From Halobacteriovorax sp. JY17 (GTDB lineage Bacteria; Bdellovibrionota; Bacteriovoracia; Bacteriovoracales; Bacteriovoracaceae), in assembly GCF_002753895.1 (NCBI RefSeq), contig NZ_NJER01000002.1:617990-681989 (forward strand): DNA of 64,000 nucleotides, read 5' to 3'. The translations under genes and the position numbers were made by a program. Of the stretch, positions 1 through 64,000 are shown piece by piece. The notes below the pieces were generated by a model. That model saw only the letters and a list, made by a program, of their open reading frames with translations. It was not told the origin of the DNA and made no database searches. Every line of letters starts with the position of its first letter. Within the stretch, counting starts at the first letter, position 1.

Positions 1-612
1 GCTCAGAGAGGCTAGAGAAAAAGCATTAAAGGCTAAGAGTGGAGACAGTACACCAACAAGTAAAGAGCTTGAAGAAGGCCTAGAAAATGCAAGAGACAAA
101 TTTGTAAATACAAAGCCTAAAACAGAAAGGCAGCAACTTGAAAATGAGCTCAGAGAGGCTAGAGAAAAAGCATTAAAGGCTAAGAGTGGAGACAGTACAC
201 CAACAAGTAAAGAGCTTGAAGAAGGCCTCGAAAATGCAAGAGACAAATTTGTAAATTCAAAGCCTAAAACAGAAAGGCAGCAACTTGAAAATGAGCTCAG
301 AGAGGCTAGAGAAAAAGCATTAAAGGCTAAGAGTGGAGACAGTACACCAACAAGTAAAGAGCTTGAAGAAGGCCTAGAAAATGCAAGAGACAAATTTGTA
401 AATCCAAAGCCTAAAACAGAAAGGCAGCAACTTGAAAATGAGCTCAGAGAGGCTAGAGAAAAAGCATTAAAGGCTAAGAGTGGAGACAGTTCACCAACAA
501 GTAAAGAGCTTGAAGAAGGCCTCGAAAATGCAAGAGACAAATTTGTAAATTCAAAGCCTAAAACAGAAAGGCAGCAACTTGAAAATGAGCTCAGAGAGGC
601 TAGAGAAAAAGC
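1..612 (+). repeat. Four tandem 147-bp coding repeats plus a 24-bp partial copy
   Basis: Unit boundaries fall at 1, 148, 295, 442 and 589, an exact 147-bp period (49 codons). The last copy keeps only 24 matching bases (589-612). Copies differ at very few positions: a silent cta/ctc leucine codon, the codon after 'gtaaat' (aca, tca, cca, tca) and one aca-to-tca change in copy 4. Copies 2 and 4 share variants, and copies 1 and 3 share the cta codon, so the array may have grown by duplicating a 294-bp double unit. The array runs off the left edge of the window. Confidence 0.97.
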
Positions 613-634
613 TTTGTCAGACGGCAGACCTTGA
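2..634 (+). CDS. C-terminal part of a 49-residue-repeat helical protein (5' end outside window)
   Basis: An open frame enters from the left edge and stops with TGA at 632-634; no start codon lies in the window. Each 49-residue unit reads as two charged amphipathic helices: one after PTSKELEEGLENARDKF and one after PKTERQQLENELREAREK. Both halves share the pattern L-E-x-x-L-x-x-A-R-[DE]-K, so the unit itself looks like an ancient duplication of a 24/25-residue hairpin. The chain ends shortly after the last partial copy with SDGRP. There is no cysteine and hardly any aromatic residue, as in extended coiled-coil or helical-bundle surface and scaffold proteins. The function is unknown. Near-identity of copies points to recent amplification, and copy number may vary between strains. 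Confidence 0.85.
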   Translation, partial: LREAREKALKAKSGDSTPTSKELEEGLENARDKFVNTKPKTERQQLENELREAREKALKAKSGDSTPTSKELEEGLENARDKFVNSKPKTERQQLENELREAREKALKAKSGDSTPTSKELEEGLENARDKFVNPKPKTERQQLENELREAREKALKAKSGDSSPTSKELEEGLENARDKFVNSKPKTERQQLENELREAREKALSDGRP

Positions 635-764
635 AAAGTAATAGAAGAGCTTCTATCCACATATAACTATCGGCTTTTCAAAAAGAGACCTACACAAAAG
701 TGATGGAGCAATTAAAGATAAGCGCTCATGTTTTTGCTAGTATTAATTAGTAGTTGCACTTACT

Positions 765-1367
765 CTACTTAATTTCTTTATATGTTTTAATGAGCTTCGT
801 TTCTAGATCTAAAAAGTCTGTATAAACAGTAGAGTCTCCCTCACAGAAGAGAGTTTTATACTTCTCTCCACTAAGATCATGGGAGATCACACGACAAGTT
901 TTATTTTTAATTTTTGATTTTGTTACAGAAGTAATTTCAGTAAACTTGGAGCACCCACTTACTTCGTGAGGAATATTTTCTCCAGAGAATGAATTAACTC
1001 GAATAAAAGTATCATTCTTTAAACCTCTTCTAAGGGATTTTCCAAAGAACCCTTCACCTTTGAATTGTTGAGTATAGTCACCTTCTAAACTACTTGAGTA
1101 GGCCTTCGATGTTAAAGTTGCCGCGTAGAGAAGACCTATTTCATTTGGAGAATCTTTCTGTTTCTGGATTGCAGCTTGAACTACATCAATACATTCTTGT
1201 TCGTTACTACTATGAGCAATACTTACAGATTGGTTATTTCCAAATTGTATATTTGAAGCATTACTTAATAATCTATTGGCCGAAGGATGACTTTGTAGAA
1301 AATCAAATAGAGAGGCCTGTGATGTAATAGAAAAGAGGGTAACTGATAGTAGTAGAATGATTCTCAT
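765..1367 (-). CDS. Secreted protein of unknown function
   Basis: A 200-residue protein that begins with a clear signal peptide (MRIILLLSVTLFSITSQAS, cleavage near residue 19), so it is exported to the periplasm or beyond. The mature part is polar, with cysteines at C59, C138, C158 and C174 that could form disulfides. The start ATG (1365-1367) has a strong Shine-Dalgarno AGGAG at 1376-1380, directly next to a perfect hairpin (1381-1407). It lies downstream of the siderophore receptor on the same strand, so it could be read from that operon or from its own promoter. I recognise no family. Confidence 0.75.
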   Translation of the reverse strand: MRIILLLSVTLFSITSQASLFDFLQSHPSANRLLSNASNIQFGNNQSVSIAHSSNEQECIDVVQAAIQKQKDSPNEIGLLYAATLTSKAYSSSLEGDYTQQFKGEGFFGKSLRRGLKNDTFIRVNSFSGENIPHEVSGCSKFTEITSVTKSKIKNKTCRVISHDLSGEKYKTLFCEGDSTVYTDFLDLETKLIKTYKEIK

Positions 1368-1380
1368 TTAATAAACTCCT

Positions 1381-1407
1381 AGATTGTGTAGCGATTTTAC
1401 ACAATCT
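1381..1407 (-). promoter_or_regulatory. Perfect 10-bp hairpin abutting a ribosome-binding site
   Basis: Arms agattgtgta (1381-1390) and tacacaatct (1398-1407) are perfect reverse complements around a 7-base loop. On the minus strand the structure lies between the receptor stop codon (1475) and the Shine-Dalgarno of the next gene (1376-1380), touching the latter. No U-tract follows on the minus strand, so it is not a typical intrinsic terminator. It could be an mRNA-stabilising 3' end, an operator or a translational control element. Confidence 0.6.
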
Positions 1408-1474
1408 AAGGAGAGAATAGGTTATTTTAAAGAAATTACATAAGGTGTATAGATCTTAAACACATCCTAAGTAT

Positions 1475-3616
1475 TTAGAATCTATAGCTTGCTTTCATGC
1501 CATACATTCTTGGAAGTCCTGGTGAAGAGACTTCCTTATCAAAGGCAGAGTAGTAGTAAGCTTGACTCTCATAGACTTTATCAAAGAGATTATTAACATA
1601 GGCCGAAATGGTATAAGCTTCTTTTTCAAAAGAAACTCTTGCCCCAACTAGGCCGTAGCTTCCCATTCTTGTATGGTTAATATTGTCTCCAAATCTTTGG
1701 CCAATATACTTATAGCTTGTTCTAAAGTTTAAGTATCCATTTACGTTATTTAGAAAGTATGAGTATTGAGCAAAAGTACTTCCTGTCCAGTAAGGAATAT
1801 TTGCTAGGCGAGCACCTTTCTTATTGAGTACAGTACTTCCAGTTCCGGATACTGTTTCTTCTTTAAATTTAGAATTTGTATACCCAAGATTTGAGCCAAA
1901 AGTCAGATCTTGCGTGGCCTTAAGTTTGGCTTCAAGTTCTCCACCAAAAACATCGGTATCAATATTGGCATAGAAACTCTGATTTGTTGTTGTATCTTTT
2001 ACTCTCACTTGCTTGTCTTTAATATCATTAAAGAAGAGAGCTGAGTTTAGTGTAAGTCTTTGCTTAAAAAATGACATTTTTGATCCAATCTCATAAGAGA
2101 GAGAGGTTGAGTCTTCGTAAGCGGGTTGATCTTTAGATATTCCGTTGTAGTTATTAAAGTGATAGGAAGGATATCCACCTGATTGATAACCTCTTGCTAC
2201 ACTCGCGTAGAGGTTTTTTGTACTACTTACTTTTGCCGCTAGAGTTAACTTTGAGCTGAAGTTTGTATAGTCCTCTTCACTACTTTGTCTGTAGTCAGCA
2301 ATCGTCGTTGATTGATGAATTGATTTAAATTCTTTTCTGTCGTGGTTTACTCTTGTTCCAAATGACAGAGAGTAAATACTTGAAAGGTTTTTCGTTGCTT
2401 CTCCGAAGACAGAGAAAGTATCGGAAATAAGATTAATATTTTGTTTCTTAAAAACAAAGCCTCCGCTAAAGGTCCTGATATGACTTTGGAGTCTATAATT
2501 ATTTCTTGAAAGATTTATACCTGCTGTCCAAGAGAGATCGCTAGAGTCTTTATTTGTAAGTCTAAATTCAGTGTAATACTGTCTCTGGTGTTCTCTGATA
2601 GATCTAAATAGCTCGTTTGAGTTATTGATATATTGATTAGCAAGGGCCGTTCCTACTTGGCTTCTAAGGTAGTCATAAGTGATATAGTAATCAGCTTCAT
2701 CGTACTTTATATTAAAGTCGTAATAATTGAAGGCTCCGATAATGGTTAGAAGAACATCATCAAAATCTTTTTCTAGCTTTAGTGACGTTGTCACTAAATT
2801 AGTCTTATAAATCGGATCAATATTTTGATGAGACTTTGGATATCCCGGCTCATTTCTTGAGATGATAAGAGGATCAGAACCTTCTTTCTTTTGTAATCCA
2901 ACTTTAAAAGTAGATTTAAAAGTATTAGATGGCTTAAATTGAAGTGTATTTCCAAGAGAGTAAGTTTCACTATCTCCTAGGTCTTTATTTAGGAAAGTAT
3001 CGTGAATATATCCACCTTGTTCCTTATACTTTAATGAGAGTCTATTCTGTAATTTCTCAGAACCTAGTTTGAAATTAGTTGTACCAATAACAGACTTAGT
3101 GTCTAGATTTCCAGCTTCAAGAGTGATTTTACTTCCATCTTTATAATTAGGCTCTTTTGTATAAATATTGATTGCACCGGCCTGGGTATTCTTTCCAAAT
3201 AAATTTCCCTGAGGTCCACGAAGAACTTCGATACTTTGGATATCTATGAGGTCGTTGTCCATTGCATATCTAGGCATTGGGATTTCATCTAAGTTAAAGC
3301 CGACAGAAATTTCTTCTGGAAGGTTTAGATCTTGATTTCCTTGGCCTCTAATATATGGAGTAGAGTAACGGCCAGAATTTGATCCAATAAGTGTTACATT
3401 GGGAGTAGTGTCAGTGAGATCTCTGATTGTATTTATTCCCGCTTCTTCAATTTGGTACTCATCGTATGTTGTAATACTAATTGGAACTTCTTGAATATTC
3501 TCTTTTCTCTTTCTGGCTATAATGTATATCGCTTCATTTTCTTGGCCTTCGCTACTTTCTTGCGAGTAAGCGATGTCGTTAGCAAGAAGAGCGGTCATTA
3601 ATAATAGAAATTTCAT
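1475..3616 (-). CDS. TonB-dependent outer-membrane siderophore receptor (IutA-position)
   Basis: Predicted 713-residue TonB-dependent receptor that imports ferric siderophore across the outer membrane. A short signal peptide ends near residue 18. A candidate TonB box lies around residues 28-36 (EAIYIIARK). The plug domain follows, with the family motifs IEVLRGPQGNLFGKNTQAG (about residues 129-147) and GAINIYTKEP. The rest is beta-barrel sequence ending in a C-terminal aromatic (SYRF), the usual outer-membrane insertion signal. It is the last gene of the operon that starts at 10999, ten bases after the preceding stop, in the place iutA holds in aerobactin loci. The plug resembles the general iron-receptor family more than IutA specifically, so substrate identity rests on context. 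Confidence 0.92.
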   Translation of the reverse strand: MKFLLLMTALLANDIAYSQESSEGQENEAIYIIARKRKENIQEVPISITTYDEYQIEEAGINTIRDLTDTTPNVTLIGSNSGRYSTPYIRGQGNQDLNLPEEISVGFNLDEIPMPRYAMDNDLIDIQSIEVLRGPQGNLFGKNTQAGAINIYTKEPNYKDGSKITLEAGNLDTKSVIGTTNFKLGSEKLQNRLSLKYKEQGGYIHDTFLNKDLGDSETYSLGNTLQFKPSNTFKSTFKVGLQKKEGSDPLIISRNEPGYPKSHQNIDPIYKTNLVTTSLKLEKDFDDVLLTIIGAFNYYDFNIKYDEADYYITYDYLRSQVGTALANQYINNSNELFRSIREHQRQYYTEFRLTNKDSSDLSWTAGINLSRNNYRLQSHIRTFSGGFVFKKQNINLISDTFSVFGEATKNLSSIYSLSFGTRVNHDRKEFKSIHQSTTIADYRQSSEEDYTNFSSKLTLAAKVSSTKNLYASVARGYQSGGYPSYHFNNYNGISKDQPAYEDSTSLSYEIGSKMSFFKQRLTLNSALFFNDIKDKQVRVKDTTTNQSFYANIDTDVFGGELEAKLKATQDLTFGSNLGYTNSKFKEETVSGTGSTVLNKKGARLANIPYWTGSTFAQYSYFLNNVNGYLNFRTSYKYIGQRFGDNINHTRMGSYGLVGARVSFEKEAYTISAYVNNLFDKVYESQAYYYSAFDKEVSSPGLPRMYGMKASYRF

Positions 3617-3626
3617 TTATAAACCT

Positions 3627-4010
3627 TTAGTTATTATAGGCGCTAAGTAAATTCTTGATCCACTCTCTAGCGTCTTCATTATTTGTAACAACATTGTACG
3701 GGCATGGCATAGCTAATTGCATGGCCTTACTTGTAAATTTTCCTGCTTTTGATTGCGATGTATTTACTCTCGCAAATCCGATGCATCTTTCTTTTAGGTT
3801 TGGTTTATTTGCTTTAAACCAAGTAGACATTGCTTTCTTTGCATCTTGTGAAAAGCCGGCCTTCCCTTCGGTGGAGAAAATTAGACCAAAGTAATCTTTT
3901 ACGATGAGATCGTCTAAGAGCCCAAGAAAACTTTCTTCGTCCTCAGTAACTCTTGGTGAAGTTATTTCAACTTCAAATATATTCGTTTCTATTTCATCAA
4001 TTCTAATCAT
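3627..4010 (-). CDS. Small SpoIIAA/STAS-like protein inside the siderophore operon
   Basis: A 127-residue soluble protein with no signal peptide. The alternating strand-helix pattern, including YFGLIFSTEGKAGFSQDAKK (about residues 40-59), the 'CIGFARVN' strand and the C-terminal 'NNEDAREWIKNLL' helix, resembles the SpoIIAA-like (STAS/SEC14-fold) family; this is pattern recognition and was not tested by search. It sits between the iucD- and receptor-like genes with 9-10-base gaps on both sides, so it is co-transcribed. The standard iucABCD-iutA set has no such gene. A role in siderophore binding, regulation or release is possible, but nothing in the sequence shows it. Confidence 0.75.
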   Translation of the reverse strand: MIRIDEIETNIFEVEITSPRVTEDEESFLGLLDDLIVKDYFGLIFSTEGKAGFSQDAKKAMSTWFKANKPNLKERCIGFARVNTSQSKAGKFTSKAMQLAMPCPYNVVTNNEDAREWIKNLLSAYNN

Positions 4011-4019
4011 ATATTCCTC

Positions 4020-5303
4020 TTATTCTTCACCGTAGTCGATGAAGTTAGGTCTAAAGCTATTGGTTGGAAAAATTTCTTCGGCGCAAAGAGAGTTTATAAC
4101 ATTTGCAGATCTCCAGGCCATTAAGCTTAGTTGTGGTTCTGAAATCCCATGTCCATATCTACTAAAGTTGAAAGCAAAAATCTTATTTGTACTCTCTCCG
4201 TCCCATTTTAGAGAATAGTCTTTATTAAATATAAAGCGCCCTCTTTCACAGAGAGGGATATGTTCTTCTAGTAAGTCTAGAATTGGTGGAGTCGACTTTT
4301 GAAAACCTGTCGCCAATATAATGACATCTGCTTGATCACTTTCTAGGCGATCTCTAAAATCATTCCTATAGGTCAAGTTATATGAACCTTGGTTTTCTTC
4401 GACTTTATCCAGCCAGCGGTAAGGAAGAATTTCTATGGCCCTTTCATCTTTGTGAATATTTTTTACAAGATAGAGTTCATTGTAGAGTTCTTCCAAATAT
4501 TCTGGAGTATTTCCATCACTGGCAAGAAGCTGATAGTTTACAATACTTTCCTTTTTATCATTTTCTAAAGAAAAGAATTGCTTAACATAACCAGGTGTAA
4601 AATACTCATCAGTAAATGGTGAGGACTCAAGAGGCTCTAGATTTGCTCTTGTTGTTAAAAGCTTTATAGAGTTTGGTTTTCCCCATTTTTCATTAAGCGC
4701 ATTTCTAAAAACTTCCACACCTGTTTGTCCACCACCAACTACAACAAGATTCTTTCCTTCTAAATTAGCAGAAGCTAATTGCTTAGATTTTGCGTGAAAG
4801 ACATTATCTCCAATGAAGTCTCTCGCACACTTTGGAACGCTAGGGATAAGTCCCGTACCTAGACAAATATTCTTAGCCGTAAAAGTCGCTTTGTTAGTTT
4901 CAATTATAAAGAGATCATTCTTATGGGTGATATTTTTAACGTTATTACCAAAAGCAATCCTATCACCTAGAGATTCCGCTACCCAGCGACAGTAAACTTC
5001 AAATTCTTTTCTTGTAATACTCTTTCTTCCTGTATTCATAAAAGAATAGAAGAGACCATTTTTTACTAAGTAATTTAGGAAGGTATATGGATTGGTTGGA
5101 TCGGAGCCCGTCACTAGATCTTTTAGAAATGATGTTTGCATATAAGAATCTTGAAAAATTAACTCTCTATGCCACTCAAAAGATGGTTTTTGTTCGAGGA
5201 AGAGGCTGTCTAATTTATCAACTTGTGAAGAGTGGGCCGCAAGGCTTAAGTTGAATGGTCCGACACCTATTCCAATTAAATCGTAAATTTTTTCACTACT
5301 CAT
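4020..5303 (-). CDS. iucD: L-lysine N6-monooxygenase (IucD family)
   Basis: FAD- and NADPH-dependent hydroxylase that converts L-lysine to N6-hydroxylysine, the first step of aerobactin synthesis. The 427-residue length fits IucD. The FAD-binding motif GIGVGPFNLSLA lies at about residues 11-22, followed by the family segment QDSYMQTSFLKDLVTGSDP. The NADPH-binding motif VVGGGQTGVEVF lies near residues 187-198, and the late ATGFQ signature of the siderophore N-monooxygenase family is at about residue 331-335. The start is ATG at 5301-5303. Spacing is 9 bases on each side within the operon. Ornithine hydroxylases share the fold, but iucA/iucB/iucC neighbours favour lysine. Confidence 0.93.
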   Translation of the reverse strand: MSSEKIYDLIGIGVGPFNLSLAAHSSQVDKLDSLFLEQKPSFEWHRELIFQDSYMQTSFLKDLVTGSDPTNPYTFLNYLVKNGLFYSFMNTGRKSITRKEFEVYCRWVAESLGDRIAFGNNVKNITHKNDLFIIETNKATFTAKNICLGTGLIPSVPKCARDFIGDNVFHAKSKQLASANLEGKNLVVVGGGQTGVEVFRNALNEKWGKPNSIKLLTTRANLEPLESSPFTDEYFTPGYVKQFFSLENDKKESIVNYQLLASDGNTPEYLEELYNELYLVKNIHKDERAIEILPYRWLDKVEENQGSYNLTYRNDFRDRLESDQADVIILATGFQKSTPPILDLLEEHIPLCERGRFIFNKDYSLKWDGESTNKIFAFNFSRYGHGISEPQLSLMAWRSANVINSLCAEEIFPTNSFRPNFIDYGEE

Positions 5304-5312
5304 ACTTAATCC

Positions 5313-7061
5313 TTACTGCCTAGACTTATATCCTAGGAAAATGGGGTTATCTAGATCTGTTCCTAATTTAGGAATAGGTCGCTCAGATGAATCCCCGTAA
5401 CCAATTTGAAAACGCACAGTGTTTATAATGACTCGTTCAAATTTTTCTCTTAAAAGATTAATTTCTTTCGGTGGAGGGTTGTTAGTATTATATTCTTCTA
5501 CTTCTTTAGCGAGTAAAGAATAGAAATCAATTTCTTCAATCTTGTGTGAATCTCTTAAAATACCGGAGACAAATCTAAGTAGTGTAACCATATGTCCAGT
5601 GTAGAGATCGTGAATGAGATGAGCCGCAGGAAGATTGCCAAGGTTTTCAATGCCTGGAATATCTTTATACTTGCTCTTATGTTCATCACTAATTCTTAGG
5701 TCTCCTCCAAAGTCTTTTATGGCCACTCCATATGGAAGGGAGTTCTTTGTCCTAAGAATAATATTTTGTCCGTGAGAAACTAAGCTAAAACCATACTTGT
5801 TTTGAAGGTGATAAAGTGGAATCACAACATTCTTAAAATAAAGTGAAAGCCAATATGAAGTATCTACTCTAGATTTTTCAATAAGAGCTGAGATGAGAGA
5901 GTTCCCATCATCGTCAACAAAGAGGAGATTTCCCGTCATTAGAGAAGAGATTTCTTTTTCTTCATTATTAAGAGTCTCAATACTTTCTCTCCAAGTGACA
6001 CCTAAGTACTCATGATATCTATATGGAGCCTCTTCTATTTGAGAGAAGAATGGGCTCTTAAAACTTGCTCCTGCTCTCTCTTTGATTACTGCAACATTTG
6101 CTTCTTTTAAAATAGGGTCGCTAGTAACTACTTCTTCTAAGTAATCTGAAATTGTAACGCCAATTTTAATATACTTACTTGGTAGTCCTCTAATTGCTGA
6201 TGTGTTTAAGATTGTAAGAGGAACTTTTATATCTATATTTGATGGACGAGTTATATTCGATAAAGTTCTAAGAGAGACCTGAGGTCTATAAGTATCTCCA
6301 AATATACCTAGAGGAATAATTGATTTATTAGCGATCTCAAAGAGAAATTGAGTTTGAATGATATTTTCCCACTGCCATGGATGTGCAGGTATTATGAGGT
6401 AATCTCTTCGGCTTACATTATTCTCTTCTAAGAAAGAGAGTAGTCTCTGCATTTCTTTTGAATCAAGAGATTCGCTTAAGATTTCATCTTCAGAAGTTGT
6501 CTCTGAGAATAGGTAAAGAGACTCATCTCTCTTTACGGCCAACCAGTGAAGTTTAAAACCTTCGGATTCTTCGGGGGAATAAAGTTGGTTTTCTTTTATA
6601 TTCCAACCTATGCGTCCTTTATTTAGAAGAGCTTTGGGATGACCATTAAGATATGATTCTCTTTCTACTTCACTCATTTTTAAAAGTGTCGCAGCTCTTA
6701 CTCCATTTCTCTTTTTTAGGAGGTGTATATCTCTGATTAGCGTATTATTCATTTCTTCAATAAAATTTGCGAGAACAATATCTGTAAGAAGAAGTTCTTT
6801 CTTTGCGTCGATAAAGAATTGAGCTGCACTCTTTACTTCTTCAGAGTTACCATTTTGAACTCTTATAACTGAACTTGCGTTTACAGTGAGAGATGTCCAA
6901 ATACTCTTGATCGCTTTGAATTCATATTTTACACCTGAGTCTAGTGGTAATACGAAAGTATCATTTTCCATTGGTTGAATGTTTTCTTCGTAAGATAATT
7001 CACCAATGGCCTTTGCCACTAAATTCTTATTAGCAGTTAGGTAGAGAGTGCTTATATCCAT
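5313..7061 (-). CDS. iucC: Aerobactin-type NIS synthetase, second condensation (IucC)
   Basis: ATP-dependent NRPS-independent siderophore synthetase, 582 residues (IucC is about 580). IucC joins a second N6-acetyl-N6-hydroxylysine to the citryl intermediate to give aerobactin. Visible family motifs are GHPKALLNKGRIGW (about residues 120-133), HPWQW (about 225), SLRTLSN, IKVPLTILNTSAIRGLP, APYRYHEYLGVTWRE, HGQNIIL and KDFGGDLR, all in the IucC order. The N-terminal NLVAKAIGELSYEE and the C-terminal LDNPIFLGY also match what I know of IucC. The start ATG overlaps the 3' end of the acetyltransferase gene by 10 bases, so translation is probably coupled. Confidence 0.94.
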   Translation of the reverse strand: MDISTLYLTANKNLVAKAIGELSYEENIQPMENDTFVLPLDSGVKYEFKAIKSIWTSLTVNASSVIRVQNGNSEEVKSAAQFFIDAKKELLLTDIVLANFIEEMNNTLIRDIHLLKKRNGVRAATLLKMSEVERESYLNGHPKALLNKGRIGWNIKENQLYSPEESEGFKLHWLAVKRDESLYLFSETTSEDEILSESLDSKEMQRLLSFLEENNVSRRDYLIIPAHPWQWENIIQTQFLFEIANKSIIPLGIFGDTYRPQVSLRTLSNITRPSNIDIKVPLTILNTSAIRGLPSKYIKIGVTISDYLEEVVTSDPILKEANVAVIKERAGASFKSPFFSQIEEAPYRYHEYLGVTWRESIETLNNEEKEISSLMTGNLLFVDDDGNSLISALIEKSRVDTSYWLSLYFKNVVIPLYHLQNKYGFSLVSHGQNIILRTKNSLPYGVAIKDFGGDLRISDEHKSKYKDIPGIENLGNLPAAHLIHDLYTGHMVTLLRFVSGILRDSHKIEEIDFYSLLAKEVEEYNTNNPPPKEINLLREKFERVIINTVRFQIGYGDSSERPIPKLGTDLDNPIFLGYKSRQ

Positions 7062-8047
7062 GGATAACCTTCTTTGAAATAGGTCTCTCTGTCACAAAGT
7101 AGAAGAGCTGCTCTCTTATGAGGAAAATCGAATTCTTTTTCATTTCTCCAACATTCAAAGTGATCAGTATATCTAATGATTCTCTTATTATCACTTCTAG
7201 GCTCTCCTGCCAGAAGTTTTGTTCTAGTGTCATTTAAAAAAGCATAGTGAGATGTTGCCTTGAGAATTGAATCGACGTTCTTTATACCAAGGCAGGACTC
7301 CTCTCCAATTAGAAAGTGGAAGCCTCTGTCGTGATCAGAAAAGTTAAAGAAAGGTCCAAGACGATCTTCTTTAACCCAGTAGAATTCAAAGTATCCAACA
7401 GGTTCATTGTTAAACTCTAAGATTGCAGGAATACTATGAGGGTCTTTAAGAGCGTTCTCTAGATATTGAGATAATTCTTCTTTTGATTTATTCAATTCCC
7501 AGAAATTGTAGATAAACTCTTTATTATGCCATTGGTGAAAGTTATCTAAATCTTTTTCTAGATCTATCACACGAAAAGAAATGGTCTTGTTAATTAGAGG
7601 AAAGTATTTCTTGTAGAGTAACTCCCCTGAAAAGTAGGTTGGCCTCTTTGGATGAGAGATATTGCCTGTTTTAATTATTTCTTCTTGAATACAGCTATTT
7701 CTTTTTGCCCATACATCTCCTAGAGAGCTAAAAGACATTCTTGGTAGAGTTGTGAATTCTCCCTCTGTGTATTCTTTGAGATCATTTCTGTTTCTTATTG
7801 AAGATTGATTGAATGAGATTTCAGTTATCTCTTCTGGGAAGAAGCTAAAGCTTGCTTCAATTGCAATAAGAGTAATCTCATCGTTTACGTAATCAAGTTC
7901 TTTAATCTTTAAAGAGTTACCTCTTTTATCAAATTTAAATTGATACTGATTATTGTCTACTGAGATTTCTATCGTAGAATCTGTTATTAATTCTATATCG
8001 TAAAATTTATTTGTCTTAAATGATTGTAAGGTGATTTTTCTATTCAT
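7052..8047 (-). CDS. iucB: N6-hydroxylysine acetyltransferase (IucB family)
   Basis: GNAT-fold acetyltransferase of 331 residues (IucB is about 315) that acetylates N6-hydroxylysine with acetyl-CoA. The C-terminal half carries the IucB-type signatures FRVIDLEKDLDNFHQW, GYFEFYWVKEDRLG, DRGFHFLIGEESCLG and EPRSDNKR, ending with KEFDFPHKRAALL. The N-terminal 130 residues are the less conserved domain usual for siderophore acyltransferases. The start ATG (8045-8047) has AGGAG six bases upstream and overlaps the end of the upstream gene by 8 bases. It overlaps iucC downstream by 10 bases, a fully coupled iucA-B-C segment. Confidence 0.94.
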   Translation of the reverse strand: MNRKITLQSFKTNKFYDIELITDSTIEISVDNNQYQFKFDKRGNSLKIKELDYVNDEITLIAIEASFSFFPEEITEISFNQSSIRNRNDLKEYTEGEFTTLPRMSFSSLGDVWAKRNSCIQEEIIKTGNISHPKRPTYFSGELLYKKYFPLINKTISFRVIDLEKDLDNFHQWHNKEFIYNFWELNKSKEELSQYLENALKDPHSIPAILEFNNEPVGYFEFYWVKEDRLGPFFNFSDHDRGFHFLIGEESCLGIKNVDSILKATSHYAFLNDTRTKLLAGEPRSDNKRIIRYTDHFECWRNEKEFDFPHKRAALLLCDRETYFKEGYPWI

Positions 8048-9755
8048 AGCTAACTCCTGCGATAGGGTTATTCATAGGAATATAAATATCTGTTGGATTC
8101 TTCATTGTATTTTCATTGATCTCTTTCAAACAGCACTTGTAATTTCCTTTTACCCATAAGTATTGTTCATTTAGAAGATAGTCTATACAGCTTGAATCTT
8201 TTACTCCATTCTCTTTAAGATTTTTAAGGGATTTACCTAAAATCTCCATAAAACTTACTTCTTTTATTCCACTAATTTTAGCTAGATGAGTAGCTGTATC
8301 AAAAGCGGTGTTGATGATGAGGTAGTAGCAAAATATTTTCTGCCCCATCTCCTTATTTAATATATTTCCATTGTCTAAAGTCAGACCTGCGCAGTATGGA
8401 CTATATTGCTTATATCCCTCTTCACTGTACCCAGTTCCTTGGCAATCTCTAAAGTAGAGTTTGATTGGAAAGCCTTTAGCATTGAGCTTTAAAATAATAT
8501 TCTGTTGATGAGCTCCAAAGAAAATTCCAAAATTTGCTTGAGCATCCATAAGTGGAATAATTGCAACTTTTGTAAACTCTTGAAACCAATTTAAGTAGTA
8601 GTCAGTATTTTCTCTTGAGTTAAATCTATCAAGTAGAGAAGTTCCTCTAGGTGAGAGTTGGTTAAGAGTTGCAAGGAGAATGGCCTCTTCTTTTTCTGGG
8701 CCAGTAAACGGATTTATACGGCAGGATACAATTGTTTCAACACTTGTCGTTCCGTCTCTGTTTATTAGTGCGGAGTAGGCCGGCTCATGTAAGACTTCAA
8801 AGTCTGGCCACTTCTGTATTAACTTCTTTCCTTCTGTCGTGTTAAATACATCACAGACCTGTATCCCTCTTTCAACCTCTTCCTGCTGAAGATGTCTTAT
8901 TGAATTTGTAAGTCTTAAGCTCATAGAGAATTTGAGCATATATTTGCAGTCTTTAGAATAGATACTTCTTACAGATGAGGTGCTAAACCATTCTACTTTT
9001 GAATCTTGATGAATAAAGTGCAGTCGTCCTTCATTTTCAAGATATTTGATATATTCACTACTTCTTATATGAGTCATTTGCCATGGATGAATAGGAAGTA
9101 GAACTTTATTCTCTTCAAGGAGTTCTCTTGTAAGAGATTCTCCTAAGCAGAGTATCGCAATTTCGTTCATCCAATTAGAGTTGAAACGACTTTCTTTCTT
9201 TGTCACGAGAATGTCTTTATCGGCTACGGCCCACGCAAGTGAAAAGCTTCTTCTATATTCAGGAGAATATTTCTTGAAGTCCTCTTCGTTGAAGCCGTCT
9301 CTTGCCTTTGGGTAAGGGTGAAATGAGTGTCCTAGAATTAAGAGACTCTCGGCTTGGATAAAACTTAGAGATTTTGCATATTCTTCTTCAAGAGAACCTT
9401 CAAGGTCATTTAGAAATTTTTCAATATTAATCTGGCTCTGAGCGACTCTACTTTTGAAATCATTAACTTCTTTCGCATTCTTCTGATTAAGAAGGTCGCA
9501 GGAGAAGTTAATTACCCAATCAAGAGAATCTTGGATACTGATATTTTTTCCATCTAGCCGATGAATATTTCCGTAGCTATGTCTTCCAAGTGAAGAGTAG
9601 AAAGAGAGTTCTATTTTTAAGGTATTCTTTGTCTTATTAGTTAATTCAAGTTTTCTTTGATCATCACTAAACTTGATAGACTCAAGACCTGCAGCTTCTC
9701 TTAAAAGAGAATTAAGCAATGCTTCGAATGTATAAAGTAGTGACTTCTCTTTCAA
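8040..9755 (-). CDS. iucA: Aerobactin-type NIS synthetase, first condensation (IucA)
   Basis: ATP-dependent IucA/IucC-family synthetase of 571 residues. By position and length it is the IucA enzyme that condenses citrate with N6-acetyl-N6-hydroxylysine. Motifs seen include GHSFHPYPKARDGF (about residues 143-156), IHPWQMTH (about 225-232), STSSVRSIYSKDCKYMLKFS, LRLTNSIRHL, GAHQQNIIL and YFRDCQGTG. The start is TTG (9753-9755), two bases after the exporter stop, with GAGAG upstream; an ATG start is absent. The Ser-Ile-Arg-His-Leu segment resembles NIS synthetases that are not the closest to enterobacterial IucA, so small differences in product cannot be excluded. Confidence 0.9.
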   Translation of the reverse strand: MKEKSLLYTFEALLNSLLREAAGLESIKFSDDQRKLELTNKTKNTLKIELSFYSSLGRHSYGNIHRLDGKNISIQDSLDWVINFSCDLLNQKNAKEVNDFKSRVAQSQINIEKFLNDLEGSLEEEYAKSLSFIQAESLLILGHSFHPYPKARDGFNEEDFKKYSPEYRRSFSLAWAVADKDILVTKKESRFNSNWMNEIAILCLGESLTRELLEENKVLLPIHPWQMTHIRSSEYIKYLENEGRLHFIHQDSKVEWFSTSSVRSIYSKDCKYMLKFSMSLRLTNSIRHLQQEEVERGIQVCDVFNTTEGKKLIQKWPDFEVLHEPAYSALINRDGTTSVETIVSCRINPFTGPEKEEAILLATLNQLSPRGTSLLDRFNSRENTDYYLNWFQEFTKVAIIPLMDAQANFGIFFGAHQQNIILKLNAKGFPIKLYFRDCQGTGYSEEGYKQYSPYCAGLTLDNGNILNKEMGQKIFCYYLIINTAFDTATHLAKISGIKEVSFMEILGKSLKNLKENGVKDSSCIDYLLNEQYLWVKGNYKCCLKEINENTMKNPTDIYIPMNNPIAGVSYE

Positions 9756-9757
9756 AT

Positions 9758-10999
9758 TTAACTCTCTTTAACACTTAGATTAATTGATGGTTTTCTCTCT
9801 CTATTTATTAAGACAAAGACGAGTGCCAAAATTGTAAAAGAAACAAAGAAGACGACTGCTTTCTCTGGTATTAAATGTAGTTTCATTGAAAGGGCTATTA
9901 ATCCAGCGCCTACTGCATATCCGAATGAATGAGCGACACTAGCAAGTCCTAGCTTCTTTCCAAAAACTGATTCTTTCGTTTTTTCTTTCTTTGAATTACT
10001 TATTAACGATAAGTAAACTGGAGGAATTAGCGCCGTCGCAAAAGATATAAAGAAAATAGAAATCCAAATAGATTGCTCATCCTTAGAGTACATGAGGACG
10101 ATCGATCCAGTGACTAAACTTCCTGCGCCAATTAGAACTCTTGGAATCCATTTTGATTTTAAGAGCCAGATACTTACTTGTTGAACAAGTAGAGCGAGAA
10201 CACTTAGGACAAGAATAATTTTTGCAAATAATATAGTTGCATCTTTTCCGTCAATATGGAGAACCTCTTTTAAATGATGCCCTAGGAATGTATGAAGAAT
10301 TCCAATAAAGCTTGTAAAAATCATTGCAAGGAGTATTGGATAAAGAGCCTCTTTAATGCTCTCTTTCCAATTATTAATGATATCTTTAATTTTAATTTCA
10401 TTTTGTGGGTCGATTAATTTTTTTTCCGACTCTGATGTTAGGAAACAACTTGTAGCGAGAGTTAGAATCCAAATGGTTGCTCCGTAAATAATAAGCTCAA
10501 AATTTACTTGTTTAAATAATATTAAAATAGGACCGAGTATACGACCTAGATTTAGGCACATGGAATTTCTTGTTAGGACTTTGATATGTTCTGTTTCACT
10601 TATTAAATCTAATTGCCATGCTTGAGAGACTGGGACAATGGCCGAAGCAAGAAGTCCGTAAATGATTCTACTCGCAAATACCATGGCGATCTTTATGCTT
10701 AAAGGAATTGATGAATTGAAAATAAAAAGTGAAGCAATAAGAATAAATGAAATCGACATTCCAAGCATACCAAAACTTAAAACTCTCTTTCTTCCTAGCT
10801 TATCACTCTTTGCTGCCCAAAATGGTCCCATGAATGCAAAAATAAGTGAACCGACACTTATCGCTCCAATAATATTCGCTGTCACAACACCTGTTTTTTC
10901 TGCAATATAGGGAATTGTTGTATAGAGAATCATCTGAACACAGCTAAAAGTGAGAGTATTTAAGTAAGCTATATAGAGTTTTGACTTATTTTTATTCAT
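9758..10999 (-). CDS. Major facilitator superfamily exporter (ShiF-like position)
   Basis: A 413-residue multi-pass inner-membrane protein with about twelve hydrophobic segments. The MFS signature between helices 2 and 3 is visible (GPFWAAKSDKLGRKRVL, about residues 57-73). It is the first gene of the siderophore operon. In enterobacterial aerobactin loci an MFS gene, shiF, lies directly upstream of iucA and is thought to export or support production of the siderophore; the same role is inferred here. The start ATG at 10997-10999 has only a weak AAGATAAG ribosome-binding site. The 91-base gap to the next upstream gene should hold the operon promoter; I could not identify a convincing Fur box. 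Confidence 0.88.
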   Translation of the reverse strand: MNKNKSKLYIAYLNTLTFSCVQMILYTTIPYIAEKTGVVTANIIGAISVGSLIFAFMGPFWAAKSDKLGRKRVLSFGMLGMSISFILIASLFIFNSSIPLSIKIAMVFASRIIYGLLASAIVPVSQAWQLDLISETEHIKVLTRNSMCLNLGRILGPILILFKQVNFELIIYGATIWILTLATSCFLTSESEKKLIDPQNEIKIKDIINNWKESIKEALYPILLAMIFTSFIGILHTFLGHHLKEVLHIDGKDATILFAKIILVLSVLALLVQQVSIWLLKSKWIPRVLIGAGSLVTGSIVLMYSKDEQSIWISIFFISFATALIPPVYLSLISNSKKEKTKESVFGKKLGLASVAHSFGYAVGAGLIALSMKLHLIPEKAVVFFVSFTILALVFVLINRERKPSINLSVKES

Positions 11000-11090
11000 T
11001 TTTTCTTATCTTCTAAAATGTAAAAAGAGGCGTTCAAAATTAATTGTCGGCCCCTCAGTATTTAAATAAAATTATTGTTACTAAATTAAC

Positions 11091-11612
11091 TTATTGAACT
11101 CTTCCAGAAAGAACAAAGTTAACACCAATAGTTGATCCATTATTTGGACAAATATTGTCTGCATCAGTAAGTGGAACCATGATTGCTAGGTTGTGTGGAT
11201 GACCATAGTAAAGGTAATCATTTGGACCTCTAAATGCATTATCAAGAATTTCCTTACCTTCAGTACATTCAGTATCACCATTAACCGCGTAAGCTTTAGA
11301 ATCAACTAAGCTAATTGAAGCAATTAAGTTATCAGCAAGTAAAAGTGCACTATATCTACAAACTTTTCCATTCTCTTCAAATGTTGCTTTAATTAATCCG
11401 TTATCAAGAGAGAAGTCTGTTGTAGCAGTTTCGAACTTCGCATTAATTGCAGTAAATTCTCTTGGTGCTGCAACTTCACCGCTTCTATTATTACAAACGT
11501 AATCTTTAAAAGTTGTAATCCATCTTTCTCCAGGTAGGTTTAAGTCTGCATCTTGAGCAAAAGTAAACGCTGAAGCTGTTAAAAGTAATAATGATACGAT
11601 AGCTTTTTTCAT
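11091..11612 (-). CDS. Secreted protein of unknown function
   Basis: A 173-residue protein with a clean signal peptide (MKKAIVSLLLLTASAFTFA, cleavage after residue 19). The mature part holds four cysteines, which suits a disulfide-stabilised periplasmic or secreted domain. The start ATG has a strong AGGAG at 11618-11622. It is on the same strand as the siderophore operon, 91 bases upstream of the exporter gene, with no clear terminator between, so read-through into the operon is possible. I recognise no family. Confidence 0.8.
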   Translation of the reverse strand: MKKAIVSLLLLTASAFTFAQDADLNLPGERWITTFKDYVCNNRSGEVAAPREFTAINAKFETATTDFSLDNGLIKATFEENGKVCRYSALLLADNLIASISLVDSKAYAVNGDTECTEGKEILDNAFRGPNDYLYYGHPHNLAIMVPLTDADNICPNNGSTIGVNFVLSGRVQ

Positions 11613-11708
11613 ATTCTACTCCTATTTGTAGTTGTCTAAATTATGAAATAGTTTGTATCATCAAACTTTTGTTGGGGCAAGGTCTTCTTGTGAGAATTTT
11701 GGAATGTT

Positions 11709-11735
11709 AAAAGAAGGGAAGTATGTCTAACTTCC
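11709..11735 (-). terminator. Candidate intrinsic terminator
   Basis: On the minus strand ggaagt and acttcc (11730-11735 and 11717-11722) form a 6-bp stem with a 7-base loop, followed by a pyrimidine/U-rich run (cttctttt). It lies about 20 bases after the stop of the membrane protein gene at 11756. The stem is short, so confidence is moderate. Confidence 0.5.
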
Positions 11736-11755
11736 ACTAGGGAATTTATTGAGTT

Positions 11756-12709
11756 CTATTCTCTTTTTAGGTGCTTAGCAAGTGCTTGCTGACCCCCCGG
11801 AGATGTTTCATGCTTAACTTCTAATCCATAATTAGTGTGTAGGTAGCTTTCAATTGGAACCCATTTACCATCAGATGTTTTAATTCTCTTCGTGTAGCTA
11901 CAAATCATTTGGAGGCCAGTATGGGTTCTAGAGAGAAAGTGAACTAGTACGATGAAAAGGGTTATGAAAAATAATCCCAGCATTGAAAATGAAAGGAAGA
12001 TTTTAAAGTGATCTTCGGGCTGAATCTGAACGTTCTTTAGGAGAATGATAAAGAAGAGTGGGAGAGCTAGGTAGCCTAGAAGGTACAGAGTGATATATTT
12101 CTTTGTCCAGTCGACAGTGTTAAATAATTTCTTTGTGTAGATGATTTTATCATTTTTAAGGAGCAGCCCAATATATAAAAGAAAGGAAATTGCTGTCGGG
12201 AGACTTAGGCCAATTTGGGTGTCATTATTTATGCCTGTGAGAACAATCTCTCCGAAGATGTGCCCGCAAATAGAGAGGTAGACCCAGAAAAGTGATAGGA
12301 GAAAAATAGCATCTGCAACAAGATTACTTTCTTCAGATTCATTAGACATAATTTCAAAAATGCAGATTAAGAAGAACGTGAGAATTGTTGAAATGGAGCT
12401 TATAGGAAAGCTAAAAATTTCTCTACCTTTATGGGCGTGAATAGCGAGCTCTAAAAAGAGCACGGAAGTAATAATTCCAAGAGAGATAACACTCACATAG
12501 TTATATGTCGTTTTTGAAAAACTAAAATTAGGAAGAATGAGTTTATTAACGAATAAAATGATAAAGACTAACGAAGTATAGGGGCTAATAATAGGGGCAT
12601 TAGCAATCGGTCTATAGGTTATCTCCCAGCCTTGAAACCAGCCAATAATGGAAATGATAAAAGGAGTAATAATAGCCCAGCCAATAGCCTGCTTTTGGAG
12701 TGTTTTCAT
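11756..12709 (-). CDS. Multi-pass membrane protein with a degenerate PAS-kinase-type tail
   Basis: A 317-residue protein with about eight hydrophobic segments spanning residues 10-265, so an inner-membrane protein. The cytoplasmic tail (about residues 270-317) contains ICSYTKRIKTSDGKWVPIES and then a His-rich stretch. It resembles the small 'C-x-x-C-K-x-[IV]-[RK]-x-x-x-G-x-W-x-x-[IL]-E' tail often found after PAS domains in signalling proteins, but the second cysteine of the first pair and the final Cys-Pro-x-Cys are missing. It is therefore probably a sensor-related membrane module that no longer binds metal. Function is unknown. Confidence 0.75.
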   Translation of the reverse strand: MKTLQKQAIGWAIITPFIISIIGWFQGWEITYRPIANAPIISPYTSLVFIILFVNKLILPNFSFSKTTYNYVSVISLGIITSVLFLELAIHAHKGREIFSFPISSISTILTFFLICIFEIMSNESEESNLVADAIFLLSLFWVYLSICGHIFGEIVLTGINNDTQIGLSLPTAISFLLYIGLLLKNDKIIYTKKLFNTVDWTKKYITLYLLGYLALPLFFIILLKNVQIQPEDHFKIFLSFSMLGLFFITLFIVLVHFLSRTHTGLQMICSYTKRIKTSDGKWVPIESYLHTNYGLEVKHETSPGGQQALAKHLKRE

Positions 12710-12782
12710 AAAAGAATAATAACATGAATAAATTTTATTACGTAAACTTTAACCTAAAGAAATATTGATATTGAGGTGTTAG

Positions 12783-13331
12783 CTAAAGGACTTGTTCTAG
12801 AAGTGTTTGAAAGTGTTGGTGCATGGAATCTACGGTAAAGTCTTTGATTTCAAGTTGGCGAAATTTAATGCCTGCAAGGGCAAAAATTTTCTTTGAAATT
12901 CTATTAGATTCTGTTTCTCGGTGCTTATCACTTAGGTAGATAACTTCCGAAACTTTGGAGCTTGCCAATAATTTGGCGCACTCATGGCATGGAAAGAGAG
13001 TCACGTAGGCCTTGGTTCCTTCAAGGCTATCTTTTGAGTGTAGAATTGCATTGGCTTCCGCGTGAACAACGTAGCCGTACTTTTGAAATTCAAGAGGAGC
13101 GAGAGGGTCTTTTCCCCATGGGAGTTGACTCTCGTCAATACCGGCAACAAATCCATTATAGCCCATTGTTACTTGGTGATTATTCTTATCAACAAATACT
13201 GCACCGACTTTAGTAGAAGGGTCTTTAGACTTAAAGCTTGCCATCATCGCTTGTAGCATAAAGTACTCATCCCAAATGATTGGAGACTTTGCAGGAATAA
13301 AGTTAATGTCGTGGTTTTCTTGGTGTGGCAT
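12783..13331 (-). CDS. Deoxycytidylate (dCMP) deaminase family protein
   Basis: Zinc-dependent cytidine/deoxycytidylate deaminase of 182 residues, expected to convert dCMP to dUMP for thymidylate synthesis. The catalytic motif HAEANAIL (His and Glu, about residues 91-98) and the second zinc motif PCHECAKLL (about residues 114-122) are intact. The N-terminal DEYFMLQAMMASFKSKDPST and VGAVFVDKNN segments are typical of the ComEB/DCTD type. The ATG start at 13329-13331 is divergent from the DUF2799 lipoprotein gene, with a 93-base region between them. Confidence 0.9.
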   Translation of the reverse strand: MPHQENHDINFIPAKSPIIWDEYFMLQAMMASFKSKDPSTKVGAVFVDKNNHQVTMGYNGFVAGIDESQLPWGKDPLAPLEFQKYGYVVHAEANAILHSKDSLEGTKAYVTLFPCHECAKLLASSKVSEVIYLSDKHRETESNRISKKIFALAGIKFRQLEIKDFTVDSMHQHFQTLLEQVL

Positions 13332-13424
13332 AGACTAAAAATATCTGAACTATTTTCATTTGCATAGACTTTATGGCTTGAAATTCATAATTTATTACTA
13401 AACTTATTTAGATTCTGGAGTCTT

Positions 13425-13964
13425 ATGAGAAATCTTCTTTTTATAACTTTCATTGTATTAGCTTTCTTATCATGCGCTAGGATGGAACTCAGCGCTGAGC
13501 AGTGTATGTCTCTTAATTGGAAAGAAAAGGGAAGAGAAGATGGTGCTAAGGCAGATTTTTCTTTTTCATCCTATAGAGCAGCTTGCGAAGAAAGCCAGTT
13601 TATTGTCGATAGTGAAAGTCGTGCTCTCTATGAGAAGGGTTATGGAGAGAAGTATTGCACTGTTGAAACGGCCTTCATGTTAGGGATGTCTGTTGAGAGT
13701 TTTGATATTGATAAATGTCACTTAAATAAGAAGAAGATCTTAAAATACTACGTTGAAGGAAAAAAGAGAGGAACTTTAAAGAAGCAAATCTCTGAATTGA
13801 AGCAGAAGAAGAAAGAGATAGAAAGTGATCTTATTGCTGGGGATAATCCAAACTTAACAGACGAAGAAAGTCGAAACTTAACACTTCAAAAATTAGCCTA
13901 CGAAAAAGAAATACGTGAATTAGAGAGAGAGCTCTCCTCACTCTCTGATGTATATGTGGAATAA
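13425..13964 (+). CDS. DUF2799-type lipoprotein with C-terminal coiled coil
   Basis: A 179-residue predicted lipoprotein: signal peptide MRNLLFITFIVLAFLS followed by C17 in a lipobox-like LSCA. The mature domain has the regularly spaced pattern of DUF2799 (NWKEKGREDGAKA, AACEES, YEKGYGEKYC, AFMLGMS, KCHLNKKK), with cysteines at intervals. Residues 118-175 are rich in Lys/Glu with leucine spacing and should form a coiled coil. The function of DUF2799 is unknown. It reads away from the dCMP deaminase gene and shows no operon partner. Confidence 0.82.
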   Translation: MRNLLFITFIVLAFLSCARMELSAEQCMSLNWKEKGREDGAKADFSFSSYRAACEESQFIVDSESRALYEKGYGEKYCTVETAFMLGMSVESFDIDKCHLNKKKILKYYVEGKKRGTLKKQISELKQKKKEIESDLIAGDNPNLTDEESRNLTLQKLAYEKEIRELERELSSLSDVYVE

Positions 13965-14024
13965 AATGTTTCAGAATCAGAACAGGCTCAATAAACTCAG
14001 CTAGTTAATACCTTTCAAAAATGG

Positions 14025-14061
14025 CCCTCCCCTTGCATTTATCAGTGCAAATAGCGGAGGG
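14025..14061 (+). promoter_or_regulatory. Hairpin that sequesters a Shine-Dalgarno
   Basis: The sequence ccctcc (14025-14030) is the exact complement of ggaggg (14056-14061), which is the ribosome-binding site for the ATG at 14066. An inner pair, ttgca (14033-14037) and tgcaa (14046-14050), extends the structure. Folding would hide the Shine-Dalgarno. This suggests translational control of the following lipoprotein, perhaps by temperature or a trans factor. Confidence 0.55.
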
Positions 14062-14065
14062 TATT

Positions 14066-17000
14066 ATGAATAAGATTGCATTAATTCTATTAACATTTTC
14101 TTTAGTTAGTTGCGGCAAAGGTGAAGGTTCGGGCGTATTGTCAAAGGGCTTGAGCGACGAATCAGTTTCTAACTCTTCTTTGATCGACTCTTCAAAGGTG
14201 ATGCTTTCTCCGAAGTTTTATGAATTAGATATTCAAAAATTCTTCTATAAGAAGGAAGTTCTTCCAAGTACAGATAAGAGATATGTCGAAATTCAAACTG
14301 ATCATGTGAAGGAGGAAACAAAGTTAAATAATCTTACTCACTCCAAAGGTTTGAAGGAAATTCTCATAAAAGGAAAGAATTTAATATTTTCTCCAGGCAA
14401 TTCTCAGGGATTATATGAGCAGTTAAACAATATGACAGATATTGTAAAAGTTACGATTGAAGCTGAGACTGTAGATATTTTAGAAAGCATGAAAATTCCA
14501 AACGCTAGTCTGCATATATCATCAAAAGAATTAAATTTTTTAAATCATGCCAGCATTGATTTAACCCCTTTGGGCTTTTCTCAAAGAGCAACTCATCCAT
14601 CGAATGGAGAGGTGGGAAGAGATGCTGGAGAGATCATCTTAGCTATTAAGAAGCTAAATTTTGATCCTCAGAGAAAGTCTGCTCTCTTTATTTTAAATGG
14701 TGGAAAAGGACAAGCGGGTTCATCTGGAATTAAGGGAGCTAACGGTTCAAGGATGAGAGATTTGGGCGGAGGTGTTGTTTTTAAAAGAGAAGAGATTGAA
14801 AGTTGTGAAGTTATTGATAACCCAAGGTTTGATAGGGTCAAAGTAAATAAGAGGCTACACTGTAGTACTACTATAAGAACAGAAGGTACGAACTCTAGAC
14901 CTACTAACGGCGGAAACGCTGTCGCTGGCTCTAGGCCAGGACTTGGTGGAAAGGGAGGGGAATTTATAAGTTACATCGATATTCCTCGATCATTAGTTCT
15001 GCTTCAAGGCGGAAAATCTGGTCAAAGCGCAGGAACTATTCGTGGGGGAAATGCTGGAAGTCCTACGATCTCATTTCATCAAGATATTTTTGTTAATCGA
15101 AATGGTCATCGTGTCGTAAGAAGTAGTGTTAGAGGAGTATCTTCTAAGGGGGCAGATGTGATTTCACCTTCGGCCCTAAAAGAGAGTGGTGAAGATGGCT
15201 TCTTCGATATATCTCCTCTTATTAAAAACTGGGAAGGTTTAGGGTATTTAGAAAAAGAATTACTCTATGCTAATGATCTCTATATAAATAATCATATTGA
15301 AAGAGCAAAGGAGTCCTTTGCAAAAGTTGATAAAGGATTAAGTTTCTTAGACGTGAGAAAGGTGGGAGTTAAATCTACTTTTTTGAAAGGAGCTCTTAGT
15401 GAAAAACTTCTGAAAATAAACTCTCAAAGAGATTACTATGGGCATTCAATAAACTGGGTTCCTAACTACTCACTTGAAGCAAACTTCTCTAAATTTAAAA
15501 CTGACTTAGATTATTCATTAAAAACTCTATATCTTACTTATTGGATAAAGAATTCTCAAAAATCTATTGAGAGCAAAGTTGAGGCCCTTGAATCTTTTCA
15601 AGATAGTCTGACAGAGGGGATAGAAAAGGATAAGGAGAAATATGAAAACCTTATTTCAAAGATTCCTCTACTAAAAGAAAAGATTGATGAGTTTAGAGTT
15701 GAAGAAGAATATTTTGCGTCTGAAGTGAAAAGAGTTGAAGCTGAAATAGAGAGAATGGCGAAAGATAATATTGTTGATCGAAATAAAGTCCCTTTCCTTA
15801 AGAAAGCTCTTGGAACAGTTGCAGCTCTTTCAAATGTTATCCCTGCAGGAAAACCTGCTTTGGGATTAATCGGCTCAAGTCTTTCTATCATATCTAATAA
15901 TATAGGAAGTAAGCGTCCCCTTATGGATACGATCAAAGATGCTTCAAGCATTTACAATAACTTTAGTAATTTAAAGTTAGAAGAATCTAGCAAGAATTGG
16001 AATGAGGCTTGGTCTAAAGTAAAGATTAGTAGAGTTAGAGAAATTAAAGATAAGAAAGAATTAAAGGAATACTTATCAGCTGTAACAGACTTCTCTGCAC
16101 CAATTTTAGAGAGTCTAAAAGAGCAGGCAAAGAATTGGAAAAGGAGAGAGGTTTCATCTTCCGAAATTTCAGCGGAAATAGAAAAAATTAAAAGTACTCA
16201 TGAAGTTTTCAAGAAAATAGTTAAGAGTTTAGAGAAGTTTATGAATAAAAAGAATGCCCTTGTTCGTGAAGTGAATATGATACAGGGGAATATTTCGAAG
16301 ACTCTCGCTTCTATCTATAGCAGCTTTGATAAGATCTCTCAAATGAGTTATCAAAAAGATAAATTAATCAATGGAGGAGATATAAATATAACTCCACTTT
16401 TAGAAAGTCTTGAAGAAGAGACTAAAAGTAGAATCCTAAAGTATCACTATGAAGTGGCAAGGGCCTATGAATATAGATTATTAAGGCCTTACCTTAGAAG
16501 TATTAATTTAGATATTGTACTAGAAAAAATGAAGTCAATTGTAAGCAGCGATCAAAGCGCTCATCTCTCATCTGGAGACTACGAGTCTTTAAGTGGTCTC
16601 TATACTTCTGAGCTCTCTTCTATAGTGGATGAAACTCTCTCTGAACTAAGTCGAGAAGGATTACCTCTACAAAGAGAAAAAGTTCTGCAGCTAAATAAGC
16701 AAGAAGTATTGGCATTAAATAGAGGAGAAGATATTTATTTAGATTTAATTTCAGAAGATGTTTTCTCCCGAGAGATGGAGGATATTAGAATAAATAATAT
16801 TCTTGTTGAAGATATGAACGTATCAAATAGTGGTGAATTAGGTCGAAGTGCAGAAATTTCTTTAGAGCTAGCATATTCTGGAGAGAGTTATATTCGAAAG
16901 GGGGATAGGACTTATATTTTTGAAAAGGATACCAATGCTGAAAAGACAAAGTGGGGGGCGACTCTAGATCTCATTAGCGGAGAGATCTCCTCCATTGGAG

Positions 17001-17191
17001 CGAGTCCTACAGCTGAATCTCTAGTCGGTTCTCTTATTGGGACGGGTAATATAGAAGATTTAATGCTTCTTTCTAGACCCGGTGGATTAACACAGTTAAA
17101 AGTGAGGCTTAGAAAAAGCTTATCTCCAGGGGTTAAATCAACATTTGAAGGAGCGAGAATAAGATTAATTTATGATTATAATATTTTTTAA
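14066..17191 (+). CDS. Large lipoprotein with collagen-like Gly-rich region and long coiled coil
   Basis: A 1041-residue lipoprotein. The ATG at 14066 was chosen because GGAGGG lies just upstream and it yields a lipoprotein signal (MNKIALILLTFSLVSC, lipid Cys at 16); an in-frame ATG at 14021 would bury the signal. Residues about 100-180 are beta-rich. Residues about 210-340 hold glycine-rich stretches (GGKGQAGSSGIKGANG, GGNAVAGSRPGLGGKGGE, GGNAGSP) of the collagen-like, strand-turn type. Residues about 380-800 are mostly helical with long heptad-like Lys/Glu segments and a short hydrophobic patch (about 585-620). The C-terminal 200 residues are beta-rich again. It is probably anchored to the outer membrane and extends from it. 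I know no characterised homologue; an adhesive or toxin-like role is only a guess. Confidence 0.82.
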   Translation: MNKIALILLTFSLVSCGKGEGSGVLSKGLSDESVSNSSLIDSSKVMLSPKFYELDIQKFFYKKEVLPSTDKRYVEIQTDHVKEETKLNNLTHSKGLKEILIKGKNLIFSPGNSQGLYEQLNNMTDIVKVTIEAETVDILESMKIPNASLHISSKELNFLNHASIDLTPLGFSQRATHPSNGEVGRDAGEIILAIKKLNFDPQRKSALFILNGGKGQAGSSGIKGANGSRMRDLGGGVVFKREEIESCEVIDNPRFDRVKVNKRLHCSTTIRTEGTNSRPTNGGNAVAGSRPGLGGKGGEFISYIDIPRSLVLLQGGKSGQSAGTIRGGNAGSPTISFHQDIFVNRNGHRVVRSSVRGVSSKGADVISPSALKESGEDGFFDISPLIKNWEGLGYLEKELLYANDLYINNHIERAKESFAKVDKGLSFLDVRKVGVKSTFLKGALSEKLLKINSQRDYYGHSINWVPNYSLEANFSKFKTDLDYSLKTLYLTYWIKNSQKSIESKVEALESFQDSLTEGIEKDKEKYENLISKIPLLKEKIDEFRVEEEYFASEVKRVEAEIERMAKDNIVDRNKVPFLKKALGTVAALSNVIPAGKPALGLIGSSLSIISNNIGSKRPLMDTIKDASSIYNNFSNLKLEESSKNWNEAWSKVKISRVREIKDKKELKEYLSAVTDFSAPILESLKEQAKNWKRREVSSSEISAEIEKIKSTHEVFKKIVKSLEKFMNKKNALVREVNMIQGNISKTLASIYSSFDKISQMSYQKDKLINGGDINITPLLESLEEETKSRILKYHYEVARAYEYRLLRPYLRSINLDIVLEKMKSIVSSDQSAHLSSGDYESLSGLYTSELSSIVDETLSELSREGLPLQREKVLQLNKQEVLALNRGEDIYLDLISEDVFSREMEDIRINNILVEDMNVSNSGELGRSAEISLELAYSGESYIRKGDRTYIFEKDTNAEKTKWGATLDLISGEISSIGASPTAESLVGSLIGTGNIEDLMLLSRPGGLTQLKVRLRKSLSPGVKSTFEGARIRLIYDYNIF

Positions 17192-17222
17192 ATCGTGATA
17201 TATAAGAGGGAAAGGATGATTT

Positions 17223-17774
17223 GTGAAACGTTTGATCTTCTCTCTTATTATTTTAATTTCTCTTGTGTTGATATTCTTTTTCTATAAAAAGAAAGAGATA
17301 AATAACCCTCTAGAAACCACTTCTTCAAAAAGTAAAACCAGTCTTAAGGTAGGAGAAGTGAGTGATCAGAAATCCAATCTGAATGAAAGGTCGAATACTG
17401 ATGAGTGTGATACCTATAAGAAAGTCTTATCTGATCCAAAGCTTGAAAATTTAGAAAATAGAAGATGGTCTAATTTCCATATTAAGCATACTGATGGAGA
17501 AGTTTATCGAATCAGATACTTCTATGATGATGGCCCTAATGGCGAATATAAGAAAACTATTTTATATAAAGAAGATGAAACGGAATTTCCTCATATTGTT
17601 AAGACTTATAGAGGATTTGAGTCTGAAGAACTAAAAGGTTATTTCAGCCAAGGAGAAATCATTTGGCAAGAACAAGCTTATGAGACTATTTACGAAGGCA
17701 AGGCGGTCTACTGGCGGAAAATCAATGATGAATTTGTAGATTTAAACATTGATGAAGGACTCAGTTGTCTTTAG
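17223..17774 (+). CDS. Membrane-anchored protein of unknown function
   Basis: A 183-residue protein starting with GTG (17223), preceded by a purine-rich GGGAAAGGA. One hydrophobic segment at residues 4-20 (LIFSLIILISLVLIFFF) should act as an uncleaved N-terminal anchor. A low-complexity linker follows (about 25-60). The rest is a small beta-rich domain whose 'DGEVYRIRYFYDDGPNGEYK' and 'WQEQAYETIYEGKAVYW' stretches look like strand pairs. It follows the large lipoprotein gene by 31 bases and may be co-transcribed. No family recognised. Confidence 0.72.
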   Translation: MKRLIFSLIILISLVLIFFFYKKKEINNPLETTSSKSKTSLKVGEVSDQKSNLNERSNTDECDTYKKVLSDPKLENLENRRWSNFHIKHTDGEVYRIRYFYDDGPNGEYKKTILYKEDETEFPHIVKTYRGFESEELKGYFSQGEIIWQEQAYETIYEGKAVYWRKINDEFVDLNIDEGLSCL

Positions 17775-17817
17775 TATTAAAGTAGTATCAGAAATTATCT
17801 AAATGTTATGGAGTGAC

Positions 17818-19386
17818 ATGGGGCAATCAAGTTCAACCAAGAGGGTTCTCTTATCATCTGTTAAAATGGCCATCGCGACATTTTCCAGCAGAATTCTAGG
17901 GCTTGTTAGAGAGCAGGCTATTGCTGCTGTCTTCGGTGCATCTGGTATTACTGATGCTTTCACAATTGCTTATCGCATTCCTAACATGCTTAGAGATCTA
18001 TTTGCTGAAGGGGCCTTCTCATCAGCATTCGTACCTACTTTTACAGGCGTTAGAATTAAGAATGAAAAATTGGCCAAGGGCTTACTGTGGTCAATGGCGG
18101 CCCTTTTAACATTAATTACGGGAGCAATCTCTATTGGAATAATGGTTTATGCTAGAGAAATAGTATTGGCCCTTACCAATGAAGTTTTTAATTCAGATTT
18201 AGAAAGACTTAATATAACAATAGGCCTTGTTCGTATCATGGCGCCTTTTCTTGTTCTTATTTCATTAGCAGCATTATTTATGGGGACTTTGAATACTTTA
18301 AAAGTGTTCTTTGTTCCCTCCTTTGCACCCGCTCTTTTTAATATTGCTATGATTGGCTGTATTTTTATTTTACCCGATCATTTAAAAGTTTGGGGGCATC
18401 ACCCAGTCTATTCCTTAGGAATTGGTGTGATGCTAGGTGGTTTTGTTCAAATGATTGTTCAAGTTCCACTTCTCCTTAAGAAAGGTTATGGTCCTCAAGG
18501 CCCTTTTAAATTAGTCAGCACAGATTCAAAAGTCATATTAAATAGAATTGGAATCGGAACTATTGGGATAGCTGCGACTCAGATCAATGTTATCGTGACG
18601 ACAATTCTAGCGACAGGAACGGTTGTTGGTGCTGTTTCTTGGCTTACATTTGCCTTTAGACTATTTCAATTTCCAGTGGGAATTTTAAGTGTTTCAATCG
18701 CAGGTTCAAACTTAGTTCATTTCAGTGAAGCTTGGAAGAATGGCGATAGAGAGAAAGCGATTAGTTACCTTTCGACAAGTTACTTCCTCTCATTTTTGAC
18801 TATCGTTCCTGCAATGGCCTTATTATTTGCTTTGGCAAAGGAGAGTGTCCATCTCGTTTTTGAGAGAGGGGCCTTTGACGGTAATGATACGGCAATGACT
18901 TATCTTGCTTTAAAATTTTACTTAATTGGTCTCCCTTCATATGGCCTTTATAAAATATTTGCACCAACATTCTTTACTTTGGATAAGCCTAAGATTCCTG
19001 TGATGATTTCAGTCTTTGCTATTCTTTGTAATATTGTATTCTGTGTTTATTTTACTCCAAAGTATGGTTATTGGATTCTCGCCCTTGGAACAAGTCTTTC
19101 AATGATTTTGAATTCAGCGATTCAGGCAACTTATTTGAAAAAGCTTTTAGAAATTCCTTGGACTTTCTTTTTTAAACTAAGAATTTTAAAAATCATCATT
19201 GCGGGGCTTATAACTTATGTCGCAACGCTGCAACTAAATGGTTATTTATTTGTTTATTCGGACCCATTTTTTAAGAAGTCATTTATGTTCTGTCTCTCGG
19301 GAGCCGTTGGTGCTCTATGTTATGCGGGAATCTTGGCTATTTTTGGAGAGGGGAGAGAGCTTGTAAAATTACTTAAAAGAAAATAA
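17818..19386 (+). CDS. murJ: Lipid II flippase MurJ (MviN)
   Basis: Multi-pass MOP-superfamily flippase that moves the peptidoglycan precursor lipid II across the inner membrane. The family opening is clear: SSRILGLVREQAIAAVFG followed by TDAFTIAYRIPNMLRDLFAEGAFSSAFVP (about residues 21-70). Later segments FRLFQFPVGILSVSIAGSNL and ERGAFDGNDT are MurJ-typical, and about fourteen hydrophobic segments are present. Length is about 522 residues, as usual. I prefer the ATG at 17818, which has GGAG just upstream, over the in-frame ATG at 17803, which lacks a ribosome-binding site. Confidence 0.95.
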   Translation: MGQSSSTKRVLLSSVKMAIATFSSRILGLVREQAIAAVFGASGITDAFTIAYRIPNMLRDLFAEGAFSSAFVPTFTGVRIKNEKLAKGLLWSMAALLTLITGAISIGIMVYAREIVLALTNEVFNSDLERLNITIGLVRIMAPFLVLISLAALFMGTLNTLKVFFVPSFAPALFNIAMIGCIFILPDHLKVWGHHPVYSLGIGVMLGGFVQMIVQVPLLLKKGYGPQGPFKLVSTDSKVILNRIGIGTIGIAATQINVIVTTILATGTVVGAVSWLTFAFRLFQFPVGILSVSIAGSNLVHFSEAWKNGDREKAISYLSTSYFLSFLTIVPAMALLFALAKESVHLVFERGAFDGNDTAMTYLALKFYLIGLPSYGLYKIFAPTFFTLDKPKIPVMISVFAILCNIVFCVYFTPKYGYWILALGTSLSMILNSAIQATYLKKLLEIPWTFFFKLRILKIIIAGLITYVATLQLNGYLFVYSDPFFKKSFMFCLSGAVGALCYAGILAIFGEGRELVKLLKRK

Positions 19387-19470
19387 AGCTATAAGAAATT
19401 CAATAAGTTTCTTGTTTTATGACTTTTAAATAGGTTAAACTTATAGAGAATATTGACTCATGGAGTATGA

Positions 19471-19914
19471 ATGAGAACTGATTTTGAAACACTCAAAACA
19501 TTAGCGAGTTATTCAATAAATAACTTAAAAGAAAATAAAGTCATCGAATTCGATATAGAGAAGAGAGAAGCGCTTATCGATGCGATGGCAACTGAATATG
19601 GTGTGAGCTTTGCAACTGATGAAGATGTGAGAGACCAGGCCATTGAAGAAGTAGAAGAAAAGATGGGAGACATGGTTCCAGAAGACATTACTGAATCAGA
19701 AATGTTTAACCATGCTAGAAAAGAAATTATCAAGTCTTTCAATGGTGAAAATATTGGTGGTTTATACTTAGTAGAGTCTCTTCACCAAATTGCAACAAGA
19801 ATGGCAAACTTCCTTTTAAACTGTGATCTTATTGATGATGTGTTTGGAACAGATGAAGATATTCATGCATTTCTTGTTAAGAAGATTAGAAACTTCTCTC
19901 CTAAGAAAAACTAA
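19471..19914 (+). CDS. Small acidic protein, possibly DUF507-like
   Basis: A 147-residue soluble, acidic, mainly helical protein without signal peptide or cysteine-rich motif. The opening (short helices with Leu-Lys-Glu-Asn-Lys-Val, then 'DIEKREALIDAM') and the 'DEDVRDQAIEEVEEKM' segment recall the DUF507 family, but this is weak. It lies 84 bases after murJ and ends at a strong shared terminator (19943-19968). Function unknown. Confidence 0.75.
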   Translation: MRTDFETLKTLASYSINNLKENKVIEFDIEKREALIDAMATEYGVSFATDEDVRDQAIEEVEEKMGDMVPEDITESEMFNHARKEIIKSFNGENIGGLYLVESLHQIATRMANFLLNCDLIDDVFGTDEDIHAFLVKKIRNFSPKKN

Positions 19915-19942
19915 ATTAATTAGATTAAAGAAGTATAGTGTT

Positions 19943-19968
19943 AAGCCGCTCATTGAGCGGCTTTCTTG
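19943..19968. terminator. Bidirectional intrinsic terminator
   Basis: aagccgctca (19943-19952) and tgagcggctt (19954-19963) form a strong GC-rich hairpin (practical stem agccgct/agcggct with a 5-base loop) followed by ttcttg on the plus strand. It lies between convergent genes ending at 19914 (+) and 19981 (-), so it can serve both. Confidence 0.85.
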
Positions 19969-19980
19969 TATGCACTTTTC

Positions 19981-20580
19981 TCATTGATGTAGAAATTCAA
20001 AAGTCCGAAGGACCTCTTCAAAGTATGGACCTTCGATTGCACCATTTAAAATACTGCTTCTACTCTTGGCCAATAGGTAGGCATCATTAATATTGTCTTT
20101 TATGAGGTAGCAATCAAAGTAGACTCGCTCGCTAACGTTTTCTGTTGCGGTACCTTCAATATGAATAATATCTATTCTTCCCTCTTTATAAGGGATAAAT
20201 TCTTCAAAGACTGAAGGGATATCGATGACTGTTTCTTCGGGATCAAAGATTAACTTTAGCTCTTCTAGTTTTGATACAATGATTTCGTCAAGTGTTTTAC
20301 TACTTAACGCCTTAGTTCCATCAAACCATTCAAAGTCAGCTCGCCAGTCATATCTTGTATCAGTTCTCTCAAAGACGGCCTGAGTAGATTCATCTTTAGA
20401 GTGAGCTTGAGTTGTATTGGTCCACCAGCTTGGTAGGAAGAAGAGGAAGTTCTTTAATTCAAATTCTTTCGCATTTTCGACGTAAGCTTGGTTTTCCTCT
20501 TTGATCGCTATCATGGAATAGATTGCATAGAGCAAAATACCACCAAAAATTAGCCATTCTATGAGTCTTGAAAATTCCAT
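19981..20580 (-). CDS. Membrane-anchored protein of unknown function
   Basis: A 199-residue protein with one N-terminal hydrophobic segment (about residues 5-24, IEWLIFGGILLYAIYSMIAI) and possibly a second short one (FLFFLPSWW, about 46-54). The rest is a soluble acidic domain with alternating strands and helices. It reads away from the glycine-rich protein gene across a 180-base divergent region. That region contains a TATAAT at 20716-20721 pointing to the plus-strand gene. No family recognised. Confidence 0.75.
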   Translation of the reverse strand: MEFSRLIEWLIFGGILLYAIYSMIAIKEENQAYVENAKEFELKNFLFFLPSWWTNTTQAHSKDESTQAVFERTDTRYDWRADFEWFDGTKALSSKTLDEIIVSKLEELKLIFDPEETVIDIPSVFEEFIPYKEGRIDIIHIEGTATENVSERVYFDCYLIKDNINDAYLLAKSRSSILNGAIEGPYFEEVLRTFEFLHQ

Positions 20581-20760
20581 ACGAAGAAAATACTGAAGGT
20601 TTCTTCCTCTGTAAACGTGATTTTAGTCTTATTTATCTCGTAATTTCAGACATTTATTGAGTTTAAAACTATTCCGCTAAAGTTTTAAATAAAGATTCCC
20701 GATAAACCAGTGAGATATAATAAATGCAGGTGTAGTGACCTGTAATTTGGAGAAGTAGAG

Positions 20761-22386
20761 ATGAATTACTCAAAATCAAAGACAACATGGAAGCACTATC
20801 TTATTGTAGCGGGCTTTTCTTTGACTCAATCATTAGTGGCCTCGGCAGATCAAGGTGTATTCAATGATTGCCAATATGCTGGCGAGAGTAAAGAGATGTG
20901 TTACAAAATGGTCATGGCTTCAGAATATGGTGGTGAAATTGACTGTGTTGAGTGTTTATTCTACGAAGCACCAGAGCAAAATAAGTTAGCTGAAACTCTA
21001 GGGGTTGTTGCTGGGCCATTAGCCTTTTTAGGAGCATCATACTTCGGAGCAAAGTATCAGTATAAAGGTCAGAAAGCTTGGGCCAATGCTTACGAGTCAG
21101 GGCATACAGCTTGTACGACAAGATTTAATTCATATTTAAATTATTCGACTGAAAGAGGGGCAACTCCTATTTCTCCTGGTGATGCGGAATCATTTGCTAG
21201 TTCTTGTGGAGCTGGCGGATCTCTTGGTATCGGTGGAGGCTACGGTGGTTACGGTGGTTACGCCGGTAACGGTTTTGGTGGATTCGGAAATTCATTTGGA
21301 GCAGCAGGCTATTCGCCTGGTTTCATGGGTGGAATGATGGGGCCTAACTTTGGTGGCGGAATCTCAGGTGGATTTGGTTATCCTGGAATGGGTGGCGGCA
21401 GTATGGGCTTTGGCGGAGGACTAGGTTTTGGCCTTGGTCTTGGTGCAATGAATGGTCTCTTCGGTGGCGGAAACGGCATGGGCGGAGGTCTAGGCGGTGG
21501 AATTAATATTGGAATCGGTGGCGGATTAGGAAGCGGAATGGGTGGCGGAATGTACCCTGGCGGATTCGGCATGGGTGGAAATCCATATGGTGGAATTTAC
21601 GGCGGAATGGGTGGTGGATTCGGTTATCCAGGAATGGGTGGCGGAATGTACGGTGCAGGAATGGGAATGCCAGGTTTAGGCGGTGGAATTAATATCGGCT
21701 TAGGCGGAGGTCTAGGTGGAGGTCCCGGTGGTTATATGGGCGCTGGTTACCCTGGAATGGGTGGTTACCCAGGAATGGGCGGTGGAATTAATATCGGTCT
21801 AGGTGGCGGTCTAGGTGGCGGAATGGGTTACCCAGGAATGGGTGGCGGAGTTAATTTCGGTGTTGGAAATCCATACACTAGTGGAATGTACAATGGTGGC
21901 CTTGGAGGCGGTGGTTTCACTGGCGGAATGGGTGGATATCCAGGAATGTACGGAAATGGAATGTATAATAATGGCATGGGTGGAATTTATGGACCGGGAA
22001 CTGTTCCTGGGTCTATGGGATTAAATCCATGGGGTAACGGTGGAGCTAATGGTTCTTACTGGAATAATTCAGGTGGTTGGAACGGTGGACTTAATAGCCA
22101 GTATCAACAACAACAGCAACAGCTGCAACAACAGTATCAGCAAAGGGCAGATGTTCAAGGACAGGTGCAAGCTGGTTATGCAAGAGCGCAAGGAAATCAG
22201 ATAACAGGACAGGCAGCAAGCTCTGCTCTTTATCAGAATTACCAAAATGCAGCTCAGGATCTCTACTCTAATTCATACTATGGTGGAGGAAATACAGTTA
22301 ATCCATATGCAAATGGATCAATGTATTCTGCTGGAAACTTAGGTCTAAACTTTGGTGTTAGTGCCGGAGGATATGTAGGCTTCTAA
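20761..22386 (+). CDS. Glycine-rich repetitive secreted/surface protein
   Basis: A 541-residue protein. Residues 1-29 look like a signal peptide (TWKHYLIVAGFSLTQSLVASA). Residues 30-150 form a cysteine-containing domain with one hydrophobic stretch (LGVVAGPLAFLGASYFGA, about 80-97). From about residue 155 to 440 the chain is extremely rich in Gly, Met and Pro, with recurring blocks GGGINIGLGGGLGGG (three close copies, one GGGVNFGVG variant) and GYPGMGGG. A glutamine-rich stretch (about 444-460) follows, then a Tyr/Asn-rich end. The ATG has TTGGAG upstream. The leader (20727-20742) can form a short caggt/acctg hairpin. Composition suggests a flexible or self-assembling surface material; the function is unknown. 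Confidence 0.85.
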   Translation: MNYSKSKTTWKHYLIVAGFSLTQSLVASADQGVFNDCQYAGESKEMCYKMVMASEYGGEIDCVECLFYEAPEQNKLAETLGVVAGPLAFLGASYFGAKYQYKGQKAWANAYESGHTACTTRFNSYLNYSTERGATPISPGDAESFASSCGAGGSLGIGGGYGGYGGYAGNGFGGFGNSFGAAGYSPGFMGGMMGPNFGGGISGGFGYPGMGGGSMGFGGGLGFGLGLGAMNGLFGGGNGMGGGLGGGINIGIGGGLGSGMGGGMYPGGFGMGGNPYGGIYGGMGGGFGYPGMGGGMYGAGMGMPGLGGGINIGLGGGLGGGPGGYMGAGYPGMGGYPGMGGGINIGLGGGLGGGMGYPGMGGGVNFGVGNPYTSGMYNGGLGGGGFTGGMGGYPGMYGNGMYNNGMGGIYGPGTVPGSMGLNPWGNGGANGSYWNNSGGWNGGLNSQYQQQQQQLQQQYQQRADVQGQVQAGYARAQGNQITGQAASSALYQNYQNAAQDLYSNSYYGGGNTVNPYANGSMYSAGNLGLNFGVSAGGYVGF

Positions 22387-22416
22387 ATTAAGTCCAAATA
22401 AATTTATAAATATATG

Positions 22417-22441
22417 TGCCTCCCTAGTGGAGGCATTTATT
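22417..22441 (+). terminator. Intrinsic terminator after the Gly-rich protein gene
   Basis: tgcctcc (22417-22423) pairs perfectly with ggaggca (22429-22435) around loop ctagt, followed by tttattta. It ends the transcript of the glycine-rich protein 31 bases after its stop codon, and separates it from the four-gene operon that starts at 22476. Confidence 0.85.
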
Positions 22442-22475
22442 TATCTCTAGCGAGATGGATATTATTGGAGAAGAG

Positions 22476-23219
22476 TTGAAAGTAGTACTTGTTACAAGTC
22501 AACTTAACTACATGCCTAAGAATTACTCAAAGACCATTGAGGGGATTCTTGCGTCTTCTGATGGGAGAATTACTAGTCTCATTGAAATTGAAAATCTTGA
22601 TTATAGTTATATTAAAAGTGGCTTAGGTCTTATTTTCTATGGAGCAAGAAATTTTGGTTCACAGCTTTTAAAAAACCTTATTAGAGCGAGGTTCTCTTCT
22701 AAAAAATCTCTCTGTGATAAATATGAAGTTGAACATAGAATGTTTAAAAGTATTAATAATAAAGAAGCTGTCTCTTATTTGAATTCAGAAAAATTTGATT
22801 TACTCATCAATCTTCGGACTAGATGTATTTATAAACGTAAGGCCCTCGAATCAACAAGGCTTGGGTGTTTAAATATTCACCATGGACTTCTTCCTAAGTA
22901 CAGAGGAACTATGTGTGATCTAAATGCTCTTAGTGCAGGCCGAAGTGCAGGATTCTCCATTCATATGATGGATGAGAAAATTGATAACGGTGACATTATA
23001 AGAGTTGTTGAAGTTTCATCAAGTGAAAGAGATTACTTTAAGTACTTAGAGCAAACTAGAGATTTTGAAGTAGATGCGATTAAAGAGTTATTGGATTATA
23101 TTTCAGAACATAATTCTCTTCCAAAAGGCTTAGTTAATAAAAGTGAAGATAGTATCTATACAAAAACTCCCGATATAAGTGCTGTAAGAGATTATATAAG
23201 AAAAGGAATGATTTTATGA
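22476..23219 (+). CDS. Formyltransferase-domain protein (methionyl-tRNA formyltransferase fold)
   Basis: A protein of about 247 residues with the N-terminal catalytic fold of 10-formyltetrahydrofolate-dependent formyltransferases. The active-site block LNIHHGLLPKYRG (about residues 130-142) keeps the Asn and His of the family, and DNGDII (about 170-175) supplies the catalytic Asp. The C-terminal tRNA-binding domain of Fmt is absent, as in small-molecule formyltransferases. I chose the TTG at 22476 because GGAG lies five bases upstream and translation then starts directly with the first strand (KVVLVTS); the ATG at 22455 has no ribosome-binding site. Its stop overlaps the next start (ATGA), so it is translationally coupled to the hydrolase-ligase fusion. 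The likely substrate is an amine made or activated in this operon. Confidence 0.85.
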   Translation: MKVVLVTSQLNYMPKNYSKTIEGILASSDGRITSLIEIENLDYSYIKSGLGLIFYGARNFGSQLLKNLIRARFSSKKSLCDKYEVEHRMFKSINNKEAVSYLNSEKFDLLINLRTRCIYKRKALESTRLGCLNIHHGLLPKYRGTMCDLNALSAGRSAGFSIHMMDEKIDNGDIIRVVEVSSSERDYFKYLEQTRDFEVDAIKELLDYISEHNSLPKGLVNKSEDSIYTKTPDISAVRDYIRKGMIL

Positions 23220-25561
23220 AGTCGTACGTTGTCTATCATGGTTCCCCTGGAACGGCAGAAGATTTTGAATTTCTAAAAGAGAAACTTGGCGATGTAACAG
23301 TATTAAAAAGAGGTGAGAAAAAAGACTCTGATATATATATTGGCTACTCTTTTGGAAGCTATTTTGCACTCAGAGATTTTGCAAATAATCCAAAAGCAAA
23401 GAAGTTGATTCTAGTCGCTCCATATCTATATTCAGAAGCTCTTGGGTTTGGAAAGAAGTTACTTATTGGAAACTCTTTTCTCGCAAATTTAATTATTCCA
23501 AAGATGTCTGAAAAAATTATCGAGAGCTTACTCGTAAAGTCCTCTTCTCCAAAGAGTGTTCCCGATGAATTTCGCTCTATTGCAAGTAAGTACAGAAATG
23601 TTGAAGTATTGAGAGAAGCGGCCCTTGAAAAAGATATTACTTCCAGACAATTAAAAGAGTTAGCAGACAAAGTCAAAGGAAGAGAAATTCATATTATTTG
23701 GGGAGATAGTGATGAGTCCCTAACTTCTGATCATAGAAGTAAGATAAAGAGTCTCTTAAAGGCAAATGAAATCGTACTAGAAAAGACTGGTCATGCAATT
23801 CCTTGGACTGATCGTGAAGAGTTAGTGAAGAACTTGGAATGCTTTTCAAAAGATTCTACTGAGCAGAAAACTGGTTACTATGACGGAGAAGATAGTCGCA
23901 ATAATGTGGCAACATTTCTAAAAGAACATGTAAGAGAAAATCCAGATAAAAGTGTTCTTGCTTGGGTTGATTTATCAAAGATTGGAAGTTGGAGTGGAAA
24001 CTTAAATGAACCTCTACCTCATGAAACAATTAGCGTAAAAGACTTAGATCATCTTGTTTCAAAAATATCAAACGGTTTAATAGATTTAGGAATAGAAAAG
24101 GGTGATAGAGTTATTATCTTTATTCCAATGTCTCTACAGCTTTACGCTGCAATGTTTGCACTTCAAAAGATTGGAGGAATTGCTGTATTTCTTGATAGCT
24201 GGGCCAGAAGAGATCAAATGGGAGTCAGTGCTGAGACTGCTGATCCTAAGGCCATTATTTCCCTTGAAAAAGCGTTCCAATATTTAAGTGATGTAAGAGA
24301 AATTGGAAATATTCCTATTAAGGTCTCGGTAGGACCTACTGAAGGAGAGTATACTTCATCGCTAGAGAAGCTAATGAGTTTTGAAGCGAATGAAGAGGTT
24401 ACTCCTGTTGAAAAAGAGCATACAGCTCTTATTACATTTACGACAGGAAGTTCTGGTAAGCCTAAGGGAGCAGATAGATCACATCGCTTTCTTTCGGCAC
24501 AACACTACGCTTTAAATCGTCATATTCCTTATGTGGATTCTGATGTTGATCTTCCTGTATTTCCTATTTTCTCTTTAAATAATTTGGCCGCAGGGGTAAC
24601 TACTGTCATTCCTGCAATTGATGTAGGGGCGCCATCTGAAAAAGATCCATTGGTTTTGATTGCTCAATTTCTAACTATGAAAGTTACATGTACAACTTTG
24701 TCTCCTTCATTATTGAATGCAGTTAGTGCTTTCTGTTTGAAGAATAATTTAAAACTTAATGGATTAAAGAGAGTTGTAACAGGTGGAGCGCCTGTATCGC
24801 GAGATGATGTAAAGAGAATTAAAGAAGCAGCTCCTAATGCTGAGATTCTCGTCCTCTACGGCTCTACAGAGGTTGAGCCTATGGCCCATATCGAAGCAAA
24901 AGATATGCTCGCACAAAAAGGGAGTAGCGATCCTGAGATTGTCGAACCCGGTGTGAATGTAGGAAAGTTTGATACAGGCTTAGAAGTTAAGTATATCAAA
25001 ATTAAAAATGAAAACCTTTCTATTTCTAAGAATGAGGATTGGGCCGACTTAGAAGTTTCAAAAGGAAGTCCTGGTGAAATCATAGTTTCAGGGGAACATG
25101 TTTGTCGAAATTACTTCAATAATGAAGAAGCTTTTAAGAAATCTAAGATTGTTGATGATAAAGGTCGTGTCTGGCACAGAACAGGAGACCTTGGATTTGA
25201 AGACGAAAAAGGTGATCTCTGGTTAGTTGGACGTGTCCATAATGCAATTAATAGGGGTGGTGAGTATTGCTTTCCTGTGAGAGCAGAAATCATTATGAAG
25301 AAAATTTCCTTGATTAAGCATGCTGCCTATCTTGGAGTTGAAGACTCTAAGTTGGGAGAGAAACCTATAGCAGTATTTTCTGTAAAAGATGGGGCGAGTG
25401 AGGCTGAGGCCATAAGTGAAGTCTCTAGAATGCTTAAAAAGAATAAAATTACATTTGATGATGTCATTGTTGTTGATCATATTCCGATGGATCCGCGACA
25501 TCACTCCAAGGTGGAGTATCACGTTCTAAGGGCAACTCTTAAGGAAGCGGGAAAAATTTAG
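23216..25561 (+). CDS. Fusion: serine alpha/beta-hydrolase + adenylate-forming (acyl-CoA-ligase-like) enzyme
   Basis: A 781-residue two-domain enzyme. Residues 1-215 are a compact alpha/beta-hydrolase with nucleophile elbow GYSFG (Ser45), an acid in WGDSDES (about 162-167) and TGHAIPW (His193). Residues 240-781 are an ANL-superfamily adenylating domain. They contain the P-loop-like TTGSSGKPKG (409-418), YGSTEVEP (about 541-548), RTGDLGFEDEKG and GRVHNAINRGGEY, with a C-terminal subdomain ending near the catalytic-Lys region. The ligase half resembles OleC-type beta-lactone synthetases (YGSTE..P..IE pattern). However, the hydrolase has a serine nucleophile, whereas OleB uses Asp, so an OleBC identity is unlikely. 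It should activate a carboxylic acid with ATP, with the hydrolase acting as thioesterase, esterase or proofreading unit. The start overlaps the previous gene by 4 bases. Confidence 0.88.
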   Translation: MKSYVVYHGSPGTAEDFEFLKEKLGDVTVLKRGEKKDSDIYIGYSFGSYFALRDFANNPKAKKLILVAPYLYSEALGFGKKLLIGNSFLANLIIPKMSEKIIESLLVKSSSPKSVPDEFRSIASKYRNVEVLREAALEKDITSRQLKELADKVKGREIHIIWGDSDESLTSDHRSKIKSLLKANEIVLEKTGHAIPWTDREELVKNLECFSKDSTEQKTGYYDGEDSRNNVATFLKEHVRENPDKSVLAWVDLSKIGSWSGNLNEPLPHETISVKDLDHLVSKISNGLIDLGIEKGDRVIIFIPMSLQLYAAMFALQKIGGIAVFLDSWARRDQMGVSAETADPKAIISLEKAFQYLSDVREIGNIPIKVSVGPTEGEYTSSLEKLMSFEANEEVTPVEKEHTALITFTTGSSGKPKGADRSHRFLSAQHYALNRHIPYVDSDVDLPVFPIFSLNNLAAGVTTVIPAIDVGAPSEKDPLVLIAQFLTMKVTCTTLSPSLLNAVSAFCLKNNLKLNGLKRVVTGGAPVSRDDVKRIKEAAPNAEILVLYGSTEVEPMAHIEAKDMLAQKGSSDPEIVEPGVNVGKFDTGLEVKYIKIKNENLSISKNEDWADLEVSKGSPGEIIVSGEHVCRNYFNNEEAFKKSKIVDDKGRVWHRTGDLGFEDEKGDLWLVGRVHNAINRGGEYCFPVRAEIIMKKISLIKHAAYLGVEDSKLGEKPIAVFSVKDGASEAEAISEVSRMLKKNKITFDDVIVVDHIPMDPRHHSKVEYHVLRATLKEAGKI

Positions 25562-26475
25562 TGAAAAGGTTTAACTCAAATTATTCTGACAGAGAATATC
25601 TAAAAGATAGGTTTAAATGGGTGAGATTCTTTATTGAAAGATTTGATCCTATTAGTCATGTCTTGATGATATCGCTCTTTATTGCTGGTCATATTGTTTT
25701 AGTGAAAAATGATCTTTCAGGTAACTTCGTTTTAATCTTTCTTGGTACAACTATTTTCTTTTTTAAGCTTAGATGTTTTGATGAAGTTAAAGACCTAGAT
25801 CTTGATATGAAAATAAATCCAACAAGGCCACTGCCACGAGGACTTCTCTCCGTCTTTGATATGAAAGATGCAATTATACTGTGTTTGATCTTTGAAAATG
25901 CCATCTTTTATTCCATTGGATTGAATGCTGGAGTTGCTATGAGTATAGCGTCAGTATATTCCCTTATAATGTATAAAGAATTCTTTCTAGGGGATTGGTT
26001 CAGAGATAAGCTGACAAGTTATGCAACAGCTCATACGCTCGTTACTATTCTTCTAAGCTTGAGTGTCTTTAGCGCTCTCGTTAATAAACCTCTCTACTTA
26101 CTAGATAAGGAGTTGTATTTCTTTTCTATAATTAGTTGGCTTCTCTTTAATATATTTGAACTTGGAAGAAAGACTTTCTTACAGAGTGAAGAAAGGGATC
26201 AAGTTGAATCATACTCAAAAGTTTGGGGAAAGGGTGGAGCTGTTATTCTTGTCCTAGTACACGCTTGTATTGCTGAAGTGATTCTCGCTTTAGGTGTTGG
26301 GCTCACTTCCTTTTTTGCAAAGGTCTATTTTACGAGCTCTTTTGCCATCTTTACTTTAATAGGAGTGTTCTTTCTATTTAAAAAGACTGGAAAGAGTGGG
26401 GCTTTATTTAGAGGCTACTCTTCATTTTATATTATTCTTATTTATTCTGGTATTATCATTGAGAAATTACTCTAG
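25561..26475 (+). CDS. UbiA-family membrane prenyltransferase
   Basis: A 304-residue integral membrane protein with about eight or nine hydrophobic segments. The first Asp-rich motif, FDEVKDLDLDMKINPTRPLP (about residues 73-92), has the Dx3D spacing and the downstream Asn/Arg-Pro of the UbiA superfamily. The second conserved loop, FELGRKTF...SYSKVWG (about residues 199-222), matches the other catalytic loop. The family transfers an isoprenoid chain from a prenyl diphosphate to an aromatic, sugar or other acceptor in the membrane. The GTG start at 25561 shares its first base with the upstream TAG stop, showing tight coupling. The acceptor is unknown; quinone genes are not nearby. Confidence 0.88.
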   Translation: MKRFNSNYSDREYLKDRFKWVRFFIERFDPISHVLMISLFIAGHIVLVKNDLSGNFVLIFLGTTIFFFKLRCFDEVKDLDLDMKINPTRPLPRGLLSVFDMKDAIILCLIFENAIFYSIGLNAGVAMSIASVYSLIMYKEFFLGDWFRDKLTSYATAHTLVTILLSLSVFSALVNKPLYLLDKELYFFSIISWLLFNIFELGRKTFLQSEERDQVESYSKVWGKGGAVILVLVHACIAEVILALGVGLTSFFAKVYFTSSFAIFTLIGVFFLFKKTGKSGALFRGYSSFYIILIYSGIIIEKLL

Positions 26476-26483
26476 GAAATATT

Positions 26484-29159
26484 ATGCTTTTAATTAATAA
26501 AAAGACGACAAAGAATTTCGCTAAGAAACAGGCCGGAGGGAAGGGGTATAATCTCTACTTACTGGCAAGAAAGGGAATAAATATACCTAGTTTCTCAGTT
26601 ATACCGTCTTATCTCTTTGAGGAATTTGTAAAAAGAAATGCCTTAGGAGATAAGATAACAAATGCCCTAAGTAATCTTTCTTTTAAAGAAGCTGCCGCTG
26701 AAATTGAAAAAGTTATTCTAAGTGGAAACTTTATAGGTCCTGAAGAAGAGGTTATCTATACGTTGATTAAATCATTTAAAAGTTCTCACTTCTCTGTGAG
26801 ATCTAGTGCTGGTGATGAAGATGGTGGAGAACATTCTTACGCTGGGCAATTATCTTCTTATCTCTATGTCTCATCATTGGAGAAATGCTTGGAGTCGGTC
26901 AAGAAGTGCTGGGCATCAGCTTTTTCAGAGAGATGCTTAGTCTATAGAAAAGAAAACTCAATTGAGCTAGAGAAGATACTTGTTTCTGTTGTTATTCAGG
27001 AAATGATTGATCCGGATGCTAGTGGGGTTGTCTTTACCTGTAACCCAGTGACAAATAACATAGATGAGTTGATGATTAATTCCGTTTACGGAGTTGGTGA
27101 AGGACTCGTTTCAGGATTACTTGAAGGGGATACTTACCTTATAAGTAAGGTGGATCAGTCTCTAGTGAGTAAGGAGATTGTAGAAAAAGAAAAGGCCTTG
27201 AAAGGGGATTTTGAGAATGAAAGAATAGTTGAAGTTGAAGTAAGTGAAGATAAGAGAAATATAGATTCTTTAAGTATTGAAGAGCTTAACCAGTTATCAA
27301 AAATCTCTATTCAGATTGAAGAACTCTACCAATGTGCACAAGATATTGAATGGGCCTTAAAGGATGGAGTTTTCTATATTCTTCAAACAAGGCCTGTGAC
27401 AACACTAACTGCTACAACTAAGGGGATATTAAATCTCTGGGATAATTCAAATATTGTTGAAAGCTATGGTGGAATAACAAAACCTCTCACTTATGGTTTT
27501 GCTCGCTACGTTTATAATCAGGTTTATATTCAGTTCTGTGAAGTGCTAATGGTTCCGCAGAATCATATTAAAGAAATGAACTTCTTTTTAAAGAATATGC
27601 TTGGACTCTTCTATGGGAGAGTTTATTACAATCTCTTCAATTGGTATAAATTAACAAGTATTCTTCCTGGCTATAAGTTTAATCGTCAATTTATGGAAAC
27701 TATGATGGGAACTAGTGAATCACTTGGAGATGAGATTGCTGAGAGAATAAAGCCCCCTAAGTTTCATGATAGCTTCGGTTCAAGAATTCGAAAGTTTCTA
27801 ACAGGGTTTAAGTTCTTTTACTTTCATTTAAATATTCAAAGTATTGTAGATAAGTTTCTTACCGACTTTCACCGTATTTACGATGTTTATCGAAGTAAAG
27901 ATTATTACTCAATGACTGCAGATCAGATTTACGATGAATATATGGGGCTTGAGAAAGATATTCTTTGGAAGTGGCATGCACCAATTATTAATGATTTTCT
28001 CTGTATGGTTCACTTTGGAGTTTATAAGAAATTAACTGAAAAGTGGCTCGATCATTTAGGGCAAAACTTTCATAATGATCTCTTGGCCGGAAATGGGAAT
28101 CTTGAGTCTGCAGAACCAACAAAGCAGTTAATTAGACTCTCTGGCATAGTTGTAAAAACAGAAGGGTTGAGAGAATTTATCTTTAAAAATGAAAATGACT
28201 ACTTACTTGAAGCTCTTAATCAATCAGAGTATCAAGAATTTTATGAACTCGTTTCTACTTATTTAGATAAGTATGGGTTTAGATGTATGAGTGAAATGAA
28301 GTTAGAGCAAAAAGACATGCACTTAGAGCCTAAGCTCTTCTTTGTCTTTCTAAAGAATATCATTAACTCAGGACAAGTTGACTTAGAAGAATTTGAAAAG
28401 AGAGAGCACGAGATTCGTGCTAATGCTGAAAAGCTTTTAAAAGATAATATAAGTGGTATTAAGGGTATTATCTATTCTTGGTCTCTAAAACATGCAAGAA
28501 AAGCTGTTATGAATAGAGAGAATACGAGATTTTGTAGAACACGTATCTATGGTGTTGTTCGCTCTATGTTCTATGCTATGGGAGAGAATTTCGCAAAGAA
28601 CGGAATTATTGATAGAGATGAAGATATTTTCTTTCTAGATTTAGAGGAGTTGAAAGGAGCTTTTGAAGGAACTAATTCAGTTCAAAACTTTAAGAGAATC
28701 ATCGAAACTAGAAAACTTGAGTACGCTAGTTATGAAGAAAGTGAGCCTGAGAGCCGGTTTATGACTAGAGGTCCGGTCTATTGGAAGAATAATCACTTTC
28801 CTGCACCAGTGGTTCTAGATCAAAATATTGAATTAAAAGAAAATGAAATGCTTGGTCTGGGTTGTTGTCCTGGAATAGTTGAGGGAGTAGTGAAGGTGAT
28901 TATATCTCCCGACGATAATCTAGAACTAAATGGAGAAATTCTTGTTACCCATAGAACTGATCCAGGTTGGATTCCTCTTTATCCATCTGCAAGTGCTCTC
29001 TTAGTTGAAAGAGGTGGATTACTTTCTCATTCAGCAATTGTGGCCAGAGAAATGGGGCTTCCAACGATTGTCTCTATTAAAGGACTCACAAAGAGACTTG
29101 AAACAGGAATGAGGATACGAATTAATGGAGAATCTGGATTAATTGAAATTTTAGAATAA
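26484..29159 (+). CDS. PEP-synthase/rifampin-phosphotransferase-like phosphohistidine enzyme
   Basis: An 891-residue protein. Residues 1-310 are the PPDK-type ATP-binding domain (GKGYNLYLL at 19-27, SVRSSAGDEDG about 108-118, QEMIDPDASGVVFTCNP about 172-188, DIEWALKDGVFYILQTRP about 288-305). Residues about 315-780 form a large central domain starting NLWDNSNIVESYGGITKPLT, the style found in rifampin phosphotransferases. The C-terminal swivelling domain carries the phosphorylated His in GGLLSHSAIVARE (His849). This order, with the His domain last and no PEP-binding TIM barrel, differs from true PEP synthase and matches enzymes that split ATP into AMP, Pi and a phosphorylated small molecule. 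The substrate is probably the product of the three upstream genes. The gene begins 8 bases after the UbiA gene. Confidence 0.88.
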   Translation: MLLINKKTTKNFAKKQAGGKGYNLYLLARKGINIPSFSVIPSYLFEEFVKRNALGDKITNALSNLSFKEAAAEIEKVILSGNFIGPEEEVIYTLIKSFKSSHFSVRSSAGDEDGGEHSYAGQLSSYLYVSSLEKCLESVKKCWASAFSERCLVYRKENSIELEKILVSVVIQEMIDPDASGVVFTCNPVTNNIDELMINSVYGVGEGLVSGLLEGDTYLISKVDQSLVSKEIVEKEKALKGDFENERIVEVEVSEDKRNIDSLSIEELNQLSKISIQIEELYQCAQDIEWALKDGVFYILQTRPVTTLTATTKGILNLWDNSNIVESYGGITKPLTYGFARYVYNQVYIQFCEVLMVPQNHIKEMNFFLKNMLGLFYGRVYYNLFNWYKLTSILPGYKFNRQFMETMMGTSESLGDEIAERIKPPKFHDSFGSRIRKFLTGFKFFYFHLNIQSIVDKFLTDFHRIYDVYRSKDYYSMTADQIYDEYMGLEKDILWKWHAPIINDFLCMVHFGVYKKLTEKWLDHLGQNFHNDLLAGNGNLESAEPTKQLIRLSGIVVKTEGLREFIFKNENDYLLEALNQSEYQEFYELVSTYLDKYGFRCMSEMKLEQKDMHLEPKLFFVFLKNIINSGQVDLEEFEKREHEIRANAEKLLKDNISGIKGIIYSWSLKHARKAVMNRENTRFCRTRIYGVVRSMFYAMGENFAKNGIIDRDEDIFFLDLEELKGAFEGTNSVQNFKRIIETRKLEYASYEESEPESRFMTRGPVYWKNNHFPAPVVLDQNIELKENEMLGLGCCPGIVEGVVKVIISPDDNLELNGEILVTHRTDPGWIPLYPSASALLVERGGLLSHSAIVAREMGLPTIVSIKGLTKRLETGMRIRINGESGLIEILE

Positions 29160-29160
29160 A

Positions 29161-29186
29161 AAAGGCTCCGATTGGAGCCTTTAGTT
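29161..29186. terminator. Strong bidirectional terminator
   Basis: aaaggctcc (29161-29169), loop gatt, and ggagccttt (29174-29182) form a perfect 9-bp stem followed by agtttt. It directly follows the stop of the phosphohistidine enzyme gene and faces the minus-strand gene ending at 29204, so it closes both transcripts. Confidence 0.9.
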
Positions 29187-29203
29187 TTAAATTTTGAATT
29201 ATT

Positions 29204-29623
29204 CTATTTATTGTGGATAAGCGTTTTAATTTGATGACGGAAGATAACTTCTATCTTGTCTTGATCAATTGTCTTATCAACAACACCTGGACCAAATTTT
29301 ACGTGGTCAATAATATCGCCTTGAGCAAATTGTCCACGAATAGAGTAAGGTTGAGACTTTGCAGTAGCAGAGTTTATTGCCTCCATCCAAAGATCAGCAA
29401 CAGAAGTTGTTGTTTTAGATGTCTTTCTAGTAGTTTTCTTTCTCGTTGCCGCCTTCATTTTTACTGCTGAAGGATCTTTGTAAGCATGTGTATTCTTACA
29501 CGTTCTACATTCAACTCTATGAATTGTCTGTGCGTCTTTCATCGCAACGATTGTATGTGCTAAAGTAAGCTTACACTTAGAGCAATAGGAAAGAACTTCT
29601 TTTCCTACGTTTAAATCAGACAT
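29204..29623 (-). CDS. Zinc-ribbon protein with basic linker and SH3-like tail
   Basis: A 139-residue protein with three parts. A zinc ribbon (CSKCKL at about 14-19 and CRTCKN at about 39-44) is followed by a Lys/Arg/Thr-rich linker (about 56-73). The C-terminal stretch GDIIDHVKFGPGVVDKTI...IEVIF (about 104-129) resembles the short SH3-like tails found in UvrD-type helicases and CarD-like proteins. This layout suggests a nucleic-acid or RNA-polymerase partner, possibly regulatory; that is inference. The start ATG (29621-29623) is divergent from uvrC, with GGTATC upstream rather than a strong ribosome-binding site. Confidence 0.78.
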   Translation of the reverse strand: MSDLNVGKEVLSYCSKCKLTLAHTIVAMKDAQTIHRVECRTCKNTHAYKDPSAVKMKAATRKKTTRKTSKTTTSVADLWMEAINSATAKSQPYSIRGQFAQGDIIDHVKFGPGVVDKTIDQDKIEVIFRHQIKTLIHNK

Positions 29624-29648
29624 TCTGATACCTTTGTTTTGGATTTGT

Positions 29649-29670
29649 TATAATGAATTGTTAGTATAAT
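29649..29670 (+). promoter_or_regulatory. Two candidate -10 boxes in front of uvrC
   Basis: Perfect TATAAT hexamers occur at 29649-29654 and 29665-29670 in the divergent region between the zinc-ribbon gene and uvrC. No convincing -35 box at the proper distance was seen for either, so at least one is probably a real but weak or activator-dependent promoter. Confidence 0.4.
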
Positions 29671-29718
29671 AGGATATAAAGATCTTTGAACAAAGTAAAG
29701 ACGGAACGCAATGCAAAT

Positions 29719-31581
29719 ATGCACAATAATCTACTAGAAAAAGCTAAAACACTACCTAATAAAGCCGGTTGCTATCTAATGAAGAGAATTAGAGCGGGCG
29801 AAGAGACTGTTTTATATGTAGGTAAAGCAAAAAACTTGAGAAATAGAGTCTCAAGCTATTTCAATAACTCATCAAAGTCTCCCAAAACGGAGATATTAGT
29901 CTCTCATATAAATGATTTTGATTTCATTATGACTGATTCAGATGCAGAAGCATTTGTTCTAGAAAATAACTTAATTAAGAAATTTTCTCCAAAATATAAT
30001 ATTCGTTTAAAAGACGATAAATCTTACCCCTACGTTTGTGTGAACTCAAATGAAGAGTTTCCAAGAATTATGTATGAGAGAAGACCGAAGAAACAGAAAA
30101 ACGTAGAAGTCTTTGGTCCCTTTGTCGTAGGTAGTAATATTTCTGAGGTTATTCGAATTCTCACAAAGTCATTTAATCTTAGAGACTGTACTCTTAAAGA
30201 CTTTAATTCAAGAAAGGAGCCTTGCTTACTCTATCAAATGAAGCAATGTTCAGCACCTTGTGTGAACTATATTTCTAATGAAGAATATAAGAAAGACCTA
30301 GATCTTGCCCTTAGTTTTTTTAGAGGAGCAGGAACAAAAGGATTGAAGGAATTAGAAAGACGAATGTTTCAATTTGCTGAAGGTGAACATTTCGAAAGGG
30401 CCGCAATTCTTAGGGATCATATTTCTGTTTTAAATGAATTTTTAAACTTCTCAAAACAAAATAATGCCGAAGTCTCTCATACGGTTAGAAACGTAGATAT
30501 TCTTGCTTATCATGTCGGAGATATAGAAGTAGATATTTCTCTCTATATGATGAGAGAGGGAGTACTTCTTGGTCATAAGAGTTTTCACTTTCCTTCCATA
30601 GACTGTAGTGATGATTTTGACGATGAAGTCGCTCAATACATCTTTCAATACTACACCACAACTTTTGATAAGCTTCCTGATCGAGTGATTACAAGCTTTC
30701 CTAAGAGCTTAAATGAAACTCTACATATTGCATTTAAACAAGTTCATGAACTTGATATTAAATGTTCAGCTCCGGGGAAGAAATTTGAGTCTTTAATGAA
30801 GCTAACTAAAGACCATGCCTTTGAACACCAAAGAGTAAGAATTTTAAATGAAGAAAGTACCTATGTCGGTCTTAATAAACTTAAAGAACTCTTAGGATTA
30901 AAAGAAAGACCCGTTACTCTTGAGTGTTATGACGTAGCTATCTTTCAAGGAAAGTCTCCCACTGCCTCTCAAATTGTTTTCAATGATGGGCGAGCAGATA
31001 AGAAGTCTTATAGACATTATCATCTAGAAGAAAGACCTGAAGGGAATAATGACTTTGCGATGATGAGTGAAGTTATTAATAGAAGAGTAAAAAAAGGCTC
31101 ACTTCCTGATGTCTTTATTGTCGATGGTGGAATAGGACAGGTCAATATTTTCTTAGAGGCCCTCAAAGATCATGATATCTCTATACCTGTTGTTGGAATT
31201 GCAAAATCTAAAGTAGATAAGAAATCTAATTTCAAATCAAAAGAAGTTGTGAGAAGTGAAGAGCGCTTAATTATTCCAGGAAGATCAAACCCGTACTTGC
31301 TGGCAAAGTGTAAATCTTTATTTCGAATTATTGTTCAAATGAGAGATGAGGCCCACAGGTTCTCTAGACGTCTTCATCATAAAGAAGAAAGAAAGAAGCT
31401 GATTACAAGTTGGGTAGATCATGTGGAAGGAGTAGGTCCTGTCGCTAAGAAAAAGATTCTATCTAATTTGGATTTATCTATAAAAGAATTGAAATTAATG
31501 AGTGAAGTAGAAATTCAAGAATACTTTGTTGTTTCAAAGAAAATTGCAAAGGCCATCGTAAAAACGCTGGCCCTGTATTAA
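29719..31581 (+). CDS. uvrC: Excinuclease ABC subunit C
   Basis: Nucleotide-excision-repair endonuclease that makes the 3' and 5' incisions with UvrA/UvrB. The GIY-YIG nuclease domain begins at LPNKAGCYLMK, with VLYVGKAKNLRNRVSSYF just after. The UvrB-interacting UVR motif is FAEGEHFERAAILRDHI (about residues 216-232). The C-terminal RNase-H-like nuclease is marked by ECYDVAIFQGKSPTASQIVF, and VDGGIGQ and the helix-hairpin-helix VEGVGPVAKKKIL follow. Length about 620 matches the family. The start is uncertain: ATG at 29719 fits the family N-terminus, and an in-frame TTG at 29686 has AGGA eleven bases upstream but would give almost no leader from the -10 box at 29665. Confidence 0.96.
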   Translation: MHNNLLEKAKTLPNKAGCYLMKRIRAGEETVLYVGKAKNLRNRVSSYFNNSSKSPKTEILVSHINDFDFIMTDSDAEAFVLENNLIKKFSPKYNIRLKDDKSYPYVCVNSNEEFPRIMYERRPKKQKNVEVFGPFVVGSNISEVIRILTKSFNLRDCTLKDFNSRKEPCLLYQMKQCSAPCVNYISNEEYKKDLDLALSFFRGAGTKGLKELERRMFQFAEGEHFERAAILRDHISVLNEFLNFSKQNNAEVSHTVRNVDILAYHVGDIEVDISLYMMREGVLLGHKSFHFPSIDCSDDFDDEVAQYIFQYYTTTFDKLPDRVITSFPKSLNETLHIAFKQVHELDIKCSAPGKKFESLMKLTKDHAFEHQRVRILNEESTYVGLNKLKELLGLKERPVTLECYDVAIFQGKSPTASQIVFNDGRADKKSYRHYHLEERPEGNNDFAMMSEVINRRVKKGSLPDVFIVDGGIGQVNIFLEALKDHDISIPVVGIAKSKVDKKSNFKSKEVVRSEERLIIPGRSNPYLLAKCKSLFRIIVQMRDEAHRFSRRLHHKEERKKLITSWVDHVEGVGPVAKKKILSNLDLSIKELKLMSEVEIQEYFVVSKKIAKAIVKTLALY

Positions 31582-31587
31582 TGGATG

Positions 31588-31800
31588 CTAATTTATAATA
31601 TGAATCATCTTCTTGTTGCCTTGCCCGCACTCTGGACATCTCGCCGTTTCTTGCACGATTAGATTTTTAAAATCTGATAAATGAGTTTGAACTAATTTTG
31701 CATTACATATATTGCAGTTATCCATGTGTTTCTTTACTTGATCTATATCACCATAATACTCTTCAAATTTTTCAAAGCGGAAGTCTAGTTCTTGTGACAT
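31588..31800 (-). CDS. Small zinc-ribbon protein
   Basis: A 70-residue protein. It contains Cys pairs CNIC (about residues 29-32) and CPEC (about 54-57), enough to bind one zinc ion. The N-terminal third is acidic and aromatic (DFRFEKFEEYYGDID). The ATG at 31798-31800 has AGGAG upstream (31804-31810 region, minus strand). It converges tail-to-tail with uvrC with six bases between the stops. Function unknown; small ribbons of this kind often bind nucleic acid or partner proteins. Confidence 0.7.
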   Translation of the reverse strand: MSQELDFRFEKFEEYYGDIDQVKKHMDNCNICNAKLVQTHLSDFKNLIVQETARCPECGQGNKKMIHIIN

Positions 31801-31936
31801 TTAGTCATCTCCTTGCAGGTATTAAATGTACTAATATATTTTTCGGGATATTTTGGACTTGGCTTAATTTGTGATATGTTTATTTCAATTTAGGGACCAA
31901 TTTACCTAGTAAGCCCTTAAAATTAGATGAGATTAA

Positions 31937-32794
31937 TTGAGCGAAATGAGTAAATACCAAGAAATTAGAAGTAAAATCAGCAAGATAGATAATGGAGAGG
32001 GCATTGCAAAGTTCTACTCAGGAGCTATTTTTGATCAAACGAGCTGGTATACATCTAGATTTGAAGAGCCTGAAGTCTCTAGCAAAGTCTCTCAAAAGGT
32101 CGAATCGTCTCCTCGTGCTATAGAGAGACCTAGTGCAGAAGCATCACCAATGAAGAAGGAAGTGTTAGATTCTTTGGCCAAGAAAGTTGAAGAGAGTGGC
32201 GCTGTTCAATCAAAGTTTGGGAATATTATTAAGGATGTTCGAACCTCTCTTTCTGGAAGTCAGCTTAAATTAACTCAAGATGTGAATACATATAAAGAAA
32301 TGATTGAAAGAACTTATACAGATTTTAAATTTGATGATTTTAAAGAGGTCACAACTTTAATTGTAGGAGAGAGAACTCTCTCTGAAATTAGTTTAGAAGA
32401 TAAGCACTTTAAAACTAATCATGATACTTCTGAGCTCCTAGGAAAGATGATAATTCCAATGAAGTTAGTGGAGGGAGAGTTTGTTCGAACTTCTCTTGTT
32501 GGAAAAGATGAGGGCGAAATTTTTCAAAACCTTCTCTGCGAAATTTCGCTTTTTAAACCACAAGTGGTTATCTCTTTGGGAGCAGTTTCTACAAACTTTC
32601 TGTACGGAAGAAAAGAGAAGCTATCTAAGATCCATGGAAGCGAAATTGAAAGAGCGATTGAAAGTGATGGAAGTGATGTTAAATTTACACTCTTTCCAAT
32701 TTTTCATCCTGATTTATTAGAAATTAATCCTTCAATGAAGAGAACAGCATGGATGGATCTTCAAAAAGTCATGAAATACTTAGGTAAATTATAA
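31937..32794 (+). CDS. Uracil-DNA-glycosylase-superfamily-like protein, probably degenerate
   Basis: A 285-residue protein. Residues 1-135 are low-complexity and charged, with no recognised domain. Residues about 135-285 resemble the UDG fold: LIVGERTLSE in place of the usual GEAPG motif, PQVVISLGAVSTNFLYG (about 214-230), HGSEIER, and FPIFHPDLL (about 254-262), the motif-B-like His-Pro, followed by the terminal helix WMDLQKVMKYL. The four Fe-S cysteines of family-4 enzymes and the motif-A catalytic residues are missing, so uracil excision is doubtful. The start is a TTG at 31937 or an in-frame ATG at 31946; neither has a strong ribosome-binding site. Confidence 0.78.
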   Translation: MSEMSKYQEIRSKISKIDNGEGIAKFYSGAIFDQTSWYTSRFEEPEVSSKVSQKVESSPRAIERPSAEASPMKKEVLDSLAKKVEESGAVQSKFGNIIKDVRTSLSGSQLKLTQDVNTYKEMIERTYTDFKFDDFKEVTTLIVGERTLSEISLEDKHFKTNHDTSELLGKMIIPMKLVEGEFVRTSLVGKDEGEIFQNLLCEISLFKPQVVISLGAVSTNFLYGRKEKLSKIHGSEIERAIESDGSDVKFTLFPIFHPDLLEINPSMKRTAWMDLQKVMKYLGKL

Positions 32795-32860
32795 TATTAC
32801 ATTGAGACCTTTTTAAAATAAGCATACAATAATGAAGTGATAACTCAGGATGGAGTTTAC

Positions 32861-34063
32861 TTGCATAGGAAATGCTTCTTTTTAATTATTTTATCTCTTG
32901 TATCTTTCTATTCATTTGGAGAGATAACTCCTGTATTAATCGCAGGAAGCCCTGAACCAACTATTAGAGTTCGTGTTAGTAAGTCACTTAAAAATGTCAT
33001 CATTTCTGGAACAGATTTAAATAGAACATTTCATATTGGAAATCAGAAGAAGTCTTTTTCAGGCCGAAAGAAGATAAAGTTCAACTGCAATCTCTTTGGA
33101 AAGAACGAAAGATTTAAAGATCGTGGCCCAACTCTTCTTGCTTCACTTAACTCAATGACTGGACTTGTAACTGTTGGCGACAAGAAATATATGGGAACAG
33201 TTGATATCGTAAGTTCTGTTGGTAACGATAGTTGTGATGTTGTTCAAGAAACAAAATTAGAAGACTATATTAGTGGGTTATTGGCAAAAGAAATGAATAG
33301 TGCGTGGCCCATTGAAGCACTTAAAGCGCAAGCTGTTGCCGCGAGATCCTACGCTCTTCACAAAATGGAAACAGATCATGTTTCAAAAAACCTTGGGCGA
33401 GTAGCACATTACGATCTTGAGAGTTCTGAAAAACATCAAGTCTCGGGGACATTTTTTGACATTACTAGGAATACTGACCTTGCAACTTCTGAGACGATGG
33501 GAGAGGTTCTTATCACTCCCAGCGGTAAGTTGACTCCAATATTTTTTCACGCAAAGTGTGGAGGAAAAATACTGAGGCCAGACCAGGTATGGAGTAATGC
33601 TGTTAGCGGCTACGATGCAAATCCTAAAGGAGATTACTGTCATGGTCATGGACTTAAGGACTGGGAAAAAGAGGTAACGTATGAGCGCTTTGTCTCTTTT
33701 ATAAAATGGCTACAAAAGAAGAAGTTAATTAAAGTTTCAAATAAAATTACAGGTCATAAGAAAATCAAAATTCTAAAAGATGATAAAGATAAGAACCATA
33801 TGCGACTTTACTGGGGCGACTTACATATCGTAATCAAGAAGCCTCTCTTTAGAAGATATTTTGGAAGGGTACTATTTCCATCGAATAATTTTGAAATGAA
33901 TTGGAGTAGTCCTAAAAAGGCCTTTTTAGTAAGTGGAAGTGGATTAGGGCATGGTGTAGGGATGTGTCAGCTTGGGGCTCTAGATCTAGCGAAGAAAGGC
34001 TGGGGTTATCGTAAAATTCTCGCCCATTACTTTCCGGGTCATAGATTAGAAAAAGCATATTAA
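32861..34063 (+). CDS. SpoIID/LytB-domain protein (peptidoglycan-acting, secreted)
   Basis: About 400 residues. I prefer the TTG at 32861 (GGAG five bases upstream), which gives a proper signal peptide (HRKCFFLIILSLVSFYSFG), over the longer frame from a GTG at 32837. The SpoIID domain is well marked: LEDYISGLLAKEMNSAWP (about residues 134-151), EALKAQAVAARSYAL, HAKCGGKILRPDQVWS and the end GSGLGHGVGMCQLGALDLA (about 364-382). SpoIID is a lytic transglycosylase acting on denuded glycan strands in sporulating bacteria. Non-sporulating relatives use the domain in cell-wall remodelling and division. In a predatory relative, wall remodelling is an attractive but unproven role. Confidence 0.92.
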   Translation: MHRKCFFLIILSLVSFYSFGEITPVLIAGSPEPTIRVRVSKSLKNVIISGTDLNRTFHIGNQKKSFSGRKKIKFNCNLFGKNERFKDRGPTLLASLNSMTGLVTVGDKKYMGTVDIVSSVGNDSCDVVQETKLEDYISGLLAKEMNSAWPIEALKAQAVAARSYALHKMETDHVSKNLGRVAHYDLESSEKHQVSGTFFDITRNTDLATSETMGEVLITPSGKLTPIFFHAKCGGKILRPDQVWSNAVSGYDANPKGDYCHGHGLKDWEKEVTYERFVSFIKWLQKKKLIKVSNKITGHKKIKILKDDKDKNHMRLYWGDLHIVIKKPLFRRYFGRVLFPSNNFEMNWSSPKKAFLVSGSGLGHGVGMCQLGALDLAKKGWGYRKILAHYFPGHRLEKAY

Positions 34064-34088
34064 AAAAGGCTTCTTTCGAAGCCTTTTT
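34063..34088. terminator. Strong bidirectional terminator
   Basis: aaaaaggcttc and gaagccttttt form a perfect stem around a short tttc-type loop, ending in a U-run on the plus strand and an equivalent run on the minus strand. It separates the convergent SpoIID-like gene and the minus-strand lipoprotein gene ending at 34111. Confidence 0.9.
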
Positions 34089-34110
34089 GCTATTTAAATT
34101 TTTTAGGTAA

Positions 34111-34737
34111 TTAGAATGAAATACACCCAACTTTTGTAAACCAAGTGTCTACTTGGAATACTGGGAGGTAAGGGTAGTTAGGATCAACTTGTGACTGCAT
34201 TGAAGTCTGAGAAGAATCAACCATTCCGTGCCCACAGCTTACTTCATCATCTAAAACAATCTTACCTGCAAAATTCGTAAGTTGTCTTGTATCACTAATA
34301 TAAGGAGCTCCATTATTTGAACTCATCGAACACATAGATAATAGAACATTGTATCCTATAACTTGAGAACCATTTGTTACTTTTTGAACAATCATCACAT
34401 CACCGTAGTAGCCAACACCTACATACTCTCTAGCAACTTGAGTTCCGCCGATTCCACCTTGATTGAATGTCCCTTGAATTGTTGTCTGTGAATTTCCAGA
34501 AAAGCTACTCGAGCTAAAGCTATAGACATTCTGTAGTCTTTGTCCAGATCTACATTGGATCTGACTTAGGAGACCAGAGTAGTTACCTGCACCTATTTGT
34601 GCTGTACCCTGAGTCGGCAAAGTTACTCCCGTGGAAGTAGAGCTGACCGTATTTTTCTTTTTATCGTCACCACATGACCAAAACAGAGTCGCAGCTAGAG
34701 TGAAAATAAATACCTTTTTTAATGAATGCGTCTTCAT
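34111..34737 (-). CDS. Lipoprotein of unknown function
   Basis: About 208 residues, starting at the ATG at 34735-34737. That start has AGGAG upstream and a lipoprotein signal (MKTHSLKKVFIFTLAATLFWSC, lipid Cys at 22); the longer in-frame ATG at 34791 would bury the signal. After the lipid Cys comes a charged and Ser/Thr-rich linker (GDDKKKNTVSSTSTG). The rest is a Gln/Ser/Gly-rich beta domain with several more cysteines, likely disulfide-bonded. No family recognised. It is divergent from the membrane protein at 34902. Confidence 0.78.
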   Translation of the reverse strand: MKTHSLKKVFIFTLAATLFWSCGDDKKKNTVSSTSTGVTLPTQGTAQIGAGNYSGLLSQIQCRSGQRLQNVYSFSSSSFSGNSQTTIQGTFNQGGIGGTQVAREYVGVGYYGDVMIVQKVTNGSQVIGYNVLLSMCSMSSNNGAPYISDTRQLTNFAGKIVLDDEVSCGHGMVDSSQTSMQSQVDPNYPYLPVFQVDTWFTKVGCISF

Positions 34738-34901
34738 TTGTTTCTCCTCGAAGGCCTTAAGACCCAAGCGATTAGACTTTTCTCTATACATTTCGGGTAT
34801 TGGATCAAATTACTTTAGGAAAAATAAACCTATTACAATTTTTCTTAATGAATATTCTGTAATTTGGTAAACTTACAGTACATCTATAAAGAGAGATCAT
34901 T

Positions 34902-35864
34902 TTGAATTTTTTAGCTATTTTAAAAAATGCATTTAATTATAAGGCCCTAAGGGATGATGAAGAGGTAAGATTTCGTCTTACTAATGGGTTAAAAATAGCC
35001 TCTATTCCAGTCTTTACTAGTTGTGTCCTCATTATATTTCTTTGGATATTTCTTTCAATGGACTTAGTTTTTTTCAAATCAAATGGTTATGCAAACTTTG
35101 AACAGTTTAACGAAGTCTTCTATGACTTCATTGTGTCTAAAGTATTAGAGTTCTCAGTTGTATTTATAGGGCTTGTCTCTTGTACACTACTCTTTGGTAT
35201 CTATATTTCAGAATTACTGCTAAGACCGTTTCGTGTTATTGGAGATTACTGTGAGAATTTTCTAGAAGATAGAACTTCTTCCTATGACCCTGACTTTTTT
35301 AGTGATTTAAAACTATTAACAAGATTTAGTGAGTGGTTTTTTAATACTGTTTATATTGCCGATCAAAATGGTGTGTTAAAGCCTATAGAGGTTCCACAGA
35401 AGTTTACTAGAATACATAAGCCCGTTTTCGAAACAGGCTTCTTCTTACAGTTTTCATTTTTAATTTTAGCGACTTCAATTGTTTCAGGGCTTCTCTTCTA
35501 TGAAGTAATTAGTGGGGTTCATGAGCAGGTTGTGCAAATGGCCTTTGATATTCTCCCTAATAAATATGAAATACAATACTTCCTTCTTTATCAAAGTTCA
35601 GTTTTGAGTAGTATCATTATTGGAACTTTAATTGTGCAAGTTTTTGCCTATATGCTGATGGCGATGAATTTGTATCGAAAGGTATCAACTCCGGCATTTG
35701 GGGTTTTTGCAACAATGAGATCGTTCATAAAGGGGCGCTATGATTCACGTGTTCACCTTATTGGCTATTCGTATTTAAGGCCACAATGCAGAAAATTAAA
35801 TAAATATTTAGCTGAAATGCAAAAGTCTTTACATAAAGCTGACAAAAATAGCATTCAGGATTAG
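34902..35864 (+). CDS. Four-helix membrane protein with HAMP-like linker
   Basis: A 320-residue inner-membrane protein with about four hydrophobic segments (roughly residues 29-52, 82-108, 180-203 and 230-252). The segments after each helix pair, such as LLRPFRVIGDYCENFLEDR (about 108-126) and MNLYRKVSTPAFGVFATMRS, resemble HAMP-type linkers, but no kinase, cyclase or chemotaxis output domain follows. TTG start; GAGAG is the only ribosome-binding-like sequence. It is 70 bases upstream of the DsbA-like lipoprotein gene and may be co-transcribed. Function unknown. Confidence 0.72.
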   Translation: MNFLAILKNAFNYKALRDDEEVRFRLTNGLKIASIPVFTSCVLIIFLWIFLSMDLVFFKSNGYANFEQFNEVFYDFIVSKVLEFSVVFIGLVSCTLLFGIYISELLLRPFRVIGDYCENFLEDRTSSYDPDFFSDLKLLTRFSEWFFNTVYIADQNGVLKPIEVPQKFTRIHKPVFETGFFLQFSFLILATSIVSGLLFYEVISGVHEQVVQMAFDILPNKYEIQYFLLYQSSVLSSIIIGTLIVQVFAYMLMAMNLYRKVSTPAFGVFATMRSFIKGRYDSRVHLIGYSYLRPQCRKLNKYLAEMQKSLHKADKNSIQD

Positions 35865-35934
35865 TATAATAACGACGAGAATAGAATAACTGAATAGAAT
35901 AATCAATTCGACTATAAATAACAAAGGAAGAGGA

Positions 35935-36726
35935 ATGTTGAAGAAATTAATTAAAACTAGCTTACTGCTAGTGACGGTAGTAGGTCTTTCAAGCTGTGTG
36001 TCTGACAAGCAGGTTGTAGAGGCTCTTAAGAAAAATCCAAAAGCATTATTTGAAATAATTGAAGAAAATCCGGCGGATTTTATGGAAGCAGTTCAAAAGG
36101 CTGCTAAATCTGCTCAATCTGAAATGGGTAAGAGAAGAGAACAAGAAGAAGCAAAGAAATTTGAAGAAGCATTTGATAAGCCTCTTCAGGCTGAGATTAG
36201 AAAAGATGAGTCATTTAGAGGATCAAAAGATGCTCCATTAACGCTTGTAGAATACTCTGACTTTCAATGTCCATTTTGTGTAAGAGGATTTAATACTGTT
36301 AAGGAATTATTACAGAAGTATGATGGTAAAATTAGATTTGTCTATAAGCATTTACCATTAAGTTTCCATAAAGAAGCTCTTCCAGCTGCGCACTATTACG
36401 AAGCAATTAGACTTCAAAGTGCTGAGAAAGCATTTAAATTTCATGATGCTATCTTTGATAATCAGAGAAAATTATCTCTTGGTGATTCTTTCTTAAAGAA
36501 AATGGCGAAGCAAGTTGGTGCGGACATGGGAAGATTAGCAAAAGATGTAAAATCTAAAGCCGTTATTGCAAGAGTTGAAGAGGATATTAAAGAAGCCGCG
36601 AAGTTTGGTTTTCAAGGTACTCCAGGTTTCCTATTAAATGGTATCCCTGTTAGAGGAGCTTACCCAATCGATCACTTTGAAAAGATTATTGCAAAGTTGA
36701 AAGAGAAAGGGAAAGTTGATTTATAA
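35935..36726 (+). CDS. DsbA-family thiol oxidoreductase, lipoprotein
   Basis: A 263-residue predicted lipoprotein (lipobox LSSC, Cys21). A helical, charged stalk lies at residues 22-85. The thioredoxin-fold DsbA/DsbG-type domain begins at about residue 98 with LTLVEYSDFQCPFC. The active site is Cys112-Pro-Phe-Cys115, and the cis-Pro loop is FQGTPGFLLNG (about residues 225-235). It should form or isomerise disulfides in periplasmic proteins, tethered to a membrane by the stalk. Many secreted proteins in this window are cysteine-rich and would be substrates. AAGGAAGAGG precedes the ATG, and a strong terminator follows. Confidence 0.9.
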   Translation: MLKKLIKTSLLLVTVVGLSSCVSDKQVVEALKKNPKALFEIIEENPADFMEAVQKAAKSAQSEMGKRREQEEAKKFEEAFDKPLQAEIRKDESFRGSKDAPLTLVEYSDFQCPFCVRGFNTVKELLQKYDGKIRFVYKHLPLSFHKEALPAAHYYEAIRLQSAEKAFKFHDAIFDNQRKLSLGDSFLKKMAKQVGADMGRLAKDVKSKAVIARVEEDIKEAAKFGFQGTPGFLLNGIPVRGAYPIDHFEKIIAKLKEKGKVDL

Positions 36727-36748
36727 TTAGTAAATTAAATACTTTTAA

Positions 36749-36772
36749 GGGCCCCTGATTGGGGCCTTTTTT
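36749..36772 (+). terminator. Intrinsic terminator after the DsbA-like gene
   Basis: ggcccc (36750-36755), loop tgatt, ggggcc (36761-36766), then six T residues (36767-36772): a textbook rho-independent terminator 23 bases after the stop codon. Confidence 0.93.
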
Positions 36773-36845
36773 ATTTCGTAAATTTAAAGGTAAATTTAAG
36801 TTTGTCTAATTTGTTTATTTTTTGAATTTGAATTAAACTAAATTC

Positions 36846-37286
36846 ATGGAAGAGAATACTTATAGTAAATTTAATCGTCCAAAAGTTCTCAAGTCTAGCT
36901 TGAACTCTCTTGATTATGAAGACTCTAAACGCATTGAAACCCTTGTGAATGATGTAAAAAAAGGGGGGGTTTTAGAGTCTGATGAGTTTTTTCGTTCCTA
37001 TATCTTTGAGTTAAAATTAATATTAGATGAAGATTCTCCAAAAGTGGCATTAGATTCATTTTTTCGGTTAGAAAATAATTTAGAAAAATTCTATTCGCTA
37101 TTAGCATTAGATGAATCCTTTCCTGATCTTCTGACTTTTCATCGAAATTTTTCACCAACAGTTCTTCGTATTTTTTGGGAATCGATTTCCCTAGATGATG
37201 ATGAGTCTTTAATAGAGAGAGTTCTAGAAGCTTTCAGAATTGCCTTAGAGGAAGAGCTCTATTTCTGGCATCAAAACCTTCATTAA
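36846..37286 (+). CDS. Small acidic helical protein of unknown function
   Basis: A 146-residue acidic protein with no signal peptide, cysteine or recognisable motif; predicted mostly helical. It stands alone between two terminator structures (36749-36772 and 37303-37351), so it is probably transcribed by itself. The ATG has no clear ribosome-binding site. It lies just upstream of the flagellar operon, but nothing in the sequence ties it to flagella. Confidence 0.65.
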   Translation: MEENTYSKFNRPKVLKSSLNSLDYEDSKRIETLVNDVKKGGVLESDEFFRSYIFELKLILDEDSPKVALDSFFRLENNLEKFYSLLALDESFPDLLTFHRNFSPTVLRIFWESISLDDDESLIERVLEAFRIALEEELYFWHQNLH

Positions 37287-37302
37287 ATTAAATTAAAGTA
37301 GG

Positions 37303-37351
37303 AAAATAATGCCTGAGTGAAATACTTTAACTCGAAAAGTGGCATTATTTT
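37303..37351 (+). terminator. Long hairpin, probable terminator
   Basis: aaaataatgcc (37303-37313) and ggcattatttt (37341-37351) are perfect 11-base complements. The 27-base loop can pair further (gagt with actc). The right arm ends in TTTT 65 bases after the stop of the small acidic protein gene. It separates that gene from the flagellar promoter. Confidence 0.55.
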
Positions 37352-37424
37352 GACACTACCTCTTCCAGCGATCAGCTAGTTATAAAAAAAATGGGAAAGA
37401 ATTTCCTATAAATGTAATGCAGCC

Positions 37425-37453
37425 TTGATGCTTGGCCTTTAAAAATGTATAAT
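37425..37453 (+). promoter_or_regulatory. Sigma-70-type promoter of the flagellar operon
   Basis: TTGATG (37425-37430), 17-base spacer, TATAAT (37448-37453), giving a predicted start near 37460 and a leader of about 65 bases to fliL. This is the best promoter-like sequence in the 237-base gap before fliL. The gap otherwise holds the terminator hairpin and no gene. A housekeeping promoter would make this operon an early or class-II-independent set; transcript mapping is lacking. Confidence 0.6.
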
Positions 37454-37523
37454 TTTTGACAGAGCGGAAAGTATTTCTTCTTAGAAGAAAAACATCCGAT
37501 TATAAAACCAGGAAGGTAATGAA

Positions 37524-38063
37524 ATGGCAGACGGAGATGCTAACTTAGGCAAACCCGCCAACTCAGGCAGTGGAAAAAATCCTCTTCTTACAATAGTAAT
37601 GATTCTTCAATTAGTTTTGATGGGTTCAATTGCATATTTTCAATACTTATCACATCAAAAGCTAGCGGCTACAGAGTCAGTGATGGACGTAGTTAAGAGC
37701 GATATGAAGAGTGCTAGTCTTGATGAGAGTAGTGAGACAGGTGAAGCTAGAGAGCAAGATGGAGTTTTATTTCCACTCGATAATTTTACAGCTAACCTTG
37801 CTCAAGGTGATGGGCCAAGAAGATTTGTAAGATTAAATGCTGTTTTAAAATTTAATAAAGACTCTAGTGAAGAAGAGTTTAAGGCTAGAAAGCCACAAAT
37901 TAGAGATACGATAATTAGTATTTTAAATTCTAAAAGAGCTGAAGACCTTCTAAAAGTAGAAGGGAAGAGCTATTTAAAAGAAGAAGTTAAAGCCGCTATT
38001 AATAGTTTCTTAGTAGACGGAAAAGTTATAGACGTTTTTTACGTCAGTTTTCAAATTAACTAG
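37524..38063 (+). CDS. fliL: Flagellar basal-body protein FliL
   Basis: A 179-residue single-pass membrane protein that surrounds the stators and supports motor torque. One transmembrane helix (about residues 20-41, PLLTIVMILQLVLMGSIAYF), a variable linker, then the periplasmic FliL domain beginning near FPLDNFTANLA (about 74-84) with RFVRLNAVLKF and the terminal VYFVSF-like VIDVFYVSFQIN. First gene of the flagellar operon. AGGAAGG lies upstream of the ATG. Followed by fliM after 59 bases. Confidence 0.93.
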   Translation: MADGDANLGKPANSGSGKNPLLTIVMILQLVLMGSIAYFQYLSHQKLAATESVMDVVKSDMKSASLDESSETGEAREQDGVLFPLDNFTANLAQGDGPRRFVRLNAVLKFNKDSSEEEFKARKPQIRDTIISILNSKRAEDLLKVEGKSYLKEEVKAAINSFLVDGKVIDVFYVSFQIN

Positions 38064-38122
38064 TTTTTCGGCAAAATGATTTTGCCATTTAACAACTTGT
38101 AAAATGATCCCAGGAGGGGAGA

Positions 38123-39157
38123 ATGGCCCAGGTCCTAAGTCAAGACGAAGTCGACGCGTTATTAAATGCAGTAAATGATGGTGATTCAGATGATCTGATG
38201 GGTGGTGGAGACTCTGGTGATTTCGACGGTGGAGATGAAACCGATGATAATATCCAGGCCTACGATCTAACCAATCAAGACCGTGTTATTCGTGGGCGAA
38301 TGCCTATCCTTGAAATTATTTATGAAAGATTTATTAGATCTTTTCGAGTAAGTCTTTCTAATTCACTTAGAAAAATTTCTACAATCTCTATGATTTCTAC
38401 TGACCTTCTTAAGTTTGGTGAATTTGTTAATACACTACCGATTCCAAGTTGCATGTGTATTATGAGATTCAATGAATTAAGAGGTCCTGCTCTTCTAGTA
38501 TTTGAATCAAAACTTGCTTACGCAATTATTGATTCATATTTTGGTGGGACGGATAGACCATTCACAAAAATAGAAGGAAAAGAATTTACTATGATCGAAC
38601 TTTCTTTCATGAAGAAAGTTATGGATATGGCGATTAACGATCTTGAAGAAGCATGGGCACCTGTTCATAGAATTGATGCTCAGTATTTAAGAACAGAAAT
38701 TAATCCTCAATTCGTAGGAGTTGTTCCTCCATCAGATGTTATTATCGCAACGACTTTAGAAGTTGAATTTGAATCAGCTTCTGGAACAATTATGATCGTT
38801 GTTCCTTACTCTACAATTGAACCAATTAAGCAAAAGTTAAGCTCAAGTTTTCAAACTGATAATGATATGGCCGATAGTATCTGGACTCAGGCAATGAATG
38901 AACATATCAAACAAGCTCATGCAACAATGGTTGTGAAGCTTGGGGAAACTAGCATCACTGTTGGAGATCTCGTAACACTTGAAAAGGGAGATATCGTTCC
39001 TTTAAATCAAGAAGCTTCTGGAGAAGTTACTATTGAGGTCGAAGGTGTTGAGAAAATGAAATGCCTTATTGGAACACATAAGGGAAATCGAGCTGTTCAA
39101 ATTACAAAAGTTGATAAAACAATAAGAAGAGAAATGTCCACTACGGAGGAGCAATAA
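38123..39157 (+). CDS. fliM: Flagellar motor switch protein FliM
   Basis: C-ring switch protein, 344 residues, that binds phosphorylated CheY and FliG. The N-terminal CheY-binding peptide [13 protein letters not shown] (residues 5-17) is intact, so direction or switching control by CheY is expected. An acidic Gly-rich linker (about 20-42) is followed by the middle domain ([19 protein letters not shown]) and a C-terminal SpoA domain related to FliN. AGGAGG precedes the ATG. The last base of its stop codon region is shared with the fliN start (ATAATG overlap). Confidence 0.96.
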
Positions 39158-39540
39158 TGTCTAATGATTTAGAAAACCAATCTAACCCAATGGGTAATGT
39201 TGAAGACATTAACACGGCTAGAGTAAGTAACCTATCTGATGAAATTAAAGCGGGAGATGATGCGCTAAATAAGTTGAAGGTGCAAAACCTTGACTTTATT
39301 TTAGATATCCCACTGAAGGTTACAGTCGAGCTAGGACGTACTGAGGTCATGATTAAAGATCTTCTACAACTTGGTCAAGGTTCAGTGTTAGAACTAGATA
39401 AACTTGCTGGAGAGCCTCTTGAGATTCTCGTTAATGGCAAGCTAGTTGCTAAAGGCGAGGTTGTAGTTGTTAATGAGAAATTTGGTATTAGATTAACAGA
39501 TATTATCAGTCCGATAGAAAGAATCGAAACACTTAAGTAA
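39157..39540 (+). CDS. fliN: Flagellar motor switch protein FliN
   Basis: A 127-residue C-ring protein. After a short variable N-terminus comes the SpoA (surface presentation of antigens) domain: [40 protein letters not shown] and the terminal [16 protein letters not shown]. Standard length for FliN of the FliM-FliN pair. Start overlaps fliM; AGGAG is inside the end of fliM (39147-39151). Confidence 0.96.
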
Positions 39541-39557
39541 TGGTAATGGAGCTAGGT

Positions 39558-40667
39558 ATGAAGAAGATCTTAACAATTTTAACTATACTCTTTTCTGTGA
39601 GTTCGCTACAGGCTGGAGAGAATATTAAAGTAAAGAGCTTAAAGTACTCTGCTATTAATAACTCAACAGGAGAGATTTCAATTCAAATTGAAGGGAATCT
39701 TGAATCGGCTCCAGAGCTTACGATCAAAGATAGTATGATTCAAGTAGCGCTTAAAGATGCTGTTGTATGGCCAAAGATTGAGAAGAAAATAACTCTGAAT
39801 AAGAACTTAGACTCAACTATTATGGCCTATCAGTTCAATAAAGAAGTTGCTAGGGTAAGAGCAATGCTTCCTTACTCTATTAAAGGTCTCGAAGACAGAG
39901 TAAGTATTACTATTAGTGGTGATAATATCAATCTTCAGTTCCCAAGAGTTATGAGTGCAGCTCCTGCATTTAAGAAGACCTCTGTCGCTAAGGCAAAGCA
40001 GAATATTGAACAATATGATGAAAGTTATTTAGATAAGCTTATAAAGGAAAAAGAGCAATCTAAAGCACCTATAAATAAACTTTCTGAAGTAGCTAAAGCG
40101 GCTCCAGTAATTGCAACTGACAAGGTCAATGTGGCCCTGTCTGGTATCGAAAAAGACTCTTTAAATGAGGGTAAGTCTTCGTTTTCACTCACTGGCTACA
40201 TTGGCAAATTTGTTGCTTTTCTAGGTGTAGTACTTCTTCTCTTCTACGGAGTAGTGGCCTTAATGAAAAAGGGTGTTCTAAAGAAAGGAAAATTAGGATT
40301 CTTAAATAGCACTAAGGTAATAGAAGTCATCAATACAACATATGTTGGTCCAAAAAGAAGCTTGATGCTAGTGAAGGCCCATAAGCAAGTTTTCTTAGTT
40401 GCTAATACTGAAAAGGGGATGGAGTTCTTGTCAGAAGTAAACGATATTTCAGGATTAATTAAAGATGGTGAAAAATCTCTTTCGGGAAACAACTTTGACT
40501 CAGATTTAGGATCTGCAAACTTAATAGAAAAATCATTTAACTTAAAAGAAGATATTGAAAAAACTGCAGACCAAAATGTAGAGCTGAATACTGATGTAGT
40601 GAAAGATAGTGTTAAATTATCTCAGAAAATTAAAGAAAAAGTAAAAACACTTAAACCATTACAATAA
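39558..40667 (+). CDS. fliO: Flagellar export protein FliO with an extra N-terminal periplasmic domain
   Basis: Assembly factor for the FliP export-gate ring. The conserved FliO part is the transmembrane helix (about residues 215-235, GKFVAFLGVVLLLFYGVVAL) and the following basic/strand segment GKLGFLNSTKVIEVINTTYVG...SLMLVKAHKQVFLVAN. Unusually, about 200 residues precede it: a signal sequence (MKKILTILTILFSVSSLQA) and a beta-rich domain that resembles an AMIN-type peptidoglycan-binding fold, then a linker. FliO is usually 90-150 residues. The ATG at 39558 has GGAG six bases upstream; frames from 39540 are longer but lack a ribosome-binding site. It lies between fliN and fliP, the canonical FliO position. 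Confidence 0.87.
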   Translation: MKKILTILTILFSVSSLQAGENIKVKSLKYSAINNSTGEISIQIEGNLESAPELTIKDSMIQVALKDAVVWPKIEKKITLNKNLDSTIMAYQFNKEVARVRAMLPYSIKGLEDRVSITISGDNINLQFPRVMSAAPAFKKTSVAKAKQNIEQYDESYLDKLIKEKEQSKAPINKLSEVAKAAPVIATDKVNVALSGIEKDSLNEGKSSFSLTGYIGKFVAFLGVVLLLFYGVVALMKKGVLKKGKLGFLNSTKVIEVINTTYVGPKRSLMLVKAHKQVFLVANTEKGMEFLSEVNDISGLIKDGEKSLSGNNFDSDLGSANLIEKSFNLKEDIEKTADQNVELNTDVVKDSVKLSQKIKEKVKTLKPLQ

Positions 40668-40680
40668 GGTTGGGAAGAAG

Positions 40681-41439
40681 TTGGAAGCCCTTTTAAAGAT
40701 GAAAAATATTATTAAACTTATCCTCGGATTTATGCTTCTTAATACAGAAGCATTTGCTCAATCATCAGGGGTTAATCTTCCTGGAATGGCAATAAACTTT
40801 GGTAACGGAACAAACTTAGTAGATACAATCCAAGTTTTAGTTCTGTTTACAGTTTTAACGATGGCACCGGCGATTCTAATTCTATGTACATGTTTTACAA
40901 GAATTATTGTCGTACTAAGTTTTATGAGGCAGGCCATCGGAACTCAAAGTATGCCACCTAATCAAGTTCTAATTGGTTTTGCACTTTTCTTATCAATCTT
41001 TGTTATGCAACCAACTGGTGAGCAAATTTATAAGAATGCTATTACACCTTATGTTGAAAAGAGAATCACTACAACAGTTGCTCTTGATAGAATTGAATTC
41101 TCTCTTCGCGGATTTATGACTAAGCAAGTGAGAAAGGCAGATATTGGTCTCTTTTATGATGTAACAGGAAGAAAAGCTCCTAACACAATTGCAGATGTTC
41201 CAATTCACTTTCTTATTCCTGCATTTATTATTTCGGAGTTAAAGACAGCTTTTCAAATAGGCTTTCTCTTATATATTCCATTTCTAATTCTAGATATGGT
41301 TGTCGCATCAGTATTAATGGCGATGGGGATGATGATGTTACCTCCTGTGGTTGTATCACTACCATTTAAGTTATTACTCTTTGTGTTAGTTGATGGTTGG
41401 CAGTTAGTAACGGGCTCAATACTGAGATCGTTTCATTAA
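40681..41439 (+). CDS. fliP: Flagellar type III export gate protein FliP
   Basis: Core protein of the export gate, 252 residues, with a cleavable signal (MKNIIKLILGFMLLNTEAFA inside the frame). Conserved family stretches are LTMAPAILILCTCFTRIIVVLSFMR, IGTQSMPPNQVLIGFALFL (about residues 80-100) and the C-terminal IGFLLYIPFLILDMVVASVL and MGMMMLPPVVVSLPFKLLLF. TTG start at 40681 has GGGAAG upstream; an ATG at 40699 is the alternative. Fourteen bases after fliO. Confidence 0.97.
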   Translation: MEALLKMKNIIKLILGFMLLNTEAFAQSSGVNLPGMAINFGNGTNLVDTIQVLVLFTVLTMAPAILILCTCFTRIIVVLSFMRQAIGTQSMPPNQVLIGFALFLSIFVMQPTGEQIYKNAITPYVEKRITTTVALDRIEFSLRGFMTKQVRKADIGLFYDVTGRKAPNTIADVPIHFLIPAFIISELKTAFQIGFLLYIPFLILDMVVASVLMAMGMMMLPPVVVSLPFKLLLFVLVDGWQLVTGSILRSFH

Positions 41440-41452
41440 GAAGAGGTAGAAA

Positions 41453-41728
41453 ATGGGTTTTGATGGAATATCAGATATAACAAACCAAGCAGTCAAAATC
41501 GCTTTGATGATTTCTGCTCCTATGTTGGTCGGAGCACTCGTTATGGGTATTCTCGTATCAATCTTTCAAGCAGTAACTCAAATCAATGAGCAGACACTTT
41601 CTTTTATTCCAAAGATTTTGGTTATTGTTGGTGCATTAGTTATTTTTGCTCCATGGATGTCGGATACGCTTACAACTTTTACTAAGGAATTAATTATTAG
41701 TATTCCTCAGGTGGTAGCTGGTAGATGA
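41453..41728 (+). CDS. fliQ: Flagellar export gate protein FliQ
   Basis: A 91-residue protein with two transmembrane hairpin segments and the family motif ILVSIFQAVTQINEQTLSFIPK (split here: ILVSIFQAVTQ, INEQTLSFIPK). AGAGGT precedes the ATG. Its stop overlaps the fliR ATG by four bases (ATGATAA region), so the pair is coupled. Confidence 0.97.
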   Translation: MGFDGISDITNQAVKIALMISAPMLVGALVMGILVSIFQAVTQINEQTLSFIPKILVIVGALVIFAPWMSDTLTTFTKELIISIPQVVAGR

Positions 41729-42504
41729 TAAATATTCAGGTTGTTGATATTCATTCAGTAATTGCATTTTGGTTATGTTTTACCAGATTTATTGCTGTAA
41801 GTTTTCAACTTCCTATTTTCGATAATGGAGCAGTTCCAAATATCGTTAAGATTTTAGCAACATTGGTTATTACTTATGCTTTCTTTCCGTTCTTAGAAGC
41901 GGAAATTCTAAAAGATGTTGTTCACTATGGAGTTGATGGGTTTTGGTATCTAACAATTTTTAATACAGTTGTAGGGTTACTTGTAGGATTCTTTGTGAAA
42001 ATTATTATGAGTATCTATACTGCGGCAGGAGCTTTGATTACTCAACAAGTTGGTTTTGGAGCTGTTAGTTATTTCGATCCAACAAGTTCACAACAGATTG
42101 GTCCTTTTGAGCAATTAATTAAATGGACAGTTCTTATTATTATTTTATCTTCTGGAGCTTTGCTTCCAATGTTTAAAGGTTTGTATTCTTCATTTTTCTC
42201 GATCACAGCTCTTGATATGGGGAAGTTTGCAGCGAGCCCAGAGTTTTACTTAAGGTTATTTAAGAATATGTTTCTTTCTGCCTTAATGCTTTCATCTCCA
42301 ATGATCTTTACGAATATGTTGATTATGACAATTCTTGGAATCATTGCGAGAACAGTTCCTCAGATGAATGTTATTATGGTGAGTTTCGCCGTAAATATAG
42401 GGTTAGGACTTTTAGTCTTTGTTGCAACCTCTCAAGAGTTTTTCCGTGTAGCAATTAAAATGTACACAGAGAACTTAGGAGATTGGTTTCAATTTATAAT
42501 ATAG
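41725..42504 (+). CDS. fliR: Flagellar export gate protein FliR
   Basis: A 259-residue export-gate membrane protein with about six hydrophobic segments. Typical features are an N-terminal ARF-like 'WLCFTRFIAVSFQLPIF' block, 'GLLVGFFVKIIMSIYTAAGA' and 'ISQQVGFG'-like LITQQVGFGAVSYFDP, and 'RTVPQMNVIMVSFAVNIGLGL' near the C-terminus. It completes the FliPQR gate. Confidence 0.97.
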   Translation: MINIQVVDIHSVIAFWLCFTRFIAVSFQLPIFDNGAVPNIVKILATLVITYAFFPFLEAEILKDVVHYGVDGFWYLTIFNTVVGLLVGFFVKIIMSIYTAAGALITQQVGFGAVSYFDPTSSQQIGPFEQLIKWTVLIIILSSGALLPMFKGLYSSFFSITALDMGKFAASPEFYLRLFKNMFLSALMLSSPMIFTNMLIMTILGIIARTVPQMNVIMVSFAVNIGLGLLVFVATSQEFFRVAIKMYTENLGDWFQFII

Positions 42505-42512
42505 GATAGTTG

Positions 42513-43595
42513 ATGGCCGACGAAAACGACAGCGACGCAGAAAAAACGGAAGACCCTTCCGCGCATAGAATTGAAGAATTCAGAAAGCGTGGAGAGGTTG
42601 CTTCGTCAAAAGAATTAACGAGTGTGTTAGTTCTTGCTGCATCTTTGATGACGCTGGGACTTTCTATGGTCTATATGTATGAAGTTCTATCTGAATTTAT
42701 AGAATGGTTATATAGACTTGATGTTGCCTCAGCTTATACAGAGAAGTCTATGAATACAATCGTTCATAAGCTCATAACTGTTTCTCTTAAGAGTGTAGCA
42801 CCTATATTTTTAGTTACTCTTGCTATTGGAGTTACTGCAAATGTAGCTCAAGTAGGACTTCTTTTCTCACCTGAAGTCTTGGAGTGGAAGCCAGATAGAA
42901 TTAACCCTCTACAAGGAGTGAAGAAACTCTTTTCAATGAAGTCTTTAGTAGAGGCAATAAAAGGTGTTTTGAAATTCATTTTTGTTTTAGGAATTGTTTA
43001 TTATTTCCTTAAAGATGAAATGCATACATTTGGTGGCTTCTTTCATTTAGATTTTTTTCAGTCTTTTCTGTATGGAAAGGGATTTTTAATTAAACTTGGG
43101 TTTGCAATTGTCCTTGGACTCGTAGTTATTGCAATCGGTGATTTTGCTTATCAGAAATTCTCTTATAAGAAGAAATTGATGATGACAAAAGAAGAAGCTA
43201 AGCAAGAGCACAAGCAACAAGACGGTAATCCTGAGATTAAGCAAAGAATTAGAGCTGTTCAAAGAGAGATGTCACAAAGAAGAGTGATGAGTGAAGTTCC
43301 AAAGGCAGATGTCATTGTGACGAACCCGACTCACATTTCAATAGCTCTTAAATATGATCCAGAAACGATGGTTTCGCCTGAGGTTATTGCTAAGGGAGCC
43401 GATGTGTTGGCCCTTAAAATTAGAGAAATTGCAAAAGGTCACGATATCCCAATTGTAGAAAATGTGCCTCTAGCAAGAGGTTTATATAAAACTGTTAAGG
43501 AAGGGCAAGGAGTGCCTCGAAACCTTTATAAAGCAGTTGCTGAAGTTTTAGCATTTACTTATAAATTAAAAAGACAAAAGAAAGCGTTAAGCTAA
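42513..43595 (+). CDS. flhB: Flagellar export switch protein FlhB
   Basis: Export-substrate specificity switch, 360 residues. Four transmembrane segments lie in the first 215 residues. The autocleavage motif NPTH is at about residues 271-274, and the flanking VIVTNPTHISIALKYD block is the family standard. The N-terminal DAEKTEDPSAHRIEEFRKRGEVASSKEL signature is present (split: EDPSAHRIEEFRKRGEV). I chose the ATG at 42513 (AGGATAG upstream) over the adjoining TTG at 42510. Confidence 0.97.
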   Translation: MADENDSDAEKTEDPSAHRIEEFRKRGEVASSKELTSVLVLAASLMTLGLSMVYMYEVLSEFIEWLYRLDVASAYTEKSMNTIVHKLITVSLKSVAPIFLVTLAIGVTANVAQVGLLFSPEVLEWKPDRINPLQGVKKLFSMKSLVEAIKGVLKFIFVLGIVYYFLKDEMHTFGGFFHLDFFQSFLYGKGFLIKLGFAIVLGLVVIAIGDFAYQKFSYKKKLMMTKEEAKQEHKQQDGNPEIKQRIRAVQREMSQRRVMSEVPKADVIVTNPTHISIALKYDPETMVSPEVIAKGADVLALKIREIAKGHDIPIVENVPLARGLYKTVKEGQGVPRNLYKAVAEVLAFTYKLKRQKKALS

Positions 43596-43607
43596 TAGGA
43601 AAAATCC

Positions 43608-45689
43608 ATGGAAGGAAGTTTCATCGACAAATTTAAAGCACTAAGTAAGAACTCTGATCTTGTGGTTGCTGTAGGTTTATTGCTCATCTTAAGTGTAATG
43701 ATCATACCTGTTCCTCCATTCTTATTGGACTTACTCTTTGCTCTGACTCTTTCTGGATCAGTCATTATTTTATTGATAGCAGTTTACTCTAAGAAAGCTT
43801 TAGACTTTTCAACTTTCCCTTCTGTTCTTCTTGTTTCAACTCTTTTTAGGCTTTCTCTAAACGTTGCCTCTACGAAGAATATTTTAATTCGTGGTGGAAC
43901 TGATGGAGTTAGCGCTGCGGGTGAGATTATTCGTGCCTTTGGAGAGTTCGTTGTAGGTGGTAATTACGTTGTTGGTATAATTGTTTTTATCATTTTAGTT
44001 ATTATTAACTTTATGGTTATTACTAAAGGTGCCGGTCGAGTTGCTGAAGTTGGTGCTAGGTTCACTTTAGATGCAATGCCTGGTAAGCAAATGGCCATTG
44101 ATGCAGACTTAAATGCAGGTCTTATTGACGACACTATGGCGAAGAAACGTAGACAAGAAGTTGCTGAAGAAGCTGACTTCTACGGTTCTATGGATGGTGC
44201 TTCGAAGTTCGTAAGAGGGGATGCTATTGCAGGTATCTTAATTACATTTATCAACGTTCTAGCGGGTATCGCTATCGGTGTAATGCAGTACGATCTAAGT
44301 GCTGGAGATGCGGCTCAAGTATTTACTCTTTTAACTGTAGGAGATGGTCTTATCTCTCAAATTCCAGCACTAATAATTTCAACTGCCGCTGGTATTATAA
44401 TCACGAGAAACACCTCAGAAGACTCATTAGGGTCACAGATTACTAATCAATTTAAAGTACACCCAAAGGCCTTATATATAGCAAGTGGGACCTTATTTAT
44501 CTTTGCAGTAATACCTGGACTTCCAAAAGCTCCTTTTATGATGATTGGCTCTCTTCTTGCCTTTGTTGGTTGGAGAATGGAGAAAGGAAATGCTGAAGAA
44601 AAAATTGTTGCGGCAGCTCAGGCAAGTAGTGAAGAGAAGAAAGCAACACCAGATAGCCTTGAAGATCTATTAAATCTAGAACTTGTAGAGCTAGAGGTAG
44701 GTTATGGACTTGTTAGTCTTGTAGATGCCGAGCAAAACGGTGATCTCCTTGAAAGAATTACACATATTAGAAAACAATTCGCTTTAGACTGGGGCGTAAT
44801 CATTCCTTCTGTTAGAATTAAAGACAACTTAGAGTTGAAGCCAGGAGGGTACAGCATTAAGGTCAAAGGAATTGAAGTGGCAAGTGGGGACTTAATGTCT
44901 GATCACTTTTTGGCCATGGATCCAGGTTCAGTTATTGAAAAAATTGATGGGGTTGAAACTGTTGAACCAGTTTTTGGACTACCAGCTGTTTGGATATCTG
45001 AAGATCAAAAAGACGATGCTCAATACAATGGTTATACAGTTGTAGATTTATCAACAGTTATGGCCACACATATTACAGAAGTTCTAAAAACTAATTTACA
45101 TGAATTATTTGGAAGACAAGAGCTTGTAAGAGTTGTTGATAATTTTAAAGAGCAATATCCAAAAATTGTTTCAGATCTAATTCCTGAAATTCTACCTCTT
45201 GGTACAGTTTTAAAAGTAATGCAAAATCTTTTAAGAGAAGGGGTTTCGGTAAGAGATCTTAGAACGATTCTCGAAACACTTGCAGAATATGGAACTACAG
45301 TTAAGGACTCAGACTCTTTGACGGAATTTTCTAGGCAGTCACTTTATAGAACGATTACAGAGTCAATTAGAGGTGATCAAGGTGATGTTCCTCTCTTTAC
45401 GCTCGATAGAAATATCGAAGAGAATATAGCGAATAATATAATTCAAACAGAGCAAGGGCAGCAGCTAAGTTTAGATCCAAAAATTACCCAGCATATTCTT
45501 GCTAGTCTTAATGAGAAAATTGAGGAAGCAACAAGTATGGGGGAGAAGATGGTTATCTTGTGTAGCCCTGTAATTAGAAATCATTTTAAAAAATTAACAG
45601 AGAAATTCATTCCGAACCTTGTTGTGATCAGTCACAATGAGTTGAGTTCGGAAGCTAATATTAGATCACTTGGTACGGTGAGGTTGTAG
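43608..45689 (+). CDS. flhA: Flagellar export protein FlhA
   Basis: The large export-gate component, 693 residues: eight transmembrane segments in the first 330 residues and a cytoplasmic domain that forms the nonameric ring receiving chaperone-substrate complexes. Visible family signatures are DFSTFPSVLLVSTLFRLSLN (about residues 66-85), DAMPGKQMAIDADLNAG (about 152-168), the FHIPEP-type DGLISQIPALIISTAAG and, in the ring domain, REGVSVRDLRTILETLAEYG. Ends with the base before the flhF start. Confidence 0.97.
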   Translation: MEGSFIDKFKALSKNSDLVVAVGLLLILSVMIIPVPPFLLDLLFALTLSGSVIILLIAVYSKKALDFSTFPSVLLVSTLFRLSLNVASTKNILIRGGTDGVSAAGEIIRAFGEFVVGGNYVVGIIVFIILVIINFMVITKGAGRVAEVGARFTLDAMPGKQMAIDADLNAGLIDDTMAKKRRQEVAEEADFYGSMDGASKFVRGDAIAGILITFINVLAGIAIGVMQYDLSAGDAAQVFTLLTVGDGLISQIPALIISTAAGIIITRNTSEDSLGSQITNQFKVHPKALYIASGTLFIFAVIPGLPKAPFMMIGSLLAFVGWRMEKGNAEEKIVAAAQASSEEKKATPDSLEDLLNLELVELEVGYGLVSLVDAEQNGDLLERITHIRKQFALDWGVIIPSVRIKDNLELKPGGYSIKVKGIEVASGDLMSDHFLAMDPGSVIEKIDGVETVEPVFGLPAVWISEDQKDDAQYNGYTVVDLSTVMATHITEVLKTNLHELFGRQELVRVVDNFKEQYPKIVSDLIPEILPLGTVLKVMQNLLREGVSVRDLRTILETLAEYGTTVKDSDSLTEFSRQSLYRTITESIRGDQGDVPLFTLDRNIEENIANNIIQTEQGQQLSLDPKITQHILASLNEKIEEATSMGEKMVILCSPVIRNHFKKLTEKFIPNLVVISHNELSSEANIRSLGTVRL

Positions 45690-47189
45690 ATGTATGTAAG
45701 AAAATTTGAAGCAGATTCTTTAGATGAGGCATTAAAAAACATTAAGTTGGAGCTAGGTCCAGATGCGATAATTCTAAAGACAATTACGAACAAGGGCCTT
45801 AAGGGTGCTTTCAAGAAAAAGAAAATTGAAATTACTGCTGCAATCAGTGAGAAGAATTATTCTAAGAAGGCGAAGGTTGATCATGTCTTAAATGATGGGC
45901 AAAAGAGTCAGTTCTATTCGAATAATTCAAGTTATGTTTCTAATATGATTGATGATTATGAAGAGAAATCTAGTCATAATTCAAGATCTACTGTCGCCAG
46001 TCCAAGTGGATCTGGAGGTTATGGAAAACTGGGTCTAAATAAGGCCGTAAATACAAATGAGAATCAAGTGGCAAAGAACTCTGACTTAGACGATTTCCTT
46101 TCAGACGCTGTTCATAAAGTTAAAGCTGTAACAAATAATATAGTTCACTCTACAAAGGTCAACATGGATAGCTTCTTCAATGACACTGAAGAAGATGAAG
46201 TAATGGAAGACGAAAACTTTGCGAATGAAATTCACATCGCATCTCAAGCTGAATACGACGTACCACGTAGTCAGGAAAGAAGAGAGAGAGTGGAGAATCG
46301 TAGTGAAGTTAACTATGACGATAGCGTTGTTGTTGAGCAGAGAAAGAAAATTGATGATCTTGAGAAGAAATTATTTGAACTTACAAAGAATGTTGAAAGA
46401 CTAGATAAGAAAGAGCCAAATGGTATTTATGAATTAAGGGCAACTCTTAGAAGCTTAGATATTTCTGAGAAATATATTCATAATCTTGTTAAGAAGGCTA
46501 TTTTTGAAATGAGTCGTGATGAGCTTGAAGACTCAGAAGTAGTCTTTGAATTTGCCCTTAGAGAAATGCTTGAATGTGTGAATACTGAAATGCCTCTTTT
46601 CTCATCTTCTAGTTCTGAAGAAGGTGTTGTCACAGTAGTTCTTTCTGAAACTTCTACAGGGCAAACCTCAATGGCCTATAAGATCGGCGCTTTAAAACCT
46701 GATTCGACTATTGTTAAGAGTAGTTTGAATGGTGCCCATAGCGAAGGGAAAGAATTTAGTAGAAAACTATTTGGTTTAAACGTTTCAGAAACAACAAATG
46801 TTGCAGAGACAGTTTCACTATGTAGAAAGACTATTGAAGAAGGTAAGTGCGCGTTTATTGATTATAAGAATAACTCTGATGATATCAATGAAACGAAGAA
46901 GTTTATCGATGGATTAAGAAGATCATTTGGCAAGGTGGAAGTATTGATCTCTCTTTCCGCAATTCATTCTGAAATCTATAATAGAAAAGTCGTTTCTAGA
47001 TATAAAGGTCTTGCAAACGGGATTGTTATTTCAAATTTAGACCTATGTTTAAACTTTGGAGCGCTATTTAACATTTCTGAGGAAAATACTGACCTTCCTT
47101 TAAAGTTTTATGGAACAGGTGAAGTGGTTCCTGACGATTTAGAAGCAGCGACAGCAGAGAGATTATTAGCAGGTATTTTTCAGTTCTAG
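45690..47189 (+). CDS. flhF: FlhF-type protein with degenerate GTPase motifs
   Basis: A 499-residue protein in the flhF slot between flhA and flhG. The N-terminal B-domain is clear (MYVRKFEADSLDEALKNIK, ELGPDAIILKT). A variable linker (about residues 60-230), an NG-type helical region (about 235-310) and the C-terminal block (PLKFYGTGEVVPDDLEAATA, about 470-489) match FlhF. The SRP-type GTPase motifs are degenerate. The P-loop position reads LSETSTGQTS (318-327) with Gln replacing the essential Lys of GKT. The DTAGR position reads DYKNN (391-395), and the TKLD position reads SNLD (448-451). FlhF normally uses GTP-driven dimerisation to place polar flagella; this one is probably a pseudo-GTPase. 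It starts right at the flhA stop (TAG ATG). Confidence 0.88.
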   Translation: MYVRKFEADSLDEALKNIKLELGPDAIILKTITNKGLKGAFKKKKIEITAAISEKNYSKKAKVDHVLNDGQKSQFYSNNSSYVSNMIDDYEEKSSHNSRSTVASPSGSGGYGKLGLNKAVNTNENQVAKNSDLDDFLSDAVHKVKAVTNNIVHSTKVNMDSFFNDTEEDEVMEDENFANEIHIASQAEYDVPRSQERRERVENRSEVNYDDSVVVEQRKKIDDLEKKLFELTKNVERLDKKEPNGIYELRATLRSLDISEKYIHNLVKKAIFEMSRDELEDSEVVFEFALREMLECVNTEMPLFSSSSSEEGVVTVVLSETSTGQTSMAYKIGALKPDSTIVKSSLNGAHSEGKEFSRKLFGLNVSETTNVAETVSLCRKTIEEGKCAFIDYKNNSDDINETKKFIDGLRRSFGKVEVLISLSAIHSEIYNRKVVSRYKGLANGIVISNLDLCLNFGALFNISEENTDLPLKFYGTGEVVPDDLEAATAERLLAGIFQF

Positions 47190-47242
47190 GAAGAAACTAA
47201 CTTCGACATAGGATTTGTCAAAGTTAAAATATAGGAGACAGG

Positions 47243-48118
47243 ATGTCGACAAAGAGCGCCGCTCAATGGCTTGTAGGCCATAACCGTTTTGAACAAAAGA
47301 AATCACCAGGTTCTATTAAAAAGAATTTTGGAAATGCAAAAACAATTTCTATCACTTCTGGAAAAGGGGGTGTTGGAAAGACGTCTATCTCATTAAAACT
47401 AGCAAAAATATTATCTGACAAAGGTTATAAAACTCTCGTTATCGACTGTGATTATAATCTTTCAAATACATCAGTAAAATTAGGCCTTCCTCTCACCGAT
47501 AATTTCTACTCCCTGCTTTCTGCGCAGAAGTCTTTTGATGACTGTCTTGTGATGCATGAAGGGTATTACTTATTATCAGGCTGCAATGGAAGTATGGACT
47601 TATTAAATGAGTCTCTTAGTATTGAAAAATTCATAATAGATATATTAGTGAGTCATGAAAGTGAATTTGACTATATTCTCCTTGATAGCCCTGCAGGGAT
47701 AGGTAAAGAGAATTTAACGTTGAATGCTTACAGCGATCATAGGTTTGTTGTTGTGACTCCTGATCGGTCATCTTTAACAGACTCGTACTCTTTGATGAAA
47801 ATCTTGAGTAATAAGTACGGCGTAAGTGAAAATCACCTAATAGTGAATAAAACTTCCAGTGATAAGCAATATAAGAGGATTGTTAAAACTCTTGGAGATA
47901 CTGTCGATAAATTCCTAAATACTAGGCTGAAAGTGCTTGGTGGAATTGATCGTAAAAATGTATCTGTAGATCAGTTTGATAAAGTCTTATTTGGTGGGGA
48001 AGATTTTGCCCTTCACCAGAATTTCATTAATATCGTTGAAATGTTCTCCGAAGAGAATGTTGGTACCTTGCTACCAATCTCTGAACATGGACAAGAGGTC
48101 CACCTAAACGTTTGCTAA
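47243..48118 (+). CDS. flhG: MinD-like ATPase FlhG (FleN/YlxH)
   Basis: ParA/MinD-family ATPase of 291 residues that limits flagellar number and interacts with FlhF and the C-ring. The deviant Walker A is intact (SGKGGVGKTS, about residues 37-46). The Walker A' region VIDCDYNLSNTSVKLGL and the switch motif LLDSPAGIG (about 148-156) are also present. The N-terminal DQAxxLR activator motif, which in other FlhG proteins stimulates FlhF GTPase, is not recognisable; instead the start reads SAAQWLVGHN. The C-terminus lacks an obvious amphipathic membrane helix. AGGAGA precedes the ATG. Confidence 0.92.
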   Translation: MSTKSAAQWLVGHNRFEQKKSPGSIKKNFGNAKTISITSGKGGVGKTSISLKLAKILSDKGYKTLVIDCDYNLSNTSVKLGLPLTDNFYSLLSAQKSFDDCLVMHEGYYLLSGCNGSMDLLNESLSIEKFIIDILVSHESEFDYILLDSPAGIGKENLTLNAYSDHRFVVVTPDRSSLTDSYSLMKILSNKYGVSENHLIVNKTSSDKQYKRIVKTLGDTVDKFLNTRLKVLGGIDRKNVSVDQFDKVLFGGEDFALHQNFINIVEMFSEENVGTLLPISEHGQEVHLNVC

Positions 48119-48129
48119 GGAGTGCATGA

Positions 48130-48912
48130 ATGTCTTCAATCTCTAAGAAGTTAAAAAATTTAAAAGACTATAGATCAACAGTTGATCCAAAAGTGAAAGA
48201 TGAAATTATCATCGAATACGCTCCACTTATTAAGTATATTGCTCAGAGAATTGCTTCAAGACTTCCTTCTAATGTTGAATTAGATGATTTAATTTCTTGT
48301 GGTGTAATTGGTTTGATGGATGCTATTGAGAAGTTCGATCCAAGTAGAGATAATAAATTTAAGACATATGCTGAATTTAGAATTAGAGGCTCAATTCTTG
48401 ATGAGTTAAGAGCGCAGGATTGGGTTCCAAGGTCTGTTAGAGAGAAAGCAAAGCTTGTTGAAAGAGCTTATGCTAAGATTGAAGCAGCTGAAGGAAGACC
48501 GGCTACAGACGAAGAGATGTGTGAAGAGCTTGGAGTTAACCAAGAGGAATTCTACGACTTGCTCAATAAGGCAAAGTCCGTTTCAGTTCTAAATATTGAT
48601 GATTCTGCATCTTTTAATAAAGGTGATAAAAGACTCATCGCTGGTATTGAAGATAATAGAAATAGTAATCCTTTTAATGCTGTTGCAAATAAAGGGTCTA
48701 GAGATAAGATTAAAGAGGGGATTGCTCAACTTCCTGAGAAGCAGAGACTTGTTCTATCTTTATATTATTATGAAGATTTAAACCTAAAGGAAATTGGACA
48801 AGTTTTAAATGTAACTGAATCCAGAGTTTCTCAACTTCATACACAAGCAATTATGAAGCTAAAAGTTAAACTAAAGACAACTTTCGACTCACCTGAGGAT
48901 ATGGCGAGCTAG
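48130..48912 (+). CDS. fliA: Flagellar sigma factor FliA (sigma-28)
   Basis: A 260-residue RNA polymerase sigma factor. Region 2 is EYAPLIKYIAQRIASRLP...DDLISCGVIGLMDAIEKFDP with the FKTYAEFRIRGSILDELRAQDWVPRSVREKA signature of sigma-28 (shown in parts). Region 3 is AEGRPATDEEMCEELGV, and region 4 is LPEKQRLVLSLYYYEDLNLK with ESRVSQLHTQAI. It should direct late flagellar genes (flagellin, motor, chemotaxis). It follows flhG by 11 bases. Confidence 0.96.
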   Translation: MSSISKKLKNLKDYRSTVDPKVKDEIIIEYAPLIKYIAQRIASRLPSNVELDDLISCGVIGLMDAIEKFDPSRDNKFKTYAEFRIRGSILDELRAQDWVPRSVREKAKLVERAYAKIEAAEGRPATDEEMCEELGVNQEEFYDLLNKAKSVSVLNIDDSASFNKGDKRLIAGIEDNRNSNPFNAVANKGSRDKIKEGIAQLPEKQRLVLSLYYYEDLNLKEIGQVLNVTESRVSQLHTQAIMKLKVKLKTTFDSPEDMAS

Positions 48913-48931
48913 AAAGAATTGTTGGAGAACT

Positions 48932-49882
48932 ATGGCGAATAATGTAACTAAAGAATTTGAACAGGGGATGCAAACGCTTGAAGATATTCAGGCCCTCTCA
49001 GACTTTAGTCTTTCGCCATTAGTAGATAGAGCGGCCTTTCATTTTTCTGAAATTCATCGGAAGGCCGAGTTTTCATTTGAGAACTTAAATTCATTCAGCA
49101 AAATTCAAAGTTTCTTAGAAAAAACAATCGATAATTTACTTACTCACTATATTTTGAGAGATGCAGTCACACATCAAGTACTTCTTCAAAAAAAGTATGA
49201 TGATATGTCGCTTGAAAGTTGGAATAAATTATTGGAAGTTCTTCCAACCAGTTTGCAGATATTAAGTATTTTTAAATTTGTTGGTACGCAGAATATTCAA
49301 GTTTCTAAAGAGGGAATCAACGTTCGCGGTTTAATTAAAACTGATGAATCAATTACAAGGTTTAGGGAAGTTGTTTATAGAGCTTCTCGTAAATTACTTG
49401 AGCATAAAACTATACTTACTTATAAAATTGAAGAACTAGAAGACGAGAGAATCTGTTGGCTAGAGCTAAGTGTTGACATGGAACATAGTGAGAAGTTGAG
49501 CTATAATGTCGACTTTTTGGAAACACTAGGAATGAAGCTAGGTTTTTCAAGTATTTTTAGTAAGTATAGAATAAGTAAGGAAGATGCTTTTGAACTTCCA
49601 CGGCATTTAATAATTGAGATAACATCTAATTTAGAAATTAGAAAATATTATAGAGTACCTGATCACTACACTAGGGATTTAGATAGTAAAGAAATGTTGC
49701 ACTTTTCCTTTTTATTTCGTCCCGTTTCGATCATAATACCTAAGACAGGCTTTCTAGAGAGAAGGCCTACCAACGCAAATTTTGAAGACACAGGAAGTGG
49801 CTTAGGACAACAGGAAGTTAAAAATCAGATAAATTCTAATTATAGATATATCGATTTCTTCTCCCTGATAAATCAATCTTAG
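48932..49882 (+). CDS. Unknown protein of the flagellar operon
   Basis: A 316-residue soluble protein with no signal peptide or transmembrane segment. The first 120 residues are helical. Residues about 125-240 alternate strands and helices. It follows fliA by 19 bases (TTGGAG before the ATG) and is therefore probably co-transcribed with the flagellar genes. I do not recognise a family. Its position could mean a role in flagellar placement or regulation. Confidence 0.75.
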   Translation: MANNVTKEFEQGMQTLEDIQALSDFSLSPLVDRAAFHFSEIHRKAEFSFENLNSFSKIQSFLEKTIDNLLTHYILRDAVTHQVLLQKKYDDMSLESWNKLLEVLPTSLQILSIFKFVGTQNIQVSKEGINVRGLIKTDESITRFREVVYRASRKLLEHKTILTYKIEELEDERICWLELSVDMEHSEKLSYNVDFLETLGMKLGFSSIFSKYRISKEDAFELPRHLIIEITSNLEIRKYYRVPDHYTRDLDSKEMLHFSFLFRPVSIIIPKTGFLERRPTNANFEDTGSGLGQQEVKNQINSNYRYIDFFSLINQS

Positions 49883-49926
49883 CTGCTCAATTGAATGTAA
49901 CTTTTTTATTCTTTTGAGGTGAGTAA

Positions 49927-52308
49927 ATGAATGTCAGATTCGGCAGATCTCTACAAACGTATTACGCAGTAACTTTTTTCGCTCTAATTTCTATTGTGGG
50001 TTATGGGATATTTTATTTTTGGAATTATGGTCCAGTAAATATCAATAACGTTTCAACAGTTTTTGAAGCAACTCTTCAATTAGACGAGTTTAAGAAGAGA
50101 GATGATATTAAATCTATTTGGTCTCAAGTAGATAATGATAGAGTCAGAGACGCTGTAACATCTATGGACGAAGTTCAGTCTTATACAAAGAGGCTAAATT
50201 CAATTTCTTCAATCGACAGTTACGATAAGTTAGAAACTTCTCTGCAAAAATCTAAAAAGTCTTTAAATGCTCTAATTTCATTTTCGGAAGTTTCGACAAT
50301 TGTAAATGTTCTCCACAATAAGGTCTCAAACTTTGAAGCCTTTGTTGAAGCGAATAGTTGGAGAACTCTGACAAGAGTTTCTAAGAGAATTAACGCAAAA
50401 ATCAAACCGAGTAGAACCAGAGGCCCGGGTTACTATACTTATTCTAAGCTTCATAGGCTTTGGTCTAGTGTTCAGGATGATGTGATTCTAATGGAAAGAG
50501 TTACAGAGGGATCTGTTCTTTCGAGAGAAGATAAGAACTTAATTCTCACTAAAACAAAGACCTTGAAAACTGAAATTACGATGTTAGAAAATTACTTGAA
50601 AGAGTTTAAGAATTTTAGAACAGACTTTGCTGAGACTGAAGTAAATTTTAAATTATGGCTTAAAAATATAGAACCAGAAATAAGTTTAAAGAAAATTCAA
50701 TTTGAAAGAAATTCTCAGAATATGCTCTTTTCCTTAATTGGACTTGTTGTTGTTATGTTTGCAATGGGGCTTATTGGTTTCTTTATGTATAAGAAGAGTG
50801 AGAGATCTAATAAAGATGAAGTTGAAAAAATTGTTATCCATGCAATTAAAGAGGGTGTTCTCCCTACTGAAACTAGCTTTGATCAATCACTTTCAATGAA
50901 AACGAGAGAAGAATTTGATAAGTATAGAGAATATATTCATAAGAGAATGAGTTTTGGATCTATCTTTCAAGATGCGATGCCTTTTTCATCTCTGCTTCTT
51001 GACTCAAACTTAAATCTTGTCTGGGCCAATGGTTTATTCTATGAGCATTGGGGATTGTCTGAATATAAGAACTCTGATGATAATGTTACATGGGACTTTT
51101 TACAGAGATTTACTAATCTAGGTGAAAACGATCCTGTGATTACGGCTGTAAAAGATGATGTTGCAGGAATTTATAATATTCAAGTAAAAACAAAACAAGA
51201 TGAAGAGTCTCTTCCTTTTGAAATGTATGTCTCTCCTGTTGAGTATGCCAATCAAAGAAGAATTATGATTTCATTCTATCCTTTGAGATCTATTGAGGAA
51301 ACTTTATCAAATCAATCGAAGTCTTTGGTTGGTCCTGTTGCAAGAACTTTGGAAGCGCTTACTTCTGGAACATTTAATGGGGAATTTAAAGAGAGAACTG
51401 AAAAAGATTTTGATATTGCAGGAATCACTGAGGTTTGGAGTAAGTTTCAGAAGTATCATGATTTTGTAACAGGTCAAAAGAATGGACTATTGCAAGAGAT
51501 TGAAAGACTTGAAAATGATTTATTTGATCAATACAAATTAGTTAACGATATTCAAACGACTCTTAATGAAAATACTGAAATTCAAAAAGTTGCGATTTCA
51601 AAATTTAAAGATACGAAATCTAGTATTATAGGGATCGTCGAACTTAGAAATGAAATGGAAACTCTCTATCAAAATACTGTCGCAACTTCAAAAGGGTTGT
51701 TTCAAGATGAGGTAACACTTCTTTCTCAGTCTCAAAAAATTGCTGAGACTCTCGTTGATCAGAATAAAGCATTAGAGAACGTAGATAAGGTTAGAAAAGA
51801 ATATAAATCCCTAAAGAGTAATGTTGATCAATTCAGAGGTCGTATGATGCAACTTCTAGATCAATCTCTAATTTTTCAAAAGACTGATTCTGCCAGTTAC
51901 AAAGTAGAGCAGAGTTTATCAAAGATAAAGAATGAAGTTAAGGCCTTTGAAAAAGTACTTACCGACTTCTCTAAGGTTTCAACAGCATTAGATGTTAACC
52001 TTTCAAAAGTTCAGCTTATCATGCAACAATCTGAGATTCCAAACTTCTCTCAACTTCAATTTAGAATGGAAGAGGCAAGGGACTTGATTGAGTCAGATAT
52101 GTTCAATGTGAGTAGACTTTCAAGAACAGGACAGACAAAAGATGATGAAATGATTTCTTCAATGAAAGGATTATTTCAAGCATTTAAAGAAGGTTTCTTA
52201 AAATTAACTGAGTCTATCGAGTTATCAACAACAAATGCAGCTTTAGAAGTAGATGTTGAACTAGAGGAAGATCTTCCCGCTCCGTATAAGCCTGAAGCAT
52301 CAGCATAG
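49927..52308 (+). CDS. Membrane-bound PAS/coiled-coil sensor-like protein
   Basis: A 793-residue protein. Transmembrane helix 1 (about 13-33) and helix 2 (about 264-287) enclose a helical periplasmic sensor region. Beyond the membrane, about residues 345-460 form a PAS-like domain (SSLLLDSNLNLVWANGLFYEHWG is its start, split as SSLLLDSNLNLVWAN). A long coiled coil follows (about 490-745). The layout is like a chemoreceptor, but I do not see the conserved hairpin tip of methyl-accepting proteins, nor a kinase or cyclase domain. It lies 44 bases after the unknown protein of the flagellar operon. Its placement suggests a role in motility sensing or as a polar scaffold. Confidence 0.78.
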   Translation: MNVRFGRSLQTYYAVTFFALISIVGYGIFYFWNYGPVNINNVSTVFEATLQLDEFKKRDDIKSIWSQVDNDRVRDAVTSMDEVQSYTKRLNSISSIDSYDKLETSLQKSKKSLNALISFSEVSTIVNVLHNKVSNFEAFVEANSWRTLTRVSKRINAKIKPSRTRGPGYYTYSKLHRLWSSVQDDVILMERVTEGSVLSREDKNLILTKTKTLKTEITMLENYLKEFKNFRTDFAETEVNFKLWLKNIEPEISLKKIQFERNSQNMLFSLIGLVVVMFAMGLIGFFMYKKSERSNKDEVEKIVIHAIKEGVLPTETSFDQSLSMKTREEFDKYREYIHKRMSFGSIFQDAMPFSSLLLDSNLNLVWANGLFYEHWGLSEYKNSDDNVTWDFLQRFTNLGENDPVITAVKDDVAGIYNIQVKTKQDEESLPFEMYVSPVEYANQRRIMISFYPLRSIEETLSNQSKSLVGPVARTLEALTSGTFNGEFKERTEKDFDIAGITEVWSKFQKYHDFVTGQKNGLLQEIERLENDLFDQYKLVNDIQTTLNENTEIQKVAISKFKDTKSSIIGIVELRNEMETLYQNTVATSKGLFQDEVTLLSQSQKIAETLVDQNKALENVDKVRKEYKSLKSNVDQFRGRMMQLLDQSLIFQKTDSASYKVEQSLSKIKNEVKAFEKVLTDFSKVSTALDVNLSKVQLIMQQSEIPNFSQLQFRMEEARDLIESDMFNVSRLSRTGQTKDDEMISSMKGLFQAFKEGFLKLTESIELSTTNAALEVDVELEEDLPAPYKPEASA

Positions 52309-52327
52309 TTTTAATTTGAGGAAAATA

Positions 52328-53113
52328 GTGAATAAAATCTCTACTCTCTTACTACTCTGCCTTCTAACATCATGTGCGACAGATATTGACTTTCATATTC
52401 CCCTCAATAGATTTGAGGGGCCAGAGACAAATGGCGGCTTCTTGAAAGGAGATGTCGGAATAAAGTATGGGAGATCACATAAGGTTACAACTGCTGAAGT
52501 TGTGGAGTATATGTTTCCTTCTATTTTTGATCCTACTGTATCAAGTGATGCTGCAATAGAGGCAAGTGGTCATCTTAGCTCAAATTTTTCACTTGGGCTC
52601 CATAAGAGATTTGATTTTGTTTTTAAAAGTTATGGAGATGGTGCAGATGTATGGGGAGTTAAGTTTCAATTTCTTGGAGAAAGTGCAGCGGAAGAGAAAG
52701 AGGGATGGAAGGGCTCTATTCAGGCAACTAAAGGAAGTATGAATGAAGATGAAGGAAGTTTAAATGTCTCTCTCGCCTCAGGAGGCTCCCGAAATTACAA
52801 TGGAAGAATTGAACTTGAAACATACGATTTGTCTTTAAATTTTGGATATAGATTTAATAAATATTTAATTACTTATTTAAATAGTATCTATAGTTACTAT
52901 GATACTACTTCAACGTTAACTTCTAATACTTTCACGACAATTAATGTTCTAGGTGTTGCTAGAACTTATGGTGGTTTACTTGGCCTGAAGTTTGGTCAGA
53001 TGGGACAACATGTAAGCTTCACTCTTGAAACAGGTCTAATGCATACGTCCTGGGAAGGATCTTTAAGTGAAACAACTATCCCTATTGGATTTGGCGTGGA
53101 TTTTAATTGGTAA
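52328..53113 (+). CDS. Outer-membrane lipoprotein, beta-rich
   Basis: About 261 residues. I chose the GTG at 52328, with GAGG seven bases upstream and a lipoprotein signal (NKISTLLLLCLLTSC, lipid Cys at about 16), over the in-frame TTG at 52316. The mature part is strand-rich with alternating aromatic and small residues (YGRSHKVTT, SLNFGYRF, VSFTLETGLM) and ends in FGVDFNW. A C-terminal aromatic is typical of outer-membrane beta-barrels, an uncommon combination with a lipid anchor. Its stop directly abuts the stop of coaE on the other strand with no space for a terminator. Confidence 0.75.
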   Translation: MNKISTLLLLCLLTSCATDIDFHIPLNRFEGPETNGGFLKGDVGIKYGRSHKVTTAEVVEYMFPSIFDPTVSSDAAIEASGHLSSNFSLGLHKRFDFVFKSYGDGADVWGVKFQFLGESAAEEKEGWKGSIQATKGSMNEDEGSLNVSLASGGSRNYNGRIELETYDLSLNFGYRFNKYLITYLNSIYSYYDTTSTLTSNTFTTINVLGVARTYGGLLGLKFGQMGQHVSFTLETGLMHTSWEGSLSETTIPIGFGVDFNW

Positions 53114-53755
53114 TTAATTCTCTGTTAAAATAGTAACAAGTGCCTCAAATTCATTTTCAAGATTTTCTAAAGTTGAACTATTTTTAATACAAAAATCACT
53201 AAGTTCCTTTTTCTTATCTATTGGAAGCTGATTTTCTAGAATTTTTTCAGCGAGCTCTCTTGATGAGTTATCTCTTCTTATTATTCTCTCTATTTGAACT
53301 TCTCTCTTGGTATACACGCAAATGGTTAAATCAAATAGACCTTGCATATTCTTTTCAAAAAGTAGGGGAACATCATAAATTAAAAGTTCTGGCGTTTTTA
53401 TTTTTTCAAATTGTTCTTTAAAGACAATTGGGAGCCTTTGATAAATGAACTTTTCTAATTCTTCTTTATTTTCTTTTTTAGAGAAAGCTATTTCACGAAG
53501 TAGCTTAAAGTTAATCTCTCCCTTTGAAACTACTTGTGGAAAATGTGACGTTATAAAATTGATAGTTGTCTGTTCTTGGTAAACTGCCTTGACTAACTTA
53601 TCGGCACAGATGACATTGATTCCTTTTTCTTGGAAGAGGTTGGAGACGGAACTCTTTCCCGTTGCAATTCCTCCTGTTAGACCAATGACTGGGCAAGGAA
53701 CTTGATAAAGTCTTTGTTCTTTTGTCTTAGTGACAAAAATCTCTTTTAGCTTCAC
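53114..53755 (-). CDS. coaE: Dephospho-CoA kinase
   Basis: Last step of coenzyme A synthesis: ATP-dependent phosphorylation of the ribose 3'-OH of dephospho-CoA. P-loop GLTGGIATGKSSV (about residues 24-36) and the following GINVICADKLVKAVY are family typical, as are the YDVPLLFEK motif (about 128-136) and RRDNSSRELAEKIL. It begins with GTG (53753-53755), overlapping the mazG stop (GTGA). The first 20 residues ahead of the P-loop are longer than usual. Confidence 0.95.
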   Translation of the reverse strand: MKLKEIFVTKTKEQRLYQVPCPVIGLTGGIATGKSSVSNLFQEKGINVICADKLVKAVYQEQTTINFITSHFPQVVSKGEINFKLLREIAFSKKENKEELEKFIYQRLPIVFKEQFEKIKTPELLIYDVPLLFEKNMQGLFDLTICVYTKREVQIERIIRRDNSSRELAEKILENQLPIDKKKELSDFCIKNSSTLENLENEFEALVTILTEN

Positions 53756-54552
53756 AGGTATCCTTTTTCTTTCTTCTTGGCCTTATCCCAATAGACATCC
53801 ATTTCAGTTTGATTCATATCGCTGACTTTCTTTGAATCTTCTTTAATGAGAGACTCCATACTATTGAAGCGATTGATAAATTTCTTATTTGCCTCTCTTA
53901 AAGCGTCTTCAGGGTCAATTTCTAAATGTCTTGCAAGTTGCGCTGCTGAGAATAGGAAATCGCCAAGCTCTTCTTTAATTCTTTCATGACTGAGCTTACT
54001 TGCTGCTAGTTCTTCTTTTAGTTCTTGCCATTCTTCTTCGACTTTATACATAACTTGATTGGCATTCTCCCAATCGAAGTTTATCTTATTTGTTTTCTTA
54101 CCAATTTTATTGGCACTAAATAGAGCTGGAAAATGTAAGTAGCTTTCATCGAAGTACTTCTTGTCTTTGGAATTGGATTCTTCAGATTTAATTTTTTCCC
54201 AGTTGGACTTAACTTCTTCATCATTTTGTGCGAGAGAAGGATCTTCAAAAACATGAGGATGTCTTCTAATCATTTTCTCGGCCAAAACTTTAGAGACTGA
54301 TTCAATATCAAACTTGCCGGATTGCTTCGCTATGACGCAGTGGAGAACAACTTGTAATAGTACATCTCCAATTTCTTCTTCCATTGCCTCATAGTCTTCC
54401 ATTTCTGTTGCATGGATAAATTCATAAGACTCTTCTGTCAGAAACTTTAGTAGGGATTGATGAGTTTGTTTTAGGTCCCATGGACAGCCTCCATCTGGAT
54501 CTCTAAGCTTAGAGATGACTTCGACCATTTTTTCAAAATTTGGGTAACTCAT
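53752..54552 (-). CDS. mazG: Nucleoside triphosphate pyrophosphohydrolase MazG
   Basis: All-alpha NTP pyrophosphatase of 266 residues that hydrolyses NTPs/dNTPs to the monophosphate and PPi (house-cleaning enzyme). The signature LRDPDGGCPWDLKQTHQSL (about 16-34) and the EExxE metal site (EESYEFIHATE, EEEIGDVLLQVV) are intact. The second MazG repeat (KVEEEWQELKEEL, KEELGDFLFSAAQLAR) is present. GGAG precedes the ATG. Co-transcribed with coaE and divergent from ybeY. Confidence 0.95.
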   Translation of the reverse strand: MSYPNFEKMVEVISKLRDPDGGCPWDLKQTHQSLLKFLTEESYEFIHATEMEDYEAMEEEIGDVLLQVVLHCVIAKQSGKFDIESVSKVLAEKMIRRHPHVFEDPSLAQNDEEVKSNWEKIKSEESNSKDKKYFDESYLHFPALFSANKIGKKTNKINFDWENANQVMYKVEEEWQELKEELAASKLSHERIKEELGDFLFSAAQLARHLEIDPEDALREANKKFINRFNSMESLIKEDSKKVSDMNQTEMDVYWDKAKKKEKGYL

Positions 54553-54610
54553 GATGACTCCATGATTTTAATTAGCTACTATAGGTTATCACTTAAATAA
54601 TGAATATATA

Positions 54611-55171
54611 ATGAAAAATAAAACCATTGAAGCTGAAAACTTCGCCATTTACATTTCTGACTCAACCGAATCAAATGATTTGGATAACTCTACTTTAATA
54701 AAGTACCTAAATGAGACAGTAAGTGTTCTCTTTAAATTTATTCAAGGAGTTGATTTAGATGGAAGGGTGAAGAATTGTGAGAATTTTGAAGTTGATTTAA
54801 GTCTTTGTAACGAAGAAGAGATTCAAGCTTTAAATTTAGAACACAGAGACAAGGATAAAGTCACAGATGTTCTCTCCTTTCCTGGTTACGATAGCCTCAG
54901 GGCCGGAGCAGAAGATCTCTTTATTTTTGAAGAGAATATTCACTTTGGTGATATTGTCATCTGCCGCGAAGTTTGTGAAAGGCAGGGCAAAGAATTTGAA
55001 ATAACTTATGAACAAGAGCTAGTTCATCTCTTTGTTCACGGTTTTCTTCACTTATGTGGCTATGACCACGAAATTTCAGATGAAGAAGACAAGATACACT
55101 TTTCTTTAGAAGAGAAGATAGTAAAAGAAATTTATGAAAACATGGGATTAGATAATGGAAGAGTCTATTAA
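54611..55171 (+). CDS. ybeY: Endoribonuclease YbeY
   Basis: Metal-dependent endonuclease of 186 residues needed for 16S rRNA 3' maturation and ribosome quality control. The zinc site is the family HGFLHLCGYDHE motif (about residues 143-154). The upstream 'DVLSFPGYD' and 'FGDIVICREV' segments also match. The N-terminus is about 35 residues longer than minimal family members. The last 17 bases overlap the start of prfB. Confidence 0.95.
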   Translation: MKNKTIEAENFAIYISDSTESNDLDNSTLIKYLNETVSVLFKFIQGVDLDGRVKNCENFEVDLSLCNEEEIQALNLEHRDKDKVTDVLSFPGYDSLRAGAEDLFIFEENIHFGDIVICREVCERQGKEFEITYEQELVHLFVHGFLHLCGYDHEISDEEDKIHFSLEEKIVKEIYENMGLDNGRVY

Positions 55172-56298
55172 GATAAGTTTAAATGAAAAAGTTTCTGCTC
55201 TCAAAGGTTACGATCAGAAGCTAGAAAATTTACGGAGGTCACTTTGAGGTAGAGAAGAAAGAAGCTCGCCTTAGTGAAATATCTGATATGGAAGCAATGG
55301 AAGGCTTCTGGGACGACTCAGATAATGCTGCCAAAATTCAAAAAGAAAAGTCTGTCCTCGCAGATGTTGTAGATACCTATAATACGTTAAAAGAATTATT
55401 TGATGAATTTGAAGTGCTCGTTGAGTTTGCAAACTCTGAAGATGATGAAGAATCGGCCAAAGAGGCCCTTGAGAGTTATACAAACTTTCTAAAACAATTT
55501 AATTCCGCAGAACTTAAAGTTCTTCTTTCCGGTGAAGTCGATCCAAATAATGCTATAGTTTCTATTAACGCAGGAGCTGGAGGAACAGAGTCTTGTGATT
55601 GGGCCAGTATGCTTTTTAGAATGGTTAATCGCTGGGCGGAGTCTAAAGGTTTTAAAGTTCAAGTTTTAGATGTTCAAGACGGTGATAGTGCTGGGATAAA
55701 GTCAGCGACAATGACGATTACAGGTAACTATGCTTATGGCTATCTAAAGTCTGAAATTGGAGTGCATCGATTAGTTCGCATTTCTCCATTTGATTCTGCT
55801 AGTAGAAGGCATACATCATTCTCTTCAATCTTTGTTTCTCCTGAAATTGATGACAATATTGAAATTGAAATCCTAGATAAAGATTTAAAAATCGATGTTT
55901 ACCGCTCGGGTGGAGCAGGTGGACAGTCAGTAAATACCACTGACTCTGCTGTAAGGATGACACACTTGCCGACTAATACGGTTGTGACCTGTCAGAATGA
56001 AAGAAGTCAGCTGCAAAATAAAATTCAGGCCATGAAAGTTCTTCGCTCAAGACTATATGAATTAGAGATGGAAAAGAGACGAGCTGAAAATGCTGAAACA
56101 GAGGCCAATAAGCAAGAGATAGGATGGGGGGCCCAGATTAGATCTTACGTTCTTCACCCTTATAAACTTGTAAAAGACGCTAGAACAAGTTTTGAGTCTG
56201 GTAACGCTGAGAAAGTTTTAGATGGAGACCTTGATGGTTTCATGGATGCTTTCTTACGATGGTCAGTAAGTACAAAAATAGAAGCGGAGAAATCTTAG
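55155..56298 (+). CDS. prfB: Peptide chain release factor 2, decoded by programmed +1 frameshift
   Basis: RF2 recognises UGA and UAA stop codons. The full gene begins at the ATG at 55155, inside the end of ybeY. Frame 0 runs 30 codons (MEESIKISLNEK to NLRRSL) to an in-frame TGA at 55245-55247. Reading resumes in the +1 frame at 55246 (EVEKKEARLSEIS). Total product is about 380 residues. Visible motifs are GAGGTESCDWASMLFRM and the GGQ catalytic motif (GGAGGQSVN). The RF2-type recognition loop is expected in the RSGGAGG upstream region. An annotation beginning at the ATG 55288 would lose the N-terminal region and the regulatory site. Confidence 0.95.
55234..55247 (+). promoter_or_regulatory. 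RF2 autoregulatory +1 frameshift signal
   Basis: An internal Shine-Dalgarno GGAGG (55234-55238) lies three bases before CTT TGA (55242-55247). This is the same arrangement as the E. coli prfB site (Shine-Dalgarno, 3 bases, CUU UGA). Low RF2 lets the ribosome slip and make more RF2. Confidence 0.93.
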
Positions 56299-57507
56299 TT
56301 GTTTCAATCTACACTTTTAAAACTATTCTTAAGTGATAAGGGAACGAGAAGATTTGCTGTTGGTGTAATCTTCGGTTTTGCTTTTTCCATCGCTGTTATT
56401 CTTGGAAATATAGGAATAATGGATGGTTTTGAAAGCTCGCTTCGAATTGGCCTTAAGAAATCAAATGGAGATTTAACTATTCATTCTCGCTATGGCTTCT
56501 TTGATTTTGAAAGCTATCTGAAACATGAATTAGAAATTGCCAATATAAATACTTTCTCGAGCATTGTTCAGACGGAAGGCTTTATCATTAAGAATGAAGT
56601 ATCTAAAGGTGTGATGATAAAAGGGATTGAAGAATCCTCGTATAAGAAAGTTACAGGACTTGATTTAAAACTTAAGAACGATGAAGTTATTCTAGGTAGT
56701 GAGCTAGCCAAGTTTTTAAAAGTGAGTATTGGCGACCCAATTGTTTTGGCCTTCGCTAATGGTAACTCTCAGGTTTCAGGACTACCTTCTCTTAAGAGAT
56801 ATCATGTCTCTGGATTTGTCGAACATGGAATTTATCAAAGAGACCTTAGAACTCTTTATATAAAGAAAAGCGTTTTGCAAAAGGATCTTGATGTTGAAAA
56901 TAGAGTTAATTTAATCTCTTTAAATATTAGCGACAATCAAGATGAATTCTTAAGTAATCCTGTTGATTATTCATTAAAAATAGAAAAAGTGATCGATGGC
57001 TTTAAAGGATCAATCGGTCGTTCTTATATCGTTAAACCATATTGGAAAGAATTTTCTACGCTGATTACAGCAGTGAAAGAAGAGAAATTCTTTATCAGTA
57101 TTATTCTTCAAATTATTGTTGTGATTTCCATCTTTAATGTCTTGGCATTTGTGGTTTTCTTAAATGAGAAGAGGTCGAGAGAACTCTTTCTTTTTAAAGC
57201 TCTTGGTATGAGTCAGAAGAAAGTAAGACAAGGGTGGATGTATCTAATGTCGATCATTTGGATTGCATCTTGCTTTCTTGCAGCAGCTTTTGTTCAAGTA
57301 TTTAACTGGGGTCTTGTGAACTTGCCTTACTTTAAATTGCCTGGAGATGTGTACACTCTTGGAAGTTTATCTATAAACTTGGATTTATTTGATTATTCAA
57401 TTGTTTTTTTCATATCGTATCTTTGGTTATTTTTAATTTCTTGGTTTGCACTTCTAGTAATGAGTAAGAAGTCAGTCCTAACTGGACTTAGAAAGGAGTT
57501 CGCTTAA
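56299..57507 (+). CDS. LolC/LolE-type lipoprotein-release ABC permease
   Basis: A 402-residue permease: one N-terminal transmembrane helix (about 18-40), a large MacB-like periplasmic domain, then three C-terminal helices (about 270-295, 315-340 and 365-390). FtsX-type conserved segment FKALGMSQKKVRQGWMYL is near residue 295-312. With the ATPase encoded immediately downstream (shared base at 57507) it should extract lipoproteins for transfer to the outer membrane. Only one permease gene is present here, as in LolF-type or homodimeric systems. The TTG start follows the prfB stop directly, with GGAG about ten bases upstream. Confidence 0.88.
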   Translation: MFQSTLLKLFLSDKGTRRFAVGVIFGFAFSIAVILGNIGIMDGFESSLRIGLKKSNGDLTIHSRYGFFDFESYLKHELEIANINTFSSIVQTEGFIIKNEVSKGVMIKGIEESSYKKVTGLDLKLKNDEVILGSELAKFLKVSIGDPIVLAFANGNSQVSGLPSLKRYHVSGFVEHGIYQRDLRTLYIKKSVLQKDLDVENRVNLISLNISDNQDEFLSNPVDYSLKIEKVIDGFKGSIGRSYIVKPYWKEFSTLITAVKEEKFFISIILQIIVVISIFNVLAFVVFLNEKRSRELFLFKALGMSQKKVRQGWMYLMSIIWIASCFLAAAFVQVFNWGLVNLPYFKLPGDVYTLGSLSINLDLFDYSIVFFISYLWLFLISWFALLVMSKKSVLTGLRKEFA

Positions 57508-58169
57508 TGTCTTTTGTAACAGTTAAGAATGTCACAAAAACTTTTGCTAAGGCACATGCATTGAATGGCGTCGATGTCGATTTTGAAGCTGGTGAGCAAT
57601 ATGTAATAAGAGGCGCTTCAGGATCTGGGAAGTCGACTCTTCTCTACCTTATTGGAGGATTAGATAGAGGAAGTTCTGGAGAAATTTCTGTCGGAGGAAA
57701 AAATCTCTTTGCTCTTGGTGATGAGTCTCTTGCTCTCTATCGAAATAATTTTGTTGGATTCATTTTTCAATTTCACTTTCTTCTTCCTTCAATGAATTGT
57801 ATGGATAATATTTTACTCCCTGCTAAGATTGGGGGCAAAGATAGTGAGAAAGCAAAAGAGCTCTCTCTAAAACTGGCCGAACACCTAAAAGTCACACATT
57901 GCTTAAATAAGTATCCTTATGAGCTCTCTGGCGGAGAGCAGCAGAGAATAAATATTATTCGCGCTCTCTCCCTTAGACCTAACCTTCTTCTTTGTGATGA
58001 GCCGACAGGGAATTTAGATTCGGAAAACTCACTGATTGTGACAAAGCTGTTAAAGTCCTTGGCTAAAGAGTTTAACGCCACGCTCATCGTTGTGACTCAT
58101 GATGAAAGCGTTGCAGAACATTTTGAAAAGAAGCTTGTAATGAGTGATGGCTGCATTGTGTCCAAATAA
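57507..58169 (+). CDS. LolD-type ABC transporter ATPase
   Basis: A 220-residue ATP-binding subunit. Walker A GASGSGKST (about 36-44), Q-loop FQFHFLLPSMNCMDNILLP, signature LSGGEQQRI (about 139-147), Walker B LLLCDEPTG and switch His in VVTHD are all intact. The LolD/MacB pattern is strong. It pairs with the adjacent permease and precedes bamA. Confidence 0.92.
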   Translation: MSFVTVKNVTKTFAKAHALNGVDVDFEAGEQYVIRGASGSGKSTLLYLIGGLDRGSSGEISVGGKNLFALGDESLALYRNNFVGFIFQFHFLLPSMNCMDNILLPAKIGGKDSEKAKELSLKLAEHLKVTHCLNKYPYELSGGEQQRINIIRALSLRPNLLLCDEPTGNLDSENSLIVTKLLKSLAKEFNATLIVVTHDESVAEHFEKKLVMSDGCIVSK

Positions 58170-58321
58170 AACTCCCTGTTTTTGATACGTCCCGTTATAA
58201 ATGGGGGTAAATTCTTTTTGTAAGATCGTGAGAATATTGATAATTTTCTATACTAGAGTTTTTTAATCCAGTTGTATTTGGAGAATGGATGTCTCAAAAT
58301 TTTTTTGACACGGAGAAGCTG

Positions 58322-60613
58322 ATGCCACGTCATACACTTGTCAGTTTTCTGGTCTTATTTATATTATTTCTTAGTACTAATGTTTTCGCCATAGATGACA
58401 TTGGTCCTAAGAAAAACCTTTTTAAAATCGATGAAATTCAAATTGAAGGAATAAAGAAGGTTGAAAAAGAGGCCATCCTTGAGAGAATTCATTCTCGTAA
58501 AGGAATGATGCTAGATAACTATCTTCTGCGAAAAGATATTCAACGTGTTTATAGTTTAAAGTACTTTGACTGGGTAGAGTCTCATCATAGAAAGGTTAAG
58601 GGAAGAGATATCCTTATCTTTAAGGTGAAAGAGAAGCCTATCGTTACTAAAATTATTTTTGAAGGTAACGACGAAATTGATGAAGATGATCTTACTTCAC
58701 AGCTAAAGACAAAAGAATTTTCAATTCTAGATGTTAATACAATTAAGCTTGATCTTGCAGCACTTCAAAAATTCTATGAAGAAAAAGGCTTCTATCTTGC
58801 TTCAGTAGATTATGAACTTAGAAATAGAAACGCTGAGAATTTAGATCTTGTTTTCAAAATACGAGAATATGAAAAAGTCCTTGTTAAGAAAATTTCTTTC
58901 TTTGGAAATAAGGCTTTCTCTGATGATGAAATAAAAGGAATCATGGAGACTAGAGAAGAGAGCTTATTCTCTTTCATGTCAGGTTCTGGAAACTTTAAAG
59001 AGTTTAATTTCAATATTGATATTGAAAGAATTAAAGATTTTTATAAGACCAAAGGTTACCTTCTTGTAAACGTTGGAACTCCTGATATTACAGTGTCGGA
59101 AGACAGAAAGTGGGTCTTCATATCAGTTAAAGTAAATGAGGGACCACTCTTCACTGTTAGAGATATTACTTTCCAAGGGGAAGTTCTCTTTGCAGACGAT
59201 GAGCTTCATACGAAACTTCAATTAAAGTCAGATGAGACTTATTCGGAAGCGCTCCTAAGACAAGATGTTCAGATGTTAACTGAAATGTATCAGGATAAGG
59301 GTTATGCCTTTGCAAACGTTCTTAGAACGCTTCATCCAGTGCCTGGGGAAAATAAGGTTGATGTGGAATTTTCTTTTGAGAAAGGGAAGATTGCTTATTT
59401 TGGAAAGATTATTGTTAAAGGAAATACAAAGACGAGAGATAAGGTTATTCGTAGAGAGCTCAAAATTCACGAAGGAACTATGTTCTCTGGTTCAAGCCTT
59501 AGAGAGTCTAAAGAAAACGTAAATCGTCTAGGTTTCTTTGAACCTGGAAGTGTTGTCTTTAATACAGTTTCTCCACAAGGTCGAGATGATGTCCTAGATG
59601 TTGAGATTCAAGTTAAAGAGAGAAATACGGGACAAATCTCATTAGGTGCAGGTTACTCAACAGCAACAGGAGCTTTTTTACAGGCTTCAATAGCGCAGAA
59701 TAACTTTAGAGGGCTTGGGCAAAACTTATCGTTCTCTCTAAACATTGCTGACAGTAATAAGACTTTCAACGTTGGCTTTACTGAGCCGTATCTCTTCGAT
59801 ACGAAGTGGACAGCTGGTGGAGATATTTTCGTTACAAGTAACTCTCAGTCGACTTCATATGACTACAAGAGGAAAGGTTTTGATATAAGAGTAGGGTATC
59901 CTATTTTTGATTATACGAGACTCTTCGTGACTTATAAATTTGAAGACACTCAGCTTGAGAATGTCGTTGACCCTACAGTTGATCCTGAAACTGAAAATGG
60001 TCTCGCCTCGTCTGTTAAAACAACAATCCTTAGAGATAAGAGGGACAATAGAATGGAGCCTACTAAAGGTTACTATCTTTCTCTTTCTGCTGAGTATGCT
60101 GGAGTTGGTGGCGAAAAGAGATGGTTTAGAAATGAATTCGATGGAAGATTATTTCATAGAGTTGTGGGAGACTTAATTTTTAGATCAAGAGTTTACGCAG
60201 GTAAGATTGAAAGAGACGGAAGAGCTATTCCTAGAACTGAAAAGTATACTTTAGGTGGATCTCGAAATCTTAGAGGTTATTCATATGAAGATATTGGCCC
60301 TAAGAAAACCGTTAATGCGACTATAGATGGTGTAAATAGAGATTATACATTTAACTCGGGATCACTATTTTCAGCTTATACACAAATCGAATTTGAGCAT
60401 CCTCTAGCAAGAGAAGCAGGACTTAAGTGGGTTCTTTTCTTTGACGCAGGTGATGCCTCGAATCTTGATCAATTTGATCTGAAAATGGATTATGGTTTTG
60501 GATTTAGATGGTTCTCTCCAATCGGTGTACTTAGGTTCGAGTTTGGATATCCTTTAGGGGATGATGAACAAGCTGGTAGCCAATTCCATTTTGATATAGG
60601 ACAATTATTTTAA
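58322..60613 (+). CDS. bamA: Outer-membrane protein assembly factor BamA
   Basis: Essential Omp85 protein that inserts beta-barrels into the outer membrane. A signal peptide (MPRHTLVSFLVLFILFLSTNVFA) is followed by five POTRA domains in about residues 30-425 (mature numbering approximate) and a C-terminal 16-strand barrel. LGGSRNLRGYSYEDIGP is the conserved VRGF-type barrel loop. The chain ends in DIGQLF with the C-terminal Phe. Two in-frame ATGs each have GGAG at a good distance: 58289 gives 11 extra residues, and 58322 gives a canonical signal peptide and is preferred. It follows a 119-base gap after the Lol-type ATPase. Confidence 0.95.
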   Translation: MPRHTLVSFLVLFILFLSTNVFAIDDIGPKKNLFKIDEIQIEGIKKVEKEAILERIHSRKGMMLDNYLLRKDIQRVYSLKYFDWVESHHRKVKGRDILIFKVKEKPIVTKIIFEGNDEIDEDDLTSQLKTKEFSILDVNTIKLDLAALQKFYEEKGFYLASVDYELRNRNAENLDLVFKIREYEKVLVKKISFFGNKAFSDDEIKGIMETREESLFSFMSGSGNFKEFNFNIDIERIKDFYKTKGYLLVNVGTPDITVSEDRKWVFISVKVNEGPLFTVRDITFQGEVLFADDELHTKLQLKSDETYSEALLRQDVQMLTEMYQDKGYAFANVLRTLHPVPGENKVDVEFSFEKGKIAYFGKIIVKGNTKTRDKVIRRELKIHEGTMFSGSSLRESKENVNRLGFFEPGSVVFNTVSPQGRDDVLDVEIQVKERNTGQISLGAGYSTATGAFLQASIAQNNFRGLGQNLSFSLNIADSNKTFNVGFTEPYLFDTKWTAGGDIFVTSNSQSTSYDYKRKGFDIRVGYPIFDYTRLFVTYKFEDTQLENVVDPTVDPETENGLASSVKTTILRDKRDNRMEPTKGYYLSLSAEYAGVGGEKRWFRNEFDGRLFHRVVGDLIFRSRVYAGKIERDGRAIPRTEKYTLGGSRNLRGYSYEDIGPKKTVNATIDGVNRDYTFNSGSLFSAYTQIEFEHPLAREAGLKWVLFFDAGDASNLDQFDLKMDYGFGFRWFSPIGVLRFEFGYPLGDDEQAGSQFHFDIGQLF

Positions 60614-60640
60614 TTAAGTATAACTTTTAAGGAGTTTTCA

Positions 60641-61144
60641 ATGAAGAAAATATTAATTTTAGCAGCAGCAATGATGATGTCTGCCCAAACAATGGCAATT
60701 GTTGTTGGAAAGGTTGATGTGCAAAAAGTTATTCTTTCAGTTAATGAAGGAAAGAAAATTAAAGAAACACTAAAGAAGACTTTTGATGAGAAACAAAAAA
60801 TCTTAAAGAAAGAAGAAGATAAGATTAGAAAAATGCAAGAAGACTTCAAAAAGCAAAGTCTTGTAATGAATGAAAAAGCAAAAGAAACGAAGCAGAGAGA
60901 AATTCAAGAAAATATCATTAAGCTTCAACAGAAAACAGCAGGATACCAAAGAGAGATTCAAGAGCTAGAGCAAAAGCATAAGAAGCCACTCTTTGAAAAA
61001 ATCAAAGATGTTATCAATACTGTTTCTAAGGGAGCAGGAGTTGATATCACTATTGAGTCGGCCACTGCACCAATCATTTATGCTAAGTCTGAGAAAGATT
61101 TAACTAATGATGTTATTGCTGCTTACAATAAGAAGCATAAGTAG
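60641..61144 (+). CDS. skp: Periplasmic chaperone Skp/OmpH family
   Basis: A 167-residue secreted chaperone that holds unfolded outer-membrane proteins for BamA. A signal peptide (about 1-19, MKKILILAAAMMMSAQTMA) is followed by VGKVDVQKVI, the strand that starts the Skp core, then long Lys/Glu-rich coiled-coil helices (about 33-120) and a terminal YAKSEKDLTNDVI segment. AAGGAG precedes the ATG. Position directly after bamA is conserved widely. Confidence 0.93.
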   Translation: MKKILILAAAMMMSAQTMAIVVGKVDVQKVILSVNEGKKIKETLKKTFDEKQKILKKEEDKIRKMQEDFKKQSLVMNEKAKETKQREIQENIIKLQQKTAGYQREIQELEQKHKKPLFEKIKDVINTVSKGAGVDITIESATAPIIYAKSEKDLTNDVIAAYNKKHK

Positions 61145-61174
61145 ATTCAAATAAGTTCTAATAGCAAATAATTT

Positions 61175-61211
61175 AAGGGAACAAGGTCAATTTGGCATTG
61201 TTCCCTTTCTT
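61175..61211 (+). terminator. Hairpin between skp and lpxD (terminator or attenuator)
   Basis: aagggaacaa (61175-61184) and ttgttccctt (61198-61207) pair perfectly over 10 bp with a 13-base loop, then tct. The hairpin lies 30 bases after skp and 17 bases before lpxD, so it may partly end the upstream transcript and leave lpxD-lpxA to a lower level or to read-through. Confidence 0.6.
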
Positions 61212-61227
61212 AGTATAAGGGGGGACT

Positions 61228-62256
61228 GTGTTTTCTCTAGTCGATTTAAAAGAGTTTGATTCGTCATTAGAAGTCATTAATGGTGATGTAAATTTAAAAT
61301 TCAAAAGTATTACAGATAGTCGAGAGCTTCGCAAAGACTGCCTCTTATTTTTAAAGAATAGGAAACATTTACTGAAATTAAAAGAGTCTCTTACTGCTAA
61401 GAAGGACTTAGGCGCCTTAATTGTTGAAAAGAAGTTATTCGAAAATCTTGAAGCAGAAGATTTAACTTCTCTAAAAGATAGTTTCTCACTAATTGCAACG
61501 TGCCTAGATGCTTCTATTTCCATGTCCTTTTTATCTAAACCATTTTGGGACTCTAAGTTCTTGCCATTAAATGAAGTTGTTGATGGAAGACAGATGGGCT
61601 CAGGAAGTGTTCATCCAACAGCATGGATCGCTCAAGGAGTCTTTATTGCTGAGGATGTTGTCATCGGTGAAGGAGTGAAAATTCACTCGGGAGCACGAAT
61701 CCTTTCTGGTTGTGTGATCGGTGATAATTGCGAAATCTTTCCAAATGTTGTTCTCTATCCATTTACGAGTCTTGGAAAGAATTGTCGCATCCATGGTGGA
61801 ACAGTTATTGGAGCCGATGGGTTTGGCTATAACTTTCATCAAGGTAAGCACTTAAAGGTTTGGCATATTGGTGATGTAAATATTGGCGACGATGTTGAAA
61901 TCGGAGCGAATAGCTGTGTTGATAGAGGAACATTCTCCGCTACAAATATTGGTAGTGGAACAAAAATAGATAATCACGTACAAGTTGGGCATAATGTTCA
62001 GCTTGGCGTGGGAGTTATTATCTGTGGTCATGTGGCCATTGGTGGAAGTGCCGTTCTCGGAGACTTCTGTGTCATGGGTGGTAAGGCAGCTATGGGAGAC
62101 AACTTTACCTTAGGTAAAGGTGTACAAGTTGCTGGAGGCGGAATGGTGAACTGTGATTGGCCAGATGGTGCAATCGTAGGAGGTCACCCTGCTAGACCTG
62201 TGAAGGAGTGGATGAAAGGCCTTGCCTTTGTTCGTAAAGAATCTTTAAAAAAGTGA
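61228..62256 (+). CDS. lpxD: UDP-3-O-acyl-GlcN N-acyltransferase LpxD
   Basis: Adds the N-linked hydroxyacyl chain in lipid A synthesis (third step). A 342-residue protein with the N-terminal uridine-binding domain (about 1-110) and a left-handed beta-helix of hexapeptide repeats (about 115-310). The catalytic His lies in QVGHNVQLG (about residues 252-260), and the family GGTVIGADGFGY and CVDRGTFSATNIG motifs are present. GTG start with a strong AAGGGGGG upstream. Confidence 0.95.
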   Translation: MFSLVDLKEFDSSLEVINGDVNLKFKSITDSRELRKDCLLFLKNRKHLLKLKESLTAKKDLGALIVEKKLFENLEAEDLTSLKDSFSLIATCLDASISMSFLSKPFWDSKFLPLNEVVDGRQMGSGSVHPTAWIAQGVFIAEDVVIGEGVKIHSGARILSGCVIGDNCEIFPNVVLYPFTSLGKNCRIHGGTVIGADGFGYNFHQGKHLKVWHIGDVNIGDDVEIGANSCVDRGTFSATNIGSGTKIDNHVQVGHNVQLGVGVIICGHVAIGGSAVLGDFCVMGGKAAMGDNFTLGKGVQVAGGGMVNCDWPDGAIVGGHPARPVKEWMKGLAFVRKESLKK

Positions 62257-62263
62257 GAGAAGA

Positions 62264-62749
62264 ATGAAAGTATCAAATGAATTAGTATTAAAGTTTTTAC
62301 CACACAGAGATCCATTCCTCTTCGTGGACACAGTCCAAGACGTTATTGCTCCTAGAGAGCTGGCCACAGGAGAGTTACTTCCGCTGAAGGAACTTGTGGG
62401 GACTAAAGTGATCGCTAACTTTCATATGAGAGAAGATCATCCAATTTTTGCAGGACATTTTCCTGGAAACCCTATTTTCCCTGGTGTTGCACAGGTTGAA
62501 ATGATGGCGCAAGCTTCAAGTTTTATCTATGTTCACGCTTATGAAAATCCTTATATTCAAAATATGGATGTTGCTCTGGTATCCATTAGTAACGCTAAGT
62601 TTAGAAAGCCAGTTTTTCCTGGGATGGACTTAGTTATAGAAACTGAGTGTGCAAAAGTGAGAGGGCCAATGGTTGAAAGTCATTGCCGACTACTTCACGA
62701 TGGGCAGCTCGTATCTGAGTGCACAGTAATGGCCTCGGTGAAAATGTAG
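62264..62749 (+). CDS. fabZ: 3-hydroxyacyl-ACP dehydratase FabZ
   Basis: A hot-dog-fold dehydratase of 161 residues for the fatty-acid elongation cycle. The catalytic His is in GHFPGNPIFPGVAQVEMMAQ (about 66-85), together with the conserved Glu (QVE) of the active site, both intact. The opening FLPHRDPFLFVDTV is the standard FabZ N-terminus. Between lpxD and lpxA, the conserved place for fabZ. Confidence 0.95.
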   Translation: MKVSNELVLKFLPHRDPFLFVDTVQDVIAPRELATGELLPLKELVGTKVIANFHMREDHPIFAGHFPGNPIFPGVAQVEMMAQASSFIYVHAYENPYIQNMDVALVSISNAKFRKPVFPGMDLVIETECAKVRGPMVESHCRLLHDGQLVSECTVMASVKM

Positions 62750-62757
62750 GAGAAGTT

Positions 62758-63549
62758 ATGGAAAACTTAATTCATGAAACAGCAATTATTTCATCAAGTG
62801 CTAAGATTGGTAAGAATGTTTCTATTGGGGCATATTCTGTAATTGGTGACAATGTAACGATAGGGGATGATACAAAGGTTCATCACCATGTAACGATAGT
62901 GGGTCATACAACTATTGGAAAGAATAATCACTTCTTTCAATACTGCTCTATTGGAGAGGCGCCACAAGATCTCTCATATAAAGGAGAGCCTACAAGAGTT
63001 GTTATCGGCGATAATAATGTCTTTAGAGAATTCAACTCAGTCCATAGAGGAACATTAAAAGATAGAGAGGAGACTACAATTGGTAGTGATAACTTCTTTA
63101 TGTCTTATGTTCATTTAGGTCACGATGTAGTTTTTGGAAGTAATTGTATAATTGCAAACTCTACTAACTTTGCTGGTCACGTAAAAGTAGGCAGTAGAGT
63201 AATCATTGGTGGTGGAACAAATATTTCTCAATTCGTCTCCTTGGGACGTGGGGCTTATATTGGTGGAGCTTCCGCAATTGATAGAGATGTTCCAATCTTT
63301 GCAACTGCCTATGGTAATAGATGTAAGTTAAAAGGAATCAATATTATTGGTCTTAGAAGACAGGGCTATGAGAAGAAAGATATTTCAGAACTTGTAGACT
63401 TCTACAGAACGATGGAATCTTCTCCTTTATCACCTAGAGCATTTGTAGATCATCCAGAGCTTATTGAAGAGTTCTCTGGTAATCCACTTATTGATGAAAT
63501 GTGTGATGGGATAAGAAAGAGTGAAATTGGTATAGCACCATTTATTTAA
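62758..63549 (+). CDS. lpxA: UDP-GlcNAc (or GlcNAc3N) acyltransferase LpxA
   Basis: First acyltransferase of lipid A synthesis, 263 residues with hexapeptide beta-helix (about 1-185) and a C-terminal helical domain. Catalytic His is in VHLGHDVVFG (about 116-125), with GEAPQDLSYKGEPT and NVFREFNSVHRGT blocks intact. The ATG at 62758 has AGGAG five bases upstream; the longer in-frame GTG (62719) lies inside fabZ and is rejected. It is followed 10 bases later by a Gfo/Idh/MocA gene, so the natural substrate may be the 3-amino sugar. Confidence 0.95.
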   Translation: MENLIHETAIISSSAKIGKNVSIGAYSVIGDNVTIGDDTKVHHHVTIVGHTTIGKNNHFFQYCSIGEAPQDLSYKGEPTRVVIGDNNVFREFNSVHRGTLKDREETTIGSDNFFMSYVHLGHDVVFGSNCIIANSTNFAGHVKVGSRVIIGGGTNISQFVSLGRGAYIGGASAIDRDVPIFATAYGNRCKLKGINIIGLRRQGYEKKDISELVDFYRTMESSPLSPRAFVDHPELIEEFSGNPLIDEMCDGIRKSEIGIAPFI

Positions 63550-63559
63550 TGGAGATATT

Positions 63560-64000
63560 TTGAAGAAATTAAAAGTTGCAGTTGTTGGTTTTGGTCACCT
63601 CGGAAGATGGCATGCTGATAAAGTCGAGGCTTTAGAGGCAAGTGAACTAACTTACATTGTAGAGCCTTTTGAGTTTGCCCAAGCCAAGGCCAAGGAAGCT
63701 CACCCTAAGAGTACAGTTACTGGAGAGGTTAGTGATATTCTTGGAAAAGTAGATGCTGCTATTGTTGTAACTCCAACATCTTTTCATTTTGAAGTTGTTA
63801 AAGAATTACTATTAAACGATATACATGTTTTCTGCGAAAAACCTATGACATCGACTACGGAGCAAGCTCTTGAGATAGGTGAAATTCTAAAAGAGAAAAA
63901 ACTTATCTTTCAAGTTGGCCATAGCGAAAGGTGCCATCAGATTTGGGAGAGAAGAGACGAATTCTCTGAGTATTTTGAAAAGGCTCCGACAGCAAGGTTG
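63560..64000 (+). CDS. Gfo/Idh/MocA-family oxidoreductase, 5' part (possible GnnA)
   Basis: The frame starts at TTG 63560, with GGAG five bases upstream, and runs off the right edge after 147 residues. The Rossmann opening VAVVGFGHLGRWHADKV (about residues 6-22) and the EKPMT dinucleotide/catalytic motif (about residues 94-98) define the family. The gene lies 10 bases after lpxA. In organisms that make a 2,3-diaminoglucose lipid A, the oxidoreductase GnnA of this family is encoded beside lpxA and oxidises UDP-GlcNAc at C3; a transaminase GnnB follows. Bdellovibrio lipid A is known to use that sugar, so GnnA is a good but unproven guess. Confidence 0.8.
   Translation, partial: MKKLKVAVVGFGHLGRWHADKVEALEASELTYIVEPFEFAQAKAKEAHPKSTVTGEVSDILGKVDAAIVVTPTSFHFEVVKELLLNDIHVFCEKPMTSTTEQALEIGEILKEKKLIFQVGHSERCHQIWERRDEFSEYFEKAPTARL

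Follow-up and report, generated by a model that had tools for sequence, protein, structure and literature searches.

A conserved four-gene operon of Halobacteriovorax sp. JY17 as the putative half of an eight-gene lipid-biosynthesis system

The stretch of DNA analyzed here (the window) covers 64,000 nucleotides of contig NZ_NJER01000002.1 of Halobacteriovorax sp. JY17 and contains an operon of four genes, encoding a formyltransferase, a hydrolase-adenylase fusion, a UbiA-fold membrane transferase, and a dikinase (table 1). According to the ORF coordinates, successive genes overlap by 4 and 1 bases and are then separated by a gap of 8, as had been read from the sequence alone. The TTG start of the formyltransferase yields the length and the MKVVLVTSQ start found in two congeners (L031 and L032). 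The terminators that the sequence-only reading placed on both sides were also recovered as terminator-like hairpins, in a region (20000–32000) with 15 hairpin sites versus 7.3 expected in shuffles. No promoter-like site was listed on the + strand from the left hairpin to the first gene.

Table 1. Features of the operon in the window and location of the partner genes in the same genome
Feature	Position	Strand	Remarks
Terminator-like hairpin, upstream of operon	22416..22436	+	
Formyltransferase (Formyl_trans_N)	22476..23219	+	247 aa from TTG 22476, or 254 aa from ATG 22455
Alpha/beta-hydrolase (Ser-Asp-His) fused to ANL adenylating enzyme	23216..25561	+	781 aa
UbiA-fold membrane transferase	25561..26475	+	304 aa, GTG start
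ATP-grasp + phosphohistidine-domain dikinase, RPH/PEP-synthase type	26484..29159	+	891 aa
Terminator-like hairpin, downstream of operon	29161..29182		Scored on both strands
Lipid kinase, SDR, acyl-ACP reductase protein, DUF3419	7772-13009 of locus L161		Own genome, other contig (G000:C1)

All four genes were intact. Of the catalytic motifs first noticed in every product, those of the formyltransferase, adenylase, and dikinase proved invariant in alignments of 49 to 52 sequences (27 for the hydrolase domain), which included the window and relatives picked by score. The formyltransferase matched Formyl_trans_N (PF00551) with 57.7 bits (cut-off 26.1), and its triad N140, H142, and D177 (numbered from the ATG) was invariant in 49 of 49 sequences. 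The adenylase part of the fusion scored 152.8 bits against AMP-binding (PF00501; cut-off 29.9) and the motif residues K195, K543, and D436 (domain numbering) were found in 52 of 52. The hydrolase part scored 18.7 bits against Abhydrolase_1, under the cut-off of 25.8; despite this, the assignment holds up at the sequence level, because the triad S45, D166, and H193 was invariant in all 27 aligned hydrolase domains. In the dikinase, the PPDK_N (254.2 bits) and PEP-utilizers (77.8 bits) domains exceeded their cut-offs, and H849 and R106 were invariant (49/49). The C-terminal PEP-utilisers barrel, which binds pyruvate, was absent from its Pfam listing at an E value of 0.1 or less, where the remaining entries were two weak unrelated matches.

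Orthology with known enzymes of a described pathway had been named as a refuting outcome. Scores against the curated models of OleC, PEP synthase, rifamycin phosphotransferase, and PigC, and against those of the named formyltransferases, were below the cut-offs, the sole model passed being NF004881 (PRK06241.2-2, derived from PRK06241 and named phosphoenolpyruvate synthase; 1021.8 vs. 883). The formyltransferase did not reach the NCBIfam models of Fmt (40.1 vs. 201.5), PurN (39.9 vs. 150.1), ArnA (44.2 vs. 777), or dTDP-sugar formyltransferases (51.1 vs. 238). The adenylase scored 372.9 bits against PRK09274 (cut-off 478) and missed both OleC models (225.2 vs. 850 and 219.7 vs. 900). For the dikinase, PEP synthase (TIGR01418, 295.2 vs. 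739.75), rifamycin phosphotransferase (NF041857, 335.5 vs. 999), and the prodigiosin ligase PigC (NF052631, 346.8 vs. 1300) were all rejected.

The sequence-only reading had proposed that recurrence of the four families in other genomes be checked, and this recurrence was found. The formyltransferase and UbiA-fold genes occurred in the same 37 of 129 genomes of the window's order, with a wide score gap between the lowest formyltransferase of an operon (210.5 bits) and the next match (94.5 bits). The 42 non-redundant loci in which the whole set of four was called showed, without exception, the same gene order and strand; some of these loci came from records titled as other phyla, including several uncultured ones.

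The third protein scored 30.1 bits against UbiA (PF01040), with a gathering cut-off of 34.2, and 16 of 25 relatives matched this family at an E value of 0.01 or less. Its predicted structure (pLDDT 90.6) aligned with 4od5 over 260 residues (Z 19.0, rmsd 3.9), and the all-helical membrane fold of UbiA was confirmed for this predicted model. The first Asp motif was present, with D74, E75, K77, D78, and D82 invariant in 57 aligned sequences. As to the second (DxxxD), no Asp after residue 82 was invariant or nearly invariant in these sequences, so a prenyl role is doubtful. The corresponding region, aligned with one UbiA-family paralogue of the same genome (L165, MenA-like by our reading), reads RKTFLQSEERD; R203-K204 and E211 are invariant in it, and E210 and E211 could replace the Asp residues of the second motif.

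Each of the 37 operon genomes was also found to encode an acyl-ACP-reductase protein and a DUF3419 protein of the BtaA type. Across the 129 genomes, the reductase was present in 66 and DUF3419 in 72, including 29 and 35 genomes, respectively, without the type-I UbiA/formyltransferase set; thus, these genes also work with other partners. In the fetched loci, where the presence of lipid kinase and SDR was checked, the reductase and DUF3419 genes usually cluster with an SDR and a lipid kinase of the DAGK type, and this block lies next to the operon or runs in the same direction. The run of lipid kinase, SDR, reductase, and DUF3419 follows the operon's direction in L107, L109, L121, and L122, and among the 31 loci with reductase and type-I UbiA, the two are on opposite strands in 26 and on the same strand in 5. 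Of the 48 loci flanked by more than 8 kb on each side, 40 contained DUF3419, 32 the reductase, and 29 the lipid kinase; distant phyla frequently lack the lipid kinase, SDR, and reductase genes. Operon and block were unlinked in all five genomes of the window's genus searched, so the linkage rests on other genera. The four genes, first read as one system, are a real unit that represents part of the set, the lipid kinase, SDR, acyl-ACP reductase, and DUF3419 genes having been missed. These partners support a lipid product; in the formylated, prenylated, phosphorylated lipid or secondary metabolite initially suggested, the prenylation is doubtful.

The C-terminal half of the reductase protein aligned with the acyl-ACP reductase 6jzq over 330 residues (Z 31.3, rmsd 3.3), residues 1–300 being modelled only within the whole protein; the other half had no Pfam match. 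Against PigE, the reductase protein scored 157 bits (cut-off 850), a match confined to residues 343–674 of 683. The DUF3419 domain encoded in the same genome scored 109.6 bits (cut-off 28.2), and neither this protein nor a 508-aa neighbour had a PDB sequence match. BtaA, a member of the DUF3419 family, uses SAM as the donor of an aminocarboxypropyl group for a lipid hydroxyl. Among 85 loci, HMG-CoA-reductase-like genes were found in 13, the reductase in 40, both in 0, and neither in 32 (tblastn with the HMGR part alone of AMP-HMGR fusions), which is only suggestive of HMG-CoA-reductase-like genes replacing the acyl-ACP reductase in some loci. Of ten recurring neighbour families, eight matched subtilase, 2-hydroxyacid dehydrogenase, asparagine synthase, MMPL, FtsX, ribonucleotide reductase, histidine kinase, and ABC ATPase, respectively, and two had no match; some neighbours had no Pfam match. 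Some loci have MMPL, LolA-like, and FtsX/MacB genes nearby.

The formyltransferase alternates with a GNAT acyltransferase. Because the greedy ORF caller misses genes (such as the formyltransferase in L171), its count over 85 loci (formyltransferase 49, GNAT 16, both 0, neither 20) was redone with tblastn (E 1e-8), giving 52, 17, 0, and 16. In the 48 loci with ample flanks, the numbers were 36, 10, 0, and 2 (L147 and L148). The p values for exclusion were 4e-9 and 1e-8 and, like those for co-occurrence, ignore kinship; three of the GNAT matches scored weakly, at 61 to 112 bits. One genus includes three genomes (L057, L062, and L067) in which AMP2-UbiA2-GNAT stands in place of formyltransferase-AMP-UbiA and the lipid block is retained; the dikinase there, incomplete in L057, is ~70–77% identical to that of formyltransferase-type relatives. 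This alternation provides a ready-made comparison between relatives.

Considering these results, we think that the eight genes probably constitute one dedicated lipid pathway, and on balance we slightly favor the view that the operon is half of this system, with the other half on another contig here. The working proposed below builds on the observed genes, their co-occurrence and order, the intact catalytic residues, and the formyltransferase/GNAT alternation. Substrates, step order, and product are all suggested by family chemistry, and the chemical order is given tentatively, as it is unlikely to be correct exactly as written. The 680-aa reductase protein would reduce an acyl thioester to a fatty aldehyde, which the SDR would take on. 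The DUF3419 protein, by its predicted activity, would move the 3-amino-3-carboxypropyl group of SAM onto a lipid hydroxyl, leaving an ether-linked homoserine group with free amine and carboxylate. The formyltransferase, or the GNAT acyltransferase in sister systems, would block the amine, and the adenylase would activate the carboxylate. Within the membrane, the UbiA-fold enzyme might then couple this activated piece to another lipid or to an alcohol, and phosphorylation of intermediates would fall to the dikinase (ATP to AMP and phosphate) and the lipid kinase. The expected product is a membrane lipid that is probably exported. It is conceivable, though doubtful in this full form, that it represents a new class of bacterial membrane lipid: an ether lipid derived from a fatty aldehyde or alcohol, bearing an N-formyl (in sister systems N-acyl) homoserine whose adenylated carboxylate is coupled to another lipid by a UbiA-fold enzyme that has ceased to be a prenyltransferase, with formyltransferase-AMP-UbiA or GNAT-AMP-UbiA head cassettes swapped between relatives and the lipid core genes staying.

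There are four other explanations to be weighed. First of all, the four genes may direct the synthesis of a small secondary metabolite that is prenylated (a quinone, an aromatic, or an amine), the lipid block being a separate pathway and a frequent neighbour by chance. The UbiA fold is closest to an archaeal lipid synthase and UbiA, the PPDK-type protein has its distant similarity to prodigiosin ligases, and the halves are unlinked in the window's genus; however, the presence of reductase and DUF3419 in all 37 operon genomes, the four single-direction arrays with the block, and the lack of an invariant second Asp motif make this rather unlikely. An envelope polysaccharide, in which the system modifies a formyl- or acyl-amino sugar or amino acid and the UbiA-fold enzyme acts on polyprenyl phosphate like the mycobacterial phosphoribosyltransferase, is less probable still. 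The characterised formyltransferases closest to this one include sugar N-formyltransferases, and the membrane PRTase 8j8j is among the UbiA-fold matches (Z 15.9, rmsd 3.6, 250 aligned), but the recurring neighbour families scanned contained no glycosyltransferase or nucleotide-sugar match other than the generic SDR/epimerase matches of the SDR itself. We rejected as very improbable a variant olefin/beta-lactone (Ole) pathway with an OleB-OleC-like fusion and an OleD-like reductase: the adenylase sits near PRK09274 and OleC, and hydrolase-adenylase fusions occur as OleBC in other bacteria, but it scores far under the OleC cut-offs, the nucleophile is Ser in 27 of 27 hydrolase domains while that of OleB is Asp, the SDR of L042 scored 54 and 49 against OleD-type cut-offs of 580, and no thiolase family matched among the scanned block proteins of that locus. 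Finally, a chance cluster of central-metabolism genes (PEP synthase, Fmt, and acyl-CoA ligase), for which the NF004881 match speaks, is hardly credible given the order and strand kept across loci from several phyla, the dikinase without a listed pyruvate-binding domain, and a second, weaker formyltransferase match elsewhere in the genome (open frame of 313 aa).

The dedicated lipid pathway is thus the reading that we retain. No description of the gene set was found among the matches listed in full-text literature (titles and abstract starts, with preprints and most subscription papers outside coverage), and since pieces of the set recur in many bacterial groups, its product is probably an unknown membrane lipid. 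A phosphonosphingolipid of Bacteriovorax stolpii (PMC6148460) was considered as a possible relation. A lipid locus whose order is kept among predatory bacteria as well as in records from several uncultured phyla, and whose active sites are invariant, implies an unknown lipid of the envelope. With its altered second motif, the UbiA-fold protein could represent a new activity within a superfamily that has been studied intensively.

Several known systems resemble parts of this one. The betaine-lipid pathway (BtaA/BtaB) shares the DUF3419 family with the partner block, but the present system would formylate or acylate the amine and additionally has adenylase, UbiA-fold, and dikinase enzymes. The archaeal digeranylgeranylglyceryl phosphate synthase is the top Foldseek fold match and best PDB sequence match (29.4 bits) of the UbiA-fold protein and has the first Asp motif and the RP..+G motif in common with it, whereas the latter lacks an invariant Asp after D82 and has its own invariant R203-K204 and E211. 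The Ole system (OleABCD, with the OleBC fusion) is similar in its hydrolase-adenylase fusion and in its models being nearest to the adenylase, but differs in the nucleophile, the far lower OleC/OleD scores, the missing thiolase match in the scanned block, and the presence here of formyltransferase, UbiA-fold, and dikinase genes. The PigE/PigC pair of prodigiosin/tambjamine synthesis is similar to the acyl reductase half and the dikinase (347 bits for PigC), but both scores are far under the cut-offs and the PigE match spans part of the reductase. RPH and PEP synthase share the ATP-grasp and phosphohistidine domains and the catalytic His with the dikinase, which differs from them in its low scores against both models and in being tied to a biosynthetic operon.

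The sequence-only reading had described four coupled genes, and all four were present in the window with hairpins on both sides of the operon. Its choice of TTG as the start of the formyltransferase also suited the congeners better than an upstream ATG, because the formyltransferases of two congeneric loci (L031 and L032) are 247 aa long and likewise begin MKVVLVTSQ.

Coordinates of the operon genes and of other features in the window and in fetched loci (L handles)
Feature	Location	Remark
Formyltransferase	window 22476-23219	TTG start preferred over ATG 22455
Hydrolase-adenylase	window 23216-25561	overlaps formyltransferase by 4 bases
UbiA-like gene	window 25561-26475	GTG start; overlaps hydrolase-adenylase by 1 base
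Dikinase	window 26484-29159	8-base gap after UbiA-like gene
Glycine-rich low-complexity protein, 541 aa	window 20761-22386	directly upstream of operon; position conserved in L031 and L032
Split hydrolase-adenylase	L041 6935-9419	two overlapping ORFs, 431 and 413 aa; frameshift or assembly error
PAP2 and dual-specificity-phosphatase protein	L098 1-1005	upstream of operon
AMP-binding/carrier-protein/PlsC-acyltransferase protein	L098 1001-3589	upstream of operon; adjoins PAP2 protein
Asparagine-synthase-like gene	L083 14377-16047	recurrent 3' of operon in Bacteriovoracaceae (10 other loci)
Thiopurine-methyltransferase-like gene	L161 13062-13718	often close to lipid block or operon (also 12 loci)
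AMP-binding and HMG-CoA-reductase fusion, 1004 aa	L145 4686-7697	sub-threshold carrier-protein match between the domains

The neighbourhood search across genomes that had been suggested showed that the set holds together. UbiA matches above 130 bits and formyltransferase matches above 200 bits were found in the same 37 of 129 genomes of the order, while some UbiA-family match occurred in 88. Forty loci around UbiA matches were fetched by hand-picking from these 88 genomes, and 80 (the best 80 of 93 relatives) from a named genome collection; after removal of 11 without a called UbiA ORF and 24 duplicates from the 120, 85 were analysed. In 42 loci the ORF calls included all four genes, and gene order and strand were the same in every one. 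In the named collection, four-gene loci also came from metagenome-assembled records titled outside the Bdellovibrionota relatives, among them Deltaproteobacteria (L098) and Gammaproteobacteria (L112), and further ones, equally metagenome-assembled, from Akkermansiaceae (L135), Planctomycetota (L151) and Riflebacteria (L149). At an E value of 1e-30, the formyltransferase was detected in 61 of 368 genomes of the phylum, including G132, which has the operon, DUF3419 and the reductase protein about 5 kb beyond the dikinase.

The catalytic residues, reported earlier as intact, were conserved without exception among the window proteins and the named-collection relatives above a score threshold: N-H-D of the formyltransferase (49/49), S-D-H of the hydrolase (27/27), K, K and D of the adenylase (52/52) and the catalytic His of the dikinase (49/49). 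Formyl_trans_N, AMP-binding, and PPDK_N plus PEP-utilizers domains scored above cut-off in the window proteins, and the UbiA and alpha/beta-hydrolase domains below it (Pfam and NCBIfam). The UbiA fold of the third protein is nevertheless firmly assigned on its predicted structure (pLDDT 90.6). The top Foldseek matches were archaeal DGGGP synthase and UbiA homologues, and the model aligned with 4od5 (Z 19.0, rmsd 3.9, 260 aligned) and 6m31 (Z 18.0, rmsd 4.4, 271 aligned). The earlier label of prenyltransferase was not kept. The family alignment conserves D74-E-x-K-D78-x3-D82, so that the first Asp motif is retained, together with R89-P-L-x-R-G and the invariant R203, K204 and E211; however, it has no invariant or nearly invariant Asp past residue 82, and the second-motif region reads RKTFLQSEERD when aligned with a probably MenA-like UbiA-family paralogue (L165) encoded in the same genome.

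Outside the window genus, most of the Bacteriovoracaceae loci that were fetched have, next to the operon, a divergent block encoding a DAGK-type lipid kinase, an NAD_binding_4 SDR, a 683-aa protein and DUF3419; in L107, L109, L121 and L122 block and operon share one direction. By predicted fold, the C-terminal half of the 683-aa protein is an acyl-ACP reductase (6jzq: Z 31.3, rmsd 3.3, 330 aligned), the top structural match being the carmabin TAD (9e4s: Z 32.2, rmsd 4.0, 349 aligned), and C562 and C611 are invariant. Residues 1-320 had no Pfam match; six genomes (G056, G039, G037, G038, G027 and G001) carry separate open frames of about 313-336 aa resembling only this part. Genome-wide co-occurrence, which covers the reductase and DUF3419, placed them in 66 and 72 of the 129 genomes, respectively, each including all 37 with the operon. 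No linkage between reductase and operon was seen in any of the 5 genomes of the window genus, and in the window's own genome, where the window occupies G000:C2 617990-681989, the block lies intact on G000:C1 (L161).

Parts of the system appeared to be exchangeable. By tblastn, the formyltransferase was found in 52 of the 85 loci and a GNAT acyltransferase in 17, never both, with neither in 16; among the 48 loci with long flanks, the numbers were 36, 10, 0 and 2. In three genomes of one genus, g4 (L057, L062 and L067), a sister cassette, AMP2-UbiA2-GNAT, stands in place of the first three genes, and the lipid block is retained with a dikinase about 70-77% identical to those of formyltransferase-type relatives. 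UbiA2 of L062 had no PF01040 match, and a GNAT-type one from Balneolaceae scored slightly below cut-off (33.4 bits). An HMG-CoA-reductase-like gene (13/85 loci, including L134, L136, L140, L141 and L145) occurred only where the acyl-ACP reductase (40/85) was missing; 32 loci had neither. MMPL, LolA-like and FtsX/MacB genes close to some loci are compatible with lipid export.

From known family functions a pathway can be pieced together, for which we infer every substrate. An acyl thioester would be converted to an aldehyde, an aminocarboxypropyl group transferred from SAM, and the amine N-formylated, or N-acylated by GNAT, before carboxyl adenylation; the UbiA-fold enzyme would then act in transfer within the membrane, and the dikinase and lipid kinase in phosphorylation. 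Blocking the amine ahead of carboxylate activation is chemically sensible, and the alternation of formyltransferase and GNAT fits a single N-acylation step.

The dikinase scored above the cut-off of NF004881, a model named PEP synthase, a name that its domain content (Pfam and NCBIfam) does not support. The proteins fell under the NCBIfam cut-offs of OleC, TIGR01418, RPH, PigC and named formyltransferases, and a full-text literature search found no description of the gene set. In line with the sequence-only reading, which knew of no characterised pathway with this set, the constituent families are known and the pathway that they form appears undescribed within the literature covered.

Follow-up and report, generated by a model that had tools for sequence, protein, structure and literature searches.

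A probable pseudo-GTPase FlhF in an order of Bdellovibrionota, with a matched change in its partner FlhG

According to the literature on FlhF, GTP binding by this protein, if not GTP hydrolysis, is needed for the placement of a polar flagellum (PMC12826062, PMC6092412). A 64,000-nucleotide stretch of the genome of Halobacteriovorax sp. JY17 (contig NZ_NJER01000002.1; the whole stretch is called the window below) carries an flhF-type gene whose nucleotide motifs are extensively altered, and it raises the question of whether FlhF can serve without its GTP switch and, if so, where control of the protein then lies.

The flhF locus and the fold of its product

The gene is an open frame of 499 codons running from ATG to TAG (45690..47189, + strand), and we describe its product as an FlhF-derived pseudo-GTPase. 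It lies directly downstream of flhA, which encodes the export gate (43608..45689, +; TIGR01398, 4.6e-273 in its own genome), and is followed by flhG, which encodes a MinD-type ATPase (47243..48118, +; minD_bact, 3.2e-25, below the cut-off of that model), and then by a gene for a fliA-type sigma-28 factor (48130..48912, +). The last of these was read as an ORF and named from its sequence and from the gene order in Pseudomonas, flhA-flhF-fleN-fliA (PMC6424431). The order in the window is flhA-flhF-flhG-fliA, and flhA and flhG adjoin flhF in most loci of the taxonomic order to which JY17 belongs. Two more ORFs come after fliA, one of 316 amino acids (48932-49882) whose family is unknown and was not tested, and one of 793 amino acids (49927-52308) that resembles a membrane protein with coiled coils, its family likewise not tested.

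The NCBIfam model for FlhF, TIGR03499, matches residues 1-305 (3.1e-18, 66.8 bits). As this score is below the equivalog cut-off of 174.15 bits, we file the protein as FlhF-derived and keep it out of the FlhF GTPase equivalog. The match begins at residue 1, and residues 1-65 (45690..45884) form the start of the N-terminal B-domain; the region that they match is the FliG-interacting domain (FID), which in S. putrefaciens comprises the first 44 residues (PMC11236974). Next come a fast-evolving linker (residues 66-204; 45885..46301), which has the highest dN/dS in the protein, and the NG domain (residues 205-499; 46302..47186), to which AlphaFold2 and VIA assign an SRP-GTPase fold without the canonical active site. 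Pfam SRP54 matches residues 427-497 only (2.1e-5). A search of solved structures with the single sequence gave only matches with E values of about 0.2-0.3, so that a profile was needed; with a profile built from the order, the first match was B. subtilis FlhF (2px0; 4.5e-13).

The AlphaFold2 model of the NG domain (pLDDT 86.6, pTM 0.78) superimposes on FlhF, FtsY and Ffh with Z scores of 20-24. Its best structural match (Foldseek/VIA) is GDP-bound FlhF (8r9r; Z 23.9, 2.8 Å over 242 residues), and the FlhF-GMPPNP structure (2px0) follows with a VIA Z of 23.3, tied with FtsY and with Ffh close behind. Judged from this predicted model, the expectation that the NG fold of the SRP GTPases is retained is met. 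When the JY17 genome itself was searched with the FlhF profile, the top three proteins were FtsY, Ffh and the product of the window gene, and the remainder were weak P-loop matches. FtsY and Ffh have intact motifs. Apart from them and the product of the window gene, no clear SRP-type NG protein was found, and this search revealed no second candidate for FlhF. The synteny, the FlhF N-terminus, the NG fold with its match to FlhF and the lack of another FlhF in the genome confirm that this ORF (45690-47189) is the orthologue of FlhF, as a first-pass annotation had proposed; its remark that the frame is open throughout also holds.

Nucleotide motifs inside and outside the order

By the order we mean the GTDB order of the window genome, which has a single family code (f1) and 48 genera of Bacteriovoracaceae-like predators. 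Motifs were counted in 80 distinct FlhF sequences from this order and in 60 distinct FlhF sequences from 20 other families of the phylum; the sampling was confined to Bdellovibrionota, with no survey of other phyla.

In the alignment, the former P-loop (G1) of JY17 FlhF reads SETSTGQTS (residues 319-327; 46644..46670) in place of the canonical GPTGVGKTT. The codon for Gln325 (46662..46664) replaces that of the phosphate-binding Lys, and the position is Gln in 80/80 sequences of the order and Lys in 60/60 outside it. The first Gly of the P-loop has become Ser in 78 of the 80 and is Gly in all 60 others, Gly324 is kept in 79/80, and residue 326 is Ser or Thr in 76/80. Only six columns of a 69-row alignment of the NG domain are invariant, Gln325 among them, and the Gln form is also carried by a Halobacteriovorax MAG and by Bacteriovorax sp. 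DB6_IX. At G2 (46716..46745), where FlhF has DTxK/R, the aligned rows from outside the order show DTxK or DNxK, and there is no such motif inside it. The former G3 is DYKNN (46860..46874; canonical DTAGR or DTTGR), with the Thr, Gly and Arg lost and Asp391 kept (79/80 in the order); position 394, the Gly of G3, is Gly in 50/60 sequences outside and Asn, Cys, Leu or Val inside. The former G4 is SNLD (47031..47042; canonical S/TKLD), in which Asp451 is kept (80/80) and Lys449 is lost, this position being Lys in 2/80 and usually His or Asn. A G5-like GTGE (47112..47123) is retained, and its Gly477 is present throughout the order (80/80).

JY17 FlhF therefore passes our tests for functional GTPase motifs at G5 and fails them at G1, G2, G3 and G4. 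Published assignments (PMC10910532) give G1 the phosphate oxyanion hole, G2 the γ-phosphate, Mg and the arginine finger, G3 the Mg and water, the G4 Asp the guanine, and G5 the base and ribose; set against these roles, the residues retained and lost imply that the site has lost the half that serves phosphate and catalysis and has kept part of the half that serves the base.

The first-pass annotation had read STGQTS, DYKNN and SNLD at G1, G3 and G4, and these readings are correct as described. It had argued from the open frame that a sequencing frameshift was not the cause, and assembly or frameshift error is ruled out by the recurrence of the same motifs in 80 distinct relatives. Intact G motifs elsewhere in the protein would have overturned its interpretation; we searched JY17 FlhF for them and found none. 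The alignment across Bdellovibrionota that it suggested indicates that loss of the P-loop is universal in this one order and, among the families sampled, confined to it, and on these aligned sequences the original observation is confirmed as neither chance nor a local error.

Among the other families of the phylum, f16, f18 and f20-f23 have a canonical FlhF (GxTGVGKTT, DTxG and T/SKxD), and the Bdellovibrionaceae-type families keep G1 and G2, often with an altered G3 and with TSLD, TGLD or THLD at G4. Because loss of the G4 Lys is thus shared with several families that have kept the P-loop, SNLD on its own is weak evidence. In a tree of FlhA the order forms one clade (SH-aLRT 100, stem branch 0.57), so that one change from Lys to Gln suffices for the sampled rows. 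The order lies nearer to the canonical group than to the Bdellovibrionaceae-type group in this tree, the deeper part of which is not firmly resolved, and from that placement the G4 changes of the two groups may be independent. Families f12 and f13 (L148-L153) show that FlhF has also been reduced in another way in this phylum: the protein is shortened to 350-380 amino acids with an intact P-loop and an altered G3, and FlhG is without its N-terminal extension.

Substitution rates were estimated between JY17 and four congeners, and as dS was high or saturated in several pairs, the values are rough. The dN/dS ratio is about 0.03-0.11 for the G domain, 0.02-0.19 for the N domain, 0.13-0.26 for the linker and 0.002-0.018 for residues 1-65. 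Five residues, His426, Glu428, Tyr430, Asn431 and Cys453, are conserved in the order only.

A TIGR03499 score so far under the FlhF cut-off would also suit two other accounts of the gene. That it encodes some other SRP-like paralogue and that a normal FlhF is encoded at another locus is scarcely credible when the genome offers no candidate besides FtsY, Ffh and the window gene, the flhA-flhF-flhG-fliA synteny is in place and the best structural match is an FlhF. We give no more credence to neutral decay of an unneeded domain, or to a pseudogene, since the frame is open in nearly all listed loci, from more than 40 genera, the G domain has a low dN/dS, Gln325 does not vary and new clade-specific residues have become conserved; this conservation already refutes it. 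By sequence comparison, the pseudo-FlhF is under strong purifying selection and is not decaying.

A new N-terminal helix in FlhG

In nearly all of the order loci read, flhG lies downstream of flhF on the same strand. The deviant Walker A motif of JY17 FlhG, SGKGGVGKT (47357..47383, +), is intact, and GKGGVGK is invariant in a 51-row alignment (A2) of FlhG. One member of the order (L082, genome G103) has at the FlhG position an ORF with GSPGSGKT instead of KGGVGKT.

Hydrolysis by FlhF is stimulated by FlhG, which uses for this the Gln in its N-terminal DQAxxLR motif (PMC12826062). Were there no FlhF hydrolysis to stimulate, this motif would be free to go, and we used this expectation as an independent test. 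DQAxxLR is present in 0/80 FlhG sequences of the order and in 8/45 outside it, and all eight of these adjoin an FlhF with an intact P-loop and the G4 Lys. The segment in JY17 that replaces the enhancer helix consists of residues 4-13, KSAAQWLVGH (47252..47281, +). A Trp-Leu motif is found here in 77/80 FlhG of the order and in none of the 45 outside, about 20-50 residues ahead of Walker A and typically as S-[E/D]-W-L-[L/V]-S-[Q/F]-N; the three exceptions include the partners of two of the most divergent FlhF (L072, L075). The alignments thus show the DQAxxLR enhancer helix to have been replaced by a putative new Trp-Leu helix. AlphaFold2 makes residues 4-13 helical on a disordered tether, at low pLDDT; a prediction of this kind is what would be expected of a docking segment, and it is no proof of one.

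Loss of the enhancer helix proves nothing by itself, because pseudomonad FlhG/FleN is without DQAxxLR although the FlhF there is an active GTPase (PMC12713375), and several sampled families of the phylum have an FlhG without the motif yet an FlhF whose P-loop is intact.

GTP independence and polar placement

The loss of motifs throughout the order, the strict conservation of Gln325 and the accompanying loss of the stimulating motif from FlhG lead us to conclude, in the absence of any biochemistry, that FlhF of this order is very probably hydrolysis-dead, and in this sense the pseudo-GTPase inferred by the first-pass annotation is strongly supported. That FlhF has been lost as a GTP switch we consider likely, again without biochemistry, and that it binds no nucleotide under physiological conditions we favour only slightly. 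The phrase "nucleotide-independent FlhF" goes further; it is plausible but has not been demonstrated, the invariant guanine-sensing Asp and Gly of G5 leaving room for weak nucleotide binding or for binding without hydrolysis.

Our explanation of the whole, to which we assign a probability of about 0.7 and which no biochemistry yet supports, is that FlhF is a conserved pseudo-GTPase of the order, a constitutive adaptor whose control has moved to FlhG. Unable to hydrolyse GTP, it would not cycle between a GTP-bound dimer and a GDP monomer. Through its N-terminal FID it would hold FliG and, by way of FliG, FliF, and the NG fold would dock on a polar site through protein contacts. Comparable contacts are known in Shewanella (PMC11236974), in which FliG is bound by the first 44 residues of FlhF, and HubP by the NG domain with no nucleotide required; FlhF of the order keeps both parts, the N-terminal (FID) region and the NG domain. 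On/off control would probably have passed to FlhG. The ATPase site of FlhG is intact, and its new N-terminal helix would be the segment most likely to dock on the altered face of FlhF, although control through this helix remains tentative, at somewhat under an even chance. Counting against the explanation, the genome gave no match to FipA (DUF2802) and none to the FimV core, the latter in a search without a working positive control.

Residual binding of a guanine nucleotide is the main rival to this explanation and is not excluded by the sequences. FlhF would then be hydrolysis-dead but still nucleotide-regulated: Gln325, Asp391, Asp451 and Gly477 would hold a nucleotide such as GDP, GTP or an alarmone, which would serve the structure as a cofactor or act as a slow sensor. 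The complete or nearly complete conservation of these four residues and of Gly324, and the Ser or Thr that usually follows Gln325, could be so explained; SRP GTPases are known from PDB titles to bind ppGpp and pppGpp, and Vibrio work cited in PMC6092412 finds binding, not hydrolysis, to be essential. Yet the main contacts to phosphate and Mg are gone (the P-loop Lys, the first P-loop Gly and G2), as is the G4 Lys, and Asp451 and Gly477 may have structural roles as well, so that we think this reading less likely than not. An active GTPase with an alternative catalytic set, in which, for example, another Lys reaches the phosphates, is far less probable: Lys331, which lies on the helix that follows the P-loop, does not vary in the order, but it is equally conserved outside (59/60), alongside the Lys at position 325, and is therefore not a replacement; in addition, FlhF of this clade has no G2, and its FlhG has lost the stimulating motif.

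Pseudo-GTPases as a class keep the GTPase fold as a binding module after losing the catalytic motifs. The pseudoGTPase domains of p190RhoGAP (PMC9840978) differ from the present case in being Ras-like and eukaryotic, and the literature searched yielded neither a pseudo-GTPase from the SRP branch (Ffh, FtsY, FlhF) nor any degenerate SRP GTPase. With FlhF of B. subtilis and S. putrefaciens (2px0, 2px3, 3syn, 8r9r) the order protein shares the N-terminal region, the NG fold, its position by flhA and flhG, G5 and the Asp residues of G3 and G4, but it is without the G1 Lys, G2, the G3 Gly and the G4 Lys, its partner FlhG is without DQAxxLR, and identity is only 15-18% over the aligned structure. 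Bdellovibrionaceae FlhF resembles it in the frequent loss of the G4 Lys, the altered G3 and an FlhG without DQAxxLR, and differs in keeping a GxxxSGKT P-loop and the G2 DTxK and in an FlhG without the Trp-Leu helix. P. aeruginosa likewise has a single polar flagellum and an FlhG/FleN without DQAxxLR (PMC12713375), but its FlhF has measured GTPase activity and a GTP-dependent contact with FliG.

An FlhF homologue was found in 119 of 129 genomes of the order and FlhA in 117, and apart from one genus (g27) and assembly gaps the two track each other. H. marinus BE01 and Halobacteriovorax isolates bear a single polar flagellum (PMC5760749, PMC12724312), so the pseudo-FlhF goes with normal polar placement, with the proviso that flhF was read in relatives of the same group and not in those isolates; polar placement apparently proceeds without GTP hydrolysis by FlhF. 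An order that has kept FlhF without its P-loop Lys, G2, G3 Gly and G4 Lys, and whose cells bear a single polar flagellum in those cases in which they have been observed, offers a natural test of the GTP-binding model, including the Vibrio view (PMC6092412) that GTP binding is essential and hydrolysis is not. It allows the work of FlhF as a scaffold to be told apart from its work as a switch, and the accompanying change in FlhG hints at the place to which the switch may have moved; together these suggest that polar flagella can be built without an FlhF GTP switch.

In genus g27 (G065, G067 and G068; 94-99% complete), no orthologue of FlhA, flagellin, FliG or FlhG was found. These genomes carry a pseudo-FlhF with a GQ P-loop (L073 1944-3071 in G068, L076 1941-2981 in G065 and L207 3109-4236 in G067); its gene immediately precedes one for a fliA-type sigma factor and follows an ORF of ~170 amino acids of unknown family. 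It may represent use of the scaffold without a flagellum, or a relic. The widest proposal, which we think less likely than not but do not rule out, is that the whole order places its flagella with a GTP-independent FlhF scaffold, that the switch resides wholly in the ATPase FlhG via the new Trp-Leu docking helix, and that in this one genus the scaffold was kept after the flagellum was lost and has some other role at the pole.

Some further observations concern flagellar relatives in these genomes. At L204 3032-4324 (-) and 4340-5278 (-), G065 has a truncated FliF-like protein of 430 amino acids (YscJ_FliF, 1.4e-7) beside sigma-54 activators, possibly a relic or a repurposed MS-ring module. A 640-amino-acid protein encoded after fliA in g27 (L207 210-2132, -) has a look similar to that of the 793-residue ORF in the window (family not tested). 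Besides FliG, the JY17 genome encodes short proteins of ~145 amino acids that match only the C-terminal domain of FliG (G000:C1:1207316-1207720 and G000:C2:231030-231404; L199, L203), and proteins of this kind are also present in G071 and G074.
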